Part shown: one piece after another, positions 1-64,000 of the stretch
Layout: each line of letters begins with the position of its first letter
Position numbering within the stretch: position 1 is the first letter of the stretch
Assembly: GCA_026545225.1 (NCBI GenBank)
Contig: CM048853.1
Coordinates: 16,928,755-16,992,754, forward strand
DNA: 64,000 bases
From: Cornus controversa
Lineage: Eukaryota; Streptophyta; Magnoliopsida; Cornales; Cornaceae
Direction of reading: 5' to 3'
Notes under the pieces: generated by a model
The model's database searches: none
Told to the model about the DNA's origin: nothing
The model's input: the letters and a program-made list of their open reading frames with translations, nothing else
Translations under genes and position numbers: made by a program

Positions 1-649
1 TGGGCAGTGCTAGCTTGATGTCAGTATCGCTGACCGGTATATTGGCATGGCTGAGGAAGGCTGCGACTAGGAAAGGAAAGGGAAGCCGCCAACTCGCTGC
101 TCGCCTCATGCTCTTGTTGACAAGGCCGTCCCAGATTTTGAACATCTGCACCCATATCAGGGATGGGACAAAAAACTAAGTGGACGTGCAGTTGTGACTG
201 GGAGTGGTAAACACCCCGCCACACATGTCCATCACGATGGAGAACAGTGTCATGTTAGCCAGAAACTCGGCCCTGTAGAGCGACTGACCACCCTGGTTAA
301 CCATGTCCGGAGGCTGTTGGTGCGGAATGCCGAGCATCTTTGCGATCCGACTCGCCGTGATAGTAATCGTCATTCCGCCTACGACCGTCTCCAATGTTTC
401 AGGCTCAGTGCAAGAATAGGTCATGTGCTCATAGAAGACCTGCACTAAGCGCTCGTGCGCCACATCAGTGGGTGGCACACATAACCGATCGAGCCGACGC
501 CGCCGGAGCTCTGCTACCGCCCACGAGCAGTCGGGACGCATCTCAAACTCCCACAACTCAAATCGCTGCTTCGGGTGAAACTTCTGACTCCGGAAGGATC
601 GCCCGAGCACATCTCGAACAGCACCGGGGGCATTCTTCACTCCCGCCAT
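1..649 (-). pseudogene. Athila-type ORF3 (env-like position), 5' part, decayed; runs off window
   Basis: Minus-strand reading frame beginning with Met at 649 (MAGVKNAPGAVRD) and open to an in-frame stop near 178; the same frame still reads protein-like sequence down to base 1. It contains the tract RLVQVFYEHM followed by a GGM.I.IT..RIAKMLGIPH segment, which matches by eye the layout of the ORF3 at 4152-5237 (LVKVFYQNLM, then IAIAMGCPHECPDD). Such proteins are the extra ORF that Athila elements carry downstream of integrase, often annotated as a putative plant transposon protein. Function is unknown; an envelope role has been proposed from position only. The piece lies downstream of the integrase fragment at 1690-2207 in the same orientation, so both belong to one old Athila copy. 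The stop at about 178 and the window edge make it non-functional or incomplete. Confidence 0.7.
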
Positions 650-1689
650 AGTCCCGGAATAGTCTGCACTTATTCCAAAAATTAAAGTAAATAAAAAAAA
701 ATAAAATGAATCTAAAATAAGAATAGAAATTAAAAAGGAGGTTCTAGTCCATGGTGCCGACACATGCATTCCAAAATACGCTTGACTAGACTTGATTAGG
801 TCTACTCGGAAGCAAAAACAACCCATATGAATATGTTTCTCATCTCGCTATCAATAAAGCAGCGTAAGCGGATGCAATCGAAACAAAAATAATGCCAAAT
901 CTCACCCATAGATGCACTCCTACCCCGAAACCCGCAAGTTTCCATTATGAATGTAGCGAATGCAAACCACTCCAACCCAACATCATCTGTCTATGCTTAT
1001 TAAGCCAGAAAATTAACAAAAATGGCAGCAAAGCAAACAAAGTAAAGCCATGCATCACTTACCGCAAGGTGAAGATGATGATCGGTGCAAGAAGATGAAA
1101 TCCCACCCGCAGCCGCGAAGAGACGAACGTGCGCGTATATGCAGAGAGCTCGGACTACGGTGAATGACGGTTGATGGCCAGGAATGATTGGAAAGGGTTG
1201 GACGGCGCTCGGGGTTGGCTTTGGATCTCTCGGAGTAGAGGAAGAAGTCGGATGGTCTTGGGAAGAAGTGGAGAAATGAGAGGGAGCCCGGCGGTTCAAA
1301 TAAATAAGTGGCTCACATGCAGGTATCGTGTCAATCTCGATTGATCGAGATGCACATCTCGATCAATCGAGATTTTGATTGATCGAGGACCTATCGAAGT
1401 GCCATCGAAGAAAACCACCTCTCGGGACTTTGATCTTTGCAAAATGCTCCAACACCTCTGCATTATTTCGATCAATCGAGACCAAGATCTCAATCAATCG
1501 AGATTTTGATTGATCGAGATCTTTGCTTCGATCAATCGAAATTCTCAAAAACAGTCAGCTTGGTTTAGAACCTCATGGACTTGAACTTATGGGACTTAGA
1601 TACAAAATTACTTAGATACAAAATTACTTTGGATAAGAGGGACATCATGGAAGCATGATAGCTACCATGGCCGTGCCACCTTACACGTC
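650..1689 (-). other. Spacer between integrase and ORF3 of the decayed Athila copy
   Basis: No coding sequence was recognised. The stretch holds an A/T-rich leader just upstream of ORF3 (660-900), mixed sequence to 1330, and a cluster of short palindromes at 1334-1545 that is listed separately. ORFs called here are short and are shadows of the palindromic repeats. Confidence 0.5.
1334..1545. repeat. Cluster of short CGATNNATCG-type palindromes
   Basis: Several copies of the palindromic word TCTCGATCAATCGAGA and its variants (TCTCGATTGATCGAGA, TTCGATCAATCGAAA) occur in two clusters, 1334-1390 and 1468-1545. Each copy is nearly self-complementary and adjacent copies can also pair with each other. 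The cluster lies between the integrase and ORF3 of this Athila copy. A similar cluster is in the same place in the next element (5685-5805), and the same word is in the solo LTR at 29046-29165. Confidence 0.75.
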
Positions 1690-2207
1690 TATGGCATGAC
1701 ATCAGAATAGGTTCACGAGTCAAAATACATGGGATCCGTCAAAGTGACGACATCCACGTACTCCATGGTGACTTGGTCATCCACGCACGATTTTAAGCGC
1801 TGCCCATTCACTTTGAACAACGATCCGTCTTTCAAGTCCTTCAATTCCACCGCTCCGTGGGGAGCAATGAATTAACCAAAAATGGACCATCCCAATGGGA
1901 GTGAAGTTTTTCGGGAAACAAATGGAGGCGTGAGTTGTACAACCATACTTTCTGGCCCAGAGAAAACGTTTTGACTCAAATATTGCGATCATGAAAGGCT
2001 TTTGTCTTTGGCTTATAGATTTTAGCGTTCTCATACACGTCATGTCACAATTCTTCTAATTCATTCAATTGAAGCTTTCAATTAGAGCCGGCCATTTGCA
2101 TGTCAAAATTTAAAGTTTTGGTGGCCCACATAGCTTTGTGCTCCAATTCAACCAGAAGATGGCACGCTTTACCATAAACCAACTGGTAAGGTGACATTCC
2201 AATGGGA
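1690..2207 (-). pseudogene. Athila integrase C-terminal fragment
   Basis: Read on the minus strand with frameshifts and stops, this gives the integrase tail seen in the neighbouring Athila at 6129-6611: [13 protein letters not shown], then [36 protein letters not shown] and HWDGPF. It is therefore the C-terminal part of a Ty3/gypsy integrase of the Athila lineage. The homology stops at about 2207, where the truncated 3' LTR of the next element begins (shared bases AGTCAATTT), so upstream integrase, RT and gag of this copy are missing. Several in-frame stops are visible; it is a pseudogene. Confidence 0.75.
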
Positions 2208-2374
2208 GTCAATTTGAGGCTCTAAAATAAGACTTCTGGTCCGTTTTCCAAAACGGGATTAAGATTGTATTAAACGCATATTTGGGCTTCAGGCCCGAAA
2301 CCTTCTTAAGCAGCTGTAATTCTCTTGGACCTCTTTCTTAAGAGGCTAGAATGCGTAACATTCAACGCCTATCA
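2208..2374 (-). repeat. Truncated 3' LTR of the Athila element
   Basis: About 167 bp matching the outer part of the 5' LTR: both contain TTAAGCAGCTGTAATTCTCT and end (plus strand) in GCGTAACATTCAACGCCTAT. Relative to the 5' LTR an internal block of about 200 bp (11341-11539) is missing, and everything beyond about 2208 is replaced by integrase sequence of another Athila copy. The preceding internal bases are the polypurine tract AAGTTTGGGGGTG. Confidence 0.8.
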
Positions 2375-4151
2375 CACCCCCAAACTTACATATTGCTAGT
2401 CCCTTAGCAATAGAATAAAACAAAACTAAAACAAAAGAAACTACTAAATACTAACTAAACTACCCAACTCTACTTTCGTGGGAGAAACGATTGCATTTAG
2501 CATATGCAACAAGCCTTTAAACCCCTAGGTTCCCCCTAGTGGACGAGTATAGTCTCGTGAGGGTTTCCAGAAATGTTACCCACAAACATTCAAAATTCTG
2601 TTTCAACATTAATTCAAAAAGAATATTACAATATATAGTTACAAACTTGCATTCAAGAATAATTTCAAATTTTCAAATTCCACAATTCAAAGCAATGGTC
2701 CCCATGCATAATTCACATCAACATATCTCAAAATAATCAACTCTAATTTCCTAGTGTAAAGTGAACTAGCAGTCATCTCATGTAGCATAACCCAGCTCTG
2801 AATATATTAAGGCACATACCCTTTCAACTCACTAGCTCCCCTTATTGAAATCATACTTCCAAATATGAATATATGACTTTTTTTCTTTTCTTTTATTATT
2901 CTTTTTTTTTTCATTGCTTTATTGGTTGTGCAATGTCTTCATCTATTAAGCTTTCTGAAAGATCCATGTAGCAAGCTTTCAGTCAGTGGCTCCCAAACCA
3001 GATAGCTTTAGGGCACTAAGCTTTAAGATACCCTGAAGACCTAATTACTCGAATCAGTCAGGCTACAAATCAAGACAACCAACGCTCATCTTTTCTCACC
3101 CTTTCACTTTTGACGCGAACACTCCGTGCTTCCTGAGGCATAGAGGCCCTGTTACTCATGAAAAGGATCAAATTGATTTGCTTATTCATCACATTCTTTT
3201 TTTTTCACTTTTTTCATTGAAGTCAAGTAAACACATCATTGGTACTCATTCTCAAGAGATACTAATTAATATCAAGCATATGTAACTCAATAACTCAAAA
3301 CCAAAGTTTATACCCCACAAAATTATGCTAGTGTGTTTGTGCATGTAAGGAAACTAAAATTAATCACTTCAAAACATGTTATTGCAAACCATGATTAAAA
3401 CCACATAATTTAAACCACAGTTTCTAAAAATTTAAAACATACTCAAAAATGGCAAGTTAAGCACCTACATAAGGTACTAATCCCTTAAATAATGTCAAAA
3501 TATTCTAGCTAAAAGTAAAACAAAAGAAAATAATAAACAAACTAAGAAAATAAAATAAACAAAAATCCTAAAACAAAAAGAATTTCACACAAATTTCCCC
3601 CCATATTGCACTAAGCACAAAAATAGGCATCGCCTCACCCCCAAACTTAAACTGTACATTGTCCTCAATGTACTACCAATCGAAGCATAGAGACGGGTAA
3701 GAACGATATTACCAGATATCCAGAGAATGAGTGGCAAGAAAATAGAGCACACCACTAGCATGAAGGCAATGCAAGCACACCCCCAAACTTGGATGTTATA
3801 ACGTGTCAAAACAAACCACTATACCCCAAAGATCAAGTGAAATAGTATGGGTGAAAATAAATATGAAAGAGAAAAATCCTAAAAAAAATAAAATATTTTT
3901 TTCATTTTTTTTTTTAAGTTATAATAAAAATCTAACTACAGAAAGAAAAATAAAATTAAAAAGAAAAATAAAAACTAAAACAAAATAAAATACAAAAGAT
4001 GGTTACCTTCCTGTCAAGGATGTGGTGGTGACTGAGCATCCGGATCCAAGTTTACTTGGCGCATCAATGCACGTAGCATCCTCCTCATCTCTAGTTAGTC
4101 TTGGCGAGTGTCACGAAAGTGATCCGCCATCTCAGTCCTCATTGCTCCAAA
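2375..4151 (-). other. Long non-coding 3' region of Athila with three polypurine-tract-like motifs
   Basis: There is no coding sequence; the region is A/T rich with poly-A/T runs (2880-2920, 3190-3215, 3880-4000). Long non-coding 3' regions are usual in Athila. The tract AAGTTTGGGGGTG (element sense) occurs three times: at 2375-2387 directly against the 3' LTR (the genuine polypurine tract by position), and at 3636-3648 and 3778-3790. Short ORFs here are not credible genes. Confidence 0.65.
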
Positions 4152-5237
4152 CTATGTGGAGACCTCTGTCTGTAAGGTGCCAAACTGGGCTATCAACCCA
4201 GCAATCTGCCCCTCTAAATACTGATAATCATGGCCACCAGCTTGTGCATGCACCTCCTCTTCCTCTGCCTCCATCTCCTCTGAATCTTCCACCGGTGGTG
4301 GTATATCTATATGTTCTCCTCCCTGGGCCAACCGAGATACTTCACCAGGCACCGCTATGACTCTCTGGTGCATATGAGATTGGCTCAAATTCCAGTCATG
4401 CGTGCCATAATGAAGATCACGTGGAAAGGCAAGCTCGTCCTCATTGACTGCATACCCCTGTGCCACAAGCAACTGGTGAATAATAATAGGGAATGGAAAC
4501 TCCCAGTCACTTGCACTGTCTGGTGCCTTGGCTACAACCTTGGAATAGAACTTTTCCATCTGGCCCCAGACAATCTATGGGAATGACAGCCAATGCCCAA
4601 AATGTATAGCATATAAGGATCGAAGGAACTCTTGACGTCTCTCTGTTTTATGTCTAATTGGACATACATTCTTGAGTAGAACAGCGTCAAGGAACCATAA
4701 GTGATTTGGCATTGAAGACTTGGAAGCTGCATTCCTTTTCGGGCCAGAAAACTGATTAGCACACAAACGTGCAACCAAATTACCCACTGAGAAATCGTCG
4801 GGTAGAGGAGTATAGATATGAGATAAATCATCTGGGCACTCATGAGGACAACCCATGGCAATAGCAATGGATGACATGTCCACCAGAACTATTGTTCCAT
4901 CTACTGAAGAAGTAAGCACCTCCCGCTCATCAGGTGTCGGCATTAAGTTCTGATAAAATACCTTGACAAGCCTCGGGTAGATAGTAGATGAGAGTGGAAC
5001 AAAAATGGATGCCGACCGATGACAACGGATGTCGAAAATCCCCCATCTTGTCTCGAGAAACATACCATAGAGTTCGGCTATGTCAAACGTAGTTTCAAAG
5101 TTCAAAGCCCTTGGATGCCATCTCTCTTGAATACCTTCTCGGCGAGATCGTGAAGAACCGGTGGTTGGATCATGCCTCGCTCGGCGAGGACTACGTGAAA
5201 TTGAAGCACCTTGGTGACTTGCTCTCTTTGGTGCCAT
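4152..5237 (-). pseudogene. Athila ORF3 (env-like position), one in-frame stop
   Basis: A minus-strand frame of about 360 codons starts at Met 5237 (MAPKRASHQG) with a basic, Ser/Arg-rich N-terminus. A conserved central region follows (ALNFETTFDIAELYGMF, LVKVFYQNLMPTPDE, a PDDLSHIYTPLPDDFSVGNL segment, NHLWFLDAVLLKNVCPIR). The tail is acidic and Glu-rich (EEMEAEEEEVHAQAG) and ends in a Gln-rich segment. A single TAG near 4574 splits it; otherwise the frame is continuous. It corresponds to the additional ORF downstream of integrase in Athila elements, sometimes classed as a putative plant transposon protein. I see no obvious signal peptide or transmembrane segment, so an envelope function is not supported by the sequence itself. 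Expression may come from a spliced or internal transcript; the palindrome cluster just upstream (5685-5805) is noted separately. Confidence 0.75.
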
Positions 5238-6128
5238 AGAAGTAGAAAAAGTGTGGTTGAGGAATTAAATCGAACACTTGGTGTGCACAATTAAATTGGA
5301 ACCTTCAACCTCCTCTTTTCGGCAATTTTTTCACCCAAATCGAACAAGTAATTGCACCAAATTGATCCCCCAAACTTGGTCTTCAAAAGTCCTCAAAAAG
5401 AATTGCACAATTTCACCAAAGAAAACTTCACTTACTTTGATGTTGAACTTGAAAAAGTGAGAGCTTCCTTTGAGAACTAGTGATTCTTGATCCGGTTTTG
5501 ATGTTGATGATGATGATACTCAATGTTGAATTCTTGTTTAATAATCACCAATTGAAGAAATTAATTTTTTGGTTGAAGTAGGACTTGAATTAGAGCTCAA
5601 AGAGGAAAAAGATGCAAGTAGTAGCAACCAAGGAGAAGTGGGTGTCCTTATATAAGAAGAAGTCTCGGCCAGCCCACCCATAGGCTTGGGCGATCGATCC
5701 CCCTTAGGGTGGGCGATCAATCACCCACCTGCTGGTGGGTATCTCCTAAAAAATGCATGGGGCGATCGATCCCCCTTGGCTGGGGCGATCGATCCCCCCC
5801 CCCCCGATGCCTGTTGGACCCTCCATCGCCCAAGTTCGACCGAGACTTGATATTTTTGAGTCTCCATCGCCCAAGGTCGACCGAGAGCACGATTTTTCAC
5901 CTGTCTTGAGTCCAAATACCTCGGTACACCTCTTGGCATCATCCGGAAGCAACTTATACATCAAAAACTCAAAGAAAAAACATTAAAATGCAACTAGAAT
6001 TGAAAAAAAAAACTTAAGAAACTAAAACTAAAAATTAAAATCAAAGAAACTAAAGAAATTAAGGGATAGAAATACATACAAAACCTACAATTTAACGTCC
6101 GTAGGAGACGATCAACTCTCCGAAGGGA
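5238..6128 (-). other. Athila spacer between integrase and ORF3
   Basis: Non-coding stretch of about 890 bp: A/T-rich around 5240-5640 and 5970-6060, with a G/C-rich palindrome cluster in the middle (5685-5805). Short ORFs on both strands overlap the palindromes and are not credible genes. Confidence 0.55.
5685..5805. repeat. GGGCGATCGATCCCCC palindrome cluster
   Basis: Near-perfect copies of GGCGATCGATCCCCCTT (5689-5706, 5760-5778, 5782-5800) and one variant GGGCGATCAATCACCC (5711-5727), with an inverted-repeat loop CACCTGCTGGTGGG between. All can form hairpins. They sit between integrase and ORF3, the same place as the different-looking CGATNNATCG palindromes of the older Athila at 1334-1545. 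Confidence 0.75.
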
Positions 6129-7463
6129 TTAAGGCAGATAGACGGGATCCGTCAAGTCGACGGACTCTACGTCTCTTCTTGGCACACATCCTTCCACACA
6201 ATGTTTCAACCTTTGCCCATTAACTTTCATCAAAGTATTATCTTGAAAGCTTTGAATTTCCACAGCACCATGACGAAAAACCGAAATCACTTGGAATGGT
6301 CCATCCCACCTTGAACGCAATTTTTCGGGAAACAATCGAAGCTTTGAATTGAAGAGCCATACTTTATCACCAGGAAAGAAGGACTTCCGCGATATATGTC
6401 GATCATGAAATGCCTTCGTTCTCTCTTTGTAAATTCGTGAACTTTCATAGGCATCACGTCTGAACTCTTCTAATTCATTCAATTGCAACTTCCTTTCTTC
6501 CCCAGCTCTTTTTGCATCGAAATTAAATTTTTGAATTGCCCAGAGTGCCTTGTGCTCAATCTCTACTGGAAGATGACATGCTTTTCCATACACCAACCGA
6601 TATGGTGACATACCGATAGGAGTCTAGTAAGCAGTCCGATATGCCCATAGTGCCTCACTCAGTCGCAATGACCAATCTCTTCTATCCGGTCTCATTGTCT
6701 TTTCGAGAACATACTTAATTTCTCAGTTGGACAGCTCTACTTGCCCACTTGTCTGAGGATGATAAGGTGTTGCCACCTTATGTGTCACTAAATATTTAGC
6801 AAGCAAACCTCTCAAGAATTTATTGCAAAAGTGAGAACCACCATCACTGATCAAGGCTCGAGGAATTCCGAATCGACTAAGAATATTCTCATGCATGAAT
6901 TTTATTACCACCTTGTGATCATTGGTTCGAGTTGCAATGGCCTCCACCCATTTGGAAACGTAGTCCACACCAACCAGAATATACTCGTAGCCAAAAGAGG
7001 GTGGAAGGGGTCCCATAAAATCAATTCCCCAAACATAAAAAATTTTAACCACCAGAATGGGGCTCATTGGCATCATATCTCGCCTCGACATTGAACCCAA
7101 TCTTTGACATCGATCACAAGTCTTACAGAAAACATATGCATCATGAAACAGAGAAGGCCAAAAGAATCCACATTGAAGTACCTTTACTGCTGTCTTCCTT
7201 GCACTGAAGTGACCTCCACATGCCAATGAGTGGCAGAATTTGAGAATATCTTGAAACTCATGGTCTGGAACACATCGCCGAATAATCTGATCTGGACAAT
7301 ATTTAAATAACTCTGGATCCTCCCAAAAGTAATGATGAACTTTAGAGAAGAATCTATCACGTTCTCGCTTGGTGCAGTCTCTTGGCACTTTTCCCGTGAC
7401 TAAATAATTCACAATATCTGCATACCATGGTGTGGAGTTGTTGGATACTCCAAATAATTGCTC
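6129..7463 (-). pseudogene. Athila integrase with end of RNase H region
   Basis: The frame opens right after the deletion junction at about 7464 ([15 protein letters not shown], the linker that normally follows RNase H). A zinc-binding H-H-C-C region follows, with [14 protein letters not shown] and CKTCDRCQR. The catalytic core has the first Asp in [12 protein letters not shown] and the second in [15 protein letters not shown]; the third acidic residue is in [12 protein letters not shown]. The C-terminal domain follows ([20 protein letters not shown] ... [18 protein letters not shown] ... WDGPFQV). Two in-frame stops, near 6720 and 6627, break it. The domains show a Ty3/gypsy Athila integrase, which inserts cDNA into host DNA. 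Upstream it joins protease directly, since the RT is missing. Confidence 0.85.
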
Positions 7464-7466
7464 ACT

Positions 7467-8396
7467 TCAAAATGTTTTGGAAAGTGTAGTGCATACAGAA
7501 TTTACCACCATGGTAGAAAATTGATCTTCAAACACCTTCTTTTCCTTCTGTTTTTCTTGCACCCTTATTTCATCTGTAGATTCAGCCACACCCTCAGAGT
7601 CCATGAAGAAAACATCAGTCTGATTTGGAGGATTTTCAACAGCATTGAAAATATTAAGCTTAACCTTCATGTTGCCAAATGAGATATCCATGATCCCTGA
7701 CCTACAATTTATGCAGGCATCAGCTGTCGCTAAGAAAGGTCGACCAAGGATCACTGGAATGTGCCTCTTTAGATTATGAACTAGCTCAGTGTCAAGTACA
7801 ATGAAATCAACAGGAAAGTAGAACTTGTCCACTTTAATGAGCACATCTTCTATGATTCCTCGGGGTTGCTTTGTTGATCTATCTGCAAATTGCAATACCA
7901 CCGAGGTAGGCTTCAATTCTCCCAAACCCAATTATAAGTAGACTGAATAGGGTAGCAAATTCACACTTGCACCCAAATCAAGAATAGCTTTATCCACATG
8001 GTGCTCCCCAATGATGCATGAGATAGTTGGAGCACCAGGATCTTTGTACTTGGGAGGAGTACACTGCTGAATTATCGAACTTACTTGTTGTGGCAGCATC
8101 ACTTTCTTTGGCACATGGCTTTTAGAATGCCTTTTCTGAGTGCACAAATCCTTCAAGAATTTAGCATAAGGAGGAATTTGCTTGATGGCATCAAGGAGTG
8201 GCAAATTAATCTTCACTTGTCGAAACACCTCCATCATGTCATGTAGCTTGTCCCCTTGCTTCCCCAATCTAGATGCTTCCAGGAAACATTGTGGGAAAGG
8301 AGCCTTGGGCTCATAAAGAATTTCAGCACTTGGACTTGTGGTCACTTTTTCTTCTTCTTTCTTCTCACCCACCTTATTATCAATTATTTTTTTCAC
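7467..8396 (-). pseudogene. Athila protease region
   Basis: Two consecutive minus-strand frames, 8396-7932 and 7931-7467, form one protease region split by a stop near 7932. The aspartic protease active site is read as DLGASVNLLP, typical for Athila (DLGA in place of DTGA), followed by ELKPTSVVLQFADRSTKQPR and an ILGRPFLATADACIN flap region. The upstream part (KAPFPQCFLEASRLGKQGDK) is the gag-to-protease linker. The role would be cleavage of the Gag-Pol polyprotein. The frame ends at about 7467, and the next 4 bases lead into integrase sequence instead of reverse transcriptase. Confidence 0.8.
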
Positions 8397-9923
8397 TCCT
8401 CAAAGTGGTAATGGCTTGAACTTGCTCATGGTGTGGGTTGCTTGTGGAAGCTTGCATCCCCCTTGGATTAGCAATTGGTTGACTAGGGAGCTTCCCTTCT
8501 TCTCTTCTACTCAATGAAGTAGCAAGTTGTCCAAACTGAGATTCCAGTTTGGCAATGGATTGAGAATGCGAGTGCACTAGCTGAACTGTAGATTGTACTG
8601 TTGCTACAGTAGCTTGCACTGTCTCTATAAGAGAATCAAGCTTGTCAAATTTTGACAAGGTAAGAGTCAGCTTGTCTTCAATAGCAGAAATTATTTGGGC
8701 CATAGGACTTTGTGCTTGATATTGCTGTTGAGGCACAAAAGTCCTAGGTTGATATGATGGTTGCATTGCTGCCCCTTGGTTACTGTAAGAAAAACCAGGA
8801 TGATTCCTCCATGTAGGATTGTAAGTATTACCTCGTGGAGGATTCATTGGTCCAGTGAATGTAGCTTGGACTTGCTCATGTTGAATATCAAAAAATTGCC
8901 CCATCGAAGGACAATTGCTCACATTATGCATTGGACTAGAGCAAAATTCACAAGGGCCTAGCAATGAAGAATTTGAAGTAGAAGGAGTTTGATTGGCAGC
9001 CATAATTGCTGCTACCTTCTTTGCAATTAAATCAATGTCTGTTGGCATAGCTTCTGAAGCACCAACCTCATAAATCCCATCAGTCTTCCTTGTGGTGGCA
9101 GGTCTGCTAGAACGAGTAGAGGACACATGTTGTAGAGAGTTGTCACTAAGATTTTCAAATCAGGTCCATGCCTCTTCTTCACTCTTCAACATAAAAGTAC
9201 CTCCACAAGATGCATCAACCATCTATCTGTTGGCTTCTGTGAGCCCTTCATGAAAACTCTGCACTAGTTGCCACTTAGGAACTTGATGATGGGGACACTT
9301 CCTAAGAAGGTCCTTGAATCTTTCCCATGTCTCATAAAATTGTTCCCCCTTATGTTGGGAGAAACCAGTGATAGCACGTCTGAACTGATTGGTCTTCCCT
9401 ATCGAAAAATACTTCTTGAGAAACTCATGTTGCATCTGAGTCCAAGTCATGATAGAACCTGCCGGTAGAGAATTGAACCAATACTTTGCTTTGTCTTTCA
9501 AGGAGAATGGAAAAAGTCTCATTCTGAAAGCATCTTCAGAGAAGTTATGAATTTTTGTAGTTGAGCACACTTCAATGAATTCATCTAGATGCTTGTAAGG
9601 GTCTTCTTGAGTCAGCCAAAATAGGATGGTAGCATCTGAATAATGCTGAACTTGATCTCATAATTCTGTGCTGTGACATTGGGCAGTTGAAAACCTGCTG
9701 GTGAGGTATATGTCTCAGGAACATAGTAGTCCCTAAGTAATCTAGCTCTTTCTCCATCAGCATTAGGAACAAGGTTATTATTCCTCTCTTTTGTCATGTC
9801 TTCAATTAATTCTTCCTCTTGCACAATTGTATTCAGAGGGATGTTCCTCTGTTGTCTAAGAGTACGTTCAGGCTTAGGATCAAGAGGTATCAAAGGATCA
9901 GGTACAGAACGACGACCTTGCAT
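8380..9923 (-). pseudogene. Athila gag with CCHC-like zinc knuckle
   Basis: Starts at Met 9923 (MQGRRSVPDPLIPLDPKPER). It has the Athila start region with NVTAQNYEIK, then a Retrotrans_gag core (RMRLFPFSLKDKAKYWFNSL, MQHEFLKKYFS, FYETWERFKDLLRKCPHH). A zinc knuckle CEFCSSPMHNVSNCP follows, then a Gln- and Ser-rich stretch that includes coiled-coil-like repeats (KLDSLIETVQATVATVQST). A shift between 9612 and 9570 and stops near 9223 and 9150 break it. Gag would form the virus-like particle and bind RNA. It overlaps the protease frame by 17 bases. Leader sequence 9924-10045 separates it from the primer site. Confidence 0.8.
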
Positions 9924-10045
9924 ATATTAACCAAAAGCACCTGAAAAGAAAACAAAAACAAAGTTAAAAATAAAATATAAAAATTTCCTAAACTAAAAAT
10001 CCAATTAAAATTAATTCTGTAAAATCCAATTAATCAAATAGATAA

Positions 10046-10063
10046 TCCCCGACAACGGCGCCA
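10046..10063 (-). promoter_or_regulatory. Primer binding site, tRNA-Asp type
   Basis: In element sense TGGCGCCGTTGTCGGGGA, the well-known Athila/Tat-type primer site complementary to the 3' end of tRNA-Asp, five bases after the LTR end (CA, 10069). Confidence 0.85.
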
Positions 10064-10068
10064 AAAAT

Positions 10069-11575
10069 TGATTCGTGTGTGAGTGTGACTCAAAAAGTAT
10101 ATCAATTAAAAATTTCCACACTTCGCAATAGAACGAATTCCTTGCAGAATAGGGCTATCGAAAGGGGTATCGTACCTCAGGGATTATGGTATGATGAGTT
10201 GGAATACTGAATTAATTCTAATTAAATTTATAAGAAAAGAATTTTGATTTTTAAACTTAATTAAAAAGATAAAATAAAATAAATCAATGTAAATAGAAAG
10301 TGAAGATAATATGAGAGAAATCTAGGGTATTTGATTTCACCACTAACTCCACAATCAATGGTCAATTGAATCAAATATAGGGAAATTACATCATGCATAA
10401 GTGGTGTCGGTGGCTACAAGCTCACCTTCATCCATCAAGAAGATAACATATGATTAAGGCTAAGCCATGGACTATCTTCGATTGGCATGGGCCATCTGCC
10501 TAACTACTCTAATCTAGGGTGCAGTATGGTTCATCTTCTCTAGGCATAATCCATCAAAGCTCTTAATAATATATTCAGTGATTACCATTGTGTAATAATC
10601 GCTCTCAAGATCACAGAAAATAAGAGAGATTGAGTTCAATAACAACAACTAAATATCTAAGACAAGATAAGAAATCATTGAGATTGAATTTACAAGACTT
10701 TTATTGCTCAATTCTATAATAAGAATCCTCTGAATTACACAATCTATGCATGTATATAAAGGTCCCCAATAATTAAAACAATCAAACCATTGACGCTTTG
10801 TTAGGGCTACATCAAAACCCTAGTGGATGAACTAGCCGCTCATGGTAGAAGAAGAAGCTTCAACTGTTGAGGAAGAAGACATCATCTTCATGAATTACGC
10901 GTATGACTTCGTTCTACAATGGCTCTGCAAATATGTTTCTGTTCTCTTCTCAGCCCTCTCAGACTCTCCAATCTCCGTTCGTATCTCCCAACTCCAGCCT
11001 CCAAGTCTTCACTTTATTCCCCACGAGAATACACCAAAGTCCTAATCCAATTAGGAATAAATTAGGGTTTCCCGCAACACTAATCAGGTGGGTTTTTTCT
11101 GCTGACTTCGGCCCAACTTTTGACCCACTAGAAGTCCGATTTACGAAATTTTTGTGAAATACAAAAGTGTGCCGAATCAAATTTCATTCAACCTCAAGCG
11201 TAAATTATGTCAATTTAAGGCTCAGAAATAAGACTTCTGGTTCATTTTTCAAAACGGGATTAAGACTGTATTAAACGCAGATTTGAGCTTCAAGCCCGAA
11301 ACCTTCTTAAGCAGCTGTAATTCTCTTGGACCTCTTTCTTGGGCTGATTTGAGTTGAAATAAATGGTTGAATGGATCTCCTTGATGTACGCTTCCTCTAA
11401 CCATCTTGGATGTCTTCTTTAAAAGCCCAAAATTCTGGTTTTAACTGAAATAATCATTAAGGCTCTGAAAATACAGAAAACACTAAAACGAAGTAAAATC
11501 ACAAAATAATCTATCACTAAGAGAATAAAATACATAAGTTAAGAGGCTAGAATGCGTAACATTCAACGCCTATCA
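10069..11575 (-). repeat. 5' LTR of the Athila element
   Basis: About 1507 bp, starting TGATAGGCGTTGAATG at 11575 and ending CA at 10069 next to the primer site. It matches the 3' LTR stub at 2208-2374 over its first part. Short ORFs inside it (such as 10842-11157) are not genes. The LTR should hold the element promoter; no convincing TATA box was located by eye. Confidence 0.85.
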
Positions 11576-12879
11576 ATTTCTTTTTGGGCTGAAATTATAA
11601 CTGGATGGAAAATATTTTAATGCTTCATAATTTACTAAAGATTTCTGAGATTACATGTTTATGCATTATAGAGCCTATTATGTAGAAATAGTTGGTCCTA
11701 AGGATTAAAACCCGACATGCGATGTTTGAGCATAATAAACACACACAACTTGGTCATTTAATTTATTAAATGTGAAAAACATTTAATAAATTATAAAAGA
11801 TAAAATGTTGGAGATAGGTAAGTTTTGTTTTTTTCCTTGTTTCATTTTTGTCTAAATTTGGGATAAATATCCTTTAAGCTCTAAAAAAATTGTGAAAAAT
11901 CTTTGAGTGGTACATTTTGGCATAATAAACTTAATTATGTTAAAGTAATTTAGTTTAGAAAAGATTTAAGTGGTGAAATCCTAAAGTGATTAATTAATGT
12001 GATTAGGGATTTCACATTAAAAAAATGATTTGATTTATTAAATGTTAAAAACATTTGGTAAATCCTAAAAGCTTGGAATCTTGAAAATGTGATAAAATTT
12101 CTAAAGAATTTTTGAGGTATGGTCAAGGACCTAACTATGGGGTGTGCACTACCCTTTTGTTATAGCCATTGGGCGAAGCGTGCCCTTATTGTGTGAGCAT
12201 GGTTCGGGACCATCTGGGTGAGTAGACATACAAGTCCAGCCACATGTGTGAGCTTTCTTAGTCCAGGACTATGTGGTGCGCACCACTTGTTGGCTAAGCA
12301 TGCCATCTAATTGAGCAGAGCCCGGGGCTTATGTGAGGTTATGTTAAGTTAATCTAGACGATTAGCTTAATAAGAAATTATTGAGAATATAGTTCCTGTG
12401 TCTACATGAAAGAAATTGTGGATATGATAATTAACTAGATTTTAATTATCAGAAGAAAAATTTGTGAATCTAATCAACAAAGATTGTTGTACGAGTCCTT
12501 ATATATAGGAATTTAAGGCAAGATCAATTTGTTGAGTAATGATAGTGTTTTGCAGTTCTTGCTGAGCTTGTTGAGCTCACCCCATTTTATTTTCAGGTAC
12601 CGAGTGAATGGAGGCATGGTACAGGATAGTTGAGACCATTTGTGTGTAAATCTCTTTGGCATATAATTATTATTTTTTGTTGTATATAGATGTGCTCAAG
12701 ATGATGGATGAGGTATCCGGATGAAATTTTTGTAATGGATGATCTAGATGACCATATTTTGATTGTAATATGTAAAAGTATGGATGAATGTATAGTATGA
12801 TGGATGTTGTATTTCAAGTCACGCACCAAATTCAAGTACTGGACTAGAGTTTCAGGTATTCAAATTTGGGGGTGTGACA
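11576..12879 (+). repeat. 3' part of a chromovirus-type LTR
   Basis: Ends in GGGGGTGTGACA at 12879 and contains the motif TTGAGCTCACCCCATTTTAT, as in the LTR ending at 53560 (TTTGAGCTCACCCCCTCCCA). Its 5' part is cut off by the Athila LTR at 11575/11576. No coding sequence inside; the region shows a diffuse repeat of GTGTGAGC/GGGACCA/GTGCGCACCAC words around 12140-12310. Confidence 0.55.
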
Positions 12880-13040
12880 GTAACTAGACAATGATATATA
12901 TAATGCTTAAATACAATGTTTAATTTTTTTATCATTAAAAGTACTTAAAATGGACGTGAGTTTCCAATGGCGTAAACTTGATGGTAGTTTATATAGAGCA
13001 ATTTTATTTATAATCAATTTTTATATATTTGGTATTTTAG
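12880..13040 (+). other. Residual P450 intron sequence
   Basis: A/T-rich bases between the LTR end and a 3' splice site (GGTATTTTAG) at 13031-13040, so most likely what is left of the intron before the P450 second exon. Nothing else recognised. Confidence 0.5.
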
Positions 13041-13274
13041 GATATGTTTGCTGCTGGAACTGATACTACATATACAACTCTAGAGTGGGGAATGACAGAA
13101 CTATTAAGACACCCAAAAGTCATGAAGGAACTCCAAAATGAGGTGCAAGGAATAGCCCAAGGTAAACTGGAGATAGCCGAGGATGATCTTCAAAAAATGC
13201 ACTACTTGAAAACAGTGATCAAGGAGTCTATGCGGTTACATCCTCCCATCCCATTGTTGTTCCTCAAGAATCAA
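13041..13274 (+). pseudogene. Cytochrome P450 exon fragment (CYP71-clan type), split by an LTR element
   Basis: Follows a good 3' splice acceptor and reads [20 protein letters not shown], the I-helix with the oxygen-binding AGTDT motif. [13 protein letters not shown] and [20 protein letters not shown] follow, covering the K-helix ExxR motif (ESMR). The next residues expected in the family (LVPRES) are present after a one-base slip. The frame is then cut at 13274, where the LTR retrotransposon starts (TGTAATACC). No upstream exon 1 or downstream heme-binding FxxGxRxC region is found in the window. P450s are ER-anchored monooxygenases; this fragment cannot fold or bind heme. Intron position and sequence fit plant A-type P450s such as CYP71, but the exact family cannot be decided by eye. 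Confidence 0.85.
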
Positions 13275-15720
13275 TGTAATACCTTGGAATTTTGACGTCA
13301 TTTATTTTAAATTTGAATTGCTTTATATTACTTTTATTATTTCATGTGAATTACTTTAACTTTATTTGTATCATTTTATGTGAATTCTTTTACCTTTATA
13401 TTTTTTATCATTTTATGTGAATTACTTTACTTTTATATTTTTATCATTTTATATGAATTGCTTTGTTGATTGTGTATTGTCTAATTTAATTTTTTTTAAA
13501 TACTTTGGATTGGGCTAAAGAAGAATCTGGGCTACTATGGTTGGGCTAGGGGTATACTTAATTTGATGGGTTAGGGTTTGTGGTTATGATATTTAATTTT
13601 TTTATTTTTTTGAGTTTACTTAGTTTTCTAGAAAATAATAATAATAATACGACAAAATAAAATAGGAGACTAGGGTTTCTGCCGTTTGCTTTACGCATAG
13701 AAAACAAGAGTGTAAACGAAAGAGAGAAGGAGCAATCGAGTGAACGGGTTACGAATCATCAAAGAGGAATTGAGTTGAATTTTGAAGATTTGAATAAAGA
13801 ACCCTAGAACTTAAGATTTGGGGCTTTTTTATTTGAGCCATAAATGAGGGTATTTCTTATACCAATGGATAGCTTAGATCAAGGGGAGCAATTTGGTATA
13901 TTTAAACATAGATTTTACTGACCGGGGATGGCCCGAAAATAGGCTGGTCGCGGCTGCACAGTGTTTGGATTTGCAAAATAAATAAATAAATAGTAAGAAG
14001 AAGACTCTTCACAGCCTTCCCCACACGCTTGTCTGGCACGTGCCGGCGGCCAGCGCCGGGAAAGGCGTAGATGGGCCCCACTCGCCAGGGCCCACCTCTT
14101 GCCCAGTTTGGGCCCATTCTGAGATGTTTTACTATTTTTTTTAATTTTAGATATTTTTTTAAATTCTTGAAAATGCGAAAAATCATTTTTTAAAAATACT
14201 TAAATACTTCCAAAAATTCCCAAATTTTTATTGTAACTTCCTGGGGGTTAATTGAAGTTGGATTTTAAATTTTATGTAGAAATGAGCTCCACTTGGGGTT
14301 AAATTAATTTTTAAAGTGTCTGAAAATTTGAGCTTTTCACCTTCTTTTATTTTGGAAATATTTAAAAAATTCCAAAAATTTCTAAAAAAAATTAGGTAAT
14401 CTTATAGAGATAACATACACTTGGGTTTTAAATTTCAAGTGAAAATGAGTTTCCCTCATAGTTTTATCGATTTTAAAAGTATGTCTCAAAACTATGTTTT
14501 ATTTTCTTTTATTTGAAAATTATTTTAATATTTTCTGAAAATTTCCAAAAAACTCTAGAATAATTAAATATGGTTTTAGGAACATAATAGGCCCAAAAAC
14601 CTAGATTAGCGTTAGGTTTTGACTCCCTTGAAAGTTTAGATACATTGGAGGTTTGGTTGGATGTTTGCTCCTAAAATGGATAATTGTATTATTTTTATTT
14701 CTTTGATTTTTTTTCCTTTGAAATTATAAATGTTCATGAAATACTTGGTGTTAATTTATTTGTGAACGGGTTGTCTTATGGTGATGATTGTATATCGGAT
14801 AATTTAAATCATTTTTTTTTGTGCAAACTATATTATGATGCACTTAATTTTATTTCATGTTTTAAGTTGGTTGGGAGGCATGTAAGGATTGCCGATGCAT
14901 GTAAAGATTGCCATGGGCATTTTAGGATTGCCAATACCTATTAAGGTATCTAAAGTTAAATGAGCCATGTAAGGATTGCCATGGGCATATCAGGATTGCC
15001 AATACCTATTAAGGTATCCAAGGATAAAAATGGTGGCATGTCAGGATTGCTTAAACTTGTTATTATACATGTTTATATTTATTTCTTTTGAACTTAAAAA
15101 AATGTGTTCACTTTTGCATGATAAGGATTTTGATGGAACATTGTAAAGGATGACTGTTGTTTTAAAAAATATGAACTGGACAAGGAACGATTGTATGTTA
15201 TATATATGTATTCCTCCTGTGTCCCTCATACTGAGGGTATGTATATTGGTTCTCTGATTGGGATGTAGTAGATAGAGCTTGCTCGTGGGTTAGTGGGTTT
15301 AACCCACTTTGTTGATATTTCAGGTCCCAGTCAGGTTCCACCGCGATGATAGAATTTTAGGGTTGGTTGTGGCAGACAACTCTTCTCATCAGTCTCAAGG
15401 TAGGAATTTATCTTCTTCTCCAAGAATTTAAACCATGAAATTTTTGGAGACTTTGGTTATTGGTTTTAATTTAGAGTTGCAAACTATTGCTCATTCTGGT
15501 TAAAGGGTCTTTGGGTTACGGACTTTCAAATTATATTGCCAGACACACATTTATTTGTTTAGCGGTTATTTTAATTCAGAGTGATTTTCCTATTTTATTT
15601 TACTATTATTTCATTCTATCTGTTGTACTCTATGCTTGTAGCTACAAGTTATGTGTATCTCTCAGGTTTTGTGTATGAGACTGGCCAACTTATACCCGAA
15701 ATTTTGTGGGGGATATTTCA
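13275..15720 (+). repeat. 5' LTR of the chromovirus
   Basis: About 2446 bp, from TGTAATACC to GGGATATTTCA. The first 250 bp contain four or five copies of a roughly 33-bp unit built on ATCATTTTATGTGAATT, shared with the 3' LTR. Around 14880-15050 the phrase AAGGATTGCCRATGC recurs. Compared with the 3' LTR, a block of about 457 bp (21347-21803) is absent after 13784. Confidence 0.8.
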
Positions 15721-15722
15721 GT

Positions 15723-15734
15723 TGGTATCAGAGC
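15723..15734 (+). promoter_or_regulatory. Primer binding site, tRNA-iMet type
   Basis: TGGTATCAGAGC, the usual chromovirus primer site complementary to initiator tRNA-Met, two bases after the LTR end. Confidence 0.9.
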
Positions 15735-15777
15735 ATTCCAGGTTCAAGTTTCCTCAGGTTTTAAGGGTCTGTCGTAG

Positions 15778-16345
15778 GCAAGGAAGCACGGACACAGACA
15801 CGGGATACGGATACGGCACGATACGGATATGGCGATACGACAAATCTAAAAAAAATAGGATACGGACACGGCAAAAATACGTCAAATAAATAAATAAATA
15901 AAAATATAATATTATATATAAAATATTAATTTTTATTCTTCAACCATACAATAAATATAGTTAAAGTAATTATATAAAATATAAGAAGTTAAAATCTAGA
16001 AATTCACTATTTTTTCTAATATTTTTTACAATGACTCACTCAAGGGTTTTAAAAATATTTTTGTTTTGTTATAAAATGATCCTTATTTTATTATCTATAA
16101 ATTTTTTAATATTACAATCTCAACCCCATTTTATAGAACAAAAAATTACAAATTTGTCTCAAAAAATATCCCAGCCATATCCCCCATGTATCTTAGTCGT
16201 ATCCAATATTTAAAAAATAATTAAAAAAAATTGGATACTTCTTAGCCGTATCGAACATCTATCCTGCCGTATCTTGGCCATATCCGTATCGGATACGTGT
16301 CCGATACGGCCACGGCACTCTTGTTGGAGTATCCATGCTTTGTAG
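15778..16345. mobile_element. Non-autonomous hAT-like element with ATACGG repeats
   Basis: 568 bp flanked by GTCGTAG at 15771-15777 and 16346-16352. The ends are imperfect inverted repeats (AAGCACGGACAC near the left end, AAGCATGGATAC on the opposite strand at the right end). The sub-ends are rich in GGATACGG words in inverted orientation (15790-15870 against 16230-16315), so the whole unit can fold back. The 7-8 bp duplication suggests a hAT superfamily MITE. No coding sequence. Confidence 0.7.
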
Positions 16346-16434
16346 GTCGTAGCGTATCTTCTGCGTTGCATATTCTGATAAATAGAATTCTAAATATAGA
16401 GTTTATCGTATTCTAATCTATCTTTGAAGTATTG

Positions 16435-17424
16435 ATGGCTTTTATGTTTCCTCTCCAAATGCCACCCCGTAGAAGGAGGAATATGAACGATATTCTGGGT
16501 CAGGGTCATGATCAGGGTGGAGATGTAGAGATTCCTCCCAACTTGGCAGCTATTATTGCTCGACTGTAGCTACTGGAGTGGCAACTGCTCTTCAAAATTA
16601 GTAGCCACAACAGATGGCCCAGATTCTATTACCTATGGAGCAGCCAACAGTTGGGAAAGGGTACAGAATTCCTTCACTAAAGGGAATCCACTGGAGTTTT
16701 TAGGGTCTACGAAGGTGACCGAGGCGTATCAGTGGAGGAAAGATATTGAGTGCCATCTTCGTATGATTACATGCACTGAGGTACAGAAACAAATGCTAGC
16801 TACTTTTAAGCTAATGGGGGATGTATTATAGTGGTGGGAGTCGGTGGCTACACCAGAACAGCGGACCACATTCACCTGTGCCAATTTTCAGGTTCTTTTT
16901 TATGCTAAGTGTTTCCCGTATACAGTGAGGGCAGCCAAAAAGAAGGAATTTCTCGAGTTACAGCAGGGGGACAGAACTGTTGCAGTATATGAGACGGGAT
17001 TCATTAATCTATCATTGTTTGCACCTGAGGAGGTGGACACTGAAGAAAAGAAGGTGCGATATTTTGGCCTATTCGATAGGTCTTTTTGGGATTTCCAGTT
17101 TATACCACGTATGCTCAGGTGGTGGATACTGCATTGCAGCACTGTCAGTCAAGAAAGAATCACAAGAAAGGGCAGGCAAATAAACGACACGACAGGGACT
17201 TCACTGATCATACGGTGGAGAGAAGGAATGAGAATGGCAGTAGGTAATTTGAGAGGAGCAATCACTCAGGGCAACAATCGTGGAAGAGACACAAATCTAA
17301 CGGTGATGCTCAGAGAGGGGGAGCTTCTACTCACAGGAGGCACAATGGGGTACCACAAATACAGGCACAGCATCGTCCAGCGTTACCTGTACCACCACCT
17401 CCAATGGGGTAACTTGGACAGTAG
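16435..17424 (+). pseudogene. Chromovirus gag
   Basis: A start is visible at 16435 (MAFMFPLQMPPRRRRN). The frame is broken by a stop near 16570 and another near 16831. The gag core is read as FTKGNPLEFLGSTKVTEAYQ, MLATFKLMGDVL and then AKKKEFLELQQGDRTVAVYE. The following region to 17424 (Gln/Arg-rich, out of frame) would hold the zinc knuckle, but I do not see an intact CCHC. Gag would build the particle. Confidence 0.7.
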
Positions 17425-20400
17425 ATGTATTATGGGAGGGTCTACAACGTTATGCTATATGACGTACAGGCTCCTCAGGCGATTGAGAGTATGTTTCTTA
17501 TCAATGGTAAAGTAGGTTGCGTTTTATTTGATACTAGTGCATCTTATTCCTTTGTATCTAGAGCATTTGCTAGCTTATCTGGTTTAGATATTCAGCCATG
17601 TACTTCTCCACTCACTATATCTATGTCATTGGGGGCTAGTATGGTTCTACGAGAACTGGGTAGTCAAGTCCCTATAGACATTGGGAGACTCAGGTTCTTG
17701 ACAGATTTATTGATCCTAGATATATGTTCATATGATGTTATACTCGGGATGGACTGGCTATCACATTACCATGCTCAGGTTAATTGTCATAATAAGGCAA
17801 TTATTTTTGCTATACCGGGTCAGGAGATGTACTTGATTGTTATGCCTCAATTAAATGGAGGGTCTAGCATACACTTGTTCTTTATCAGTGAGAAGTGTTC
17901 AGAAGGAACTACAATATCTTTAGATTCTATCCCAGTGGTACGAGACTTCCAGGATGTGTTTTAAGAGATCCCAAGGTTACCACCTAGTCATGAGATTAAC
18001 TTCGTAATAGATTTAGCTCCAGGCACCAGACCTATTGCTAAGGCTCCATACAGGATGGCTCATGTGGAAATAAGGGAGTTGAAGGATCAGATTCAGCAAC
18101 TTCTTAGTCAAAAAGTTATTCGCAAGAGTACTTCACCGTGGGAAGCACTGGTGTTGTTTGTGAAAAAGAAGGATGGGTTTCTTCATCTTTGTATTGACTA
18201 CCGGGAATTGAATAAGGTCACAATCCGTAACAAGTACCCGTTGCCTAGGATTGATGATTTGTTCGATCAGTTAAAGGGAGCCACCTACTTCTCGAAGATA
18301 GATTTGAGATCCGGGTATCATCAGCTTCGAGTTAGGGAGTAGGATATACCGAAGACTGCCTTCCTTACCAGATATGGGTCGTATGAGTTTCGAGTTATGC
18401 CATTTGGGTTAACAAATACCCCAGCTGTCTTTATGGATCTGATGAATAGAGTGTGCTTGTTTGGACCAGTTTGTTATTATCTTCATTGATGACATTCTAG
18501 TTTACTCCAAGTCAGAGGAGGATCATGCCAGACATCTTCGTATTGTCTTGCAGACACTGAGAGATCATCAATTGTATGCAAAATTTGAGAAGTGTGATTT
18601 CTGGCAGAGGGAGGTGAAGTTTTTGGGTCATGTAGTATCTGAGAAAAGGATAGTAATCGATCCAAGTAGTGTCAGCGGTTCTGGAGTGGGGACAGCCTAC
18701 CTCACCCTCAGAGATATAAAGCTTTCTTGGGTTGGCTAGTTATTATCGCCGGTTAATTCAGGGCTTCTCTAAGATTGCTGGCCCGCTTACCCATCTCACT
18801 AAGAAGGGTGTGTCTTTTATTTGGGATAACTCATGTTAGGCAGCATTTGACAAGTTGAAAACTAGATTGACTATTGCACCAGTTCTAGCTACTCCTCAGA
18901 GCGTCATTGAGTACTTGGTTTATACTGATGCGTCATTATAGGGTTTAAGATGTGTACTGATGTAGGAGGAGAGGCGGATATCATATGCGTCACGTAAGCT
19001 TAAGCCTTATGAGCTTAATTACCCGACGTATGAACTGGAGCTAATAGCTATGGTTTTTACTTTGAGGATTTGGACACATTACCTTTTGGGTGAGACCTTC
19101 AGATTATTTAGTGAATATAAGAGTTTGCAGTATCTATTCTCATAGAAAGAGTTGAATATGAGACAGCGCAGGTGGTTGGAGTTTGTGAAAGATTATCATT
19201 TTTTCATCCAATACCATCCAGGGAAGACAAACGTAGTAGCTGATGCACTTAGTCACCAACCCTATGCTAGTTTATCTGTCTTGTTCGAAGTAGGATGGAG
19301 TGACTTATGCAGTGTTGATGCCTTAGCTGATGCCTTTTGTGGCATGTGTGGTGGTTACACCTACTATCATACGAAGGGTAGTTACATATCAACTTATTGA
19401 CTCGCAGTGCATAGAGAAGGTGTCCGAGTTAAAATCTGGGGAGGTGTCATTCTATACAGTGGGTAGAGATGGAGGATTGTGATACAATCAGCGATTAGTG
19501 GTTCCTCACAATGATGATTTAAGGAGGGCATTGATGAGTGAGACCCACAGTTCTCAGTATTCGGTACACCCGGGAGGGGATAAAATGTAACAAGACATGA
19601 AATGACAGTTTTGGTGGGCATGCATGAAGAGGGATATAGTTGTATTTGTTTCTAAGTGCAGCACTTGTCAGATAATCAAGATTGATCACTAGAGACCGTC
19701 GGGGTCTTTGCAACCACTGCCTATATTAAAGTGGAAGTGGGAGAGCATCTCTATGGATTTCATTATATGACTTCCCACCTCACAGTAAAAACATGATGTT
19801 ATTTGGGTGATAGTGGATAGGCTGATGAAATAAGCACATTTCTTGCTAGTTCGCTCGAGTTACACCTCCGAGCAATACGTGAAGCTTTACATTGCAGAAA
19901 TAGTGAAGCTTCACGGTGTACCTTTGTCCATTATATCGGATAGAGATCCGAGTTTTGTTTTAGGGTTTTGGGAGAGCTTTCAGCAGGCAATGGGTACAAC
20001 TCTACACCTCAGTACAGCCTATCACCCTCAAATCGATGGTCAGACTGAGAGGGTTCATTAGATTTTGCAGAATATGTTGCGAGCGTTTGTACTCGACTTC
20101 AAGGGCAATTGGGAGAGTTACTTGCCGTTGGTTGAGTTTGCTATAACAATAGTTATCAAAAGACTATTGGTATGACACCATTTGAGGCTCTGTACGGACG
20201 ACCATGTAGATCGCCAGTTTGCTGGTTGGAAATTGGAGAGAATAGGTTTTTGGGTCTTGAGTTCATTAAGGACACATCAGAAAAAGTTACCCTTATTAGA
20301 GACTGTATGCAGACTACGCAGAGCAGACAGAAGAGTTATGCTAACCGAAGAACTCGTGCACTAGAATTCAAGGTGGGGGATCAAGTTTTACTCAAGGTTT

Positions 20401-20813
20401 CTCCTATGAAGGGAATTATGCAGTTTGGAAGGAAAGGGAAGCTGGCACCTCGTTTTGTAGGTCCTTTTATGATTACCAACAGGATTGGAGTGGTAGCATA
20501 TAGATTGGCATTACCAGACATGATGCACAGGGTGCACAACATATTTCATGCCTCTATATTGCGAAAAAAACTTAGAGATGAGGATACATAACAGCACATT
20601 GAGGTTGGAGAGATTGAGTTACAACCAGATGCAACATATATGGAGCAGCCTTACTGTATTCTCGTCCGTACGTAGGGTCCAGGTTCTTCGTTCTAGGACT
20701 ATTCCGTTAGTTCGAGTTCAATGGAGCCACCACAATGAGGCAAAGTCCACTTGGGAAAGGGAGGATGAAATAAAAGCAAAGTATCCAAAACTTTTTCTCT
20801 CAGGTATGGGATG
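17425..20813 (+). pseudogene. Chromovirus pol: protease, RT, RNase H, integrase, chromodomain
   Basis: Domains in order: protease with FDTSASYSFVS (active-site Gly changed to Ser) and ILGMDWLSHYHAQVNC; reverse transcriptase with [45 protein letters not shown] and the catalytic FIDDILVYS. RNase H (about 18770-19250) follows, ending in [14 protein letters not shown]. Integrase has the HHCC region (HPGGDKM and CSTCQ), SMDFI, IISDRDPSFV and STAYHPQIDGQTERVH. The C-terminal part reads HNIFHASILRK and then the chromodomain-like VQWSHHNEAKSTWERE. Stops near 17963, 18340, 18738, 19143 and elsewhere, plus frameshifts, break it. The chromodomain places it among chromoviruses, which target heterochromatin. 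Confidence 0.85.
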
Positions 20814-20839
20814 AATTCCGAGGACGGAATTCCTCTTTT

Positions 20840-20852
20840 TAGGGGGGAAGAA
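20840..20852 (+). promoter_or_regulatory. Polypurine tract
   Basis: TAGGGGGGAAGAA directly before the 3' LTR start, the plus-strand primer of the chromovirus. Confidence 0.8.
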
Positions 20853-22291
20853 TGTAATACCCCAAAATTTTTACGTCACTTATTTTAAATTTGAATTGTT
20901 TTATATTACTTTTATTATTTCATGTGAATTGCTTTGCCTTTATTTTTATCATTTTATGTGAATTGTTTTACCTTTACGGTTTTTTATCATTTTATGTGAA
21001 TTGCTTTATTTTATTTTTTTATCATTTTATGTGAATTTCTTTGTTGATTGTGTATTGTCTGATTTAATTTTTTTTAAATACTTTGGATTAGGCTAAGGAA
21101 GAATCTGAGCTAGTATGGTTGGGCTAAGGGTATACTTAATTTGATGGGCTAAGGTTTATGGTTATGATATTTTATTTCTTTTATTTTTTTGAGTTTATTT
21201 AGTTTTCTAGAAAATAATAATAATAATACAACAAAAGAAAATAGGAGACTAGGGTTTCTGCCATTTGCTTTATGCACAGAAAACAAGAGTGTAAACGAAA
21301 GAGAGAAGGAGCAATCGGGTGAACGGGTTTTGAATCGTCAAAGAGACAAGTTCGATTCTTCTCTTCCCCTTTGAACTTGTATGCATAGTCTGAATTTTTG
21401 CATTGTTTAATTATATTTTGTGAGTATATAATTGGGTATGTAATCTGATTATTTCCTGGTTATTTTAAAAAAAATTATGTGTAATTGTTTTTAGTAAATA
21501 AACACATGCACTTATATATAGTTACACTGTTGGTGGTATACGAATGTACATATATCAGTATGTTTTCTTCTCTATCTGTTCTTGTTTGAATATGGATGCT
21601 TGTTGGGTGGTGTTGTTTAGGTTGCAAAGAAGCATATACGGTGGGATTATATATACGTGTGTGTATATATATATATATATATAGGTTTACAAGTATGCAG
21701 AGTTTGTATGGGCAATTTATGTTGTATTGATTGAAGGTGGTTTGAACAAAATGTTCACCTACCCTATGTAAATGACCCTTAATAGTTAGGATGTAAATTG
21801 TGGAGGAATTGGGTTGAATTTTGAAGATTTGAATAAAAAACCCTAGAACTTAAGATTTGGGGCTTTTTGATTTAGGCCATAAATGAGGGTATTTCTTGTA
21901 CCAATGGATAGCTTAGATCAAGGGGAGCAATTTGGTATATTTAAACATAGATTTTAGTGGTCGGGGATGGCCGAAAAGAGGCCAGAAAATAGACTGGTCA
22001 CGGCTGCACAGTGTTTGGATCTGTAGAAAAAAAAAAAAAAGAAGAAGAAGAAGAAGACTTTTCACAGCCTTCCCCACGCGCTTGGTCAGTGCGTGCCTAC
22101 GCGTGGCGCCAGCCGGCGTCAAGAAATGCCTAGATGGGCCCCACTCGCTGAGGGCCACCTCTGGGCCTAGTTTGGGCCCATTCTGAGATGATTTACTATT
22201 TCTTTTAATTTTTGAAATTTTTGAAATTCTTGAAAATGCAAAAAATTATTTTTTAAAAATACTTCCAAAAATTCCCAAATTTTTATTGTAA
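20853..22291 (+). repeat. 3' LTR of the chromovirus, truncated
   Basis: Begins TGTAATACCCCAAAATTTT and aligns with the 5' LTR up to TTTTTATTGTAA at 22291, then diverges, so roughly the last 1 kb is lost. It holds about 457 bp (21347-21803) not present in the 5' LTR, bounded by GAG on both sides. That block includes an (AT)n run at 21665-21685. Confidence 0.75.
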
Positions 22292-22594
22292 TATTAGATT
22301 GAAATAAAAGTAATCAGAAAAGTGTGGTTCTTACTTAAACTCTATGTTCATATATATATATATATTACCAAATTCTTAAACCCTAACAATAACAAAATAG
22401 TTTTTTCTCTAGTAAGATCTCCAAATGGTTCTGTCTAAATGAGAAAATTATAGTAAAATGATGAAAACAAAACCAAACAAATGGATCTGATAATTCAGGG
22501 AAAAATAAATAAATAAATAACAAGACTTAACATGTAAAGCATAAATTACGGAACTGACAACATATATAACTTGTGATTCATTTGAACCTGTTGC
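22292..22594. other. Short unassigned A/T-rich stretch
   Basis: About 300 bp between the truncated chromovirus LTR and the Harbinger element, with an (AT)n run at 22350-22366. I recognise nothing else, and no P450 continuation is seen. Confidence 0.4.
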
Positions 22595-23012
22595 ATAAGA
22601 GCAGCCGGTGTAGAAATGGCTACACCGACTGGCTATGCCACAAATTGTGGCTAGCCATGTGCTAATGTGGCTAGCCACAATTTGTGGCCAGCCTAGTCGC
22701 ATGGTATAGTGCTGGCTGGGCTAGCTACATTTTAATATATTTATAATTTTTTATATTTTATAAAATTATTTTAAAATATATTTATGTAATTGTTTGTTTG
22801 TAATTTTTTCAATGGCTATTTTTCAACCACTCATGTTTTGATTTTTTATTTCATGCATTAACATTTTTGTTAACATAAACATGAAAGAAAATTAATATAA
22901 AGACACTACATATTTTCTCACAAATAACTAAATAAAATAAAATGATATTACATATTTTTTCACAAAATAAGTAAATAAAATAAAAGGACATTACATTGCA
23001 TAAAAAAATATT

Positions 23013-23110
23013 CTCTTCCAACGGCTATATTCTCTTCCAACGGCTATATTCCCAACAGCTATATTCTCAACAGCTATATTTCCAACGGCTATATTCCAAT
23101 GGCTATATAA
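23013..23110 (+). promoter_or_regulatory. CCAACGGCTATATT repeat array upstream of the transposase
   Basis: Five to six copies of a 16-19 bp unit (TTCCAACGGCTATATTC and variants with CCCAACAGCTATATTC) end in a probable TATA box GCTATATAAGC at about 23101. The array begins about 210 bp before the ATG at 23222. The arrangement fits a promoter or a transposase-binding subterminal array; no function is proven. Confidence 0.55.
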
Positions 23111-23628
23111 GCATCTCATTTTATCTTTTGTAATTGCTCAAGTCCATTTTATCTTATTTGATTCCTCAAGTTCGCTTTTTTTCTCTTCTTTGAATTCTTA
23201 TCTTCATTATCAAAAAAAAAAATGGCTTCATCATTACGATCTATAGTAGTGTCCAAGTCAAGTTCTTCAGAAAATTCGTCAGATTCTGATCGAGAGACAG
23301 TTTATCAATTCCATCAGAAACGGCTGAAAACAATTATGGGCATATTCACGCCTGAGAGAATAAAAATATTATTTCAGCCGAATAAGAGACGATATATTAA
23401 GTGTGATCGGGAGGAGGTAGCCCAGCGACTCTATAAAGATTACTTTGTCGAAAATCCTGCTTATACACCTGAGTTATTTCATAGACGATTCTGAATGCGA
23501 CGAGAGTTGTTTCTTCGCATTTTGAATGATGTTACAGCTTATGACTAACTTCTTCAAACAGAAACCTGATGCTACCTGTCGTATGGGGTGCACCCCTATA
23601 CAGAAGATGACAGTTGCAATATGTATAC

Positions 23629-23686
23629 TCGCCTATAGAATTTCAGCAGATCTTTGTGATGAGTATACAAAAGTTGGCGAGCGCAC
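23629..23686 (+). repeat. 58-bp duplication, left copy
   Basis: TCGCCTATAGAATTTCAGCA through GGCGAGCGCAC is repeated exactly at 25225-25282. It is transposase coding sequence duplicated on both sides of the LTR insert 23687-25224, far longer than the 5-bp duplication made by Ty3/gypsy integrase. Confidence 0.9.
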
Positions 23687-25224
23687 GGCGCCATTTTGTT
23701 CGACGTGCAAAACGTGATAAAATAATATGTAATAGTGTCGTCGTTGTTTTATACCTCGACAAAAGAGAATTTATAAAAACCTTCAAATACTCTACTAAAA
23801 TTAGTAAAGTGGTGAGTAGGGGTCGAACCCACAGAGACTGCCTTGGTTTCATTGTTAAGCTATCAAGATCTTGTCTAATTTAATTGAAAAAGAATTTGTT
23901 TTGTTTTTAATTCTAAGGTGCTGAAATTAAATGAAATGAAATACAACATAAATAAATGGTAGACACTAGAGAGAGGGTCCTGGGAATTCGCTTCACCACC
24001 AACCTTCTGACAATGACAATTGTACTAATTTGGGACGTTTAATCTATGCATTCAGAAAAGAATGGCTACAAGCCAAATTCAGTTCTATCAAGAGGATTCA
24101 TTCAACATACAATTAAGCATAACTCGTCTTCGCTTAGCATGGCCTATACATCTGACTAATTAATGTTGTTATAACCCATCTGTGCTTAGTACGAATTATC
24201 AAAAATTTAAATTGAACGATATGTGAAAACTATTGTATAACCTGTCTTAACAAAATCACAGAAGTTGAAAAGAACAAACCCTAATCATTGCAAATTTGAA
24301 TTCATTCTACAAGAACAAGAATAAATGTGCAATGAATCAATACATTCAAATTGAAAGCAATAACACAACTATTGTTTATATCTCGGTTATACAATCAATG
24401 CACAAAGTAAATTATTCCCAAATTAATATACAACTTAAAACATTGAAATACAGGTTAGGGTTACGTCACTTCCCCAGAATGGTATTTAGCCGCTCATGAT
24501 CGGATGTCCAAGCTTGAACGATGATGAAATCGCCATCCTCTTATCCGTATCGTCACGAATCGCTTCTATATTTCTCTCTGTGCTTTCTCCCTCCAGAATA
24601 CCCTAGTTTTCTCATCTTTTTCTCTCTTTTATTCAGCGAAGCAAACACAAACGGGACACCTCACCTCCCAAAGTGTCAAAATGCGCATAAGAAAATGGCA
24701 CATGCGCCTCAAAAGTGGCATTTCCGCCCAAAAAGTGGCAGCTGCGCAAATAGGGCAGAAAGTTGCCTTAAACGTCTGTTTTAGGAAATTTTCGTGAAAT
24801 ATGAAATTGTACAGAATTGAATTTCCTTCAACCCACATGAAGTTTGGGTCGTTTTAACAATTGTGTACGGAGTTATGGTCTGAATACCAACACGGGTCCA
24901 GGATTTTTTAGGCCTGAATTGGCCCAATCTTCAATGCAAATGGGCCCGTGCTCCTTTTCTTCATTTAAATTTATTTCCAGCCCATTTCTCAGTCCATTTA
25001 GTTTAGATCTTCAAGATAAACATATCTCTCATAGGTCAAGCTTCAGTGATAACTAAATGAGTACCATTTGTAGCCCGATTTCACCATTGTTAATCAGAAT
25101 TACCCTTCATCACCTGAAATTATAAAAAGATTAAAATTATTAATAAAAACATGAAAGAAATATTACTAAGACACTAATTCATATAATTTAGGGATATTGA
25201 ATATGCAATATTCATTACTTATCA
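23687..25224 (-). mobile_element. Athila-related LTR with primer-site stub inserted in the transposase
   Basis: On the minus strand the LTR starts TGATAAGTAATGAATATTGC at 25224 and ends in CA at 23697. It resembles the Athila LTR start (TGATAGGCGTTGAATG) and carries the conserved GGTCGAACCC / GTCGGTGGCTACAAG-like internal words. Beyond the LTR end, ten more bases read AAATGGCGCC (element sense), which match the first bases of the Athila primer site. There is no gag, pol or second LTR. The insert is flanked by the 58-bp duplication. Confidence 0.75.
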
Positions 25225-25282
25225 TCGCCTATAGAATTTCAGCAGATCTTTGTGATGAGTATACAAAAGTTGGCGAGCGCAC
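25225..25282 (+). repeat. 58-bp duplication, right copy
   Basis: Exact copy of 23629-23686, starting directly after the LTR end and continuing into intact transposase sequence. Confidence 0.9.
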
Positions 25283-26339
25283 TGCGATCCAAAGCTTGAA
25301 GAGGTTTTGTGATGCTGTAATTGCATTGTATGCAGACCAGTACCTACGCTCACCAAACGAAAATGACATTGCACGTCTGCTTGAAGAATGGGAGGAAAGA
25401 GGATTCCCAGGTATGCTTGGCTCTACAGATTGTATGCATTGGAAATGGAAGAACTGTCCTACAGCGTGGCATGGCACGCACAAGGGGAGAAGCCGTAAGC
25501 CTACCCTCATACTAGAGGCGATTGCATCAAAAATCTATGGATCTAGCATGCTTTCTTTGGTATGGCTGGTTCACACAATGATGTGAATGTCTTAGATCAT
25601 TCTCCAGTATTCAACCGTATCAATGATACAATGCCTCTGGTTAATTATGTGGTGAATGGGCACCAACGTACATTTGGGTATTACTTATCTGATGGTATAT
25701 ATCCTAAATGGGCAACTTTGATGCAGACCATCCCGCACCCAACTACTGCAAAAGAGAAATTATTTTCTCAAAGACAAGAAGCCGTTAGGAAGGATGTTGA
25801 ACAGGCATTTGGTGTGCTGCAGATAAGGTGGGCTATAACGCATGGACTAGTGTATAATTGGAAAAAAGAAGACCTGAGCAAGATAATGAGAACGTGCATC
25901 ATATTACACAATATGATTATAGAAGACGAACATGATACCAACATTTTGGATTGGACACCACCGCCAGATGAAAATGTCTTCCTTCCACACTACAATCAAG
26001 ACCGATCATTTTTGGCAGCACACATACATACTCGTCGTAATAGGATTCGCAATGGAGATAACAATTTGGATCTCAGGAGAGTTCTCATGAACCATTTGTG
26101 AGATAAATATGGTAATGAATAAGTTGAAAGAAAATATTTTCTTCAATGTAATTTTTCATATTGTTTGTGATAAATAAAAATTATTTGTTTTACTTTTCTT
26201 CTCATTAATATATTGACAATTTATTTAAAAAATAATTCAATAGACAAAGAACTATTTTTTTTATAAAAAATAAAAAGAAACGAAATCATAAGTAAAGAAG
26301 CAATTTTTTTTAGCTAATACAAAGGTAGACAGACCCAAA

Positions 26340-26605
26340 TAATGAAAGAAACAAAAATAATAATAATAATAACAAAAAAAGTGAACAAGAATACATCCTT
26401 TAGTGTAAATATTATGTTTATATAAACATATATTTATATATAATTAGAATATAAAAAAATCAAGTAAAGGAAAGCAAAAGGAAACAAAAAAATAATAATA
26501 ACAAAAAAAATTGAACAATATAATACATCCTTTAGTGTAAATATTATGTTTATATAAACATATATTTATATACAATTAGAATGAAAAAAATAAAGTAAAA
26601 GGAAA
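26340..26605. repeat. Tandem duplication of about 130 bp
   Basis: Two copies in tandem, each containing ATACATCCTTTAGTGTAAAT and then TATTATGTTTATATAAACAT, inside the A/T-rich 3' part of the Harbinger element. Non-coding. Confidence 0.75.
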
Positions 26606-26904
26606 GCCAAAAAATAAAACTAGAAGAAAAAGAAAAGAAATAAGAAAAGTAGAAGAAGAAGGAACTAATGAAAGAAATAAGAAATCATTTTGGCTGGCCA
26701 TGAGGCTGGCTCTGCATAGCAGAGCCAGACCCAGCTAGCTGGGGCTGGCCCACTTGTGGTCAGCCTCACACCAGCACAAATGCTGGCCAGAATATGCGCT
26801 AGCTAGCTAATTCTTCACCTATACCGTTCGAATCTACGAATCTATATATATGTGGTGGTATATATATGTGTGGTAATCTCTCCATTTAAATGAGATACCA
26901 AAAG

Positions 26905-27075
26905 AGGACCACACACCCATCTCGAGGTTCATTAATCACAATTCAATGCATATATAAACTACAAGAAATTAAGGCATAGAGGACCACACACCCATTTCTT
27001 CTTTTTTCCGTTCACATCTCGAGGTTCATTAATCACAATTCAATGCATATATAAACTACAAGAAATTAAGGTATT
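26905..27075. repeat. Duplicated segment ending in a CACTA-like terminus
   Basis: Two direct copies of GAGGACCACACACCCAT plus CTCGAGGTTCATTAATCAC and AACTACAAGAAATTAAGG (26905-26978 and 26979-27073). The second runs on into TATTTTCGGCATTATTTTTA. Confidence 0.7.
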
Positions 27076-27200
27076 TTCGGCATTATTTTTACGGGCGGAC
27101 AGAAAAACTGTCGGTGATAGCATTCTTTTCCACCGGTTTTTATGCAATTACGCCGGAGAAGCCACATTAGTTCTGGCAGTCACCTTTTTCCACCAGAAAT
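27053..27200 (+). mobile_element. Possible CACTA (En/Spm) terminal fragment
   Basis: ACTACAAGAAATTAAGGTAT followed by TTCGGC, ACGGGCGGAC and CTGTCGG resembles the start of plant CACTA elements (CACTACAAGAAA with subterminal CGGC/GCCG motifs). The first base differs (A in place of C), no second end was found and no transposase is present, so only a fragment is claimed. Confidence 0.45.
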
Positions 27201-28475
27201 GACCAAAAAATATTGCCTTTCTTTTTTTTCTTTTTTTGGGTCTGTTTGGGCTATATGGACGGTCGGGAAAAATGGACAATAGGGAGTTTTTTTTTTGGTA
27301 GGTTAATAGGAAGTTATTCTTAAAAAGTAACAAAAGATGATGAATTGGGTTCATTTAAGTGGTTATGACCTACGGAGAGTTGTAAAATTTTATTCATATT
27401 AAATTATAAAAAAAAATTTGATTCATAACCAAGTTCAAAAGTATCTACTAGGTTCAAGTTGGTTCAAATTCAGGTTAGTTTAGCTAATCAAAATTGTGAA
27501 TTCCTATCAAATCAATCAGAGTACGGCGACCGCAAATAAACGATCCGAATGGAAGGAACACAGCAGGAGACTTGTTCAATGAAGACGATGAAGCAAAGCG
27601 ATAGTTTAGGGCAATACTATCTCCGGCACATTCAACTCAAAAATTGTTTTATTTTTATAAATTCTCTCTTTCTAATGGAAAAAGTTCCTGAAATAATTCT
27701 GAAAAACAAAAAAAAAAATAGAAAATTGTTATTAAGTAATTGTGCATATTTAGTTTTTTTTCTTAGAAAAAAAAACTTTTTTTTTATTAAGTAAAGAAAA
27801 ACTTAATATAAAAAAACCCCTCTTTCTAATGAAAAATTTTTCCGAAAACATTTTTGGAAAACAAAAAAAAAATCCAAAATTTTTTATTATGTAATTGTGC
27901 GTTTTTAGTTTTTTTTCCCAAAAAAAACTACTATTTTTTTTTATTACGGTAAAAAAAACTTAATATAAAAAATCATCTCTTCTCTCTATTGTTCTTTATT
28001 TTTTATAATAATAAAAAAGGTAAAATGGTCATAGAAAATGAGAATATATGTAAAATGGGGTACTTTGCTCACTTCTATAAATGTAAGTGTGTGATATAAT
28101 TCAAAATATAATATAAGAGGGATTTATTGCACCTTTCTAAAACTTAAAGGAGGGTTTTTGGGTCCTTTTGCCCCAATGTTATGAATATTAAATCAAATTC
28201 AAAATAATAAAAGGCACTTTAGATTTCATCAAAAAAATTTCCATTTTAGATTTTATTAATTTGACAAACATTTAGTTAAATATATATAAATAATTCACAT
28301 GCACTGAGAATCATTGTTTCCGAATGTAAGGAACACATCAGGAGACAAAATGGAAGGAACACATCAGGAGACTTAAATCATTTTTTATATATAAATAATT
28401 CACATGATAACAACTTCACAATCAAACACTTAATAAATATTCGTTCATGTTATATTTTCCTTCTTGCCCAATCAC

Positions 28476-28512
<37 letters not shown>

Positions 28513-28859
28513 GCGACTGTTGCTTTTCCTAACCATATAAGAACCACTAAACAGAAAAGAAAAAAAGAAAGAAAGATGATGTCTCATGTCATATCGACTT
28601 ATTATAACTATAAATCAAAGTAAAATGCAAATGAAAAGTGATTTTTACATAATGACAAGATGACCACCAAAGTAGAAGTTAGAGGGATCAACACCAACAA
28701 AATAAGTGTGATAGTTTCTTCCCACATACAAATATACATATACATACATGTATACATACATATATATATATATATATACACACACTAGTGTATTGTTCTT
28801 GTCTATGACACTGTAAATAAAATTGTTAGACTGAATCATTTTAGAAGCTAGTGTGAGGG
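27201..28859. other. A/T-rich intergenic DNA with simple repeats
   Basis: No gene is recognised. It contains a tandem duplication at about 27669-27985 (two copies carrying TCTTTCTAATG.AAAA and AATTGTGCRT.TTTAGTTTTT). A repeated word GGAACACATCAGGAGAC occurs at 28330-28375 and, as a variant, at 27554. There is a (GA)n/(GAGC)n tract at 28476-28515 and an (AT/AC)n tract at 28735-28790. Confidence 0.6.
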
Positions 28860-30276
28860 TGATAAGTGTTCAATTCTATGCATTTGAACCCTCTTTATTG
28901 CATATGTTAGTCCCGTTTCTACGTTTACCGAGATATGTTTAAGGTATTTTTGTGTTTTTGATGTATTGCAGGTCTTGTAGCAAAAGGAGAAAAGTTTGAG
29001 GCCATTTGCAGTTGAAGAGCAAAAGTCAGAATTAAAGCTAAGGCATCTCGATCAATCGAGATGTTGATCTCGATTAATCGAAATCTCGATTGATCGAGAT
29101 CTTGATTTCGATTGATCGAAATCTCGATCAATCGAGATTTCAATCTCGATTGATCGAGATTCTGCAGAGCCACTTGCCCACTTGCTCACCTGCTCTCCCA
29201 CTTGCAACAAAATCCCCCTTTTTGCACGATTTAGAGGGATTGTCTGACTTGAACAAGACCCTTGGGAACCTTCTTGATATAGTTGGTATATATATTGATA
29301 TATATATATATATATTTATGATGGGCCCCAAGGTTGAAAAGGAGGCCATAAAGCACAAAAAGAGGCCATTTTCTCACATATCTCTCAACACACATCAGAA
29401 TACACAGAGAGACATTCGGGAGAGGGGAAGAAGGAGCTGAACCAGACCAAGAAGCTTCATTTTCTCCATCAATAGAAGAGTGCAAGGCAGCCAGGAGCAA
29501 CTAACTTCAATACTAGGGTGTTGTTAAAGCCCCTAGCCATGTAAACTTGTTCATTGTTGTAGCATTTTGGGATTTGTTCTTAAATGTTAATTATTTAGCC
29601 TAGTGACCATGTACACTAATACATCTCTTTTATATATTCATTTAATTTTGGTTTTATTCTTGTCTTAGAGTAGAATCTATCTTGTAAATGCACAACATTT
29701 GTTTCTTCCACAAGAAGGGCACATGATGGCTAAGTAATGGTACTTTAAATGTATATGGTGTGCTTGCTTGTATAAACCATGCCAAGATAAGGTAGTTTGG
29801 ATGCATGTAGGTTCACTTAGAAAGTAGGGTAATTAGTTAGGTTGAAGAACTATGCTTGTTGAAGATGGATTATAATAGGTTGGTGTTCACATTAATCTTT
29901 TGATATGTCATTGAGGTCACAAGCCTAATGATATTGTTAGGCATTTAATTTATGAATCCCAAGCTTGCTACACTTATGAACATGTGAATGGCTAGTGGTG
30001 GAAACCACCCCTAGTTCTCTCTCCCAACTTTTACTCTTTAAATTTATTGTTATTACATTCATGCAATAGTTTTATAAACAAAACTCAAAACCTTGTTTTT
30101 AGGATTAAAGTGGAAGTAATCTTTCTTTAAGACAATTACGACTAGTCCTCGTGGGATCGATACCCTCTATATAGAACCGTATCTACAAAGATTCGTGCTC
30201 TTGCGAGTGGTTAAATTATATTTTGATAAAAGGGGCAAAAATAAGTTTACAATATAATTCAAGTTTAGCCACGTCA
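28860..30276 (+). repeat. Solo LTR, Athila-related, with 5-bp target duplication
   Basis: 1417 bp beginning TGATAAGTGTTCAATTCTAT and ending in CACGTCA, flanked by GAGGG at 28855-28859 and 30277-30281. The start resembles the other Athila-like LTRs of the window. Near the 3' end it has GGATCGATACCCTCTA and GATTCGTGCTCTTGCGAG, like the Athila LTR end. It carries the CGATNNATCG palindrome cluster at 29046-29165. The 5-bp duplication on both sides of a single LTR shows loss of the internal part by LTR-LTR recombination. Confidence 0.85.
29046..29165. repeat. Palindrome cluster in the solo LTR
   Basis: At least six copies of ATCTCGATCAATCGAGAT-like palindromes (variants TCGATTAATCGAAA and TTCGATTGATCGAAA) in 120 bp. 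The same word occurs at 1334-1545. Confidence 0.85.
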
Positions 30277-30281
30277 GAGGG

Positions 30282-30823
30282 CATGTAGATGTGTATGTGA
30301 ACTTAGGTGTAAATGTAATAGATGAATCGTGAATGTTAAATCAATGATAGAGAGAATTATTTTAGATTGTAGATAGGTATAGATATTTTGACCTGTAACA
30401 TTGGTTTTTTAAATATTTTTTACCGTTAGATTGTAATTTTTTTTTTCAAATGCATGCATTGGTTACATAATAGTATTGACAATACCACATAAATAAGTTT
30501 TTCAAAGTTAAAGTTGATAAGATCATACTCGCTATATTATCTATTTAAAAATATTCTTAGCAAAACTTGAATACGAAAATCTAATTAGTCAGTTTTCATC
30601 TCAAAATCCAAGAAGAATGATTTTTAAATAAATATTATTATTTATTATTTAATATTAATATATTACATATTAAAAGGTTACATTTTTATTTTTTGCAGGT
30701 GACAGAGGGTGAGGATCACCCCAGATAATCTCCATCATTCTTAGTGTATCGAAAGCTTTAGTGTATTGGACATAATTTTAGCACATGTTATGTATTTTAT
30801 AGAATTTTGTTCTTTATCTACGT
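30282..30823. other. A/T-rich intergenic DNA
   Basis: No gene or repeat end was recognised in this stretch. Confidence 0.4.
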
Positions 30824-30831
30824 GTGGTAGT

Positions 30832-31309
30832 GAGGGTTGTAAATTAATCGAGTTGAGTCGATCTTAAACCTGCTCAAGCTCGGGCTCAAGCTCGTTTGTT
30901 TGTGAGCTCGCTCGAACTCGTGATGAGCTTGAAAAATTGAGCTCGGGTTTGTCATTATTTTGAAAAACTTGAGTTCGGCTCGTTTAATAAAAAAATTCGT
31001 TTGAGCTCATGTTAAAGATCATTTTAGCTCGTTCATAAACGTAAGCGAGCCTACACAAGCCTATGTTCATGAACATGTTCACAGGCTTACGAGCTTTATA
31101 TGAGCTTTGTTCAAAAATATAAATGAGCCTAAAACGAGCTTATGTTCACGAGTCGAGCCCAATAATGATCGAGATCTATTTGTTTATTAAATAACCCTAA
31201 AAAATGAGTTTGAGCTCAGCTCATTTGCTTAACGAACGAGCCCGAGCCAAGCCCTTAACGAGCTAACTCTGAGCCTATTCACAAACAACTTGGTTCATTT
31301 ATAATCCTA
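30832..31309. mobile_element. hAT-type MITE rich in GAGCTCG
   Basis: 478 bp flanked by GTGGTAGT at 30824-30831 and 31310-31317 (8 bp, as for hAT). The ends are imperfect inverted repeats: GAGGGTTGTAAATTAATCGAG on the left, TAGGATTATAAATGAACCA on the opposite strand at the right. The body is full of GAGCTCG, CTCGTTT and CGAGCC words on both strands. No coding sequence. Confidence 0.8.
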
Positions 31310-31659
31310 GTGGTAGTTATATACTACTATCTTGTATTCTAAGAAGCATGGTTATAGACCAAAGAATATTTAATTTTGAACCTTCCAAAATATAAAGAAA
31401 TTTCAATTTAGATTTGTTTTCTATCTTATTTTTGGAAGCTTCCATTCGAGAAAAAATCTAATATATATATAAATATAACATTTGAGCTTTGTGTTTGAAT
31501 TTTTCTCCAAAAAAATTCATCATCTAATGGTCATAAATGTTTAAAAAATTAATCTGATGGTTCAAAATATCTACACCTATCTACGGTCTAAAATTACTCT
31601 CTTAATCTTCAATTAATGGTCATGATTAACCCACCCACTACATTCTATTTTTTTTTTCT

Positions 31660-31687
31660 CTCTCCAGTTTTATATCCCATCTCTATC

Positions 31688-31735
<48 letters not shown>

Positions 31736-31835
31736 GATTTGGCATCAGATCCACTCATTATTTTTTTTCTCTCTCCAATTTTATATCCCATCTCTATCTC
31801 TATCTCTATCTCATTTTTCTCTTCACTCTTCTCTT
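31660..31835 (+). repeat. Pyrimidine-rich (TATCTC)n and (TC)n tract
   Basis: Two copies of TTTTATATCCCATCTCTATC each followed by TCTATC/CT repeats near the 5' end of Helitron 1. Helitron 2 has a comparable CT-rich stretch (37690-37830). Confidence 0.8.
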
Positions 31836-31908
31836 CTCTTCACCCTCCCAATTTCGTATTGTACCTCTAAGATCTGACTTCCAGCTCAAACAAATCATAG
31901 TTTTTTCT

Positions 31909-32139
31909 TTGATTGAGGAATTTAAGGGAGAGATTCGTGGGGTGGCCGTTGGATCCGCCACGGACGACGACGGCGGCACTGTCGCTGTATTTGGACGGTC
32001 GGGATCATCTTTGCCGTCGGAGGGGCCACTAGAGAGATCCATAGGGTGGGCCGATGCAGCGGACTCCGCCACGAACGACGACGGCGGCGCTGTCGCTGCC
32101 GTTGGACGATTGGGATCATCCTTGTTGCCGGATTATTAG
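31909..32139 (+). pseudogene. GC-rich captured segment, unknown origin, internally duplicated
   Basis: A frame of 76 codons with two tandem copies of a unit of about 110 bp: GSATDDDGGTVAVFGRSGSS and DSATNDDGGAVAAVGRLGSS. The base composition is clearly richer in G/C than the Helitron around it, as expected for captured exon or 5' UTR DNA. I do not recognise the source gene, and the frame may not be the original one. Similar GC-rich sequence continues to about 32350 (CGACGACGGCAGCACTGTCA) without a frame. Confidence 0.4.
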
Positions 32140-32375
32140 CTGGGTTCATCACGCTTCTTTGCCACCACTCCAGGCCGTTGCTCGATTTGGAGGAATAAGC
32201 CCCAACTTGCTCCACTCCGGGCCGTTACTCGATCAAGAAGAAGAAGCCGTCTGGCGTGGCTCTCGACGCACCTCCAACGGTTGCTGGAGCCAGCGCTGTT
32301 CTTGAAGCTCTGGACACACCGATTCTGCGACGACGGCAGCACTGTCACGTCAGTCTAAATCTCCTATTGTAAAAG

Positions 32376-33273
32376 TGAGTCTCAATCGTTGTCATAACGT
32401 CATCGATCCATGGATAATTGAAAGTGAAGATTCTAAGTTTTTGTTTTATTATGTTGGGATATTTTGTGAACCAAGCAATAAGGACCCTCTAGCATTTGGG
32501 TGGAGTGAGAGATATAAAGTGGCTGTAAGTGTAGTCGTGGCACTGAATAAATTTATGATCTATAGGGACGTGAAGTCATCGAATACTACTATCCAATGAT
32601 TACAAGCCACAGGTGATTCGAAACTGACCTCAATTTATATAGGCTTTTAGATTGTCCTTGATTTATTATTCATGCTATTTTTTTGTTGTTTTTCAGCTCT
32701 CTAACTTCGACCTAGCTAAATGGGCTTTGACCCCATCGTCATATATAACATGCAATGATGTTGCAGGAATATTTGGGTATGTAATATAACTTCCAACTCC
32801 TGTTTAGATCCTTCTAGAATCCAAAAATACATATAAATTTTTTGAGATATTACTCGAATTCTTGGTGTATTTGTATTGAATAAAAAACACTAAAATTTAT
32901 AATTTTCATTTAATCATGGACTAAGTTGAACACTATTTTCTGTTGCAGATACTTGGCTCCTGAGTATTTCATGTATAGCAAAGTAAATGACAAGATTGAT
33001 GTCTATGCATTTGGCGTTGTAATCCTTGACAGAGTAATTCCTAAAGCTCTTTTGCCACATGAGGTAATCATACTTAATACATATATATATCATTGGTTTT
33101 AGAGATTTTCTATTATATATATAATGTATTTGCAATAAATGGATTAATTAATTGTGATCAAACCACCTTGCAGATATTAGGAGAGACTATAGGAGAAGTG
33201 AAAACAGTTGCAGACATGCACCAGAGGAAGTCAGAAATGGCTAAACATGCAAATGCTTTCATTGCTCTTCCTG
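32376..33273 (+). pseudogene. Chimeric exons: RLCK VI-type kinase fused to LOG
   Basis: Four exon pieces with GT-AG introns: about 32376-32612, 32697-32776, 32949-33063 and 33174-33273. The first three give kinase sequence close to class VI receptor-like cytoplasmic kinases: KDPLAFGWSERYKVAV, RDVKSSN, LSNFDLAKWA, DVAGIFG and YLAPEYFMYSKVNDKIDVYA. Within exon 3, after AFGVVILD, the sequence switches in frame to RVIPKALLPHE. Exon 4 continues [20 protein letters not shown] and AFIALPG, which is the cytokinin-activating enzyme LOG (phosphoribohydrolase). HRD has become YRD and DFG has become NFD, so the kinase part is catalytically dead. A two-base loss near 32585 shifts the frame in exon 1, and LOG stops before its GGxGTxxE motif. 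Confidence 0.75.
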
Positions 33274-33912
33274 GTATACACACCCTTAGCACTCTTACCA
33301 GAAGCGACTCAAGATCCAGGCCCAAGCCAGATTTGAAGTTTATTGTATTTTCCTATTTTTTTATTAATTGTTTTTTGGTATTGGCCTTAAGGCTTAAAAA
33401 AAATAGAGGGTGTGCTTATTTGGGTTGTTCTAACTTGCTTACAAATAGAATAGGGAGAGACAAGGAAGAGAGAAGGTGATGAGAGGAGAGAGAAAAAATT
33501 AAATAATTATATATTAGATATATGGGTTAGTGTGTGATGGGTTGAGTGGCGAGAACAGAGGGGATAATGGTGTGTAAACCTTACTTTTAGTGGAGTACAA
33601 CTCTGCATTAAGGTTAAGGTTATTCAATGATCATGTCACATAAAAGAGCACGTGATATTTTACACTCCATTTCTTTTTTATTATTATTATATATCTTACT
33701 GTATTATATACTTCAGTCTTAATTGTGGATGTAATTTCTTGGTTCCACTAATAGAATGATTAATGATAGGCATTGCACGTGGTTGGTATTTATTCGTTAT
33801 TATTTTTCTAATTGCAAGCCAATATTGAATTCATCATTTTTCACTCTTAGTCATTGTTCAATGCATGTGTATGAGACTCTTCTCATTAATTTATAGTTAG
33901 CAATAATTAAAA
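33274..33912 (+). other. Helitron 1 interior, non-coding
   Basis: The LOG-derived frame runs on through the apparent donor site (GTATAC at 33274) to a stop near 33477 without recognisable protein. The rest is A/T-rich. Confidence 0.4.
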
Positions 33913-34260
33913 GTGGTTAGTACTAATCACAAGAGTTATCCATCTTCTCTCTCACTATATCCCATTCTCTTTCTCTCTCTCAGAAGTTGCCACAGCAACT
34001 CCTGTCCTCCACCGTCCACACCACCTTCACTTTCTCCCTCTCTTTTTTTCTCTCATACACAAACATGGAGATTAAGAACACGAGTCCATCCACAGCAAGC
34101 TCCCTCCAGCACACACCACCTCAGGTCATCACTGCGGCTATAAGATCTCCTGCTGCTATAACTCCTATGCCCCCACAGTCCCTCTAGCACACACCACCTC
34201 CGGTCACCATTACGGCCACTCGATCTCTTACCGCTGCAACTCCAGTGCCCCCACTGTCAT
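33913..34260 (+). other. C-rich segment with tandem units in Helitron 1
   Basis: CT-rich tract followed by two tandem copies of about 80 bp containing AGCACACACCACCTC and GCCCCCACAG/TGCCCCCACTG. Frames over it are Thr/Ser/Pro-rich (about 66-76 codons) and are not recognised as a protein; a captured proline-rich or 5' UTR piece is possible. Confidence 0.35.
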
Positions 34261-34347
34261 TTTTAGTTCAATAATTTGTGAAATCAACTTCTATTTTAGT
34301 CCAATAATTTTTGTTTTATACTGCCGTAGGCACGGACAATATGCTAG

Positions 34348-34851
34348 TATATATATCTATATATATATAATTAGTATTTATATTTTATTAAGAGATTATG
34401 AAATAATTTTCATTTATAAATAATTTTGTATATCTTATTTAATATGTAAATGTATAATCATTATTTATATCTTTTTGATATGAATTATTACAATTTTTAT
34501 ATTTATTTTTCATTACACAACTTTAATTTTTTTTTTTCATATTACTAAATCAGTCTCCAAATTAATGTTTCTAGGTCGGCCCCTAATCACAGGTAAATGT
34601 AGAAAATTACCAACGCTACGTTACGCCAAATAAGAAAGGTTTTTTTTTTCTTTTTCTCTCTCCAATTTCCACCCACCTTCAATTTTTAACTATATTTTCT
34701 CTCAAGAAATGTTGCAGAGGGTGGACCGTGTTTCATGAAGTGGGTAACGTTTGAGATATTTTCTATGCAAAGTGTGTGTATATATATATAAATTTGTTAA
34801 ACTTGGTAAGTTTTGGTTAATCCCTTTATTGTTAGATAACCATTTTTTTTT
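34348..34851. other. A/T-rich intergenic DNA
   Basis: Nothing recognised apart from short AT repeats directly after the Helitron end and at 34775-34795. Confidence 0.4.
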
Positions 34852-35242
34852 AGAGTAAATTACATTTACTTTCTCTAAAGTTTTGTCAATATACATTGAC
34901 CTCATCTCTTATTTGCAAAAATACACTGACCCCCTTAAGGTTTGTATGCTTGTAACCTTGACCTCCGCTCTTGTTTAGAAAATTACACAGACCTCCCTTG
35001 AACTTTGTTTTTTGTAACACTGTATTTCTTTTTTATTACGACCGTTAATGGTTATATTGCTCAACATATACACAAAAATCATGAATTTGTGTGATGTTAT
35101 GAGCATAGAAATGTAATTACACAATAATTATTAATGGCATCCTCTCGATAGTTTTGACATGGATGTCAGTATAATTTTGCAAATAAGAGAAAAAATCGGT
35201 GTATATTGATAAAATTTCACAGAAGATAAGTGTAATTTACCC
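34852..35242. mobile_element. MITE with about 70-bp terminal inverted repeats
   Basis: The left end GAGTAAATTACATTTACTTT and right end (opposite strand) GGGTAAATTACACTTATCTT continue to match for about 70 bp, including TCAATATACA and CTCTTATTTGCAAAA on both sides. The element sits in T-rich sequence. Long inverted repeats and the GGGTAAATTACA start suggest a Mutator-like MITE, but the target duplication is masked by the T run. Confidence 0.65.
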
Positions 35243-35464
35243 TTTTTTTAATTATGTTTGAAATATTATCTCGTTTAGTTTATTTGGATTTTTATTTTTA
35301 TTTTTCGTTTTATGGGATTGTAATTATGACTAAAAGAAAAGGATAAAAATGTATGAATTATTTTACTTAGTAGAGGATATATAATTACTTTCACTGTCAC
35401 ACAGATTATACATTTTCCATTTCCCACCATACACTCTTCTTTACATTAACGAGTCAAAATCTTG

Positions 35465-35640
35465 GGCAATTCAAAACATTATCTCCAACTCTTCAAGGTA
35501 GGCTCAAGACAATTAAATTTAATTTCAACAACATTATCTCCAACTCTTGAAGGTATGCTCAAGACAATTAAATTTAATTTCAACAACATTATCTCCAACT
35601 CTTGAAGGTATGTTAAAGACAATTAAATTTAATTTGAACA
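35465..35640. repeat. Tandem repeat, about 55-bp unit, three copies
   Basis: Units carry ACATTATCTCCAACTCTTGA and AAGACAATTAAATTTAATTT. Non-coding; copies differ by a few bases. Confidence 0.85.
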
Positions 35641-35944
35641 TTATTATTTCAAGAATACTAAATCTAGTCGTTACTCTCACTTGACAACCGCTAGTTGAGA
35701 ATTTAACGAGTGTAATAATTTTTTTCAAGTATTTAATTTGTTTGAATCTCTAATTTACAATTATTATTATTATACCCTAGTTATTTTTTAAAAAAAATAT
35801 CCATTAGCCACTTTTCTTCTCTTTCTAAAAATTTCACATTTTGTCTGTCTAATATTTTTTTGGTAAGAAATATATTATAAAAAGAAAAGAATAATCAGAA
35901 ACTAATAAAAAAAGAAAAAATCCGTCTTCTACAAAGAACAAAAA

Positions 35945-36135
35945 AAAGGAGTCATGGTAGGCCCACCATGATGTTAACCGGACTGTATGCATTTAATGTA
36001 TATGCTTATAAATTTGAGTAAAAAAAGGACTCATGGTAGGCCCCACCATGATGTTAACCGGACTGTACGCCTATAAAGTTGAGTAAAAAAAGGACACAAG
36101 GAGTTAAGGTAGGTGGGCCACCATGATGTTAACCT
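35945..36135 (+). repeat. Repeat unit ATGGTAGGCCCACCATGATG, also at 38995-39165
   Basis: Three tandem copies of a unit containing the palindrome GGTAGGCCCACC, then ATGATGTTAACCGGACTGTA and a TATAAA-like ATAAATTTGAGTAAAA. Two more units occur at 38995-39165 ahead of the polyketide synthase piece, so the stretch between them probably grew by insertions into one duplicated promoter-like region. Confidence 0.7.
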
Positions 36136-36152
36136 GAGTATAAAAAAGGTAT

Positions 36153-36860
36153 GAGGATCCTCTGCCGTAACGGGTCGTGCTGTACCCGTGCGGTAGAGGA
36201 AACGACGGCGTTTGGAATAGTTTAAAAAAAAAAAATTAGACAGCTTCCGTTTGACTTCTTTTGGTTCCGTTATCCTTCTTTTATATTATATTAATATAAC
36301 ATTTATGTCTCAGTTTGTTAAAGTTATATATTCGTACCTGTGTGTGTATATATATATATATATATACATGATTTTCATTTTTTTCCTTTTCACTTAAAAG
36401 TCTATAACTTTTACTACAAATAATATTTTTTTGATAAAATTAATTTTATTAAATAGAATATTTCAAGAGCTTCAATTTGAGTATAACTTATACTATATTT
36501 TAACTTAAGACAAAAATTATTATTTTTCAATTAATGTTTACAAACTTAAAGTAATTTTTCATAACTTTAAATTCATTTTACACCCAATTAAAATGTTTCT
36601 TCACACACTTAAAACATATACATTTTATTGTTTTTTAAATGTTTATAAAAAAATTTTGAGCCTAAATGTTTCTAAAAAATGGAAAGAAAAAAAAATATTT
36701 ATTGTTATAATAAAATATTGAAAGGGTATATAACGGAAGTTAGGGATGGAAAATGGCGCAAAGCTAAAACCAAAACAAAGTCACTGAATTACTTATAAGA
36801 CGGCATTGTTTTCCTCTATTACACGGGTACGACATGACCCGTTACAGCAGAGGCTCCCAG
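36153..36860. mobile_element. MITE with about 55-bp terminal inverted repeats
   Basis: Left end GGATCCTCTGCCGTAACGGG; right end (opposite strand) GGGAGCCTCTGCTGTAACGGG. The match continues through GTACCCGTG and AGAGGAAA to ACGGCG/ATGCCG. The interior is A/T-rich with no ORF. A related GGGGTACTGCAGTACCC motif occurs at about 38884. No clear target duplication was found. Confidence 0.65.
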
Positions 36861-37527
36861 TCTTTACTTTTTTATGTTTTTTATTTTCTACTTTTTTAGG
36901 AACTCTTAGGCATATTTGAAAATTGTATTTGCACAAAAAAAATCATAAAAAATTATATTCACAATTTTTAAGCTCATTTTTTCTCACTTTCCACCCTTTA
37001 AAGTATTTTCCACAAATTTAAAGTACTTTTCCACACACCTAAAATAAATATTTTTTTATGTTTTTTCTTTCCGATTTTTTCAGGAACCCTTAGCCATATA
37101 TGAAAGATGTTTTTGCACAAAAATTTTATAAAAAATTATATTCACATTTTTTAATCTCATTTTTTTTCACTTGCCACACTTCTAAAGTGCTTTCCACACA
37201 CTTAAAACAAATTATTTTTTTTATTTTTTTCTTTTGAATTTTTTTAGGAACTCTTAAGAGCACAAATTTTTTTTATGAACATTTTAAAAAAAATTTAATT
37301 GAAGAAACATTTTAATTGTGTGTAAAATGACTTTAAAGTTGTGAAAATTTGCTTTAAGTGTGTATTACTTTCTTGTTTTAAGTTAAAACTTAGCCTAAGA
37401 TATACTCAAATTGAAGCTCTCAAAATATTCTATTTAACAAAATTAGTTTTATCAAAAAATATTATTTATAGTAAAAGTTATAGACTTTTAAGTGAGAAGA
37501 AAAAAGAGTGTAAAACATATATATATA
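36861..37527. repeat. Foldback A/T-rich repeats
   Basis: Two direct copies of about 165 bp (36890-37055 and 37060-37225) share GGAACYCTTAGSCATAT, AAAAAATTATATTCACA and CCACACACYTAAAA. 37390-37505 is an inverted match of 36385-36520 (TTGAAGCTCTCAAAATATTC against its complement). The latter lies inside the MITE listed above, so the true unit may be larger and composite. Non-coding. Confidence 0.6.
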
Positions 37528-37849
37528 TCTATATTACATTTCAGCTTTAAGTTTGAATTTCCCCCCAAAAAAATTTCTTCATCTAACGGTCAAAAATGCT
37601 TAAAAAACTAATCTGACGGTTCAAAATATCTATGTTTATCTACGGTCTAAAATTACTCTCAATGGTCATCATTCACCCACTACTTTCTATATCACGCTCT
37701 CCCACTCATTCATTTCTTTTATTTCTTTTCTCTCTCTTCTTTTATATCTCTCTCTTCATTCTTTTATTTCTTTTCTCTCTCTTCTTTTATATCCCTCTCT
37801 CTCTTTTCTCTCTCCTATTTTATATATCTCTTTATGTTACCGATTATTT

Positions 37850-38250
37850 TTTGTTTTTTGAGCAAATCCATATCTCTTTCTCTCTCTCTTTGTGTTACTG
37901 ATTATTTTTTGTTTTTTTTATTTTTTTTTTGCCGATTGTAGGTTCTCTCTCTCTCTCTCTTACTGACTATTTTTGTTTTCCTTATTATATATTTTGCAGA
38001 TCCATATCACTCTCTATCTAACAGTTAATTTTTGTCTTTTCGGATTATTTTTTAGAGCATATTCATATCACAATCTCTCTGTGTTACTGATTATTTTTTG
38101 TTTTTTGTTTTTGTTTTTTTGTGTGCGCAAATTGTAGGTTATCTCTCTCTCTTTGTTACTGACTATTTTTTTTTTTCTTATTATATATTTTGTAGATCCA
38201 TATCACTCTCTATCTAATAGTTAATTTTTATTTTTTTTGATATATTGCAG
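37850..38250 (+). repeat. Tandem repeat of about 95-200 bp in Helitron 2
   Basis: Recurring blocks GATTATTTTTTGTTTTTT, ATTGTAGGTTMTCTCTC, TTACTGACTATTTTT and TTGYAGATCCATATCACTC. The last copy ends in the acceptor-like ATATTGCAG at 38250, in front of the IDD piece. Confidence 0.65.
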
Positions 38251-38337
38251 GTCCAACACTTGCTGAGGTGATCGCTTTGTCGCCGGGGACTCTGATGGCC
38301 ACGAACCAGTTCGTGTGCGAGATCTGCAACAAAACTC
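38251..38337 (+). pseudogene. IDD (INDETERMINATE-domain) zinc finger transcription factor exon fragment
   Basis: Directly after an acceptor-like TTGCAG the frame reads AEVIALSPGTLMATNQFVCE followed by ICNK. This is the hallmark start of the plant INDETERMINATE domain (AEVIALSPKTLMATNRF in the family) with the first C2H2 finger cysteines C..C. It ends within the finger; the His ligands and the other three fingers are absent. It has clearly been captured by the Helitron, as only about 29 codons are present. The piece cannot encode a working DNA-binding protein. Confidence 0.85.
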
Positions 38338-38488
38338 CACACTCAGCCGTGGCCCACCCCTCACCGGCGCTACTTCGAATTTGACTATTGAACGTCAGTG
38401 CCGCCGTGGCCCTCTTCTTAGCCTCCACATGGCTGCCAGACTCAGATCCCTTAAAGCGAGCGGCAAAGCATCGAGAGGGGTGGCGTCG
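38338..38488 (+). other. Captured GC-rich sequence, possibly PGK transit-peptide region
   Basis: The frame that leads into the PGK start reads HMAARLRSLKASGKASRGVAS, rich in Ser, Ala and Arg like the end of a chloroplast transit peptide. Upstream of that the origin is unclear. Confidence 0.4.
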
Positions 38489-38557
38489 ATGGCAAAGAAG
38501 AGCGTCAGAGACCTCACGACGACAGACTTGAAGGGGAAGAAGGTCTTCGTGATGAAC
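38489..38557 (+). pseudogene. Phosphoglycerate kinase N-terminal exon fragment
   Basis: Met at 38489 begins MAKKSVRDLTTTDLKGKKVF, the conserved start of mature plant phosphoglycerate kinase, and breaks off at VMN before a GTGAGT donor-like site, where the family continues R.DLNVP. Phosphoglycerate kinase makes ATP and 3-phosphoglycerate from 1,3-bisphosphoglycerate in glycolysis and the Calvin cycle. With the transit-like residues upstream, the donor was probably the chloroplast isoform. About 23 codons remain, so it is non-functional cargo of Helitron 2 next to the IDD piece, in a different frame. Confidence 0.8.
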
Positions 38558-38822
38558 GTGAGTTCAATATCATTAGACTTGCGAATGTGAGTCCACTCAT
38601 TACATTTCTTTATTTGTTATAATTTTAATTAACTTTTTTTATTTCATCTTTGAAAAAGTAGAGAATAAAGAGACGTGTGGTCATTGTTTTTTTTCTTCGT
38701 TTTTGTAAATTGTAACTAATACAAATAGTGTTTTGTAAATATTTGTTTATTGATTATATAAAATTAATTTCTATTTCAGTTTAATATATATTTTTTATAG
38801 GGCCGTAGACATGAGTAATACC

Positions 38823-38826
<4 letters not shown>

Positions 38827-38859
<33 letters not shown>

Positions 38860-39602
38860 AAATATTGAAAAGCTCCGTAAACGGGGTACTGCAGTACCCA
38901 TGCAGTCCCCGAAAACGGCGTTTTAGTTTAAGTAAACATCTAATTACTTTTTTTTTCTCTGCTCTGTTTTAAAGGACCACCTTAATGCATACACGTATAA
39001 AGTTATGTTAGAAAAGGACTTATGGTAGGTGGGCCACCATGATGTTAACCATAGTATAAAAGGGTCTTGTAGCCCCATGATGTTAACCGGACTGTATGCA
39101 TTTAATACATGCACATATAAATTTGAGTAAAAACAAACTCATGGTAGGCCCCACCATTGTCTCCTACTGCACAATAACAATTGTACGCTAACATTTCACG
39201 TACATCGAGAAGTTGGTTCGTAGAGGCGTCACGTGATTATTTAGAAACATTTAATTTGTAATTTTATTATTATTTTATTTTTTTAGTTTTAACTTGAGTG
39301 GTTATACAGTGAGCATAGTGATGTAATAAAGATGTGATTTTATTAGTTGTTATTGGTTTATTGGAGATTATATTTCCTGATATTTAGTTGATGGAATAAA
39401 TTATTTAATATTATGGTAGATGGTTTTAATTATTGAATGAAAATCATGCAACACATGACTAGATGTTATTGTGCTTAAATTTTGGAACCATTAACTGCAT
39501 ATCTGTTGTGTTAAAATCTTGAAGGTATTAGTTCCTATTAACTATTAACTGTTACACTATATATAATTTACCAAGCTCCTTGATCTCTCACTGTCCATCA
39601 AC
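38827..39602 (+). promoter_or_regulatory. Upstream region of the polyketide synthase fragment, promoter-like
   Basis: Follows the Helitron end. It contains two more copies of the ATGATGTTAACCGGACTGTA unit (38995-39165), a G-box CACGTG at about 39229 and a TATA box CTATATATAA at about 39558. A short leader TCTCACTGTCCATCAACAG runs straight into codon Arg of the synthase at 39603. This may be the original promoter and 5' UTR of the gene, with exon 1, the intron and the first part of exon 2 deleted. That is inferred from the motifs only. Confidence 0.45.
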
Positions 39603-39892
39603 AGAGTGATGATCTATCAACAAGGCTGCTTTGCCGGTGGGACCGTTCTTCGTGTCGCCAAGGATCTTGCTGAGAACAATAAAGGGGCACGTGTTCTTGT
39701 GGTGTGCTCAGAGATATGTGCTCTCTTCTTCCGTGGGCCGTCCGATGACCACTTGGACTCTCCTGTAGGCCAGTCACTTTTTAGTGATGGAGCCTCAGCT
39801 GCAATCATCGGTGCAGATCCTGACATGTCAATCGACTGTCCACTGTTTCAAATTGTGTCTGCGTCACAGACTATTCTATCCAATTCTGAAGG
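39603..39892 (+). pseudogene. Type III polyketide synthase (chalcone synthase family), central part
   Basis: About 97 codons from [17 protein letters not shown] (catalytic Cys, Cys164 in alfalfa chalcone synthase numbering) through [28 protein letters not shown] and GADPD to [17 protein letters not shown]. The N-terminal 155 or so residues are missing and the frame is cut at 39892 by a MITE. The segment expected to read TAVTFRGP in chalcone synthase is CALFFRGP, so both active-site Thr positions are changed. This points to a diverged synthase (stilbene-, acridone- or other type) or to decay. The remaining C-terminal part of the same gene is at 48435-48869. The enzyme would condense CoA starters with malonyl-CoA in the cytosol. 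Confidence 0.85.
39885..39892 (+). repeat. 8-bp target duplication of the MITE, left
   Basis: TCTGAAGG. It is matched by TGCGAGGG after the MITE end at 48435-48442 and by TGCGAAGG (opposite strand) at 47474-47481. With the MITE removed, codons S-E-G-A-I of the synthase are continuous. Confidence 0.65.
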
Positions 39893-40213
39893 TAAAGGTG
39901 CACACAATTCAATTTGGTCCGATTCGATTCTTATGATTTTAAAAATATTACCGTTCAATTCAGTTTCACGATTTTGAACTTAATTTTCTATATTATGCAC
40001 ATATATGTATATATTTACCAATAAAATAAAAAAACCAAAATTTGAAATATATATACGATGCTCTTATGTATTGTAGTGTATGATAAGTTAAATTGTCTAC
40101 TAATCAAAATTGAACAACTGTATTGTACAATCTAATATATATATATATATATATATATATGATTACAGTTCGATTCTGGTTTGAAGATCAAAAGAACAGA
40201 ATCGAATTGTTAG
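39893..40213 (+). mobile_element. hAT-type MITE, left half, in the polyketide synthase exon
   Basis: Starts TAAAGGTGCACACAATTCAA; the other end (48434) reads TAGGAGTATACAAAATATT on the opposite strand, an imperfect terminal repeat. The half ends at a palindromic core at 40166-40210 (AGTTCGATTCTG ... CAGAATCGAATT) next to an (AT)n tract at 40136-40160. The partner halves are in the two arms of the large inverted duplication. Confidence 0.7.
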
Positions 40214-41641
40214 TGAATCACCTAAAGGGCTAAACCCTCAAGACAATAAGGCTCTCGCCCAGATGGTGGAACCCACGATCTCACCTAAAAGGCGAGACCC
40301 ACAAGGGTCTCACCCAAAGGGAGTGAACCTTTGGGTGAGACCCTTGTGGTCTTAAAGGACTCGCTCTTTGAATGAGAGCCTCGTGGGTCTTTAAAGGCTG
40401 GTGCATTGTTGTTATGCTAGTGGAATTTTTAGCCTTCCATAACGTCTTCTGCGTTTAGTTGTCATTGTATAAGTAACTGTTGTTGAGAATAAAGGTATCG
40501 TTGGAGAAATAGTCTTTAGAAGCTCTATATAAACTCAAGTGAAATACACTTCTCGTTACTATTTTTATCTTTTAACAAGGGGATAATTTGTTGCGAGCTA
40601 TATTTGACTTATCCTTTAATAAGAGGAGAGAGTTGGCTCACCATATTGTTAGGGGATTTGGCTCGACCTTTTAATATAGGGAGGTAATTGTAGCTCCGGG
40701 CTTTATTTAGACCTTTATGGGCATTATTCAACAAGAGAAATCCCTACGGGGTTTGATAGCGACCTTCGCCTTTTTAAATAAAGTCTCTCTCATGAGTTGT
40801 GCCCCAACAAGGTTTAGTGATCTCAAGATTCATTCATTTCACCTTTTTCGTAAAAGCCCTTTCGTAAGGTGTGCCTCAATAGAGTTTAGTAATGATCTCT
40901 GGAATAACGCATCCCACCTTTTTCAATAAAGGCCCTCTCATGAGGTGTGCCTAGTGGAGTTTAGTAATGATCTTAAGATTAACTAATCCTGCCTTTTTCA
41001 AAAAAGACCCTATGGTGAGTTATTCCCTAGTGATGTTTAACAATGTTATCATGATTCATTCGTCCCGCCTTTTTCACTAAAGGCTATTAGGTGAGGTTTA
41101 CCCTAATGGGATTTAACAATAGTCTCAAAATTCATTCACCCCGCATTTTTCAATTGAGACTCTTTGGTGAGGTGTGCCTAAATGGGGTTTAACAATGTTA
41201 TCGAGATTCATTCATGTCACCTTTTTCAGTAAAGGCACTCTGGTGAGTTGTGCCCCAATGGGATTTAGTAATGTGGAGCTTTCTAAGCTCGCTCTTTTAA
41301 CAAAAAGGTTGGTAGATTTGATTTTTGGGAGCTCGCCCCTTTATATGCCCCCAATTTTTAATTTTTAATAACTCTGTAATGCCAACTTTATAGTGAATGG
41401 AGAGACCTTGAGTCAAAAATTCATCTTGTAGGTTCTGTAGCAGCGGAGGACTTGCAATGATAGTCATACCTTGTGATATAAATCATGTATTGATTTATTG
41501 TTGGAGGCACAAAGAATTTCTTAAAGAATCAAATCTTTATTCTTGATAAGAGAAAAAGAATCCTTGTCCCTAATAGGGGATAGAAAGAGTCTCATTATTG
41601 ATAAGATAGAGAAAGAGTCCCATCTTTGATAAGAGAGAGAA
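40214..41641 (-). other. Unassigned sequence with tandem repeats outside the left arm
   Basis: No gene. 40250-40400 holds a hairpin of GAGACCCACAAGGGTCTCAC words and inverted copies. 40500-40560 has TATA-like CTCTATATAAACTC. 40740-41290 is a degenerate tandem repeat of about 60-70 bp (units with CCTTTTTCAATAAAGGC, GGTGAGGTGTGCC and GGGTTTAGTAATG). From 41540 a 30-bp AGAGAAAGAGTC/CTTGTCCTTA repeat runs into the arm. It may be the internal or LTR part of the Tat-like element continued at 41642-42380, but no coding domain supports this. Confidence 0.45.
40740..41290. repeat. Degenerate tandem repeat, about 60-70 bp unit, eight or more copies
   Basis: Each unit combines CCTTTTTCANTAAAGGCNCT, GGTGAGGTGTGCC and AATGGGRTTTARYAATGNT followed by TTCATTC. 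Units are about 70-80 percent alike by eye. Non-coding. Confidence 0.75.
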
Positions 41642-41760
41642 ACAGTCTTGTTCTTAGCAAGAGAAAGAAAGAGTCATGTCCTTGGCAGGAGAGACAAAGA
41701 GTCCCGTCCTTAATAGGAGAGAGAAAGATTTTTGTCCTTAGTAGGAAAGAAAAAGAGGGT
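41540..41760. repeat. 30-bp tandem repeat crossing the arm border
   Basis: Seven to eight units of about 30 bp, pattern AGAGAAAGAGTCNYGTCCTT.ATAGG. The outer end of the inverted duplication (41642) lies inside this array; only the last four units are found in the other arm (54185-54299). Confidence 0.8.
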
Positions 41761-42375
41761 TCCAACCTTGATACCGGGGTGCGTGGTACTCTGGGTGGAA
41801 CGGTTGCTTCCCTTTTAATGTCTTGAAAAAATATGCCCTAGGTCTGAATGACCTCACAATGTCCCCCAATTGGCTAAGGAGCCTAAATCAAAACTTATTT
41901 TTGTTTATTAGTTGGCCACCAAGCCGATTCAATAAGTGCAAGATAGAGTGTGCCATGCTAGTACTAGGCAAGGCGTTCTTCCTAGAATAAGGCAAGGTGT
42001 TTTATGCTTGTATAAGGCAAGACATGCCTTCTTAAATTAGGCAAGGTGTATTTGGCTAGTTCAAACTTTGATAAGATGTTAAATGGGGACCTTGACATGG
42101 AAACACATTCTGTAGATTGTGTAATAGCAGATGACCTCCGAAGACATAAATTCCACCAAACTATAGGCTTATAGTGATTGGTTAATGGTTGTGTCCAAAC
42201 CAGATCATATCGGAATGTAGGAACTAAACGTTTCCCACAGACGGTGCCAGCTGTTAAAGTTAAAATCCACAAAACCCAATTTGGTGCGAGTAGCCAATAA
42301 AATAAAGGAGTTAGGGCCAAGGCCAGTGGGGTACTGGCCGAGGTCACTCTGACGATCAAGTTAGTGCTTGATATG
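41642..42375 (-). mobile_element. Tat-type gypsy fragment (LTR end, primer site, leader), left arm
   Basis: On the minus strand: ACTTGATCGTCAGAGTGACC, CACTGGCCTTGGCCCTAACT, then TTAACAGCTGGCACCGTCTG and GGGAAACG. That is the LTR end plus the GCTGGCACCGTCTGTGGGAA-type primer region used by Tat elements, comparable to GTTGACGCCGTCTGTGGGAA at about 60793-60812. The leader below it is non-coding. The same fragment is at 53561-54299 in plus orientation. Confidence 0.65.
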
Positions 42376-42380
42376 ATATA

Positions 42381-44559
42381 TGTCACGCCCCGGAACCCGG
42401 ACCGCCGGGACTCCCCCGGACCGACCCGAATCCCGAGTGTGAACCCGTGAGATCACCCTCACGATATAACCATCACCTGATCATACAGCCTCAATTTTCT
42501 ATTATTTTTACAAAAATTAGGCATAACCCATTCTAATAAATCAGATCCTGATGTCATTCCTGCTTGAAATTCAAATGGACACTTATGGGCACGTGTCCCC
42601 CCAGCATTTATATCTAACATTCAAAATGGACACTTCTGGGCACGTGTCCCCCCAGCATTCTTATAATATGCATATTACAATAAAAATAATATTCAATCCT
42701 TGAATGTCCGTGTCATATACATACATCCAATGAAATGTACTACTAGGATAAATTACCCAACATACAATGTCCAGTTACATTTAATCCAAATGTACAACTC
42801 ATCAAATATCTTGGACATAAATTAGATTCTAAGGAGTCTAATCACTACCTCTGTAACTGGTACTATGAGTCCCCTAACTGACTCCGTAATCAGCAATACC
42901 AGCAAAACCTGGGAGGGGTGAGCTCAAAGGCCCAACAAGGTATGCCGAACCATACTATCACTGCTGTAGCAGGTCGATCCTCACATATTCTCAAAAACAT
43001 ACACATTTAATATATCACAATATTTAAATCATGCTCCACCTAGCATACATGAACCAACAACGCATATGGCAAATATAACACATATGTGCATATAAATCAA
43101 CTACACTTGATTCTTGAAATCATTTTCAACATGCTTGAAAGCAGTAACATCCAGCACCAATATGTATATAGAACATATATGTCAAAGTATTTACATAACC
43201 AATGTAAATCATCTATCACATTCCTTACTCAACAAGTAGCAATCTCAAATGTAATGAAGATGCATTTAAACCGTAAAACATGCTTAGAAGCAAACATCCA
43301 ACATATATCATGTTCATTCACAAGAAACGCATATATAAGAATGCGTTAAATACATAGCATGCTTCATAATAGATAATGTAAGCAAGTTCACACACTTGTC
43401 CCTCTCCCGGATTCAACCCAATACCCTAACATGATTCTTAACCAATCATGTGACTGAGACGCCTCCCACACAATTCCAACACCGCCACCGAGTCATCACA
43501 TACTCCAAGGTGGTTAGATAGTTTATCACTGAGTCATCACATACGCCAAGGTGATTAAATGTGTTATCACTGAGTGATCACATACTCCGAGGTGGTTAGA
43601 TGGCTTCCTTGCCGAGTAAATCACATACTCCAAGGCGGTTAGATAGTTTATCACCGAGTCGTCACATACTCCAAGGTGATTAAATGTGTTATCACTGAGT
43701 CATCACATACTCCAAGGTGGTTACATCGTTTTGAGATTTTCACCGAGTCATCACATACTCCAAGGTGAATAAGTTACTCTCCCACATTTCCCGTTTTTCT
43801 CACAACAACCCCATACATGTATTTCGGACATATATGAATCAAGAATCTAAGATTCATGTTACACAATACATCAGCTAGTTAAAAAAGAACATAGCACGCG
43901 TCTCATCTCCCCCAAGCCAGACATATATTCACCTATACATGTAAAATCTAGCATACAGTTCAGATATGCTCATAAACCTCACTTAAGCACATTTTAGTCA
44001 TGCTTCACCAATGCATACATTTTCTATATACAGATAGCATGCATTTTATTCACGTAAACCCACATGTAATCATGTACATGTCAAACCATGCATATAAATC
44101 ACATATGCACATACACTAGCATAAATATAGTCATGCTCTCATTCAATGCATGTATTCACTATAAGTAATTACATACATTCCACTCATAATATATAAACAC
44201 ATATATATTACGTCACCCACATATGTATTAAGAACATATAAAATACTTAGCACATCATAATCATGCTTTTCAAATACTCGCCAATACCATATTCAAATAT
44301 AAAGCATGCATTTCGACTATTACACCAATGTATAATTGCATATACATTTCACCTATGCAAAAATTCTACCTATGCATATAAAACAACACATAGCTAAACA
44401 TATACGTAATTTAGCATACTTTTCATAGATTTTTATCTATACCGTACATGCATATCACAATGCAAGGAAACATTTAAATTTAATCATGCTTTCACATCCC
44501 AAATATATATACACACCTATATATATTTTCACTCACATCCCACGCATATACAATATCCA

Positions 44560-44603
<44 letters not shown>

Positions 44604-46108
44604 CATATATATATACAAATGTCACATATGATTAAATTAAGAGCATATGCAAATTAATCAATATAATTAAAGTATATACGTAGGAGATAGAGGGAAGAAT
44701 CAACTTGCCTTAGGTCCCGCTTTCACTAAGCTTGCGCCTGCAAAGCGGTCCATCTCCAAGTCCCGGTCCAGTCCCATATCAAAGCCCACACAAACGATCC
44801 ACTGAACCATTTTCCCCCTAATTTCCATGTTCGGTCCAAATTTATTTAATTGGGAACCAAACCCAAATCTTCAGGCCCAACTTTATTTCAGCCCCTTTCT
44901 AATCTCAAATCCAACCCGATTACGATCCAAGTTGGCAGCCCACTTCTAGCCCATGCACAATTCAGGCCCATATGATCTCCATCATCTAACACCATCTTAT
45001 GAGTCCAATTAAAATACCAAACCCATGGCCCAACTTCAAGACCCACCAGTCATGAAACATCAGCCACAACCCACTACCCAAGCCACCAACTCACCATGGC
45101 AGCCACCAACAAGCCAACCATCATGGACCCAAAATCAACCCAGCCGCAAGCACCAACCATGGCTGTCCAAAGAAAACTGAACCCATCTCCATCGGAACCA
45201 ACTGAAGCTAGCCCCTTCGGTACCATCATAGACCCCGAAATTATGAGCAACCCGAGGAGAAAACCCACCATCAGCTGAGTCTCCACCATCCACGGTCCCT
45301 TGTCCAAGAAGGCCCGTGAGCCCAGCCGTAACACCACCCAAACAGGCCACTTCCGGCCACCACAACACCAAACCAACAGCCACCAAGCTCCCTCAACCGA
45401 GCCACCAAGCAGGCCACTCAACCACCGAACCCACCTGCAACCTCAATTGGTCACTCACCACGGAAGACCCAACTGAACCGTCATAGCCGAGCCAAGCCGA
45501 ACTCAGCTAAAATCGCGCCGTGAAAACCCAGCTCCCAAAGTCGAGTCTCCACCCACGCGCCACTGCAGGAGCGCCATTATAGGAAGCCGAAACCACCTGT
45601 GAACCGCCATACGCAGCAGAGCCTCCACCGTCGCTTGTCGCACCAGCCGAGATACCGCCTTCAGCTGTGTCAAACACGGCTCAACCGTGTCTCCACCACC
45701 GTCGTCGCAAGCCACACCCAGCCACCTCACCTTCGTGAACCCGAAGGCCCACCGCCGGTGCTCCTCCTCTCTCACGACTCCATCTTCTCTCTCTCTCTCT
45801 CTCTACTTTCTCTCTCTAACCATCTCGGCTCTCTCTCTCTTTTTTGATTTCTCTCTTCCTTCTTCCTTTTTCTTTTCTTTTTCCTTTTCTTTCTATTCTT
45901 TTCTTTTAATATACACCACACATCATCCCAACATATCTCCTCCACATATATATATATATTATTTATATATATACATAACATCACACAATACATGTATTCA
46001 CATGTATTTTCCCACACTTACTTATATAAATACAAAGGTCCCTCTCTATTTATCCATAATCACATATAGACCCACCATGTGTATATATATATATATATTT
46101 ATGTCTCC

Positions 46109-46139
<31 letters not shown>

Positions 46140-46344
46140 CACACTCTCACCATATAACAAAATATATATATATTTTCATATATATATATATATAACTACA
46201 TCCTTCATCTTCCTATATATATATAATTCCATATGTATATATATATATAACATCTTTCCGAATTTAATTTATTCAAAATAAATAAATAAATAAATCCAGC
46301 CAAAATTCACCCAGAACCGGTCAATATTAATCCGGGTCGTTACA
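42381..46344 (-). repeat. Solo LTR (chromovirus-like, about 4 kb), left-arm copy
   Basis: On the minus strand starts TGTAACGACCCGG at 46344 and ends GGGGCGTGACA at 42381. Flanks are TATGT and TATAT (one mismatch), consistent with a 5-bp duplication. It carries seven units of the roughly 43-bp tandem repeat at 43481-43775. There is no internal retrotransposon domain, hence a solo LTR. Frames such as 45074-45421 and 45503-45775 are low-complexity Trp/Gly-rich artefacts of GC-rich LTR sequence. Confidence 0.75.
43481..43775 (-). repeat. Tandem repeat in the left solo LTR, seven units
   Basis: Unit of about 43 bp built on CTTGGAGTATGTGATGACTC (minus strand), alternating with spacer words ATAAACTATCTA and ATAACACATTTA. 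The mirror array at 52123-52452 has eight units. Confidence 0.85.
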
Positions 46345-47045
46345 ACATAAAAGAAAGTAATTCTGTGTGATTTAGGTATACATTTGTAGGTGCCCCGACT
46401 CTCCTCTCTATTGGAGAGTATTTGGATGGTTACATTAAAGTAGGCAACCCTTTCGATTACTTTTTCCAATTCAACTCAAAGAATAAAGTAGTTATCCTTA
46501 TCCTTATACTATAACTTATCTCATGCATTTGACTCCTTTGCCTCTCGGACTTCCTATCAATCTGAATTTTTCATATCAATTTCAAAATAAAAGTGATACA
46601 AAATTGAATTAAATGTGGTCTAATGTTGATTTAACAGTGTAAATTTAGAGTTCAAGACGTCCTATTTTAATTGTGAAGATAAGTGGGTGATATGCCATGT
46701 TTTGCAAGATTTGATTTACACCGCAGAGTATTACGGGAAGTGGGGTACTTGAGAGAATTTTAATCATTCTACAAAAGGGCCAAAATCTTTACCACTAGAA
46801 ACCAAAACACTATTAAAAGTGAAAATTTAACTTAAAACATTTTTAGCTTAATCAAGTAGAAAACAGAACATTCACTTAGATACATGTAATTTAAAAGTAC
46901 AACTGCTCGTGTCTCTTAAATTGAAAATTTAAAAGACAAAACAAGCCATTTATTATAATATTTATTTGTTTACTCCTCGTGCTCCTCCAAATTAAACATA
47001 CATGTTTAATAACAACGAGGAAGTAAGTCTAAAATTGCAGCAAAC
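46345..47045 (-). other. 3' flank of the synthase, left-arm copy
   Basis: A/T-rich DNA mirrored at 48870-49571. It includes AATAAATATTATAATAAATG-like poly(A) signal candidates about 100 bp after the synthase stop (minus strand). No other gene was recognised. Confidence 0.5.
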
Positions 47046-47481
47046 TCAGTGGTTTGGAATTGTTGGGGCACTATGCAACACGACAGTCTCTACTGTCAAA
47101 CCAGGCCCGAACCCAAAAAGAACACCCCAATCGAACCCTTCACCTGTGGTGGTCTTCCCTTCCTCCATAGATTTCTTCCTCATTTCATCCAAAATGAACA
47201 GGATACAAGCACTCACTATGTTACCGTATTCGCTCAACATATGCTGACTTGCCCTTAATTTCTCCTTCGGGAGATCGAGTTTGGCCTCGATTTGGTCAAG
47301 AATAGCTGGGCCACCGGGGTGAGCGATCAAAAATAGTGAGTTCCAATCATTGATGCCAATCGGACCGAAAGCTTTCGTTAAAGACTTTTCAATGTTTTTC
47401 AAGATCAATTCAGACACGTCCTTCCTCAAATGAAATGTGAGCCCTGCCTCACGCAAGTGTAAATTTATGGCACCTTCGCAT
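47046..47481 (-). pseudogene. Type III polyketide synthase, C-terminal part, left-arm copy
   Basis: On the minus strand the gene resumes after the MITE target duplication: [20 protein letters not shown], then [20 protein letters not shown] with the catalytic His, [13 protein letters not shown] with the catalytic Asn, and the family tail [19 protein letters not shown] to a stop at 47046. About 142 codons. It is an inverted copy of 48435-48869, differing at about a dozen residues (WIAHPGG is LIAHPGG here; SRHVLSEYG is SQHMLSEYG). There is no upstream catalytic-Cys part in this orientation, so it is a detached half-gene. Residues upstream in the same frame (MFNYRTISN...) are translated MITE sequence, not protein. 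Confidence 0.85.
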
Positions 47482-47679
47482 AGGAGTATACAAAATATTG
47501 TTAGAACCAATAAATTAGATCGGTCTGAAACAAATTGAACAGTGTGATTTGATATGGTTCTATAATTGAACAATTTAGTTTTGGTTTTAAAATCAAAGAA
47601 CTATTGATTATGGTTCAATTATGATTATAGTTCGATTCTGGTTTGAAGATCAAAAGAACAGAATCGAACTATTAGTAAT

Positions 47680-47690
<11 letters not shown>
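47482..47690 (-). mobile_element. MITE right half, left-arm copy
   Basis: Minus-strand end ...ATTTTGTATACTCCTA at 47482. It extends to the palindromic core GTTCGATTCTG...CAGAATCGAAC at 47628-47669, then meets an (AT)n tract. Confidence 0.75.
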
Positions 47691-47716
<26 letters not shown>

Positions 47717-47899
47717 CTTCAGTATGAATATGAAGGGACTGAGCATATGATGAAAAGTCCACCCTACTTTTTTTTGAATTCAAACCCTTGTGATCTATGT
47801 TCCCATCTTACCTGGATTACAACTAGATTCGGTTACATCCGCGTGTCAGTTAAATGTGATTCCAGTTTGTGAAGAAAAAAGATATGATTCAGAGAAGAA

Positions 47900-48205
47900 T
47901 CATTAAAAATTAGAAACTAGAATCACATTCGATCCAATATTAAACCTTTAAACAGAACGTTTTTCAAAAACACAATCTTTATTCTCATAGAATGGATATA
48001 CTCTGGGACAGAAGGATTCGAACCTCCGAATAGAGGGAGCAAAACCAATTGCCTTACCGCTTGGCCACGCCCCATTTCTATTTCTATTCGACACCAATAA
48101 AGACTAATATTGGTATTGATTGTTCGTCAATTCCAGTCCAAATATATATAGAATAAATTAGATTTTGGCTAGGATTTTGACACGTGTAGATATAGAATTA
48201 AACTG
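47900..48205 (-). other. Nuclear copy of plastid DNA (NUPT), rps16-trnQ-psbK intergenic region
   Basis: The trnQ-UUG-like sequence is embedded in its usual plastid flanks: TCATAGAATGGATATACTCT before, and CCATTTCTATTTCTATTCGA, then GACTAATATTGGTATTGATT and TTGACACGTGTAGATATAGA after, which I recognise from plastid trnQ-psbK spacers. Its presence outside both arms shows it came in with, or after, the duplication event. Confidence 0.7.
48003..48074 (-). pseudogene. trnQ-UUG: Plastid trnQ-UUG, nuclear pseudogene copy
   Basis: 72 nt on the minus strand: acceptor TGGGGCG/TGTCCCA, D-arm GCCAAGCGGTAAGGC, T-arm GGAGGTTCGAATCCTTC. The anticodon loop TTTTGCT still has UUG at the anticodon position. 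The anticodon stem is damaged (ATTGG against CCCTC pairs only at two positions), so it is not expected to work as a tRNA. Being plastid-derived, it has no reason to be transcribed here. Confidence 0.85.
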
Positions 48206-48229
48206 AATATATATATATATATATATATA

Positions 48230-48434
48230 GTACTTATTACTAACAGTTCAATTCTGTTCTTTTGAGCTTCAAACCAGAATCGAACTGTAATCATAATTGA
48301 ACCATAATCAATAGTTCTTTGATTTTAAAACCAAAACTAAATTGTTCAATTATAGAACCATATCAAATCACACAATTCAATTTGTTTCGGACCAGTCTAA
48401 TTTATTGGTTCTAACAATATTTTGTATACTCCTA
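48230..48434 (+). mobile_element. MITE right half, right-arm copy
   Basis: From the palindromic core (GTTCAATTCTG...CAGAATCGAAC, 48246-48288) to the terminal ATTTTGTATACTCCTA at 48434, followed by the target duplication TGCGAGGG and the synthase frame. Confidence 0.75.
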
Positions 48435-48869
48435 TGCGAGGGTGCCATAAATTTACACTTGTGTGAGGCAGGGCTCACATTTCATTTGAGGAAGGACGTG
48501 TCTGAATTGATCTCAAAAAACATTGAAAAGTCTTTAACGAAAGCTTTCGGTCCGATTGGCATCAATGATTGGAACTCACTATTTTGGATCGCTCACCCCG
48601 GTGGCCCAACTATTCTTGACCAAATCGAGGCCAAACTCGATCTCCCGAAGGAGAAATTAAGGGCAAGTCGGCATGTGTTGAGCGAATACGGTAACATAGT
48701 GAGTGCTTGTATCCTGTTCGTTTTGGACGAAATGAGGAAGAAGTCTATAGAGGAAGGGAAGACCACCACAGGTGAAGGGTTTGATTGGGGTGTTCTTTTT
48801 GGGTTCGGGCCTGGTTTGACAGTAAAGACTGTCATGTTGCATAGTGCCCCAACAATTCCAAACCACTGA
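48435..48869 (+). pseudogene. Type III polyketide synthase, C-terminal part, right-arm copy
   Basis: Plus-strand continuation of the gene begun at 39603: [35 protein letters not shown] (catalytic His), [13 protein letters not shown] (catalytic Asn) and the C-terminal [17 protein letters not shown] to a stop at 48867-48869. It shares orientation and codon phase with the central part 8.5 kb upstream; the separation is due to the MITE insertion and the inverted duplication between its two halves. With the left copy it forms a facing pair separated by about 950 bp. It is non-functional as a protein gene, and the sequence itself shows no sign of transcription. Confidence 0.85.
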
Positions 48870-49571
48870 GTTTGTTGCAATTTTAGACTTACTTACTCAT
48901 TGTTATTAAACATGTATGTTTAATTTGGAGGAGCACGAGGAGTAAACAAATAAATATTATAATAAATGGCTTGTTTTGTCTTTTAAATTTTCAATTTAAG
49001 AGACACGAGCAGTTGTACTTTTAAATTACATGTATCTAAGTGAATGCTCTATTTTCTACTTGATTAAGCTAAAAATGTTTTAAGTTAAATTTTCACTTTT
49101 AATAGTGTTTTGGTTTCTAGTGGTAAAGATTTTGGCCCTTTTGTAGAATGATTAAAATTCTCTCAAGTACCCCACTTTCCCGTAATACTCTGCGGTGTAA
49201 ATCAAATCTTGCAAAACATGACATATCACCCGCTTATCTTCACAGTTAAAACAGGACGTCTTGAACTCTAAATTTACACTGTTAAATCAACGTTAGACCA
49301 CATTTATTTCAATTTTGTATCACTTTTATTTTGAAATTGATATGAAAAATTCAGATTGATAGGAAGTCCGAGAGGCAAAGGAGTCAAATGCATGAGATAA
49401 GTTATAGTATAAGGATAAGGATAACTGCTTTATTCTTTGAGTTGAATTGGAAAAAGTAATCGAAAGGGTTGCCTACTTTAATGTAACCATCCAAATACTC
49501 TCCAATAGAGAGGAGAGTCGGGGCACCTACAAATGTATACCTAAATCACACAGAATTACTTTCTGTTATGC
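48870..49571 (+). other. 3' flank of the synthase, right-arm copy
   Basis: A/T-rich DNA, mirror of 46345-47045. AATAAATATTATAATAAATG at about 48948 may have been the poly(A) signal region of the synthase gene. No gene. Confidence 0.5.
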
Positions 49572-51290
49572 TGTAACGACCCAGATTAATGTTGATCGGT
49601 TCCGGGTGAATTTTGGCCGGATTTATTTATTTATTTTTTTTGAATAAATTAAATTCGGAAAGATGTTATATATATATACATATGGAATTATATATATATA
49701 GGAAGATGAAGGATGTAGTTATATATATATATGAAAATATATATATATATATTGTTATATGGTGAGAGTGTGTATATATATATATATACACATTTATGGA
49801 GACATAAATATATATATATATATACACATGGTGGGTCTATATGTGATTATGGATAAATAGAGAGGGACCTTTGTATTTATATAAGTAAGTGTGGAAAAAT
49901 ATATGTGAATACATGTATTGTGTGATGTTATGTATATATATAAATAATATATATATATATATATATATGTGGAGGAGATATGTTGGGATGATGTGTGGTG
50001 TATATTAAAAGAAAAGAAGAGAAAGAAAAGGAAAAAGAAAAGAAAAAGGAAGAAGGAAGAGAGAAATCAGAAAAGAGAGAGAGAGCCGAGATGGCTAGAG
50101 AGAGAAAGTAGAGAGAGAGAGAAGATGGAGTCGTGAGAGAGGAGGAGCACCGGCGGTGGGCCTTTGGGTTCGCGAAGGTGAGGTGGTTGGGTGTGGCTCG
50201 CGATGATGGTGGTGGAGACATGGCTAAGCCGTGTAAGGCGGTCTCTCGGCTGGTGCGACAAGTGACGGTGGAGGCTCTACTGCGTATGGCGGTTCATAGG
50301 TGGTTTCGGCTTCCTGTAATGGTGCTCCAGCAGTGGCGCGTGGGTGGAGACTCGACTTTGGGAGCTGGGTTTTCACGGCACAATTTTGGCTGAGTTCGGC
50401 TTGGCTCGACTGTGACGGTTCGGTTGGGTCTTTCGTGGTGAGTGACCGATTGAGGCTGCAAGTGGGTTCAGTGGTTAAGTGGCCTGCTTGGTGGCTCGGT
50501 TGAGGGAGCTTGGTGGCTATCGGTTGGGTGTTATGGTGGCCGAAAGTGGCTTGTTTGGGTGGTGTTACGGCTGGGCTCACGGGCCTTCTTGGACAAGGGA
50601 CTGTGGATGGTGGAGACTCGGCTGATGGTGGGTTTTCTCCTTGGGTTGCTCATGATTTCGGGGTCTATGATGGTACCGAAGGGGCTAGCTTCGGTTGGTT
50701 CCGATGGAGATGGGTTCAGTTTTCTTTGGACAGCCGTGGTTGGTGCTTGCGGTTGGGTTGATTTTGGGTCCATGATGGTTGGCTTGTTGGTGGCTGCCAT
50801 GGTGAGTTGGTGGCTTGGGTAGTGGGTTGTGGCTGATGTTTCATGACTGGTGGGTCTTGAAGTTGGGCCATGGGTTTGGTATTTTAATTGGACTCATAAG
50901 ATGGTGTTAGATGATGGAGATCATATGGGCCTGAATTGTGCATGGGCTAGAAGTGGGCTGCCAACTTGGATCGTAATCAAGTTGGATTTGAGAATAGAAA
51001 AGGGCTGAAATAAAGTTGGGCCTGAAGATTTGGGTTTGGTTCCCAATTAAATAAATTTGGACCGAACATGGAAATTAGGGGGAAAATGGTTCAGTGGATC
51101 GTTTGTGTGGGCTTTGATATGGGACTGAACCGGGACTTGGAGATGGACCGCTTTGCAGGCGCAAGCTTAGTGAAAGCGGGACCTAAGGCAAGTTGATTCT
51201 TCCCTCTATCTCCTACGTATATACTTTAATTATATTGATTAATTTGCATATGCTCTTAATTTAATCATATGTGATATTTGTATATATATA

Positions 51291-51330
<40 letters not shown>

Positions 51331-53560
51331 TGGATATTGTATATGCGTGGGATGTGAGTAAAAATATATATTGGTGTGTATATATATTTGGGATGTGAAA
51401 GCATGATTAAATTTAAATGCTTCCTTGCATTGTGATATGCATGTATGGTATAGATAAAAATCTATGAAAAGTATGCTAAATTACGTATATGTTTAGCTAT
51501 GTGTTGTTTTATATGTATAGGTAGAATTTATGCATAGGTGAAATGTATATGCAATTATACATTGGTGTAGTAGTAGAAATGCATGCTTTATATTTGAATA
51601 TGGTATTGGCGAGCATTTGAAAAGCATGATTATGATGTGCTAAGTGTTTGATATGTTCTTAATACATGTGTGGGTGACGTAATATATATGTGTTTATATA
51701 TTGTGAGTGGAATGTATGTAATTACTTGTAGTGAATACATGCATTGAATGAGAGCATGACTATATTTATGCTAGTGTATGTGCATATGTGATTTATATGC
51801 ATGGTTTGACATTTACGTGATTGCATGTGGGTTTACGTGAATGAAATGCATGCTATCTGTATATAAAAAATGTATGCATTGGTGAAGCATGACTAAAATG
51901 TGCTTAAGTGAGGTTTATGAGCATATGTGAACTGTATGCTAGATTTTACATGTATAGGTGAATATATGTGTGGCTTGGGGGAGATGAGACGCGTGCTATG
52001 TTCCTTTTTAACTAGCTGATGTATTGTGTAGCATGAATCTTAGATGCTTGATTCATATATGTCCGAAATACATGTATGGGACTGTTGTGAGAAAAACAGG
52101 AAATGTGGGAGAGTAACTTATTCACCTTGGAGTATGTGATGACTCGGTGAAAATCTCAAAACGATGTAACCACCTTGGAGTATGTGATGACTCGGTGATA
52201 ACACATTTAATCACCTTGGAGTATGTGACGACTCGGTGATAAACTATCTAACCGCCTTGGAGTATGTGATTTACTCGGTGAGGAAGCCATCTAACCACCT
52301 CGGAGTATGTGATGACTCGGTGATAACCCATTTAATCACCTTGGCATATGTGATGAATCGGTGATAAACTATCTAACCACCTTGGAGTATGTGATGACTT
52401 GGTGATGAATTCCAAAACCAACTAATCACCTTGGAGTATGTGATGACTCGGTGGCGGTGTTGGAATTGTGTGGGAGGCGTCTCGGTCACATGATTGGTTA
52501 AGAATCATGTTAGGGTATTGGGTTGAATCCGGGAGAGGGACAAATGTGTGAACTTGCTTACATTATCTATTGTGAAGTATGCTATGTATTTAACGCATTC
52601 TTATATATGCGTTTCTTGTGAATGAACATGATATATGTTGGATGTTTGCTTCTAAGCATGTTTTACGGTTTAAATGCATCTTCATTGCATTTGAGATTGC
52701 TACTTGTTGAGTAGGGAATGTGATAGATGATTTACATTGGTTATGTAAATGCTTTGACATATATGTTCTATATACATATTGGTGCTAGATGTTACTACTT
52801 TCAAGCATGTTGAAAATGATTTCAAGAATCAAGTGTAGTTGATTTATATGCACATATGTGTTATATTTTCCATATGCGTTGTTGGTTCATGTATGCTAAG
52901 TGGAGCATGATTTAAATATTGTGATATATTTAAATGTGTATGTTTTTGAGAATATGTGAGGATCGACCTGCTGCAGCAGTGATAGTATGGTTTGGCATAC
53001 CTTGTTGGGCCTTTGAGCTCACCCCCTCCCAGGTTTTGCTGGTATTGCTGATTACGGAGTCAGTTAGGGGACTCATAGTACCAGTTGCAGTGGTAGTGAT
53101 TAGACTCCTTAGAATCTAATTTATGTCCAAGATATTTGATGAGTTGTACATTTGGATTAAATGTAACTGGACATTGTACGTTGGGTAATTTATCCTAGTA
53201 GTACATTTCATTGGATGTATGTATATGAGACGGACATTCAGGGACTGAATATTATTTTTATTGTAATATGCATGTTGTAGGAATGCTGGGGGGACACGTG
53301 CCCAGAAGTGTCCATTTTGAATGTTAGATATAAATGCTGGGGGGACACGTGCCCATAAGTATCCATTTGAATTTAAAGCAGGAATGACATCAGGATCTGA
53401 TTTATTAGAATGGGTCATGCCCAATTTTCATGAAAATAATAGGAAATTGAGGTTGTATGATCAGGTGATGGTTATATCGTGAGGGTGATCTCACGGGTTC
53501 ATACTCGGGATTCGGGTCGGTCCGGGGGAGTCCCGGCGGTCCGGGTTTCGGGGCGTGACA
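49572..53560 (+). repeat. Solo LTR (chromovirus-like, about 4 kb), right-arm copy
   Basis: TGTAACGACCCAGATTAATG at 49572 to TTTCGGGGCGTGACA at 53560; flanks TATGC and TATAT. Layout: (AT)n-rich start, GA/CT-rich block 49990-50130, GC-rich block 50130-50870, A/T-rich block, the 43-bp tandem repeat 52123-52452, then the LTR-end motif TTTGAGCTCACCCCCTCCCA at about 53017. ORFs inside (50133-50393, 50510-50822, 52934-53119) lack any domain. Confidence 0.75.
52123..52452 (+). repeat. Tandem repeat in the right solo LTR, eight units
   Basis: Eight units of about 43 bp on CTTGGAGTATGTGATGACTC, with alternating spacers ATAACACATTTAATCA and ATAAACTATCTAACC, suggesting an older dimer unit of about 85 bp. 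Confidence 0.85.
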
Positions 53561-54299
53561 TATATCATATCAAGCACTAACTTGATCGTCAGAGTGACTT
53601 CGGCCAGCACCTCACTGGCCTTGGCCCTAACTCCTTTATTTTATTGGCTACTCGCACCAAATTGGGTTTTGTGAATTTTAACTTTAACAGCTGGCACCGT
53701 CTGTGAGAAACGTTTAGTTCCTACATTCCGATATGATCTGGTTTGGACGCAACCATTAACCAATCACTATAAGCCTATAGTTTGGTGGAATTTATGTCTT
53801 CGGAGGTCATCTGCTATTACACAATCTACAGAATGTGTTTCCATGTCAAGGTCCCCATTTAACATCTTATCAAAGTTTGAACTAGCCAAATACACCTTGC
53901 CTAATTTAAGAAGGCATGTCTTGCCTTATATAAGCATAAAACACCTTGCTTTATTCTAGGAGGAACGCCTTGCCTAGTACTAGCATGGCACACTCTGTCT
54001 TGCACTTATTGAATCGGCTTGGTGGCCAACTAATAAACAGAAATAAGTTTTGATTTAGGCTCCTTAGCCAATTGGGGGACATTGTGAGGTCATTCAGACC
54101 TAGGGCATATTTTTTTGAGACATTAAAAGGGAAGCAATCGTTCCACCCAGAGTACCACGCACCCGAGTATCAAGGTTGGAACCCTCTTTTTCTTTCCTAC
54201 TAAGGACAAAAATCTTTCTCTCTCCTATTAAGGACGGGACTCTTTGTCTTTCCTGCCAAGGACATGACTCTTTCTCTCTCTTGTTAAGAATAAGACTGT
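53561..54299 (+). mobile_element. Tat-type gypsy fragment, right arm
   Basis: Plus orientation: ACTTGATCGTCAGAGTGACT, then ACTTTAACAGCTGGCACCGT and GTGAGAAACG (primer region), a leader with CACCTTGCCTAA/GGCATGTCTTGCC words (53890-54000) and four units of the 30-bp repeat. It has no coding domain and ends where copia sequence begins. Confidence 0.65.
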
Positions 54300-54335
54300 C
54301 ACGCCCTGAAGTTATTTGCACCTCTTGTTATGTGA

Positions 54336-56165
54336 CAAATAGAGTTATCATTATAAAAATCATTGCTAAAACCCCATATGAAATATGGAATGAGAAGAAG
54401 TCCATTATTAGCTACTTTAAAGTTTTTGGTTATAAACGTTTTGTCTTAAATGACAAAGATAATTTAGAAAAATTTGATGCCAAATCTGATGAAGGATTTT
54501 TCTAGGATATTCATCTAGAAGCAAAGGTTATAGAGTGTTTAACAAAAGAACACTAACGATTATAAAATCCATACATGTCATATTTGATGAATCAGTACCC
54601 CTACCTCTCAAAAGAGTTCTAGATGATAATGGTGAAGTTATTGAGATAGAAGAGAAAAATAGTACCCCTAGCATTGACACTAAGAATGATGAGTCAACAC
54701 TTGATGATTCTCCAAAGGATAAATCAGGTGATGAACATTCCTTAGAAGAAAGAAATGATAACCTTCCTAAGAGTTGGAAGTTTGTACAAAATCACCCAAT
54801 AGGTTAAATCATTGGTGATTCATCTAAAGGATTTACCACAAGATCCAAACTTAACAATATATGCAATCATTCGGCATTTGTATCTCAACTTGAATCTAAG
54901 AACTTCTATGAGGCCAAAAATGATGAGTCTTGGGTCCTTGCAATACAAGAATACCTAAATCAATTTGAAAGAAATCAAGTTTGAGACTTAGTTCTTAGAC
55001 CTAAAGATAAAACCATCATTGGCACCTAATGAATTTTTAGAAATAGAAATGATGAATTGGGTGTCATTACTAGGAACAAAACAAGCCTTGTCGCTAAAGG
55101 TTATAATTAAGAAAGAATTGACTATGAAGAAACCTTTACATCTGTAGCTATATTAGAAGCCTTTAGAATGCTACTTGCTTTTGCATCCAACAAAAACTTT
55201 AAGTTATATCAAATGAATGTGAAAAGTGCTTTTCTAAATGGCCTAATAGAAGAAGAAGTGTTTGTTGAATAACCACTGGGTTTTAAAAATCATGATTTTC
55301 CAAATCATTATTCAAATTGTTAAAAGCCATATATGATTTAAAACAAGCTCCAAGAGCTTAGTACGAGAGATTAAGTGATTTTTTACTTAAAAATGGTTTC
55401 ATTAGAGGATATATTGATAACACTCTATTTACCAAAACCATAAGTGAAAATTTGTTGATCATTTAAATATATATTAATGATATCATTTTTGGTTCAACAA
55501 ATGACAAGTTATGTAGAGAATTTTCTTCTAGCATGCAAAAGATTTTGAAATTAGCATGATGGGATAACTCAATTTCTTCTTAGGTTTGCAAATCAAACAA
55601 ACACTTGATGGCATTTTCATTTGTCAATTTAAGTATGTTAAAGATTTGTTAAAGAAATTCGGCTTGGAGGAAGCCAAACATGCCAAGACTCCAAGAGTCC
55701 CTCCTCTACTCTAAGATAAAGATAAAAAAGAAAAGGATATCAATATCAAGAAATATAGAGGAATGATTGAAAATCTATTATATTGAACTGCTAGTAGACC
55801 AGACATTATGCTTAGCGTTTGCTTATGTGCTAGATTTCAATCTTGTCTTAAATAATCACATTTAAATCCCAATAAACATATTTTCAAATATTTAAATGGC
55901 ACAATTGATTAGGAGTTTAGTATCCAAGAAATACTTCTCTTGATCTCATTAGCTATTCGGATGCCAACAATGCTAGTTGCAAGATTGATAGGAAAAGCGC
56001 AAGCAACACTTGTCACTTCTTAGGACATTCACTTATTTTTTGGTTATGTAAGAAACAAAATTTCATTACTTTATCAACTACAAAAACAGAATATGTAGCT
56101 GCCGAAAGTAGTTGTGCCCAAACGATCTATATTAAACAATAACAACAAGATTTTTGTCTTATACT
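54336..56165 (+). pseudogene. SIRE/Maximus-type Ty1/copia pol remnant
   Basis: Plus-strand pieces in order. Integrase C-terminal region: AKTPYEIWNEKKSIISYFKV, KFDAKSDEGFF and RVFNKRTL, followed by an acidic linker. Reverse transcriptase: DELGVITRNKTSLVAKGYN, QMNVKSAFLNGLIEEEVFVE, AIYDLKQAPRA, and the catalytic YVDD region read as YINDIIFGSTND (first Asp lost). RNase H: SDANNASCKIDRKSASNTCH and QNFITLSTTKTEYVAAESS. At least fifteen stops and several frameshifts are visible. The order integrase before RT shows copia, and the motifs fit the SIRE lineage. Gag, protease, LTRs and the first part of integrase are absent. The 5' border (54300-54335) is the outer end of the inverted duplication. Confidence 0.85.
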
Positions 56166-57365
56166 TGATCATATCCTTATATATTGTGACAACACATGAA
56201 GAGACCGTGTCCAATTTTGATTGGTTTTCATTTTTATTCATCATTTTAGTCATAAATGATTTTTAAATGATGTTGTGTATGTTTTTATTGAGAAACTCGT
56301 TTAGAGGTTCGAAAAGTTTTGGGAACGTTTGGTGAAATTTGAGATTTTCGAGTCGGCAAGGACGGGGACATGGGTTGGGTGGGTCCAAAAATTCAAAAAA
56401 AAATTTAAAAAAACTTAATTTTGATTTTAGACCAAATGAAATGTTAAAAGAGTTAAGTGATTTCGGAGCCGTAGCCACTTTTGAAATCAAAAACGAAGGT
56501 CGGGAGGGTACATTAAGTGGCTTAGGGGTATTTTGGTCATTTTAGGGCATAGAAGTTATAAATATCAGAATCTAGATATTTTAGCCATTCTCTTGAGACC
56601 AAAATGCCGCATATGTCTCTCTCTCCCCTCCATTTTCTTTCACCCTTTCCTCGATTTGGAGGTTCTAGAGGTTAATTTGGAAGGTGCCGAAGGCAAGGGG
56701 TTTATTATTCTTAGTGAGGGCTACATTTTGGACCGATCAAAGTTTATTTTAGGAGAAGTTTGAAAAGCTGGGATTCCTAGGATTTAGTTTCAAAGGCTTC
56801 AAAATTGAGTTAAGGGTGTGAATTCCTTCTTAGCCTTGATTCTATAGGTCCATTACTTGGGACATGAAACTTCTTCATGAGTTTTTTTCATGGAAGTTGA
56901 TATATCTTGTGAATTTAAATTGTCTAGCATGTCCTAGATAGAAATTATGTATCATGCACTTGTTGAATGATATTTATGAGTTCATTGTGAGTCATTGTGT
57001 TCATTTGGAATGATACATAAATTTCACTCCATGGGTTGAAGGAAATGCATGAAAGAGGTTTTTTGAAAATGTATGATACTTTTCTTTTCTTGAGGTTATT
57101 GGAATTACATTGTAATATACTTGGGTTGGATTATATATTCATTAGCTATATGAATGAGATGTATTGGGAGCGAGTGTTGTGAAAATCTTGATTTTACATG
57201 TACTTGTGATACATGTGCACTTATGTGACGATTGTTGATTTTTGGGGCAAGTGTGTGAGAAACAAGAAGGGCCCAAAGCCCGAGGGTGAAAAGTCCAAAA
57301 CTTGGCCAAGAGGATGTCGTTACCGTCGGGACAGCCAAATATAAATATTACTCCTCCCCTGGTTG
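56166..57365 (+). repeat. Probable chromovirus LTR fragment
   Basis: Non-coding sequence with LTR-like words: GAGACCAAAATGCC, TCGATTTGGAGGTTCTAGAG, TAGGTCCATTACTTGGGACA and GGGCCCAAAGCCCGAGGGTG. It stops abruptly at about 57365, where reverse transcriptase of the Tat element begins on the other strand. ORFs 56339-56763 and 57105-57372 show no domain. Terminal motifs were not identified. Confidence 0.4.
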
Positions 57366-58750
57366 TGTGCAAGATAAAAGTGGAGGTGAACTAAGGTACT
57401 GCTTTAGCTCACTCAAGGCCTGTTCGCATTTTGGTGTCCACTCAAAGGCTCATTTGAGAACCTAGAAAAATGGGAGACACCTGTCTGTGGCTCGAGAGAT
57501 TAGTCGGCTCAATGCTGCCACCTTTTTTGTCAGTTTCTGGGCTTTTTTGATCGTTCTGGGTGACTTTGTATCCAAAGTAGCCTGCACCTTCTATGGGTTG
57601 GTCTCTATCCCCCTCTTACTAACCTAGTAGCCCAAGAATTTTTTGGACGACACCCCAAAAGTGCACTTGCAGGGGTTAAGTTTCATTATGTACTTTCACA
57701 AAATATCAAAAGTTTCCTGTAAATCATCCAAGTGGCTTATAGCTTTCTAGCTTTTAACAAGCATATCATCAATATATACCTCCATATTCCTGCCAATTTG
57801 CTCCTTAAATATTCTATTCACGAGCCTCTGGTAAGTCGCCCGGCATTCTTTAAACCAAATGACATCACTGTATAGCAATACAGGCCCCTTTCTGTTATGA
57901 AGGACGTTTTCTCTTAGTTTGATGGCAACATTGGGATCTAATTGTATCCCGAATAGGCATCCATGAGACTAAGTCGCTTGCATCCAGCCGTGCCTTCTAT
58001 TAGCATATCGATCCTTGGAAGGGGGAAGCTGTCCTTTGGACATGCTTTATTTAAATTCGTAAAGTCGACATATAAACGCCATTTTCCATTACATTTTTTA
58101 ATGAGGACTACATTTGCTAGCCAATCTGGGTAATGGGTTTCCCGTACAAAGTTGGCCCTTAACAATTTATCCACCTCTTCAAAGATTGTTAAATTTCTTT
58201 CTGGGGCAAAGGTTCTCCTTTTTTGCCTAATTGGCTTGGCATCTAGGTCGACATTCAATCGGTGCATAACAATGGTTGGATCAATTCCTGGCATGTCTTC
58301 ATGAGACTAGAAAACACATCCCGATTCATTTTGAGGAACTGTATAAGTTCACTTTGAGAGATGGGTGAAAGCGACAACCCTACGTACACCTTTTTTCCTG
58401 CCTCATGTTCATACAAGTCGACCTCAACTAATTCCTCCATTGGTTCTGCGTGGCTGGCGTTCTCCTTTCCTTCCATTTCTACACCTTCTATGCTTAAAGT
58501 TTTTGACACCCTTTTCTCTCTCAGGGACACAGCATAACATTCTTGGGTAGTGGCTTGGTCATATCTAAGCTCTCTAATCCTATTGTCAGTAGGGAATCGG
58601 ACGAGGAGATGATAAGTGGAGGTCACTGCTCGTATTGCATTCAACGTGGCCCTTCCCAAAATGACATTGTAAGTGGTCGAACAATCCACCACGAAGAAGG
58701 TCACCATCTTAGTGACCTATTTGGGGATTGAGCCGGCAGTGACCGGGAGG
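57366..58750 (-). pseudogene. Tat protease and reverse transcriptase
   Basis: Protease part: FFVVDCSTTYNVILGRATLN and ISTYHL-like region AVTSTYHLLVRFPT. RT part: LNVDLDAKPIRQKRRTFAPE, FVRETHYPDWLANVVLIKKC, RLYVDFTNLNKACPKDSFPL and RIDMLIEGTAGCKRLSLMDA. Then with stops come VMSFGLKNAG, MEVYIDDMLVKS (catalytic YIDD), HLDDLQETFD, NPCKCTFGV and the RNase H connection AALSRLISRATDRCLPFF. The overlap of the frames 58255-58707 and 57938-58294 shows a frameshift or stop between protease and RT. The sequence ends at SSPPLLS. Confidence 0.8.
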
Positions 58751-58812
58751 TCTACAGTACCTAACGCGGTCACAAATAGGATATCAGCAGAACTGCCGTT
58801 GTCAATTAGCAC

Positions 58813-60734
58813 TCACCTGATTGTAAAATTGGTGATAATCAACGTGACAACAAGGGCGTCGTCATGGGGTTGTTGAACCCCCCTTGCATTAGCCTCTGTA
58901 AAAGTAATAATATGGTCATCCAGTTGAGGGTACTTGGCGAGTGATTGGCTCACCTCACCTACCTCAAAAAAACTCCTGACTTTTTTTGCATGTGCTTTCT
59001 GAGCCGTATTAGATTCTCCGCCACCTCCAATTCCTCCAGAGATGATTTTGATCTCCCATAATGGAGGATTTCTACGAGTAGTGTCTTCTCTTCTATCCTG
59101 TGGGGGGTTTTGTGCTCTTCTTCCATCGCCAGCCACAAATCTCCGTAGTTGGCCCCTTTGAATCAGACTCTCAATCTGTCTTTTCAAATATATGCATTCA
59201 TCTATATCATGCCCGTGGTCACGATGAAACTTGCAATATTTGTCACAAGATCTTTTGGAGGGATAAGATTTTAATTTTGGAGGCCATGTCACCGTTGGAT
59301 CATCTTGAATATGAAGGAGGATTTGGCTTATCGACGTATTCAAAGGGGTAAAATTGAATCCCATGTCACGACATGGTGCCCTGTCAGTCTGATCTTGCGA
59401 TGATCTGCTATATTTAGGGTTTCGTTCATCCCTACCTCCAGATTGTCCTCCCCTCTTCCTATCTATCTTTTTGTCATTATCTCCCTTTTCCCTTCGGGCC
59501 TCGAGGGCATCTTCAGCATTCATGAACTTCTGAGCCTTCATGAGTAATTCAGACATGCTCTCTGGAGGATATTTGGAGATTGAGTAAAGGAATTTTGAGG
59601 GGAGTAGGCCTCCCATGAATGTACTAACCGCCAGCTTGTCGTCGAGGACGTCTACTTGCAACATCTCCCTATTGAATCGGTTGATGTAGTCTCGCAATGT
59701 TTCCCTCTTGGTTTGTCTCACATTCAGGAGATAGGTAGTTGGTTTCCTATGTCTCCGAGTGGCAATGAAGTTTCTCACAAATAGCTGACTCAATTCTTTA
59801 AAGGTATGTACAGACGCAGGTTTCAAGCTAGTAAACAATGACTGAGCAGAGCCTTTTAATGTAGTGGGGAAGGCTCTGCAAATAATCTCATCTGACACTG
59901 CTTGGAGATGCATTAATGCTTTGTAAATTTCCAAGTGATCCAGCGGGTCCTTGGTCCCGTCAAAACTCTTCATAGGGGGCATTTTGAATTTGTTAGGCAA
60001 AGAACAATTCATTACCCCAATGGAGAAAGGAAGGTTGGTTTGCTGTACCAGATCCTCTATTATAGTAGGTTATTTTTCTCTCATGGCCTAGGCCATACTT
60101 TCCACCTTCGCTCTAAGTTCCTGTACCTCCATATCATGATAAGTTGTTTCTCTTGAATGCCCCGAATCTTCATGAGTTTGATTCCTATTTGGCAGGGCTA
60201 GATAATTAGGAATCGTCTCACCTCTAACTCGGCTTTGGGCCGCATCGTCAGTTGGGACTTCGCTGTTTCATCCCACACCATCACCCTCTAGATCAACAGG
60301 TCTAAGGTGACTCCGTGACGGTACTGGTGCTGCAGGAGGGAGGCGTTGCACGATTGTGGCATTTTGCTGGAGTATCTGAATCAGACTTTGATTCAAGTTC
60401 TAGATCTGATATTCCAACGCTGCGACACGCTCCTAGTCATTTGGGACTTTGGGGTGTTCCCCAGGGAGATCTTTGTAACTAGGGGTCTGCACTCCTTCTT
60501 CTACTAATGGTACGTTGCCACCTTGAAGCCCAGGGGCTGCGGGTGGATCCTGTCCAATAGGACCCCCGGGGCCAGCAGGAAGGTCCTAGCTGACCAGGGG
60601 TCTTGTGGAAGATTATGACCAGCAGGTGGGTCCTGCCCGATTGGGGGATTGTAACCAACAGGAGGGACCTGCGCAAGCTGGCTGGCAGGAGGGTCTTGTG
60701 CGATTGCAATCTCTAATTCAGATCGTAGGTGCAT
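58813..60734 (-). pseudogene. Tat gag
   Basis: Start proposed at Met 60734 (MHLRSELEIAIAQDPPASQL), 78 bases after the primer region. The N-terminus is proline-rich with QDPPAG/PPVGYNPP repeats and is frame-broken. The main frame from 60012 reads FKMPPMKSFDGTKDPLDHLE, AFPTTLKGSAQSLFTSLKPA, NVRQTKRETLRDYINRFNRE and EALMKAQKF-like MSELLMKAQKFMNAEDALEA. A basic region with a CKFHRDHGHDIDEC zinc-knuckle-like motif and the linker to protease follow. The 399-codon main frame is the longest open frame in the window. Gag would form the particle and bind RNA. Confidence 0.8.
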
Positions 60735-60812
60735 TATACTTTATGAATAAATCGTGTAGGACAATTAGGTTAATGAAGTTTTCAGTTTAGGATTCCCACA
60801 GACGGCGTCAAC

Positions 60813-61386
60813 TGATGAAGCAGAAATTCACCCCGAGCTGGTAAAACGCTAACCTGTGAAAAAAGACAAAAGAAGGGTAGTCAATAAGGCACCGGTGTGG
60901 TACCGGCCGACTATGCTCCGACGATCAAGTCAGAAATCGGAAGAGCTTTTTAAGTTATGAAGGAAATCAAAGGGTATTAATTGCGTACCTTGGTATCTGG
61001 ACCGTCTCTGTATTTATAACGATAAAATGAGGTTGTATTGTGGTTGGAGACTAGTTCTTTTAATTTTCCAGTCCTTCTTGGAGATAGAGACACCCCGGTC
61101 AAAGATAAACTTTTGTCCACGTCACTTTGTTTTTATCCTCCACGTCATTCGTTTTACATTCAGAGTCAAATACGCTATCACTAATATACCAATTTCTTAC
61201 AGCCTTAGCCAAGTCGATCACCAGTAGCCAATTCCATCACTAGTGAGTAAATTTTTTTTACTTACTACCGATGTGGTGCAAGAATAACATGACAAACGTT
61301 TACTTCAATTTTAAATATTAAAAGAATAAAAATTAAAAATAAAACATGGTTTAACCCATTCTAACTGTGTAATTAGATCCCAACAC
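60813..61386 (-). repeat. LTR of the Tat element
   Basis: 574 bp, minus strand TGTTGGGATCTAATTACAC at 61386 to CTTCATCA at 60813. It includes a TATA box (TTATAAATACAGAGACGG, about 61003-61021) and, downstream, ACTTGATCGTCGGAGCATAG, also present in the Tat fragments of the inverted duplication. It is followed by the primer region GTTGACGCCGTCTGTGGGAA (60793-60812). Confidence 0.8.
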
Positions 61387-61599
61387 TTAGCCTCTCTCTC
61401 ACTTTTTGTTACTCTCAGCACCTACCTCCCTCTCTCATCCTCTAGGATCAAATTCTCGCCTTTTTTTTCCCTCATTTTGTCAAAGAGATTGCAACTGGAC
61501 CATCTGTCTTGCTTTGGTCGTTTACTCCCACCAAATGAATTTATCCGAACTCAGACCCAAAAACCTTCTAAAACCCTTCTTCACACCTATTGACGCTCT

Positions 61600-62250
61600 A
61601 CTTCAGACTTGTAAAAATGAGGAAATGAGGCTTAAAAATGTGAACATCAAGTGTTATGTTTTAATTGTGTAAAAAATTACTTTAATTGTCTGTAAATATT
61701 GCTAAAACATTGGGAAAGAAATAACATAAAAAATTATATGTTTTTAGTGTGGGGAAACTGATTATAGGTGTGTGAAAAATTACTTTAAGTGTGTGGACAA
61801 AAGTCTTCAAAACATGAAAATCAAATGTTATAAATAATTGCATAGATAATCACATTAAGTGTGTGAAAATGGGGGATAAAAATGTGAAAAAAATACTAAT
61901 ATTAGTATATTAATTTAATATTAAATGGTTTAAGTATTTGGAAACTGAGTTTTAACTGTGTGGGTGGTGTTTTTAAGTGTGTGAAAATGGAAATAAAAAT
62001 CTGAAAAGGAAAAAGTAAGATTTTAATTTAACATTAAATAGCTTAAGAGTGTGGATAGTAAGATGAACAGTCAAATATATATATACATACAATTGAAAAA
62101 CTATCCATGAACAAATTATCCACACACCTAAAGCTCAATTTTATCACACTTAAATCATTAAATATTAAATTAAAATCTTTTTTTTTCTTCGTACATTTTT
62201 ATTCTCTATTTTCACACACTTAAAACAGTATCCACGCACTTAAATCTTAC
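61600..62250. repeat. Foldback repeat with AAGTGTGTGAAAA words
   Basis: The left half (61660-62060) has TTTAAGTGTGTGAAAATGG, AATTTAATATTAAATGGTTT and GTAAGATTTTAATTT. The right half (62090-62245) has their complements (CACACACTTAAA, TTAAATATTAAATTAAAATC). No coding sequence. Similar CACACACTTAAAA words occur at 36600-37210. Confidence 0.6.
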
Positions 62251-62279
62251 TAATAACGAATGATACTGATCTAGATTAG

Positions 62280-62519
62280 GAGGGGGAAGTGTTGTAAACA
62301 AGGTCCAAGACCATACCTATTCGATTGCGAGCCAGAAGATCTAGTAGAAAATGATGATGAGCATGATCCTCCCAGTGATGGAAAAATACAGAGGACCTCT
62401 GATGGACCTTTGATAAATTTTCCTGCTTCACCATCGCGCACTTTTGAGAAGTCTACAATATAGTTGCGCGCTTCAGATGATTCATCCAAAACAACGCCCA
62501 AAAAATCTAACTCCGACAA
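62280..62519 (+). pseudogene. Unidentified exon-like segment, cut by an LTR
   Basis: Plus frame after an acceptor-like GATCTAGATTAG: CCKQGPRPYLFDCEPEDLVE, then NDDEHDPPSDGKIQRTSDGP and LINFPASPSRTFEKSTI, a stop, and LRASDDSSKTTPKKSNSDN. It is acidic and Ser/Pro-rich, and unlike its A/T-rich surroundings. The opposite-strand frame 62271-62558 is the alternative but reads less like protein. I do not recognise the family. The segment ends exactly where an LTR-like TGTAATACTCG begins (62520), preceded by GACAA. Confidence 0.45.
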
Positions 62520-63110
62520 TGTAATACTCGTTATTTTGAAGTTATTTAAATGAGTCATTTATTTATTTAGATTGTTGATTTGTGAGTGTTTTAAATACTT
62601 TAATTTAATTTTGTTAATGTGTTTAATTATGTTTAATTTGGATGATAATTATGTGATATTAACTGCTTTGGTTGTTTTAAATAAGTATGTAGTAGTTTTG
62701 TTAAATGTTTTGTTTTTTTTATATATATAATATTTTTTGAGTTTTTATTTTATTGGTGAGGGTTGGACCTTTTATTTTAGGTTGAGTTTTGTTTTAGTGT
62801 ATTTTTGGACTCATAGGGGGAATAGATGGGTTTATTTTATTTAAGCCCAAGCCCATATGTTTTAAAGAAAAATATATATGTATGTTAATATATTAGGGTT
62901 TTATACAAATTTTATTATACATATTTTTTTAGAGAGAGATATAAAGAGGAAGAGAGGGAGATACAAACCCTATGGAGGATTTAAGAAGAAATTGAAGAGG
63001 ATCATGATTTTGGGTAAAGGGCTTTGCATTTACGTGATTTCTACCTTTGTTTTCGAAGAGGCAAGTAACTTTTCTTCTATTGCCTTCTGAATTTATAAAC
63101 TCTTTGACGA
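62520..63110 (+). repeat. LTR-like sequence, start only
   Basis: TGTAATACTCGTTATTTTGA resembles the chromovirus LTR start at 13275 and 20853. Further in are (AT)n and an AGAGAGAGATATAAAGAGGA block, as in leader parts of such LTRs. The end was not found. Confidence 0.5.
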
Positions 63111-63119
63111 GCGTAAAAA

Positions 63120-64000
63120 TATAGGTATTTCGTCATTGTGATTTCTACGCCTCGTGCAAAGAAATTGTATAACCCGAAAACACTTAAACTTAAGTAAGTG
63201 AAGTGGTAAGTCGGGGTCGAACCCAAGAGATTGCAGTTAGAAAATTAATTTGAATCCGAGTTGATTGAAAATTCGAATTTAAAACGATTACTTTGAAAGG
63301 GGGTTTTGTTTAAAACTAATAATGCAAATAAAATTGAAGAGTAGAAAAATAAAGTGCATGAAATTAAAAAAACATTTAAATAAAAAGCAAGTAAATAAAT
63401 AACAATTAAAAAGACAATTAAAAGAAAGTATAACAATTGAATAGAAATTAGATAGAGAAAAGAAGTGGTCTCACAACACTCTCAACTCAAACTCAGTGTT
63501 GTCACTACACAGATATCTAACCCTCATGCTCAATTCTCTCACAAGAATATAACGAATTTGAAAATACAATGCTAAAATACTACTGGAATTGAGAATGAAA
63601 CTATACTGAATGTTTGTGTTTCCATCAGGCGTATGAATCCCCTCTCTCGTGCAAGGCTTCAACCTTGGCTATTTATAGACAAAATTTCTTCCAACTTGCA
63701 ACGAAAAATATGGTATATTAAGGTATGTAAAAGTTGACTTTGGAGCCAACTACCAATTAATGCTGAGAACACATATACTCTTTGTCAGCTGAAACAAGTT
63801 GTTCTTTACATCACTAACTACCCATATCATATCCGGAGTCAAACTTTTGCTTACATTTGTTCTACTCTTTCTCTCTACCAACTTTTCTTCTCTCTCTAGC
63901 TGTTCACTCTCGAACCGACTGACTCACTCTATCTGTAACTGCTCACTCTCTCTTTGGTCTCTTGTCTTTTCTCCCACTTGGTCTCCTTTTCTTTTCTCAT
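63120..64000 (-). repeat. Partial LTR, Athila-related, running off the window
   Basis: Minus-oriented sequence with GGTAAGTCGGGGTCGAACCC (63208-63227), like GGTGAGTAGGGGTCGAACCC in the LTR at 23687-25224. A TATA box GTCTATAAATAGCC lies on the minus strand near 63670. CT-rich sequence fills the end of the window. No coding sequence. Confidence 0.5.

Follow-up and report, generated by a model that had tools for sequence, protein, structure and literature searches.

The 64,000-nucleotide stretch of Cornus controversa DNA analysed here (the window, on contig C9) carries an inverted duplication that we judge real. It lies in a disrupted type III polyketide synthase locus and was probably formed by a break in a (TA)n tract followed by fold-back over a plastid-derived loop, copying of about 7.4 kb, template switches and rejoining. 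Self-BLAST of the 64-kb window recovered 41642-47708 as the reverse of 54299-48207, in one block pairing 43486-47708 with 52404-48207 (4,234 columns, 95.7%) and a second pairing 41642-43767 with 54299-52171 (2,140 columns, 94.7%). This pair bears out the mirror-image components that a preliminary description had placed at 41642-47700 and 48215-54299. As a control we used about 224 kb of C2 and C9 sequence (110 kb and 114 kb respectively, not a random sample), in which no other inverted pair lying within 20 kb exceeded 644 bp. Our comparison for the view in the preliminary description that palindromes of such size are seldom kept in plant genomes covered these 224 kb.

Searches of the host plant genome (772 Mb) found synthase exon 3 at an amino acid identity of at least 90% in four places: the two arms and two paralogous loci on contig C2 (C2A and C2B). 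Both C2 loci retain the ancestral order and have exons 1-3 open. The features of the C9 locus, from left to right, are as follows.

39570-39891, + strand: type III polyketide synthase exon 2, 3' part (Pfam Chal_sti_synt_N, E 1e-37, 39597-39899; collinear with C2A from local position 9484)
39892-40134, + strand: intron 2, 5' half (C2A/C2B alignment; GT after ...TCTGAAG)
40135-40160, + strand: (TA)n tract, left breakpoint (in C2A/C2B one (TA)n here, leading directly into the 3' half)
40161-40217, - strand: short inverted piece of the intron 3' half (C2A local ~10161 to 10107; 61-bp match, 96.7%)
40219-40340, no strand: segment flipped relative to C2B, the sole reference (adjoined by a 51-bp imperfect hairpin, 40299-40349)
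40350-42380, - strand: left arm outer part, gene flank (41642-42380 with a right-arm partner, 40350-41641 without)
42381-46344, + strand: left-arm solo LTR, TG...CA (flanks ATATA / ACATA; C2A site empty; abundant family)
46345-47045, - strand: synthase 3' flank, left arm (C2 comparison)
47046-47473, - strand: synthase exon 3, left arm, open frame (93% amino acid identity to right-arm exon 3)
47474-47685, - strand: intron 2, 3' half, left arm (C2A/C2B comparison)
47686-47714, no strand: (TA)14.5 tract, left arm inner end (tract scan)
47715-48206, no strand: plastid-derived spacer, trnQ(UUG) region (similarity to C5 and C28)
48003-48074, - strand: decayed plastid-type tRNA-Gln gene within the spacer (ARAGORN; Rfam RF00005; the C5 copy is tRNA-Gln(UUG))
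48207-48229, no strand: (TA)n tract, right arm inner end (tract scan)
48230-48441, + strand: intron 2, 3' half, right arm (C2A/C2B comparison)
48442-48869, + strand: synthase exon 3, right arm, open frame (Chal_sti_synt_C, E 2.1e-60, 48450-48866)
48870-49571, + strand: synthase 3' flank, right arm (C2 comparison)
49572-53560, - strand: right-arm solo LTR (flanks TATGC / TATAT)
53561-54299, + strand: right arm outer part, cut at 54299 (C2A 11433-12170, 93.6%)
54307-56142, + strand: open reading frames outside the right border that we take to be a copia-like pol fragment (begins within coding sequence; multi-copy from ~54306-54320)

Relative to the C2 genes, the C9 synthase has lost exon 1 together with the beginning of exon 2, with about 2.2 kb of C2A absent between 39545 and 39570 and about 24 bp of filler in its place. 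It is unlikely to encode a chalcone synthase. The preliminary description had put half of a synthase gene in the arms; exon 3 does lie in both, but part of exon 2 is also present at 39570-39891. What had been read in the arms as half of a MITE is instead the 3' half of a GT-AG intron, which both C2 genes have in full. Between the two halves of this intron C9 has about 8 kb more than C2, namely 7.4 kb of downstream sequence copied in inverted orientation plus 0.5 kb of plastid DNA, and the truncated 5' sides of the synthase copies point toward the centre of the palindrome.

Arms of about 6 kb, as first described, correspond to the paired part; the left arm is actually about 7.4 kb long and the right arm has been shortened. 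Inverted sequence homologous to C2 continues leftwards to about 40350 (a flipped piece reaches about 40223), with 40662-42380 matching C2A 13151-11433 in inverted orientation (94.0%) and 40350-40894 matching C2B, also inverted (84.1%), so that position 41642 is merely where the right-arm partner ends. The left junction contains a 55-bp inverted intron fragment and the small flipped segment, and the sequence to the left of the break is still present and collinear with C2 up to 40160. On the other side, the right arm stops at 54299 against the copia-like fragment, and the DNA to the right of 54300 showed no collinearity with the 110 kb of C2 examined. Of four other copies of the copia-like element, three (L045, L046 and L047) match L043 over at least 480 bp farther upstream; L044 does not do so in that order. 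The outer ends of the arms thus lie at different ancestral positions, with no symmetry. We found no support for the Tat fragment previously assigned to the arms: among the 40 of 284 candidates scored, 53900-54299 matched both arms and both C2 loci and nothing else, and it looks like low-copy gene flank. Frames that are presumably Tat-like lie at about 57.7-60 kb.

These borders bear on whether the structure could be a transposable element whose terminal inverted repeats are 6 kb long, as symmetric arms around a short centre might suggest. We consider this scarcely credible, as the left arm goes on as gene flank and the right arm meets a copia-like coding region, the arms hold exon, intron and flank in C2 order, and exon 3 at 90% amino acid identity or more is confined to the two arms, C2A and C2B. 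Matching outer ends with a target-site duplication, by which an element with long terminal inverted repeats would be recognised, were not found.

The LTR orders the events. It starts with TG and ends with CA, bears a target duplication, has an empty site in a relative and contains no internal domain, as is expected of a solo LTR; self-comparison revealed no internal terminal direct repeats, the 41-bp array being the sole repeat detected. Its site is empty in both C2 loci and the solo LTR stands behind the gene on C9 only. C2A reads TATAT at this site, and one copy of the target duplication still does so, while the other carries an identical A>G in both arms; the duplication is now imperfect by one base on the left and two on the right. 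The LTRs of the two arms agree at 97% over their first 1060 bp, and each of the other genomic copies listed reached at most 90% (40 of 7,102 candidates scored). Because the C2 site is empty and the arms have a target-duplication mutation in common, we place the duplication after the LTR insertion, in agreement with the order proposed in the preliminary description, and the closeness of the two arm LTRs supports the same order.

The arms were said to differ by a few percent and to hold 7 and 8 tandem units; we counted substitutions at 192 of 6,010 aligned sites over 41642-47685 (160 transitions and 32 transversions), and a 49-bp indel makes the array (period 41 bp) longer in the right arm, in line with those unit numbers. 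The differences show some clustering (in 250-bp bins the variance/mean is 1.63, with a peak at about 45.2-45.8 kb). The longest identical run between the arms is 226 (simulated P 0.11), which gives no clear sign of gene conversion between them. Such divergence bears on the possibility that two haplotypes, or a chimeric read, were joined in opposite orientation during assembly. In keeping with that reading, no allelic copy of the arms was found elsewhere among the genome matches listed. We nevertheless judge an artefact very unlikely, since the window is free of N, a chimera from a missed adapter should leave near-identical arms rather than 192 differing sites and a longest run of 226, no longer than chance would give, both plastid DNA and an inverted fragment lie at the junctions, and the ancestral positions at which the two arms end are not the same.

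Outside the LTR, arm-to-arm K2P divergence is 0.028 (57 substitutions in 2,077 sites), and within it 0.035; the same segments differ from C2A by 0.047-0.068, and C2A from C2B by 0.061 in the inner segment. Polarisation with C2A assigned 33 changes to the right arm, 22 to the left arm and 79 to the difference shared by the arms against C2A, with 2 unresolved. Between C9 and C2A, divergence depends on the segment (0.035-0.078): the lowest value, 0.035, belongs to the exon 2/intron remnant, which is nearer to C2A than the arms, and values in other flank segments run up to 0.078. Because it is this uneven, any timetable drawn from it is rough.

The centre of the palindrome is a single-copy spacer (47715-48206) between the inverted and the direct copies, present once in the window and absent from C2A and C2B. 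It is 93-94% identical to a longer plastid-like block on C5 that bears trnS(GCU) and trnQ(UUG), and its first 313 bp are 97% identical to contig C28, whose frames we take to be matK-like and rps16-like. Similarity extends beyond the left edge of the spacer in C28 and beyond its right edge in L029, L030, L033 and L036. Judged by this continuity with plastid genes in other copies, the spacer is nuclear plastid DNA (NUPT). We rejected the C5 block as its direct donor, as the two have no derived change in common over 313 sites compared with C28. The spacer has 11 derived sites out of 494, or 17 when undecided ones are counted, against 55/4154 per arm when the LTR is left out (P 0.11 and 0.001 respectively) and 189/12012 in the arms including the LTR (P 0.27 and 0.004); this load is compatible with a spacer already present before the duplication and with one that was not.

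Three junctions of the rearrangement fall on (TA)n tracts, at a place where both C2 loci have one unbroken tract. Tracts of at least 20 bp number 9 and make up 0.37% of the window. Those at the edges of the spacer (47686-47714 and 48207-48229) are self-complementary and provide inverted homology there. A two-step history, in which the segment from about 40.2 to 47.7 kb was inverted at (TA)n tracts and separately duplicated alongside, would account for the inverted left segment directly behind the 5' part of the gene, and is in keeping with DNA right of 54300 that is not in C2 order in the 110 kb examined. A plain inversion, however, predicts that the sequence following the flank on C2 lies to the right of 47708, where we instead found plastid DNA and a second copy starting from the same (TA)n. 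Two independent events at one short tract would also be less economical, and we regard this history as unlikely.

In the fold-back that we favour, the chromosome would have broken inside the (TA)n tract of the intron, plastid DNA having been captured into the tract before or during the break. The broken right-hand end may then have folded back, the two (TA)n tracts pairing with the plastid piece as the loop, and synthesis would have proceeded outward for about 7.4 kb through the intron, exon 3, the flank and the LTR. Template switches of the polymerase near the hairpin and at the intron itself would come next, followed by joining of the product onto the left-hand end. Later, the outer part of the original right arm would have disappeared at the copia junction, and the arms would have diverged independently. 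The preliminary description had suggested one fold-back or template-switch duplication: inner ends lying on (TA)n around a single-copy spacer agree with it, but a single simple step with 6-kb arms does not accommodate the inverted 55-bp fragment, the flipped segment, the left arm of about 7.4 kb or the outer loss of the right arm.

Human fold-back inverted duplications have a spacer that is itself not duplicated and is bordered by a short stretch of inverted homology, and insertions at 5 of 21 junctions (PMC3907307). The Cornus locus resembles them in its inverted and direct copies, its short single-copy spacer and its inverted homology at the spacer edge; the human events accompany terminal deletions, translocations or rings (PMC3907307), whereas this locus is kilobase-sized and old, with a plastid spacer between (TA)n tracts. 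Fold-back inversions in Saccharomyces cerevisiae start from ssDNA hairpins (PMC7467729), and hairpin-primed copying followed by secondary rearrangements is a likeness to our proposal. The yeast events, however, are experimental and selected, with loop medians of 5 to 35.5 nt (PMC7467729) against 0.5 kb here. Published fold-backs have a native spacer from beside the duplicated segment, unlike the plastid DNA here, which C2 lacks; among the titles and abstracts listed, none described a nuclear inverted duplication with plastid DNA as its loop. Reconstructing an old fold-back is difficult, since its ancestral state has as a rule disappeared. In this case paralogues without the rearrangement locate most breakpoints to a few bases and show the order of LTR insertion and duplication, and the part that (TA)n and captured plastid DNA may have played becomes open to testing. 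A broader proposal, which we hold to be quite unlikely, is that plastid capture divided the (TA)n into two tracts, complementary to each other and separated by a loop, that this predisposed the site to fold-back, and that the palindrome may have founded a hairpin-RNA locus acting on the C2 synthase genes; if true, organelle insertions in simple repeats would seed palindromes in plant genomes.

The locus is a repair scar on the fold-back reading and could yield hairpin RNA if transcribed. The soybean I locus offers a comparison, with GmIRCHS and the CHS1-3-4 inverted cluster (PMC13051633; PMC3804491). GmIRCHS is likewise a natural inverted repeat of a truncated chalcone synthase superfamily gene with paralogues elsewhere; the repeat is 1,087 bp, arranged tail to tail with a gap of 78 bp, and lies behind a DnaJ promoter, and its dsRNA has been detected (PMC13051633). 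In Cornus, by contrast, the truncated 5' sides point inward across a gap of 0.5 kb and the arms are 6 kb. An inverted-duplication origin is described for plant miRNA genes (PMC3237417), and here too an inverted gene duplication could target its parent, the arms being kilobases long. The Cornus locus is a candidate natural polyketide synthase inverted repeat outside soybean. That it is a maintained silencing locus, whose hairpin small RNAs would act against the C2 synthase genes, is compatible with a fold-back origin and appears doubtful. Exon 1 and about 2.2 kb are lost from the left remnant. Arm-to-arm transitions per site (CG 0.169 and CHG 0.132 versus CHH 0.042) fit cytosine methylation, but the arms do not clearly stand apart in this bias, C>T or G>A making up 41 of 55 arm changes and 34 of 56 changes on the branches of C2A and the arm stem. 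A special post-duplication deamination of the arms was not clear against the stem alone (P 0.11; transitions/transversions P 0.17), the values of P 0.003 and 0.029 including the unpolarised C2B branch. On the side of silencing, exon 3 is open in both arms, and 21-mers identical to C2A exon 3 number 161 of 401 in the left arm and 142 of 400 in the right, with 119 of 401 and 98 of 400 identical to C2B exon 3.

Self-comparison of the window (C9:16928755-16992754, in an assembly of 771.7 Mb and 61 contigs), which contains no N, returned a dominant inverted pair in two parts, 43486-47708 with 52404-48207 and 41642-43767 with 54299-52171. Between 41642 and 47685 the arms align at 6010 sites and differ at 192 of them, by a transition at 160 and by a transversion at 32; they also differ by indels, including one extra tandem unit in the right arm. 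In a non-random sample of 110 kb of contig C2 and 114 kb of C9, the next-longest inverted pair lying within 20 kb measured 644 bp. The self-comparison and arm alignment thus bear out the inverted duplication of the preliminary description, with corrections: position 41642, taken there as the left-arm border, is merely the end of the right partner, and the left copy continues outward to ~40350. Transitions between the arms are enriched at CG and CHG, resembling methylated DNA; the contrast between this bias and that of polarised branches was not clear.

The same gene and flank occur at two paralogous C2 loci that keep the ancestral order, C2A (from 88806001) and C2B (from 88866001). Both carry a type III polyketide synthase gene whose exons 1-3 are open, with Pfam matches on 3 of these 6 exons. 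The best-matching solved chalcone synthase, 8v8m, can be aligned with C2A over the whole of exons 2 and 3; since C2A reads AINLHL, CALFFRG and YGNIVSAC where 8v8m reads AIDGHL, TAVTFRG and YGNMSSAC, the synthase is probably not a chalcone synthase, the ground for setting it apart being residues that we take to be of the active site. Both loci have an extra GT-AG intron between exons 2 and 3, with (TA)n in mid-intron. In three relatives on contig C5, at 75-78% amino-acid identity, the match lies within open frames of 342 residues, long enough to span the intron point, so this intron is apparently a feature of the C2/C9 group alone. Pieces of this second intron (~0.4 kb, (TA)n inside), which splits the coding region between ...SEG and AIN..., lie at 39892-40134, 47474-47685 and 48230-48441 of the window; its acceptor is AG in C2A, in C2B and in the left arm but, at 48440, GG in the right arm. 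After exon 3 the C2 order continues with ~0.7 kb of flank, an unoccupied LTR site and further flank.

C9 and C2A are collinear, with gaps, from about position 26 kb of the window to 40160; to the right of 54300, C9 showed no collinearity with the 110 kb of C2 compared, so that the palindrome lies where the shared block ends. Relative to C2A, about 2.2 kb is missing from C9, including exon 1 and the beginning of exon 2, with ~24 bp of filler at 39545-39570. The order that follows was read from comparison with C2, C2B for the flipped segment, and, for the spacer, from plastid-like copies elsewhere in the genome.

Derived order on C9
ending at 40160, plus strand: end of exon 2 and 5' half of the intron, to (TA)n
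after 40160, inverted: 55-bp piece of the intron's 3' half
before ~40350, flipped relative to C2B: short segment, with a hairpin adjoining
~40350-47714, inverted: downstream region (flank, LTR, flank, exon 3, intron 3' half, (TA)n)
to 48206: plastid DNA
to 54299, original orientation: (TA)n and the same downstream region
beyond 54299: copia-like coding fragment

The ancestral orientation is that of the right arm; the inverted copy, on the left, is longer than its surviving right partner. The ten bases directly before the copia-like fragment (54297-54306), TGTCACGCCC, are those with which the arm LTR begins; they may stem from another insertion or be a coincidence, which is possible because the native flank has 3 of the 10 as well.

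Within the spacer (47715-48206) lies a tRNA-Gln gene of plastid type, now decayed. A C5 block carrying trnS(GCU) and trnQ(UUG) matches it whole at 93-94%, its first 313 bp have a 97% match in contig C28, which runs on beyond the left edge, and four other copies run on beyond the right edge. Judged by these extensions, both edges are cuts through plastid-derived DNA, at (TA)n; the same (TA)n is unbroken in C2A and C2B. C28 may be mitochondrial or nuclear plastid DNA; the 10 kb read of it held no tRNA genes. Short plastid-like frames, presumably matK- and rps16-like, were seen in L037 (C28:7001-17000, on this 69.5-kb contig).

Each arm carries a TG...CA element, 3964 bp on the left and 3989 bp on the right. 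The empty site in C2A is TATAT; one copy of the target duplication is TATAT and the other is TATGT in the left arm and TATGC in the right, as expected if A>G preceded the duplication of the arms and T>C followed it. The LTR family is abundant (7102 first-look candidates, of which 40 were scored). When 1060 bp of the LTR were searched, the arm copies were 97% identical and other copies listed reached at most 90%, which makes two independent insertions very unlikely.

The two non-LTR segments each give a K2P distance of 0.028 between the arms, and the LTR gives 0.035; the same segments give 0.047-0.068 between arm and C2A, and the inner segment 0.061 between C2A and C2B. The duplication is accordingly younger than the C2-C9 split, at roughly half its depth over the arm segments, a rough timetable because exon 2 with the intron remnant is only 0.035 from C2A; elsewhere C9 and C2A differ by 0.062 (outer left flank) and by 0.048, 0.078 and 0.078 (upstream). 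Dates are relative, not in years. The spacer has 11 derived sites of 494, or 17 with undecided ones; P is 0.11 and 0.001, respectively, against 55/4154 per arm, and 0.27 and 0.004 against 189/12012 with the LTR. Its age would be that of the duplication or older.

With order, orientation, junctions and relative dates established, we infer a break and a fold-back, in one event and not several, with loss of the outer part of the right arm. Because (TA)n is self-complementary, pairing is possible between two tracts of the same strand. Breakage within the intron (TA)n would leave a 3' end with plastid DNA attached; this end would fold back, (TA)n would pair and the strand would be copied outward, giving the inner junctions and single-copy spacer as seen. 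At the far end, apparent further switches (a hairpin flip and a return to the intron) would precede rejoining at the remaining (TA)n. The single fold-back or template switch after solo LTR insertion proposed earlier holds in its main lines, but the facts are more complex, with extra junction pieces at the far end. The palindrome is a well-resolved case of a known kind of rearrangement, its unusual feature being the plastid-DNA loop; published fold-back duplications likewise have a spacer and inverted homology (PMC3907307, PMC7467729).

The nearest parallel for a possible function of the C9 palindrome is the soybean I locus, where the chalcone synthase gene family is silenced by inverted repeats of its own sequence; one of these, GmIRCHS, lies behind a DnaJ promoter and consists of 1,087-bp tail-to-tail repeats separated by a gap of 78 bp (PMC13051633). 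Both arms of the palindrome keep an open exon 3, which has 98 to 161 of ~400 21-mers in common with C2B and C2A, so that a putative hairpin transcript could act on these loci.

Elsewhere in the window, a retrotransposon-like direct-repeat pair at 13273-22291 (two pieces, 91.7% and 84.8%) is more diverged than the palindrome arms. An Rfam match to plant snoRNA R71 lies between retrotransposon-like frames at 9281-9386, and 25170-26101 holds two long open frames, which we take to resemble a plant PIF/Harbinger-type transposase.
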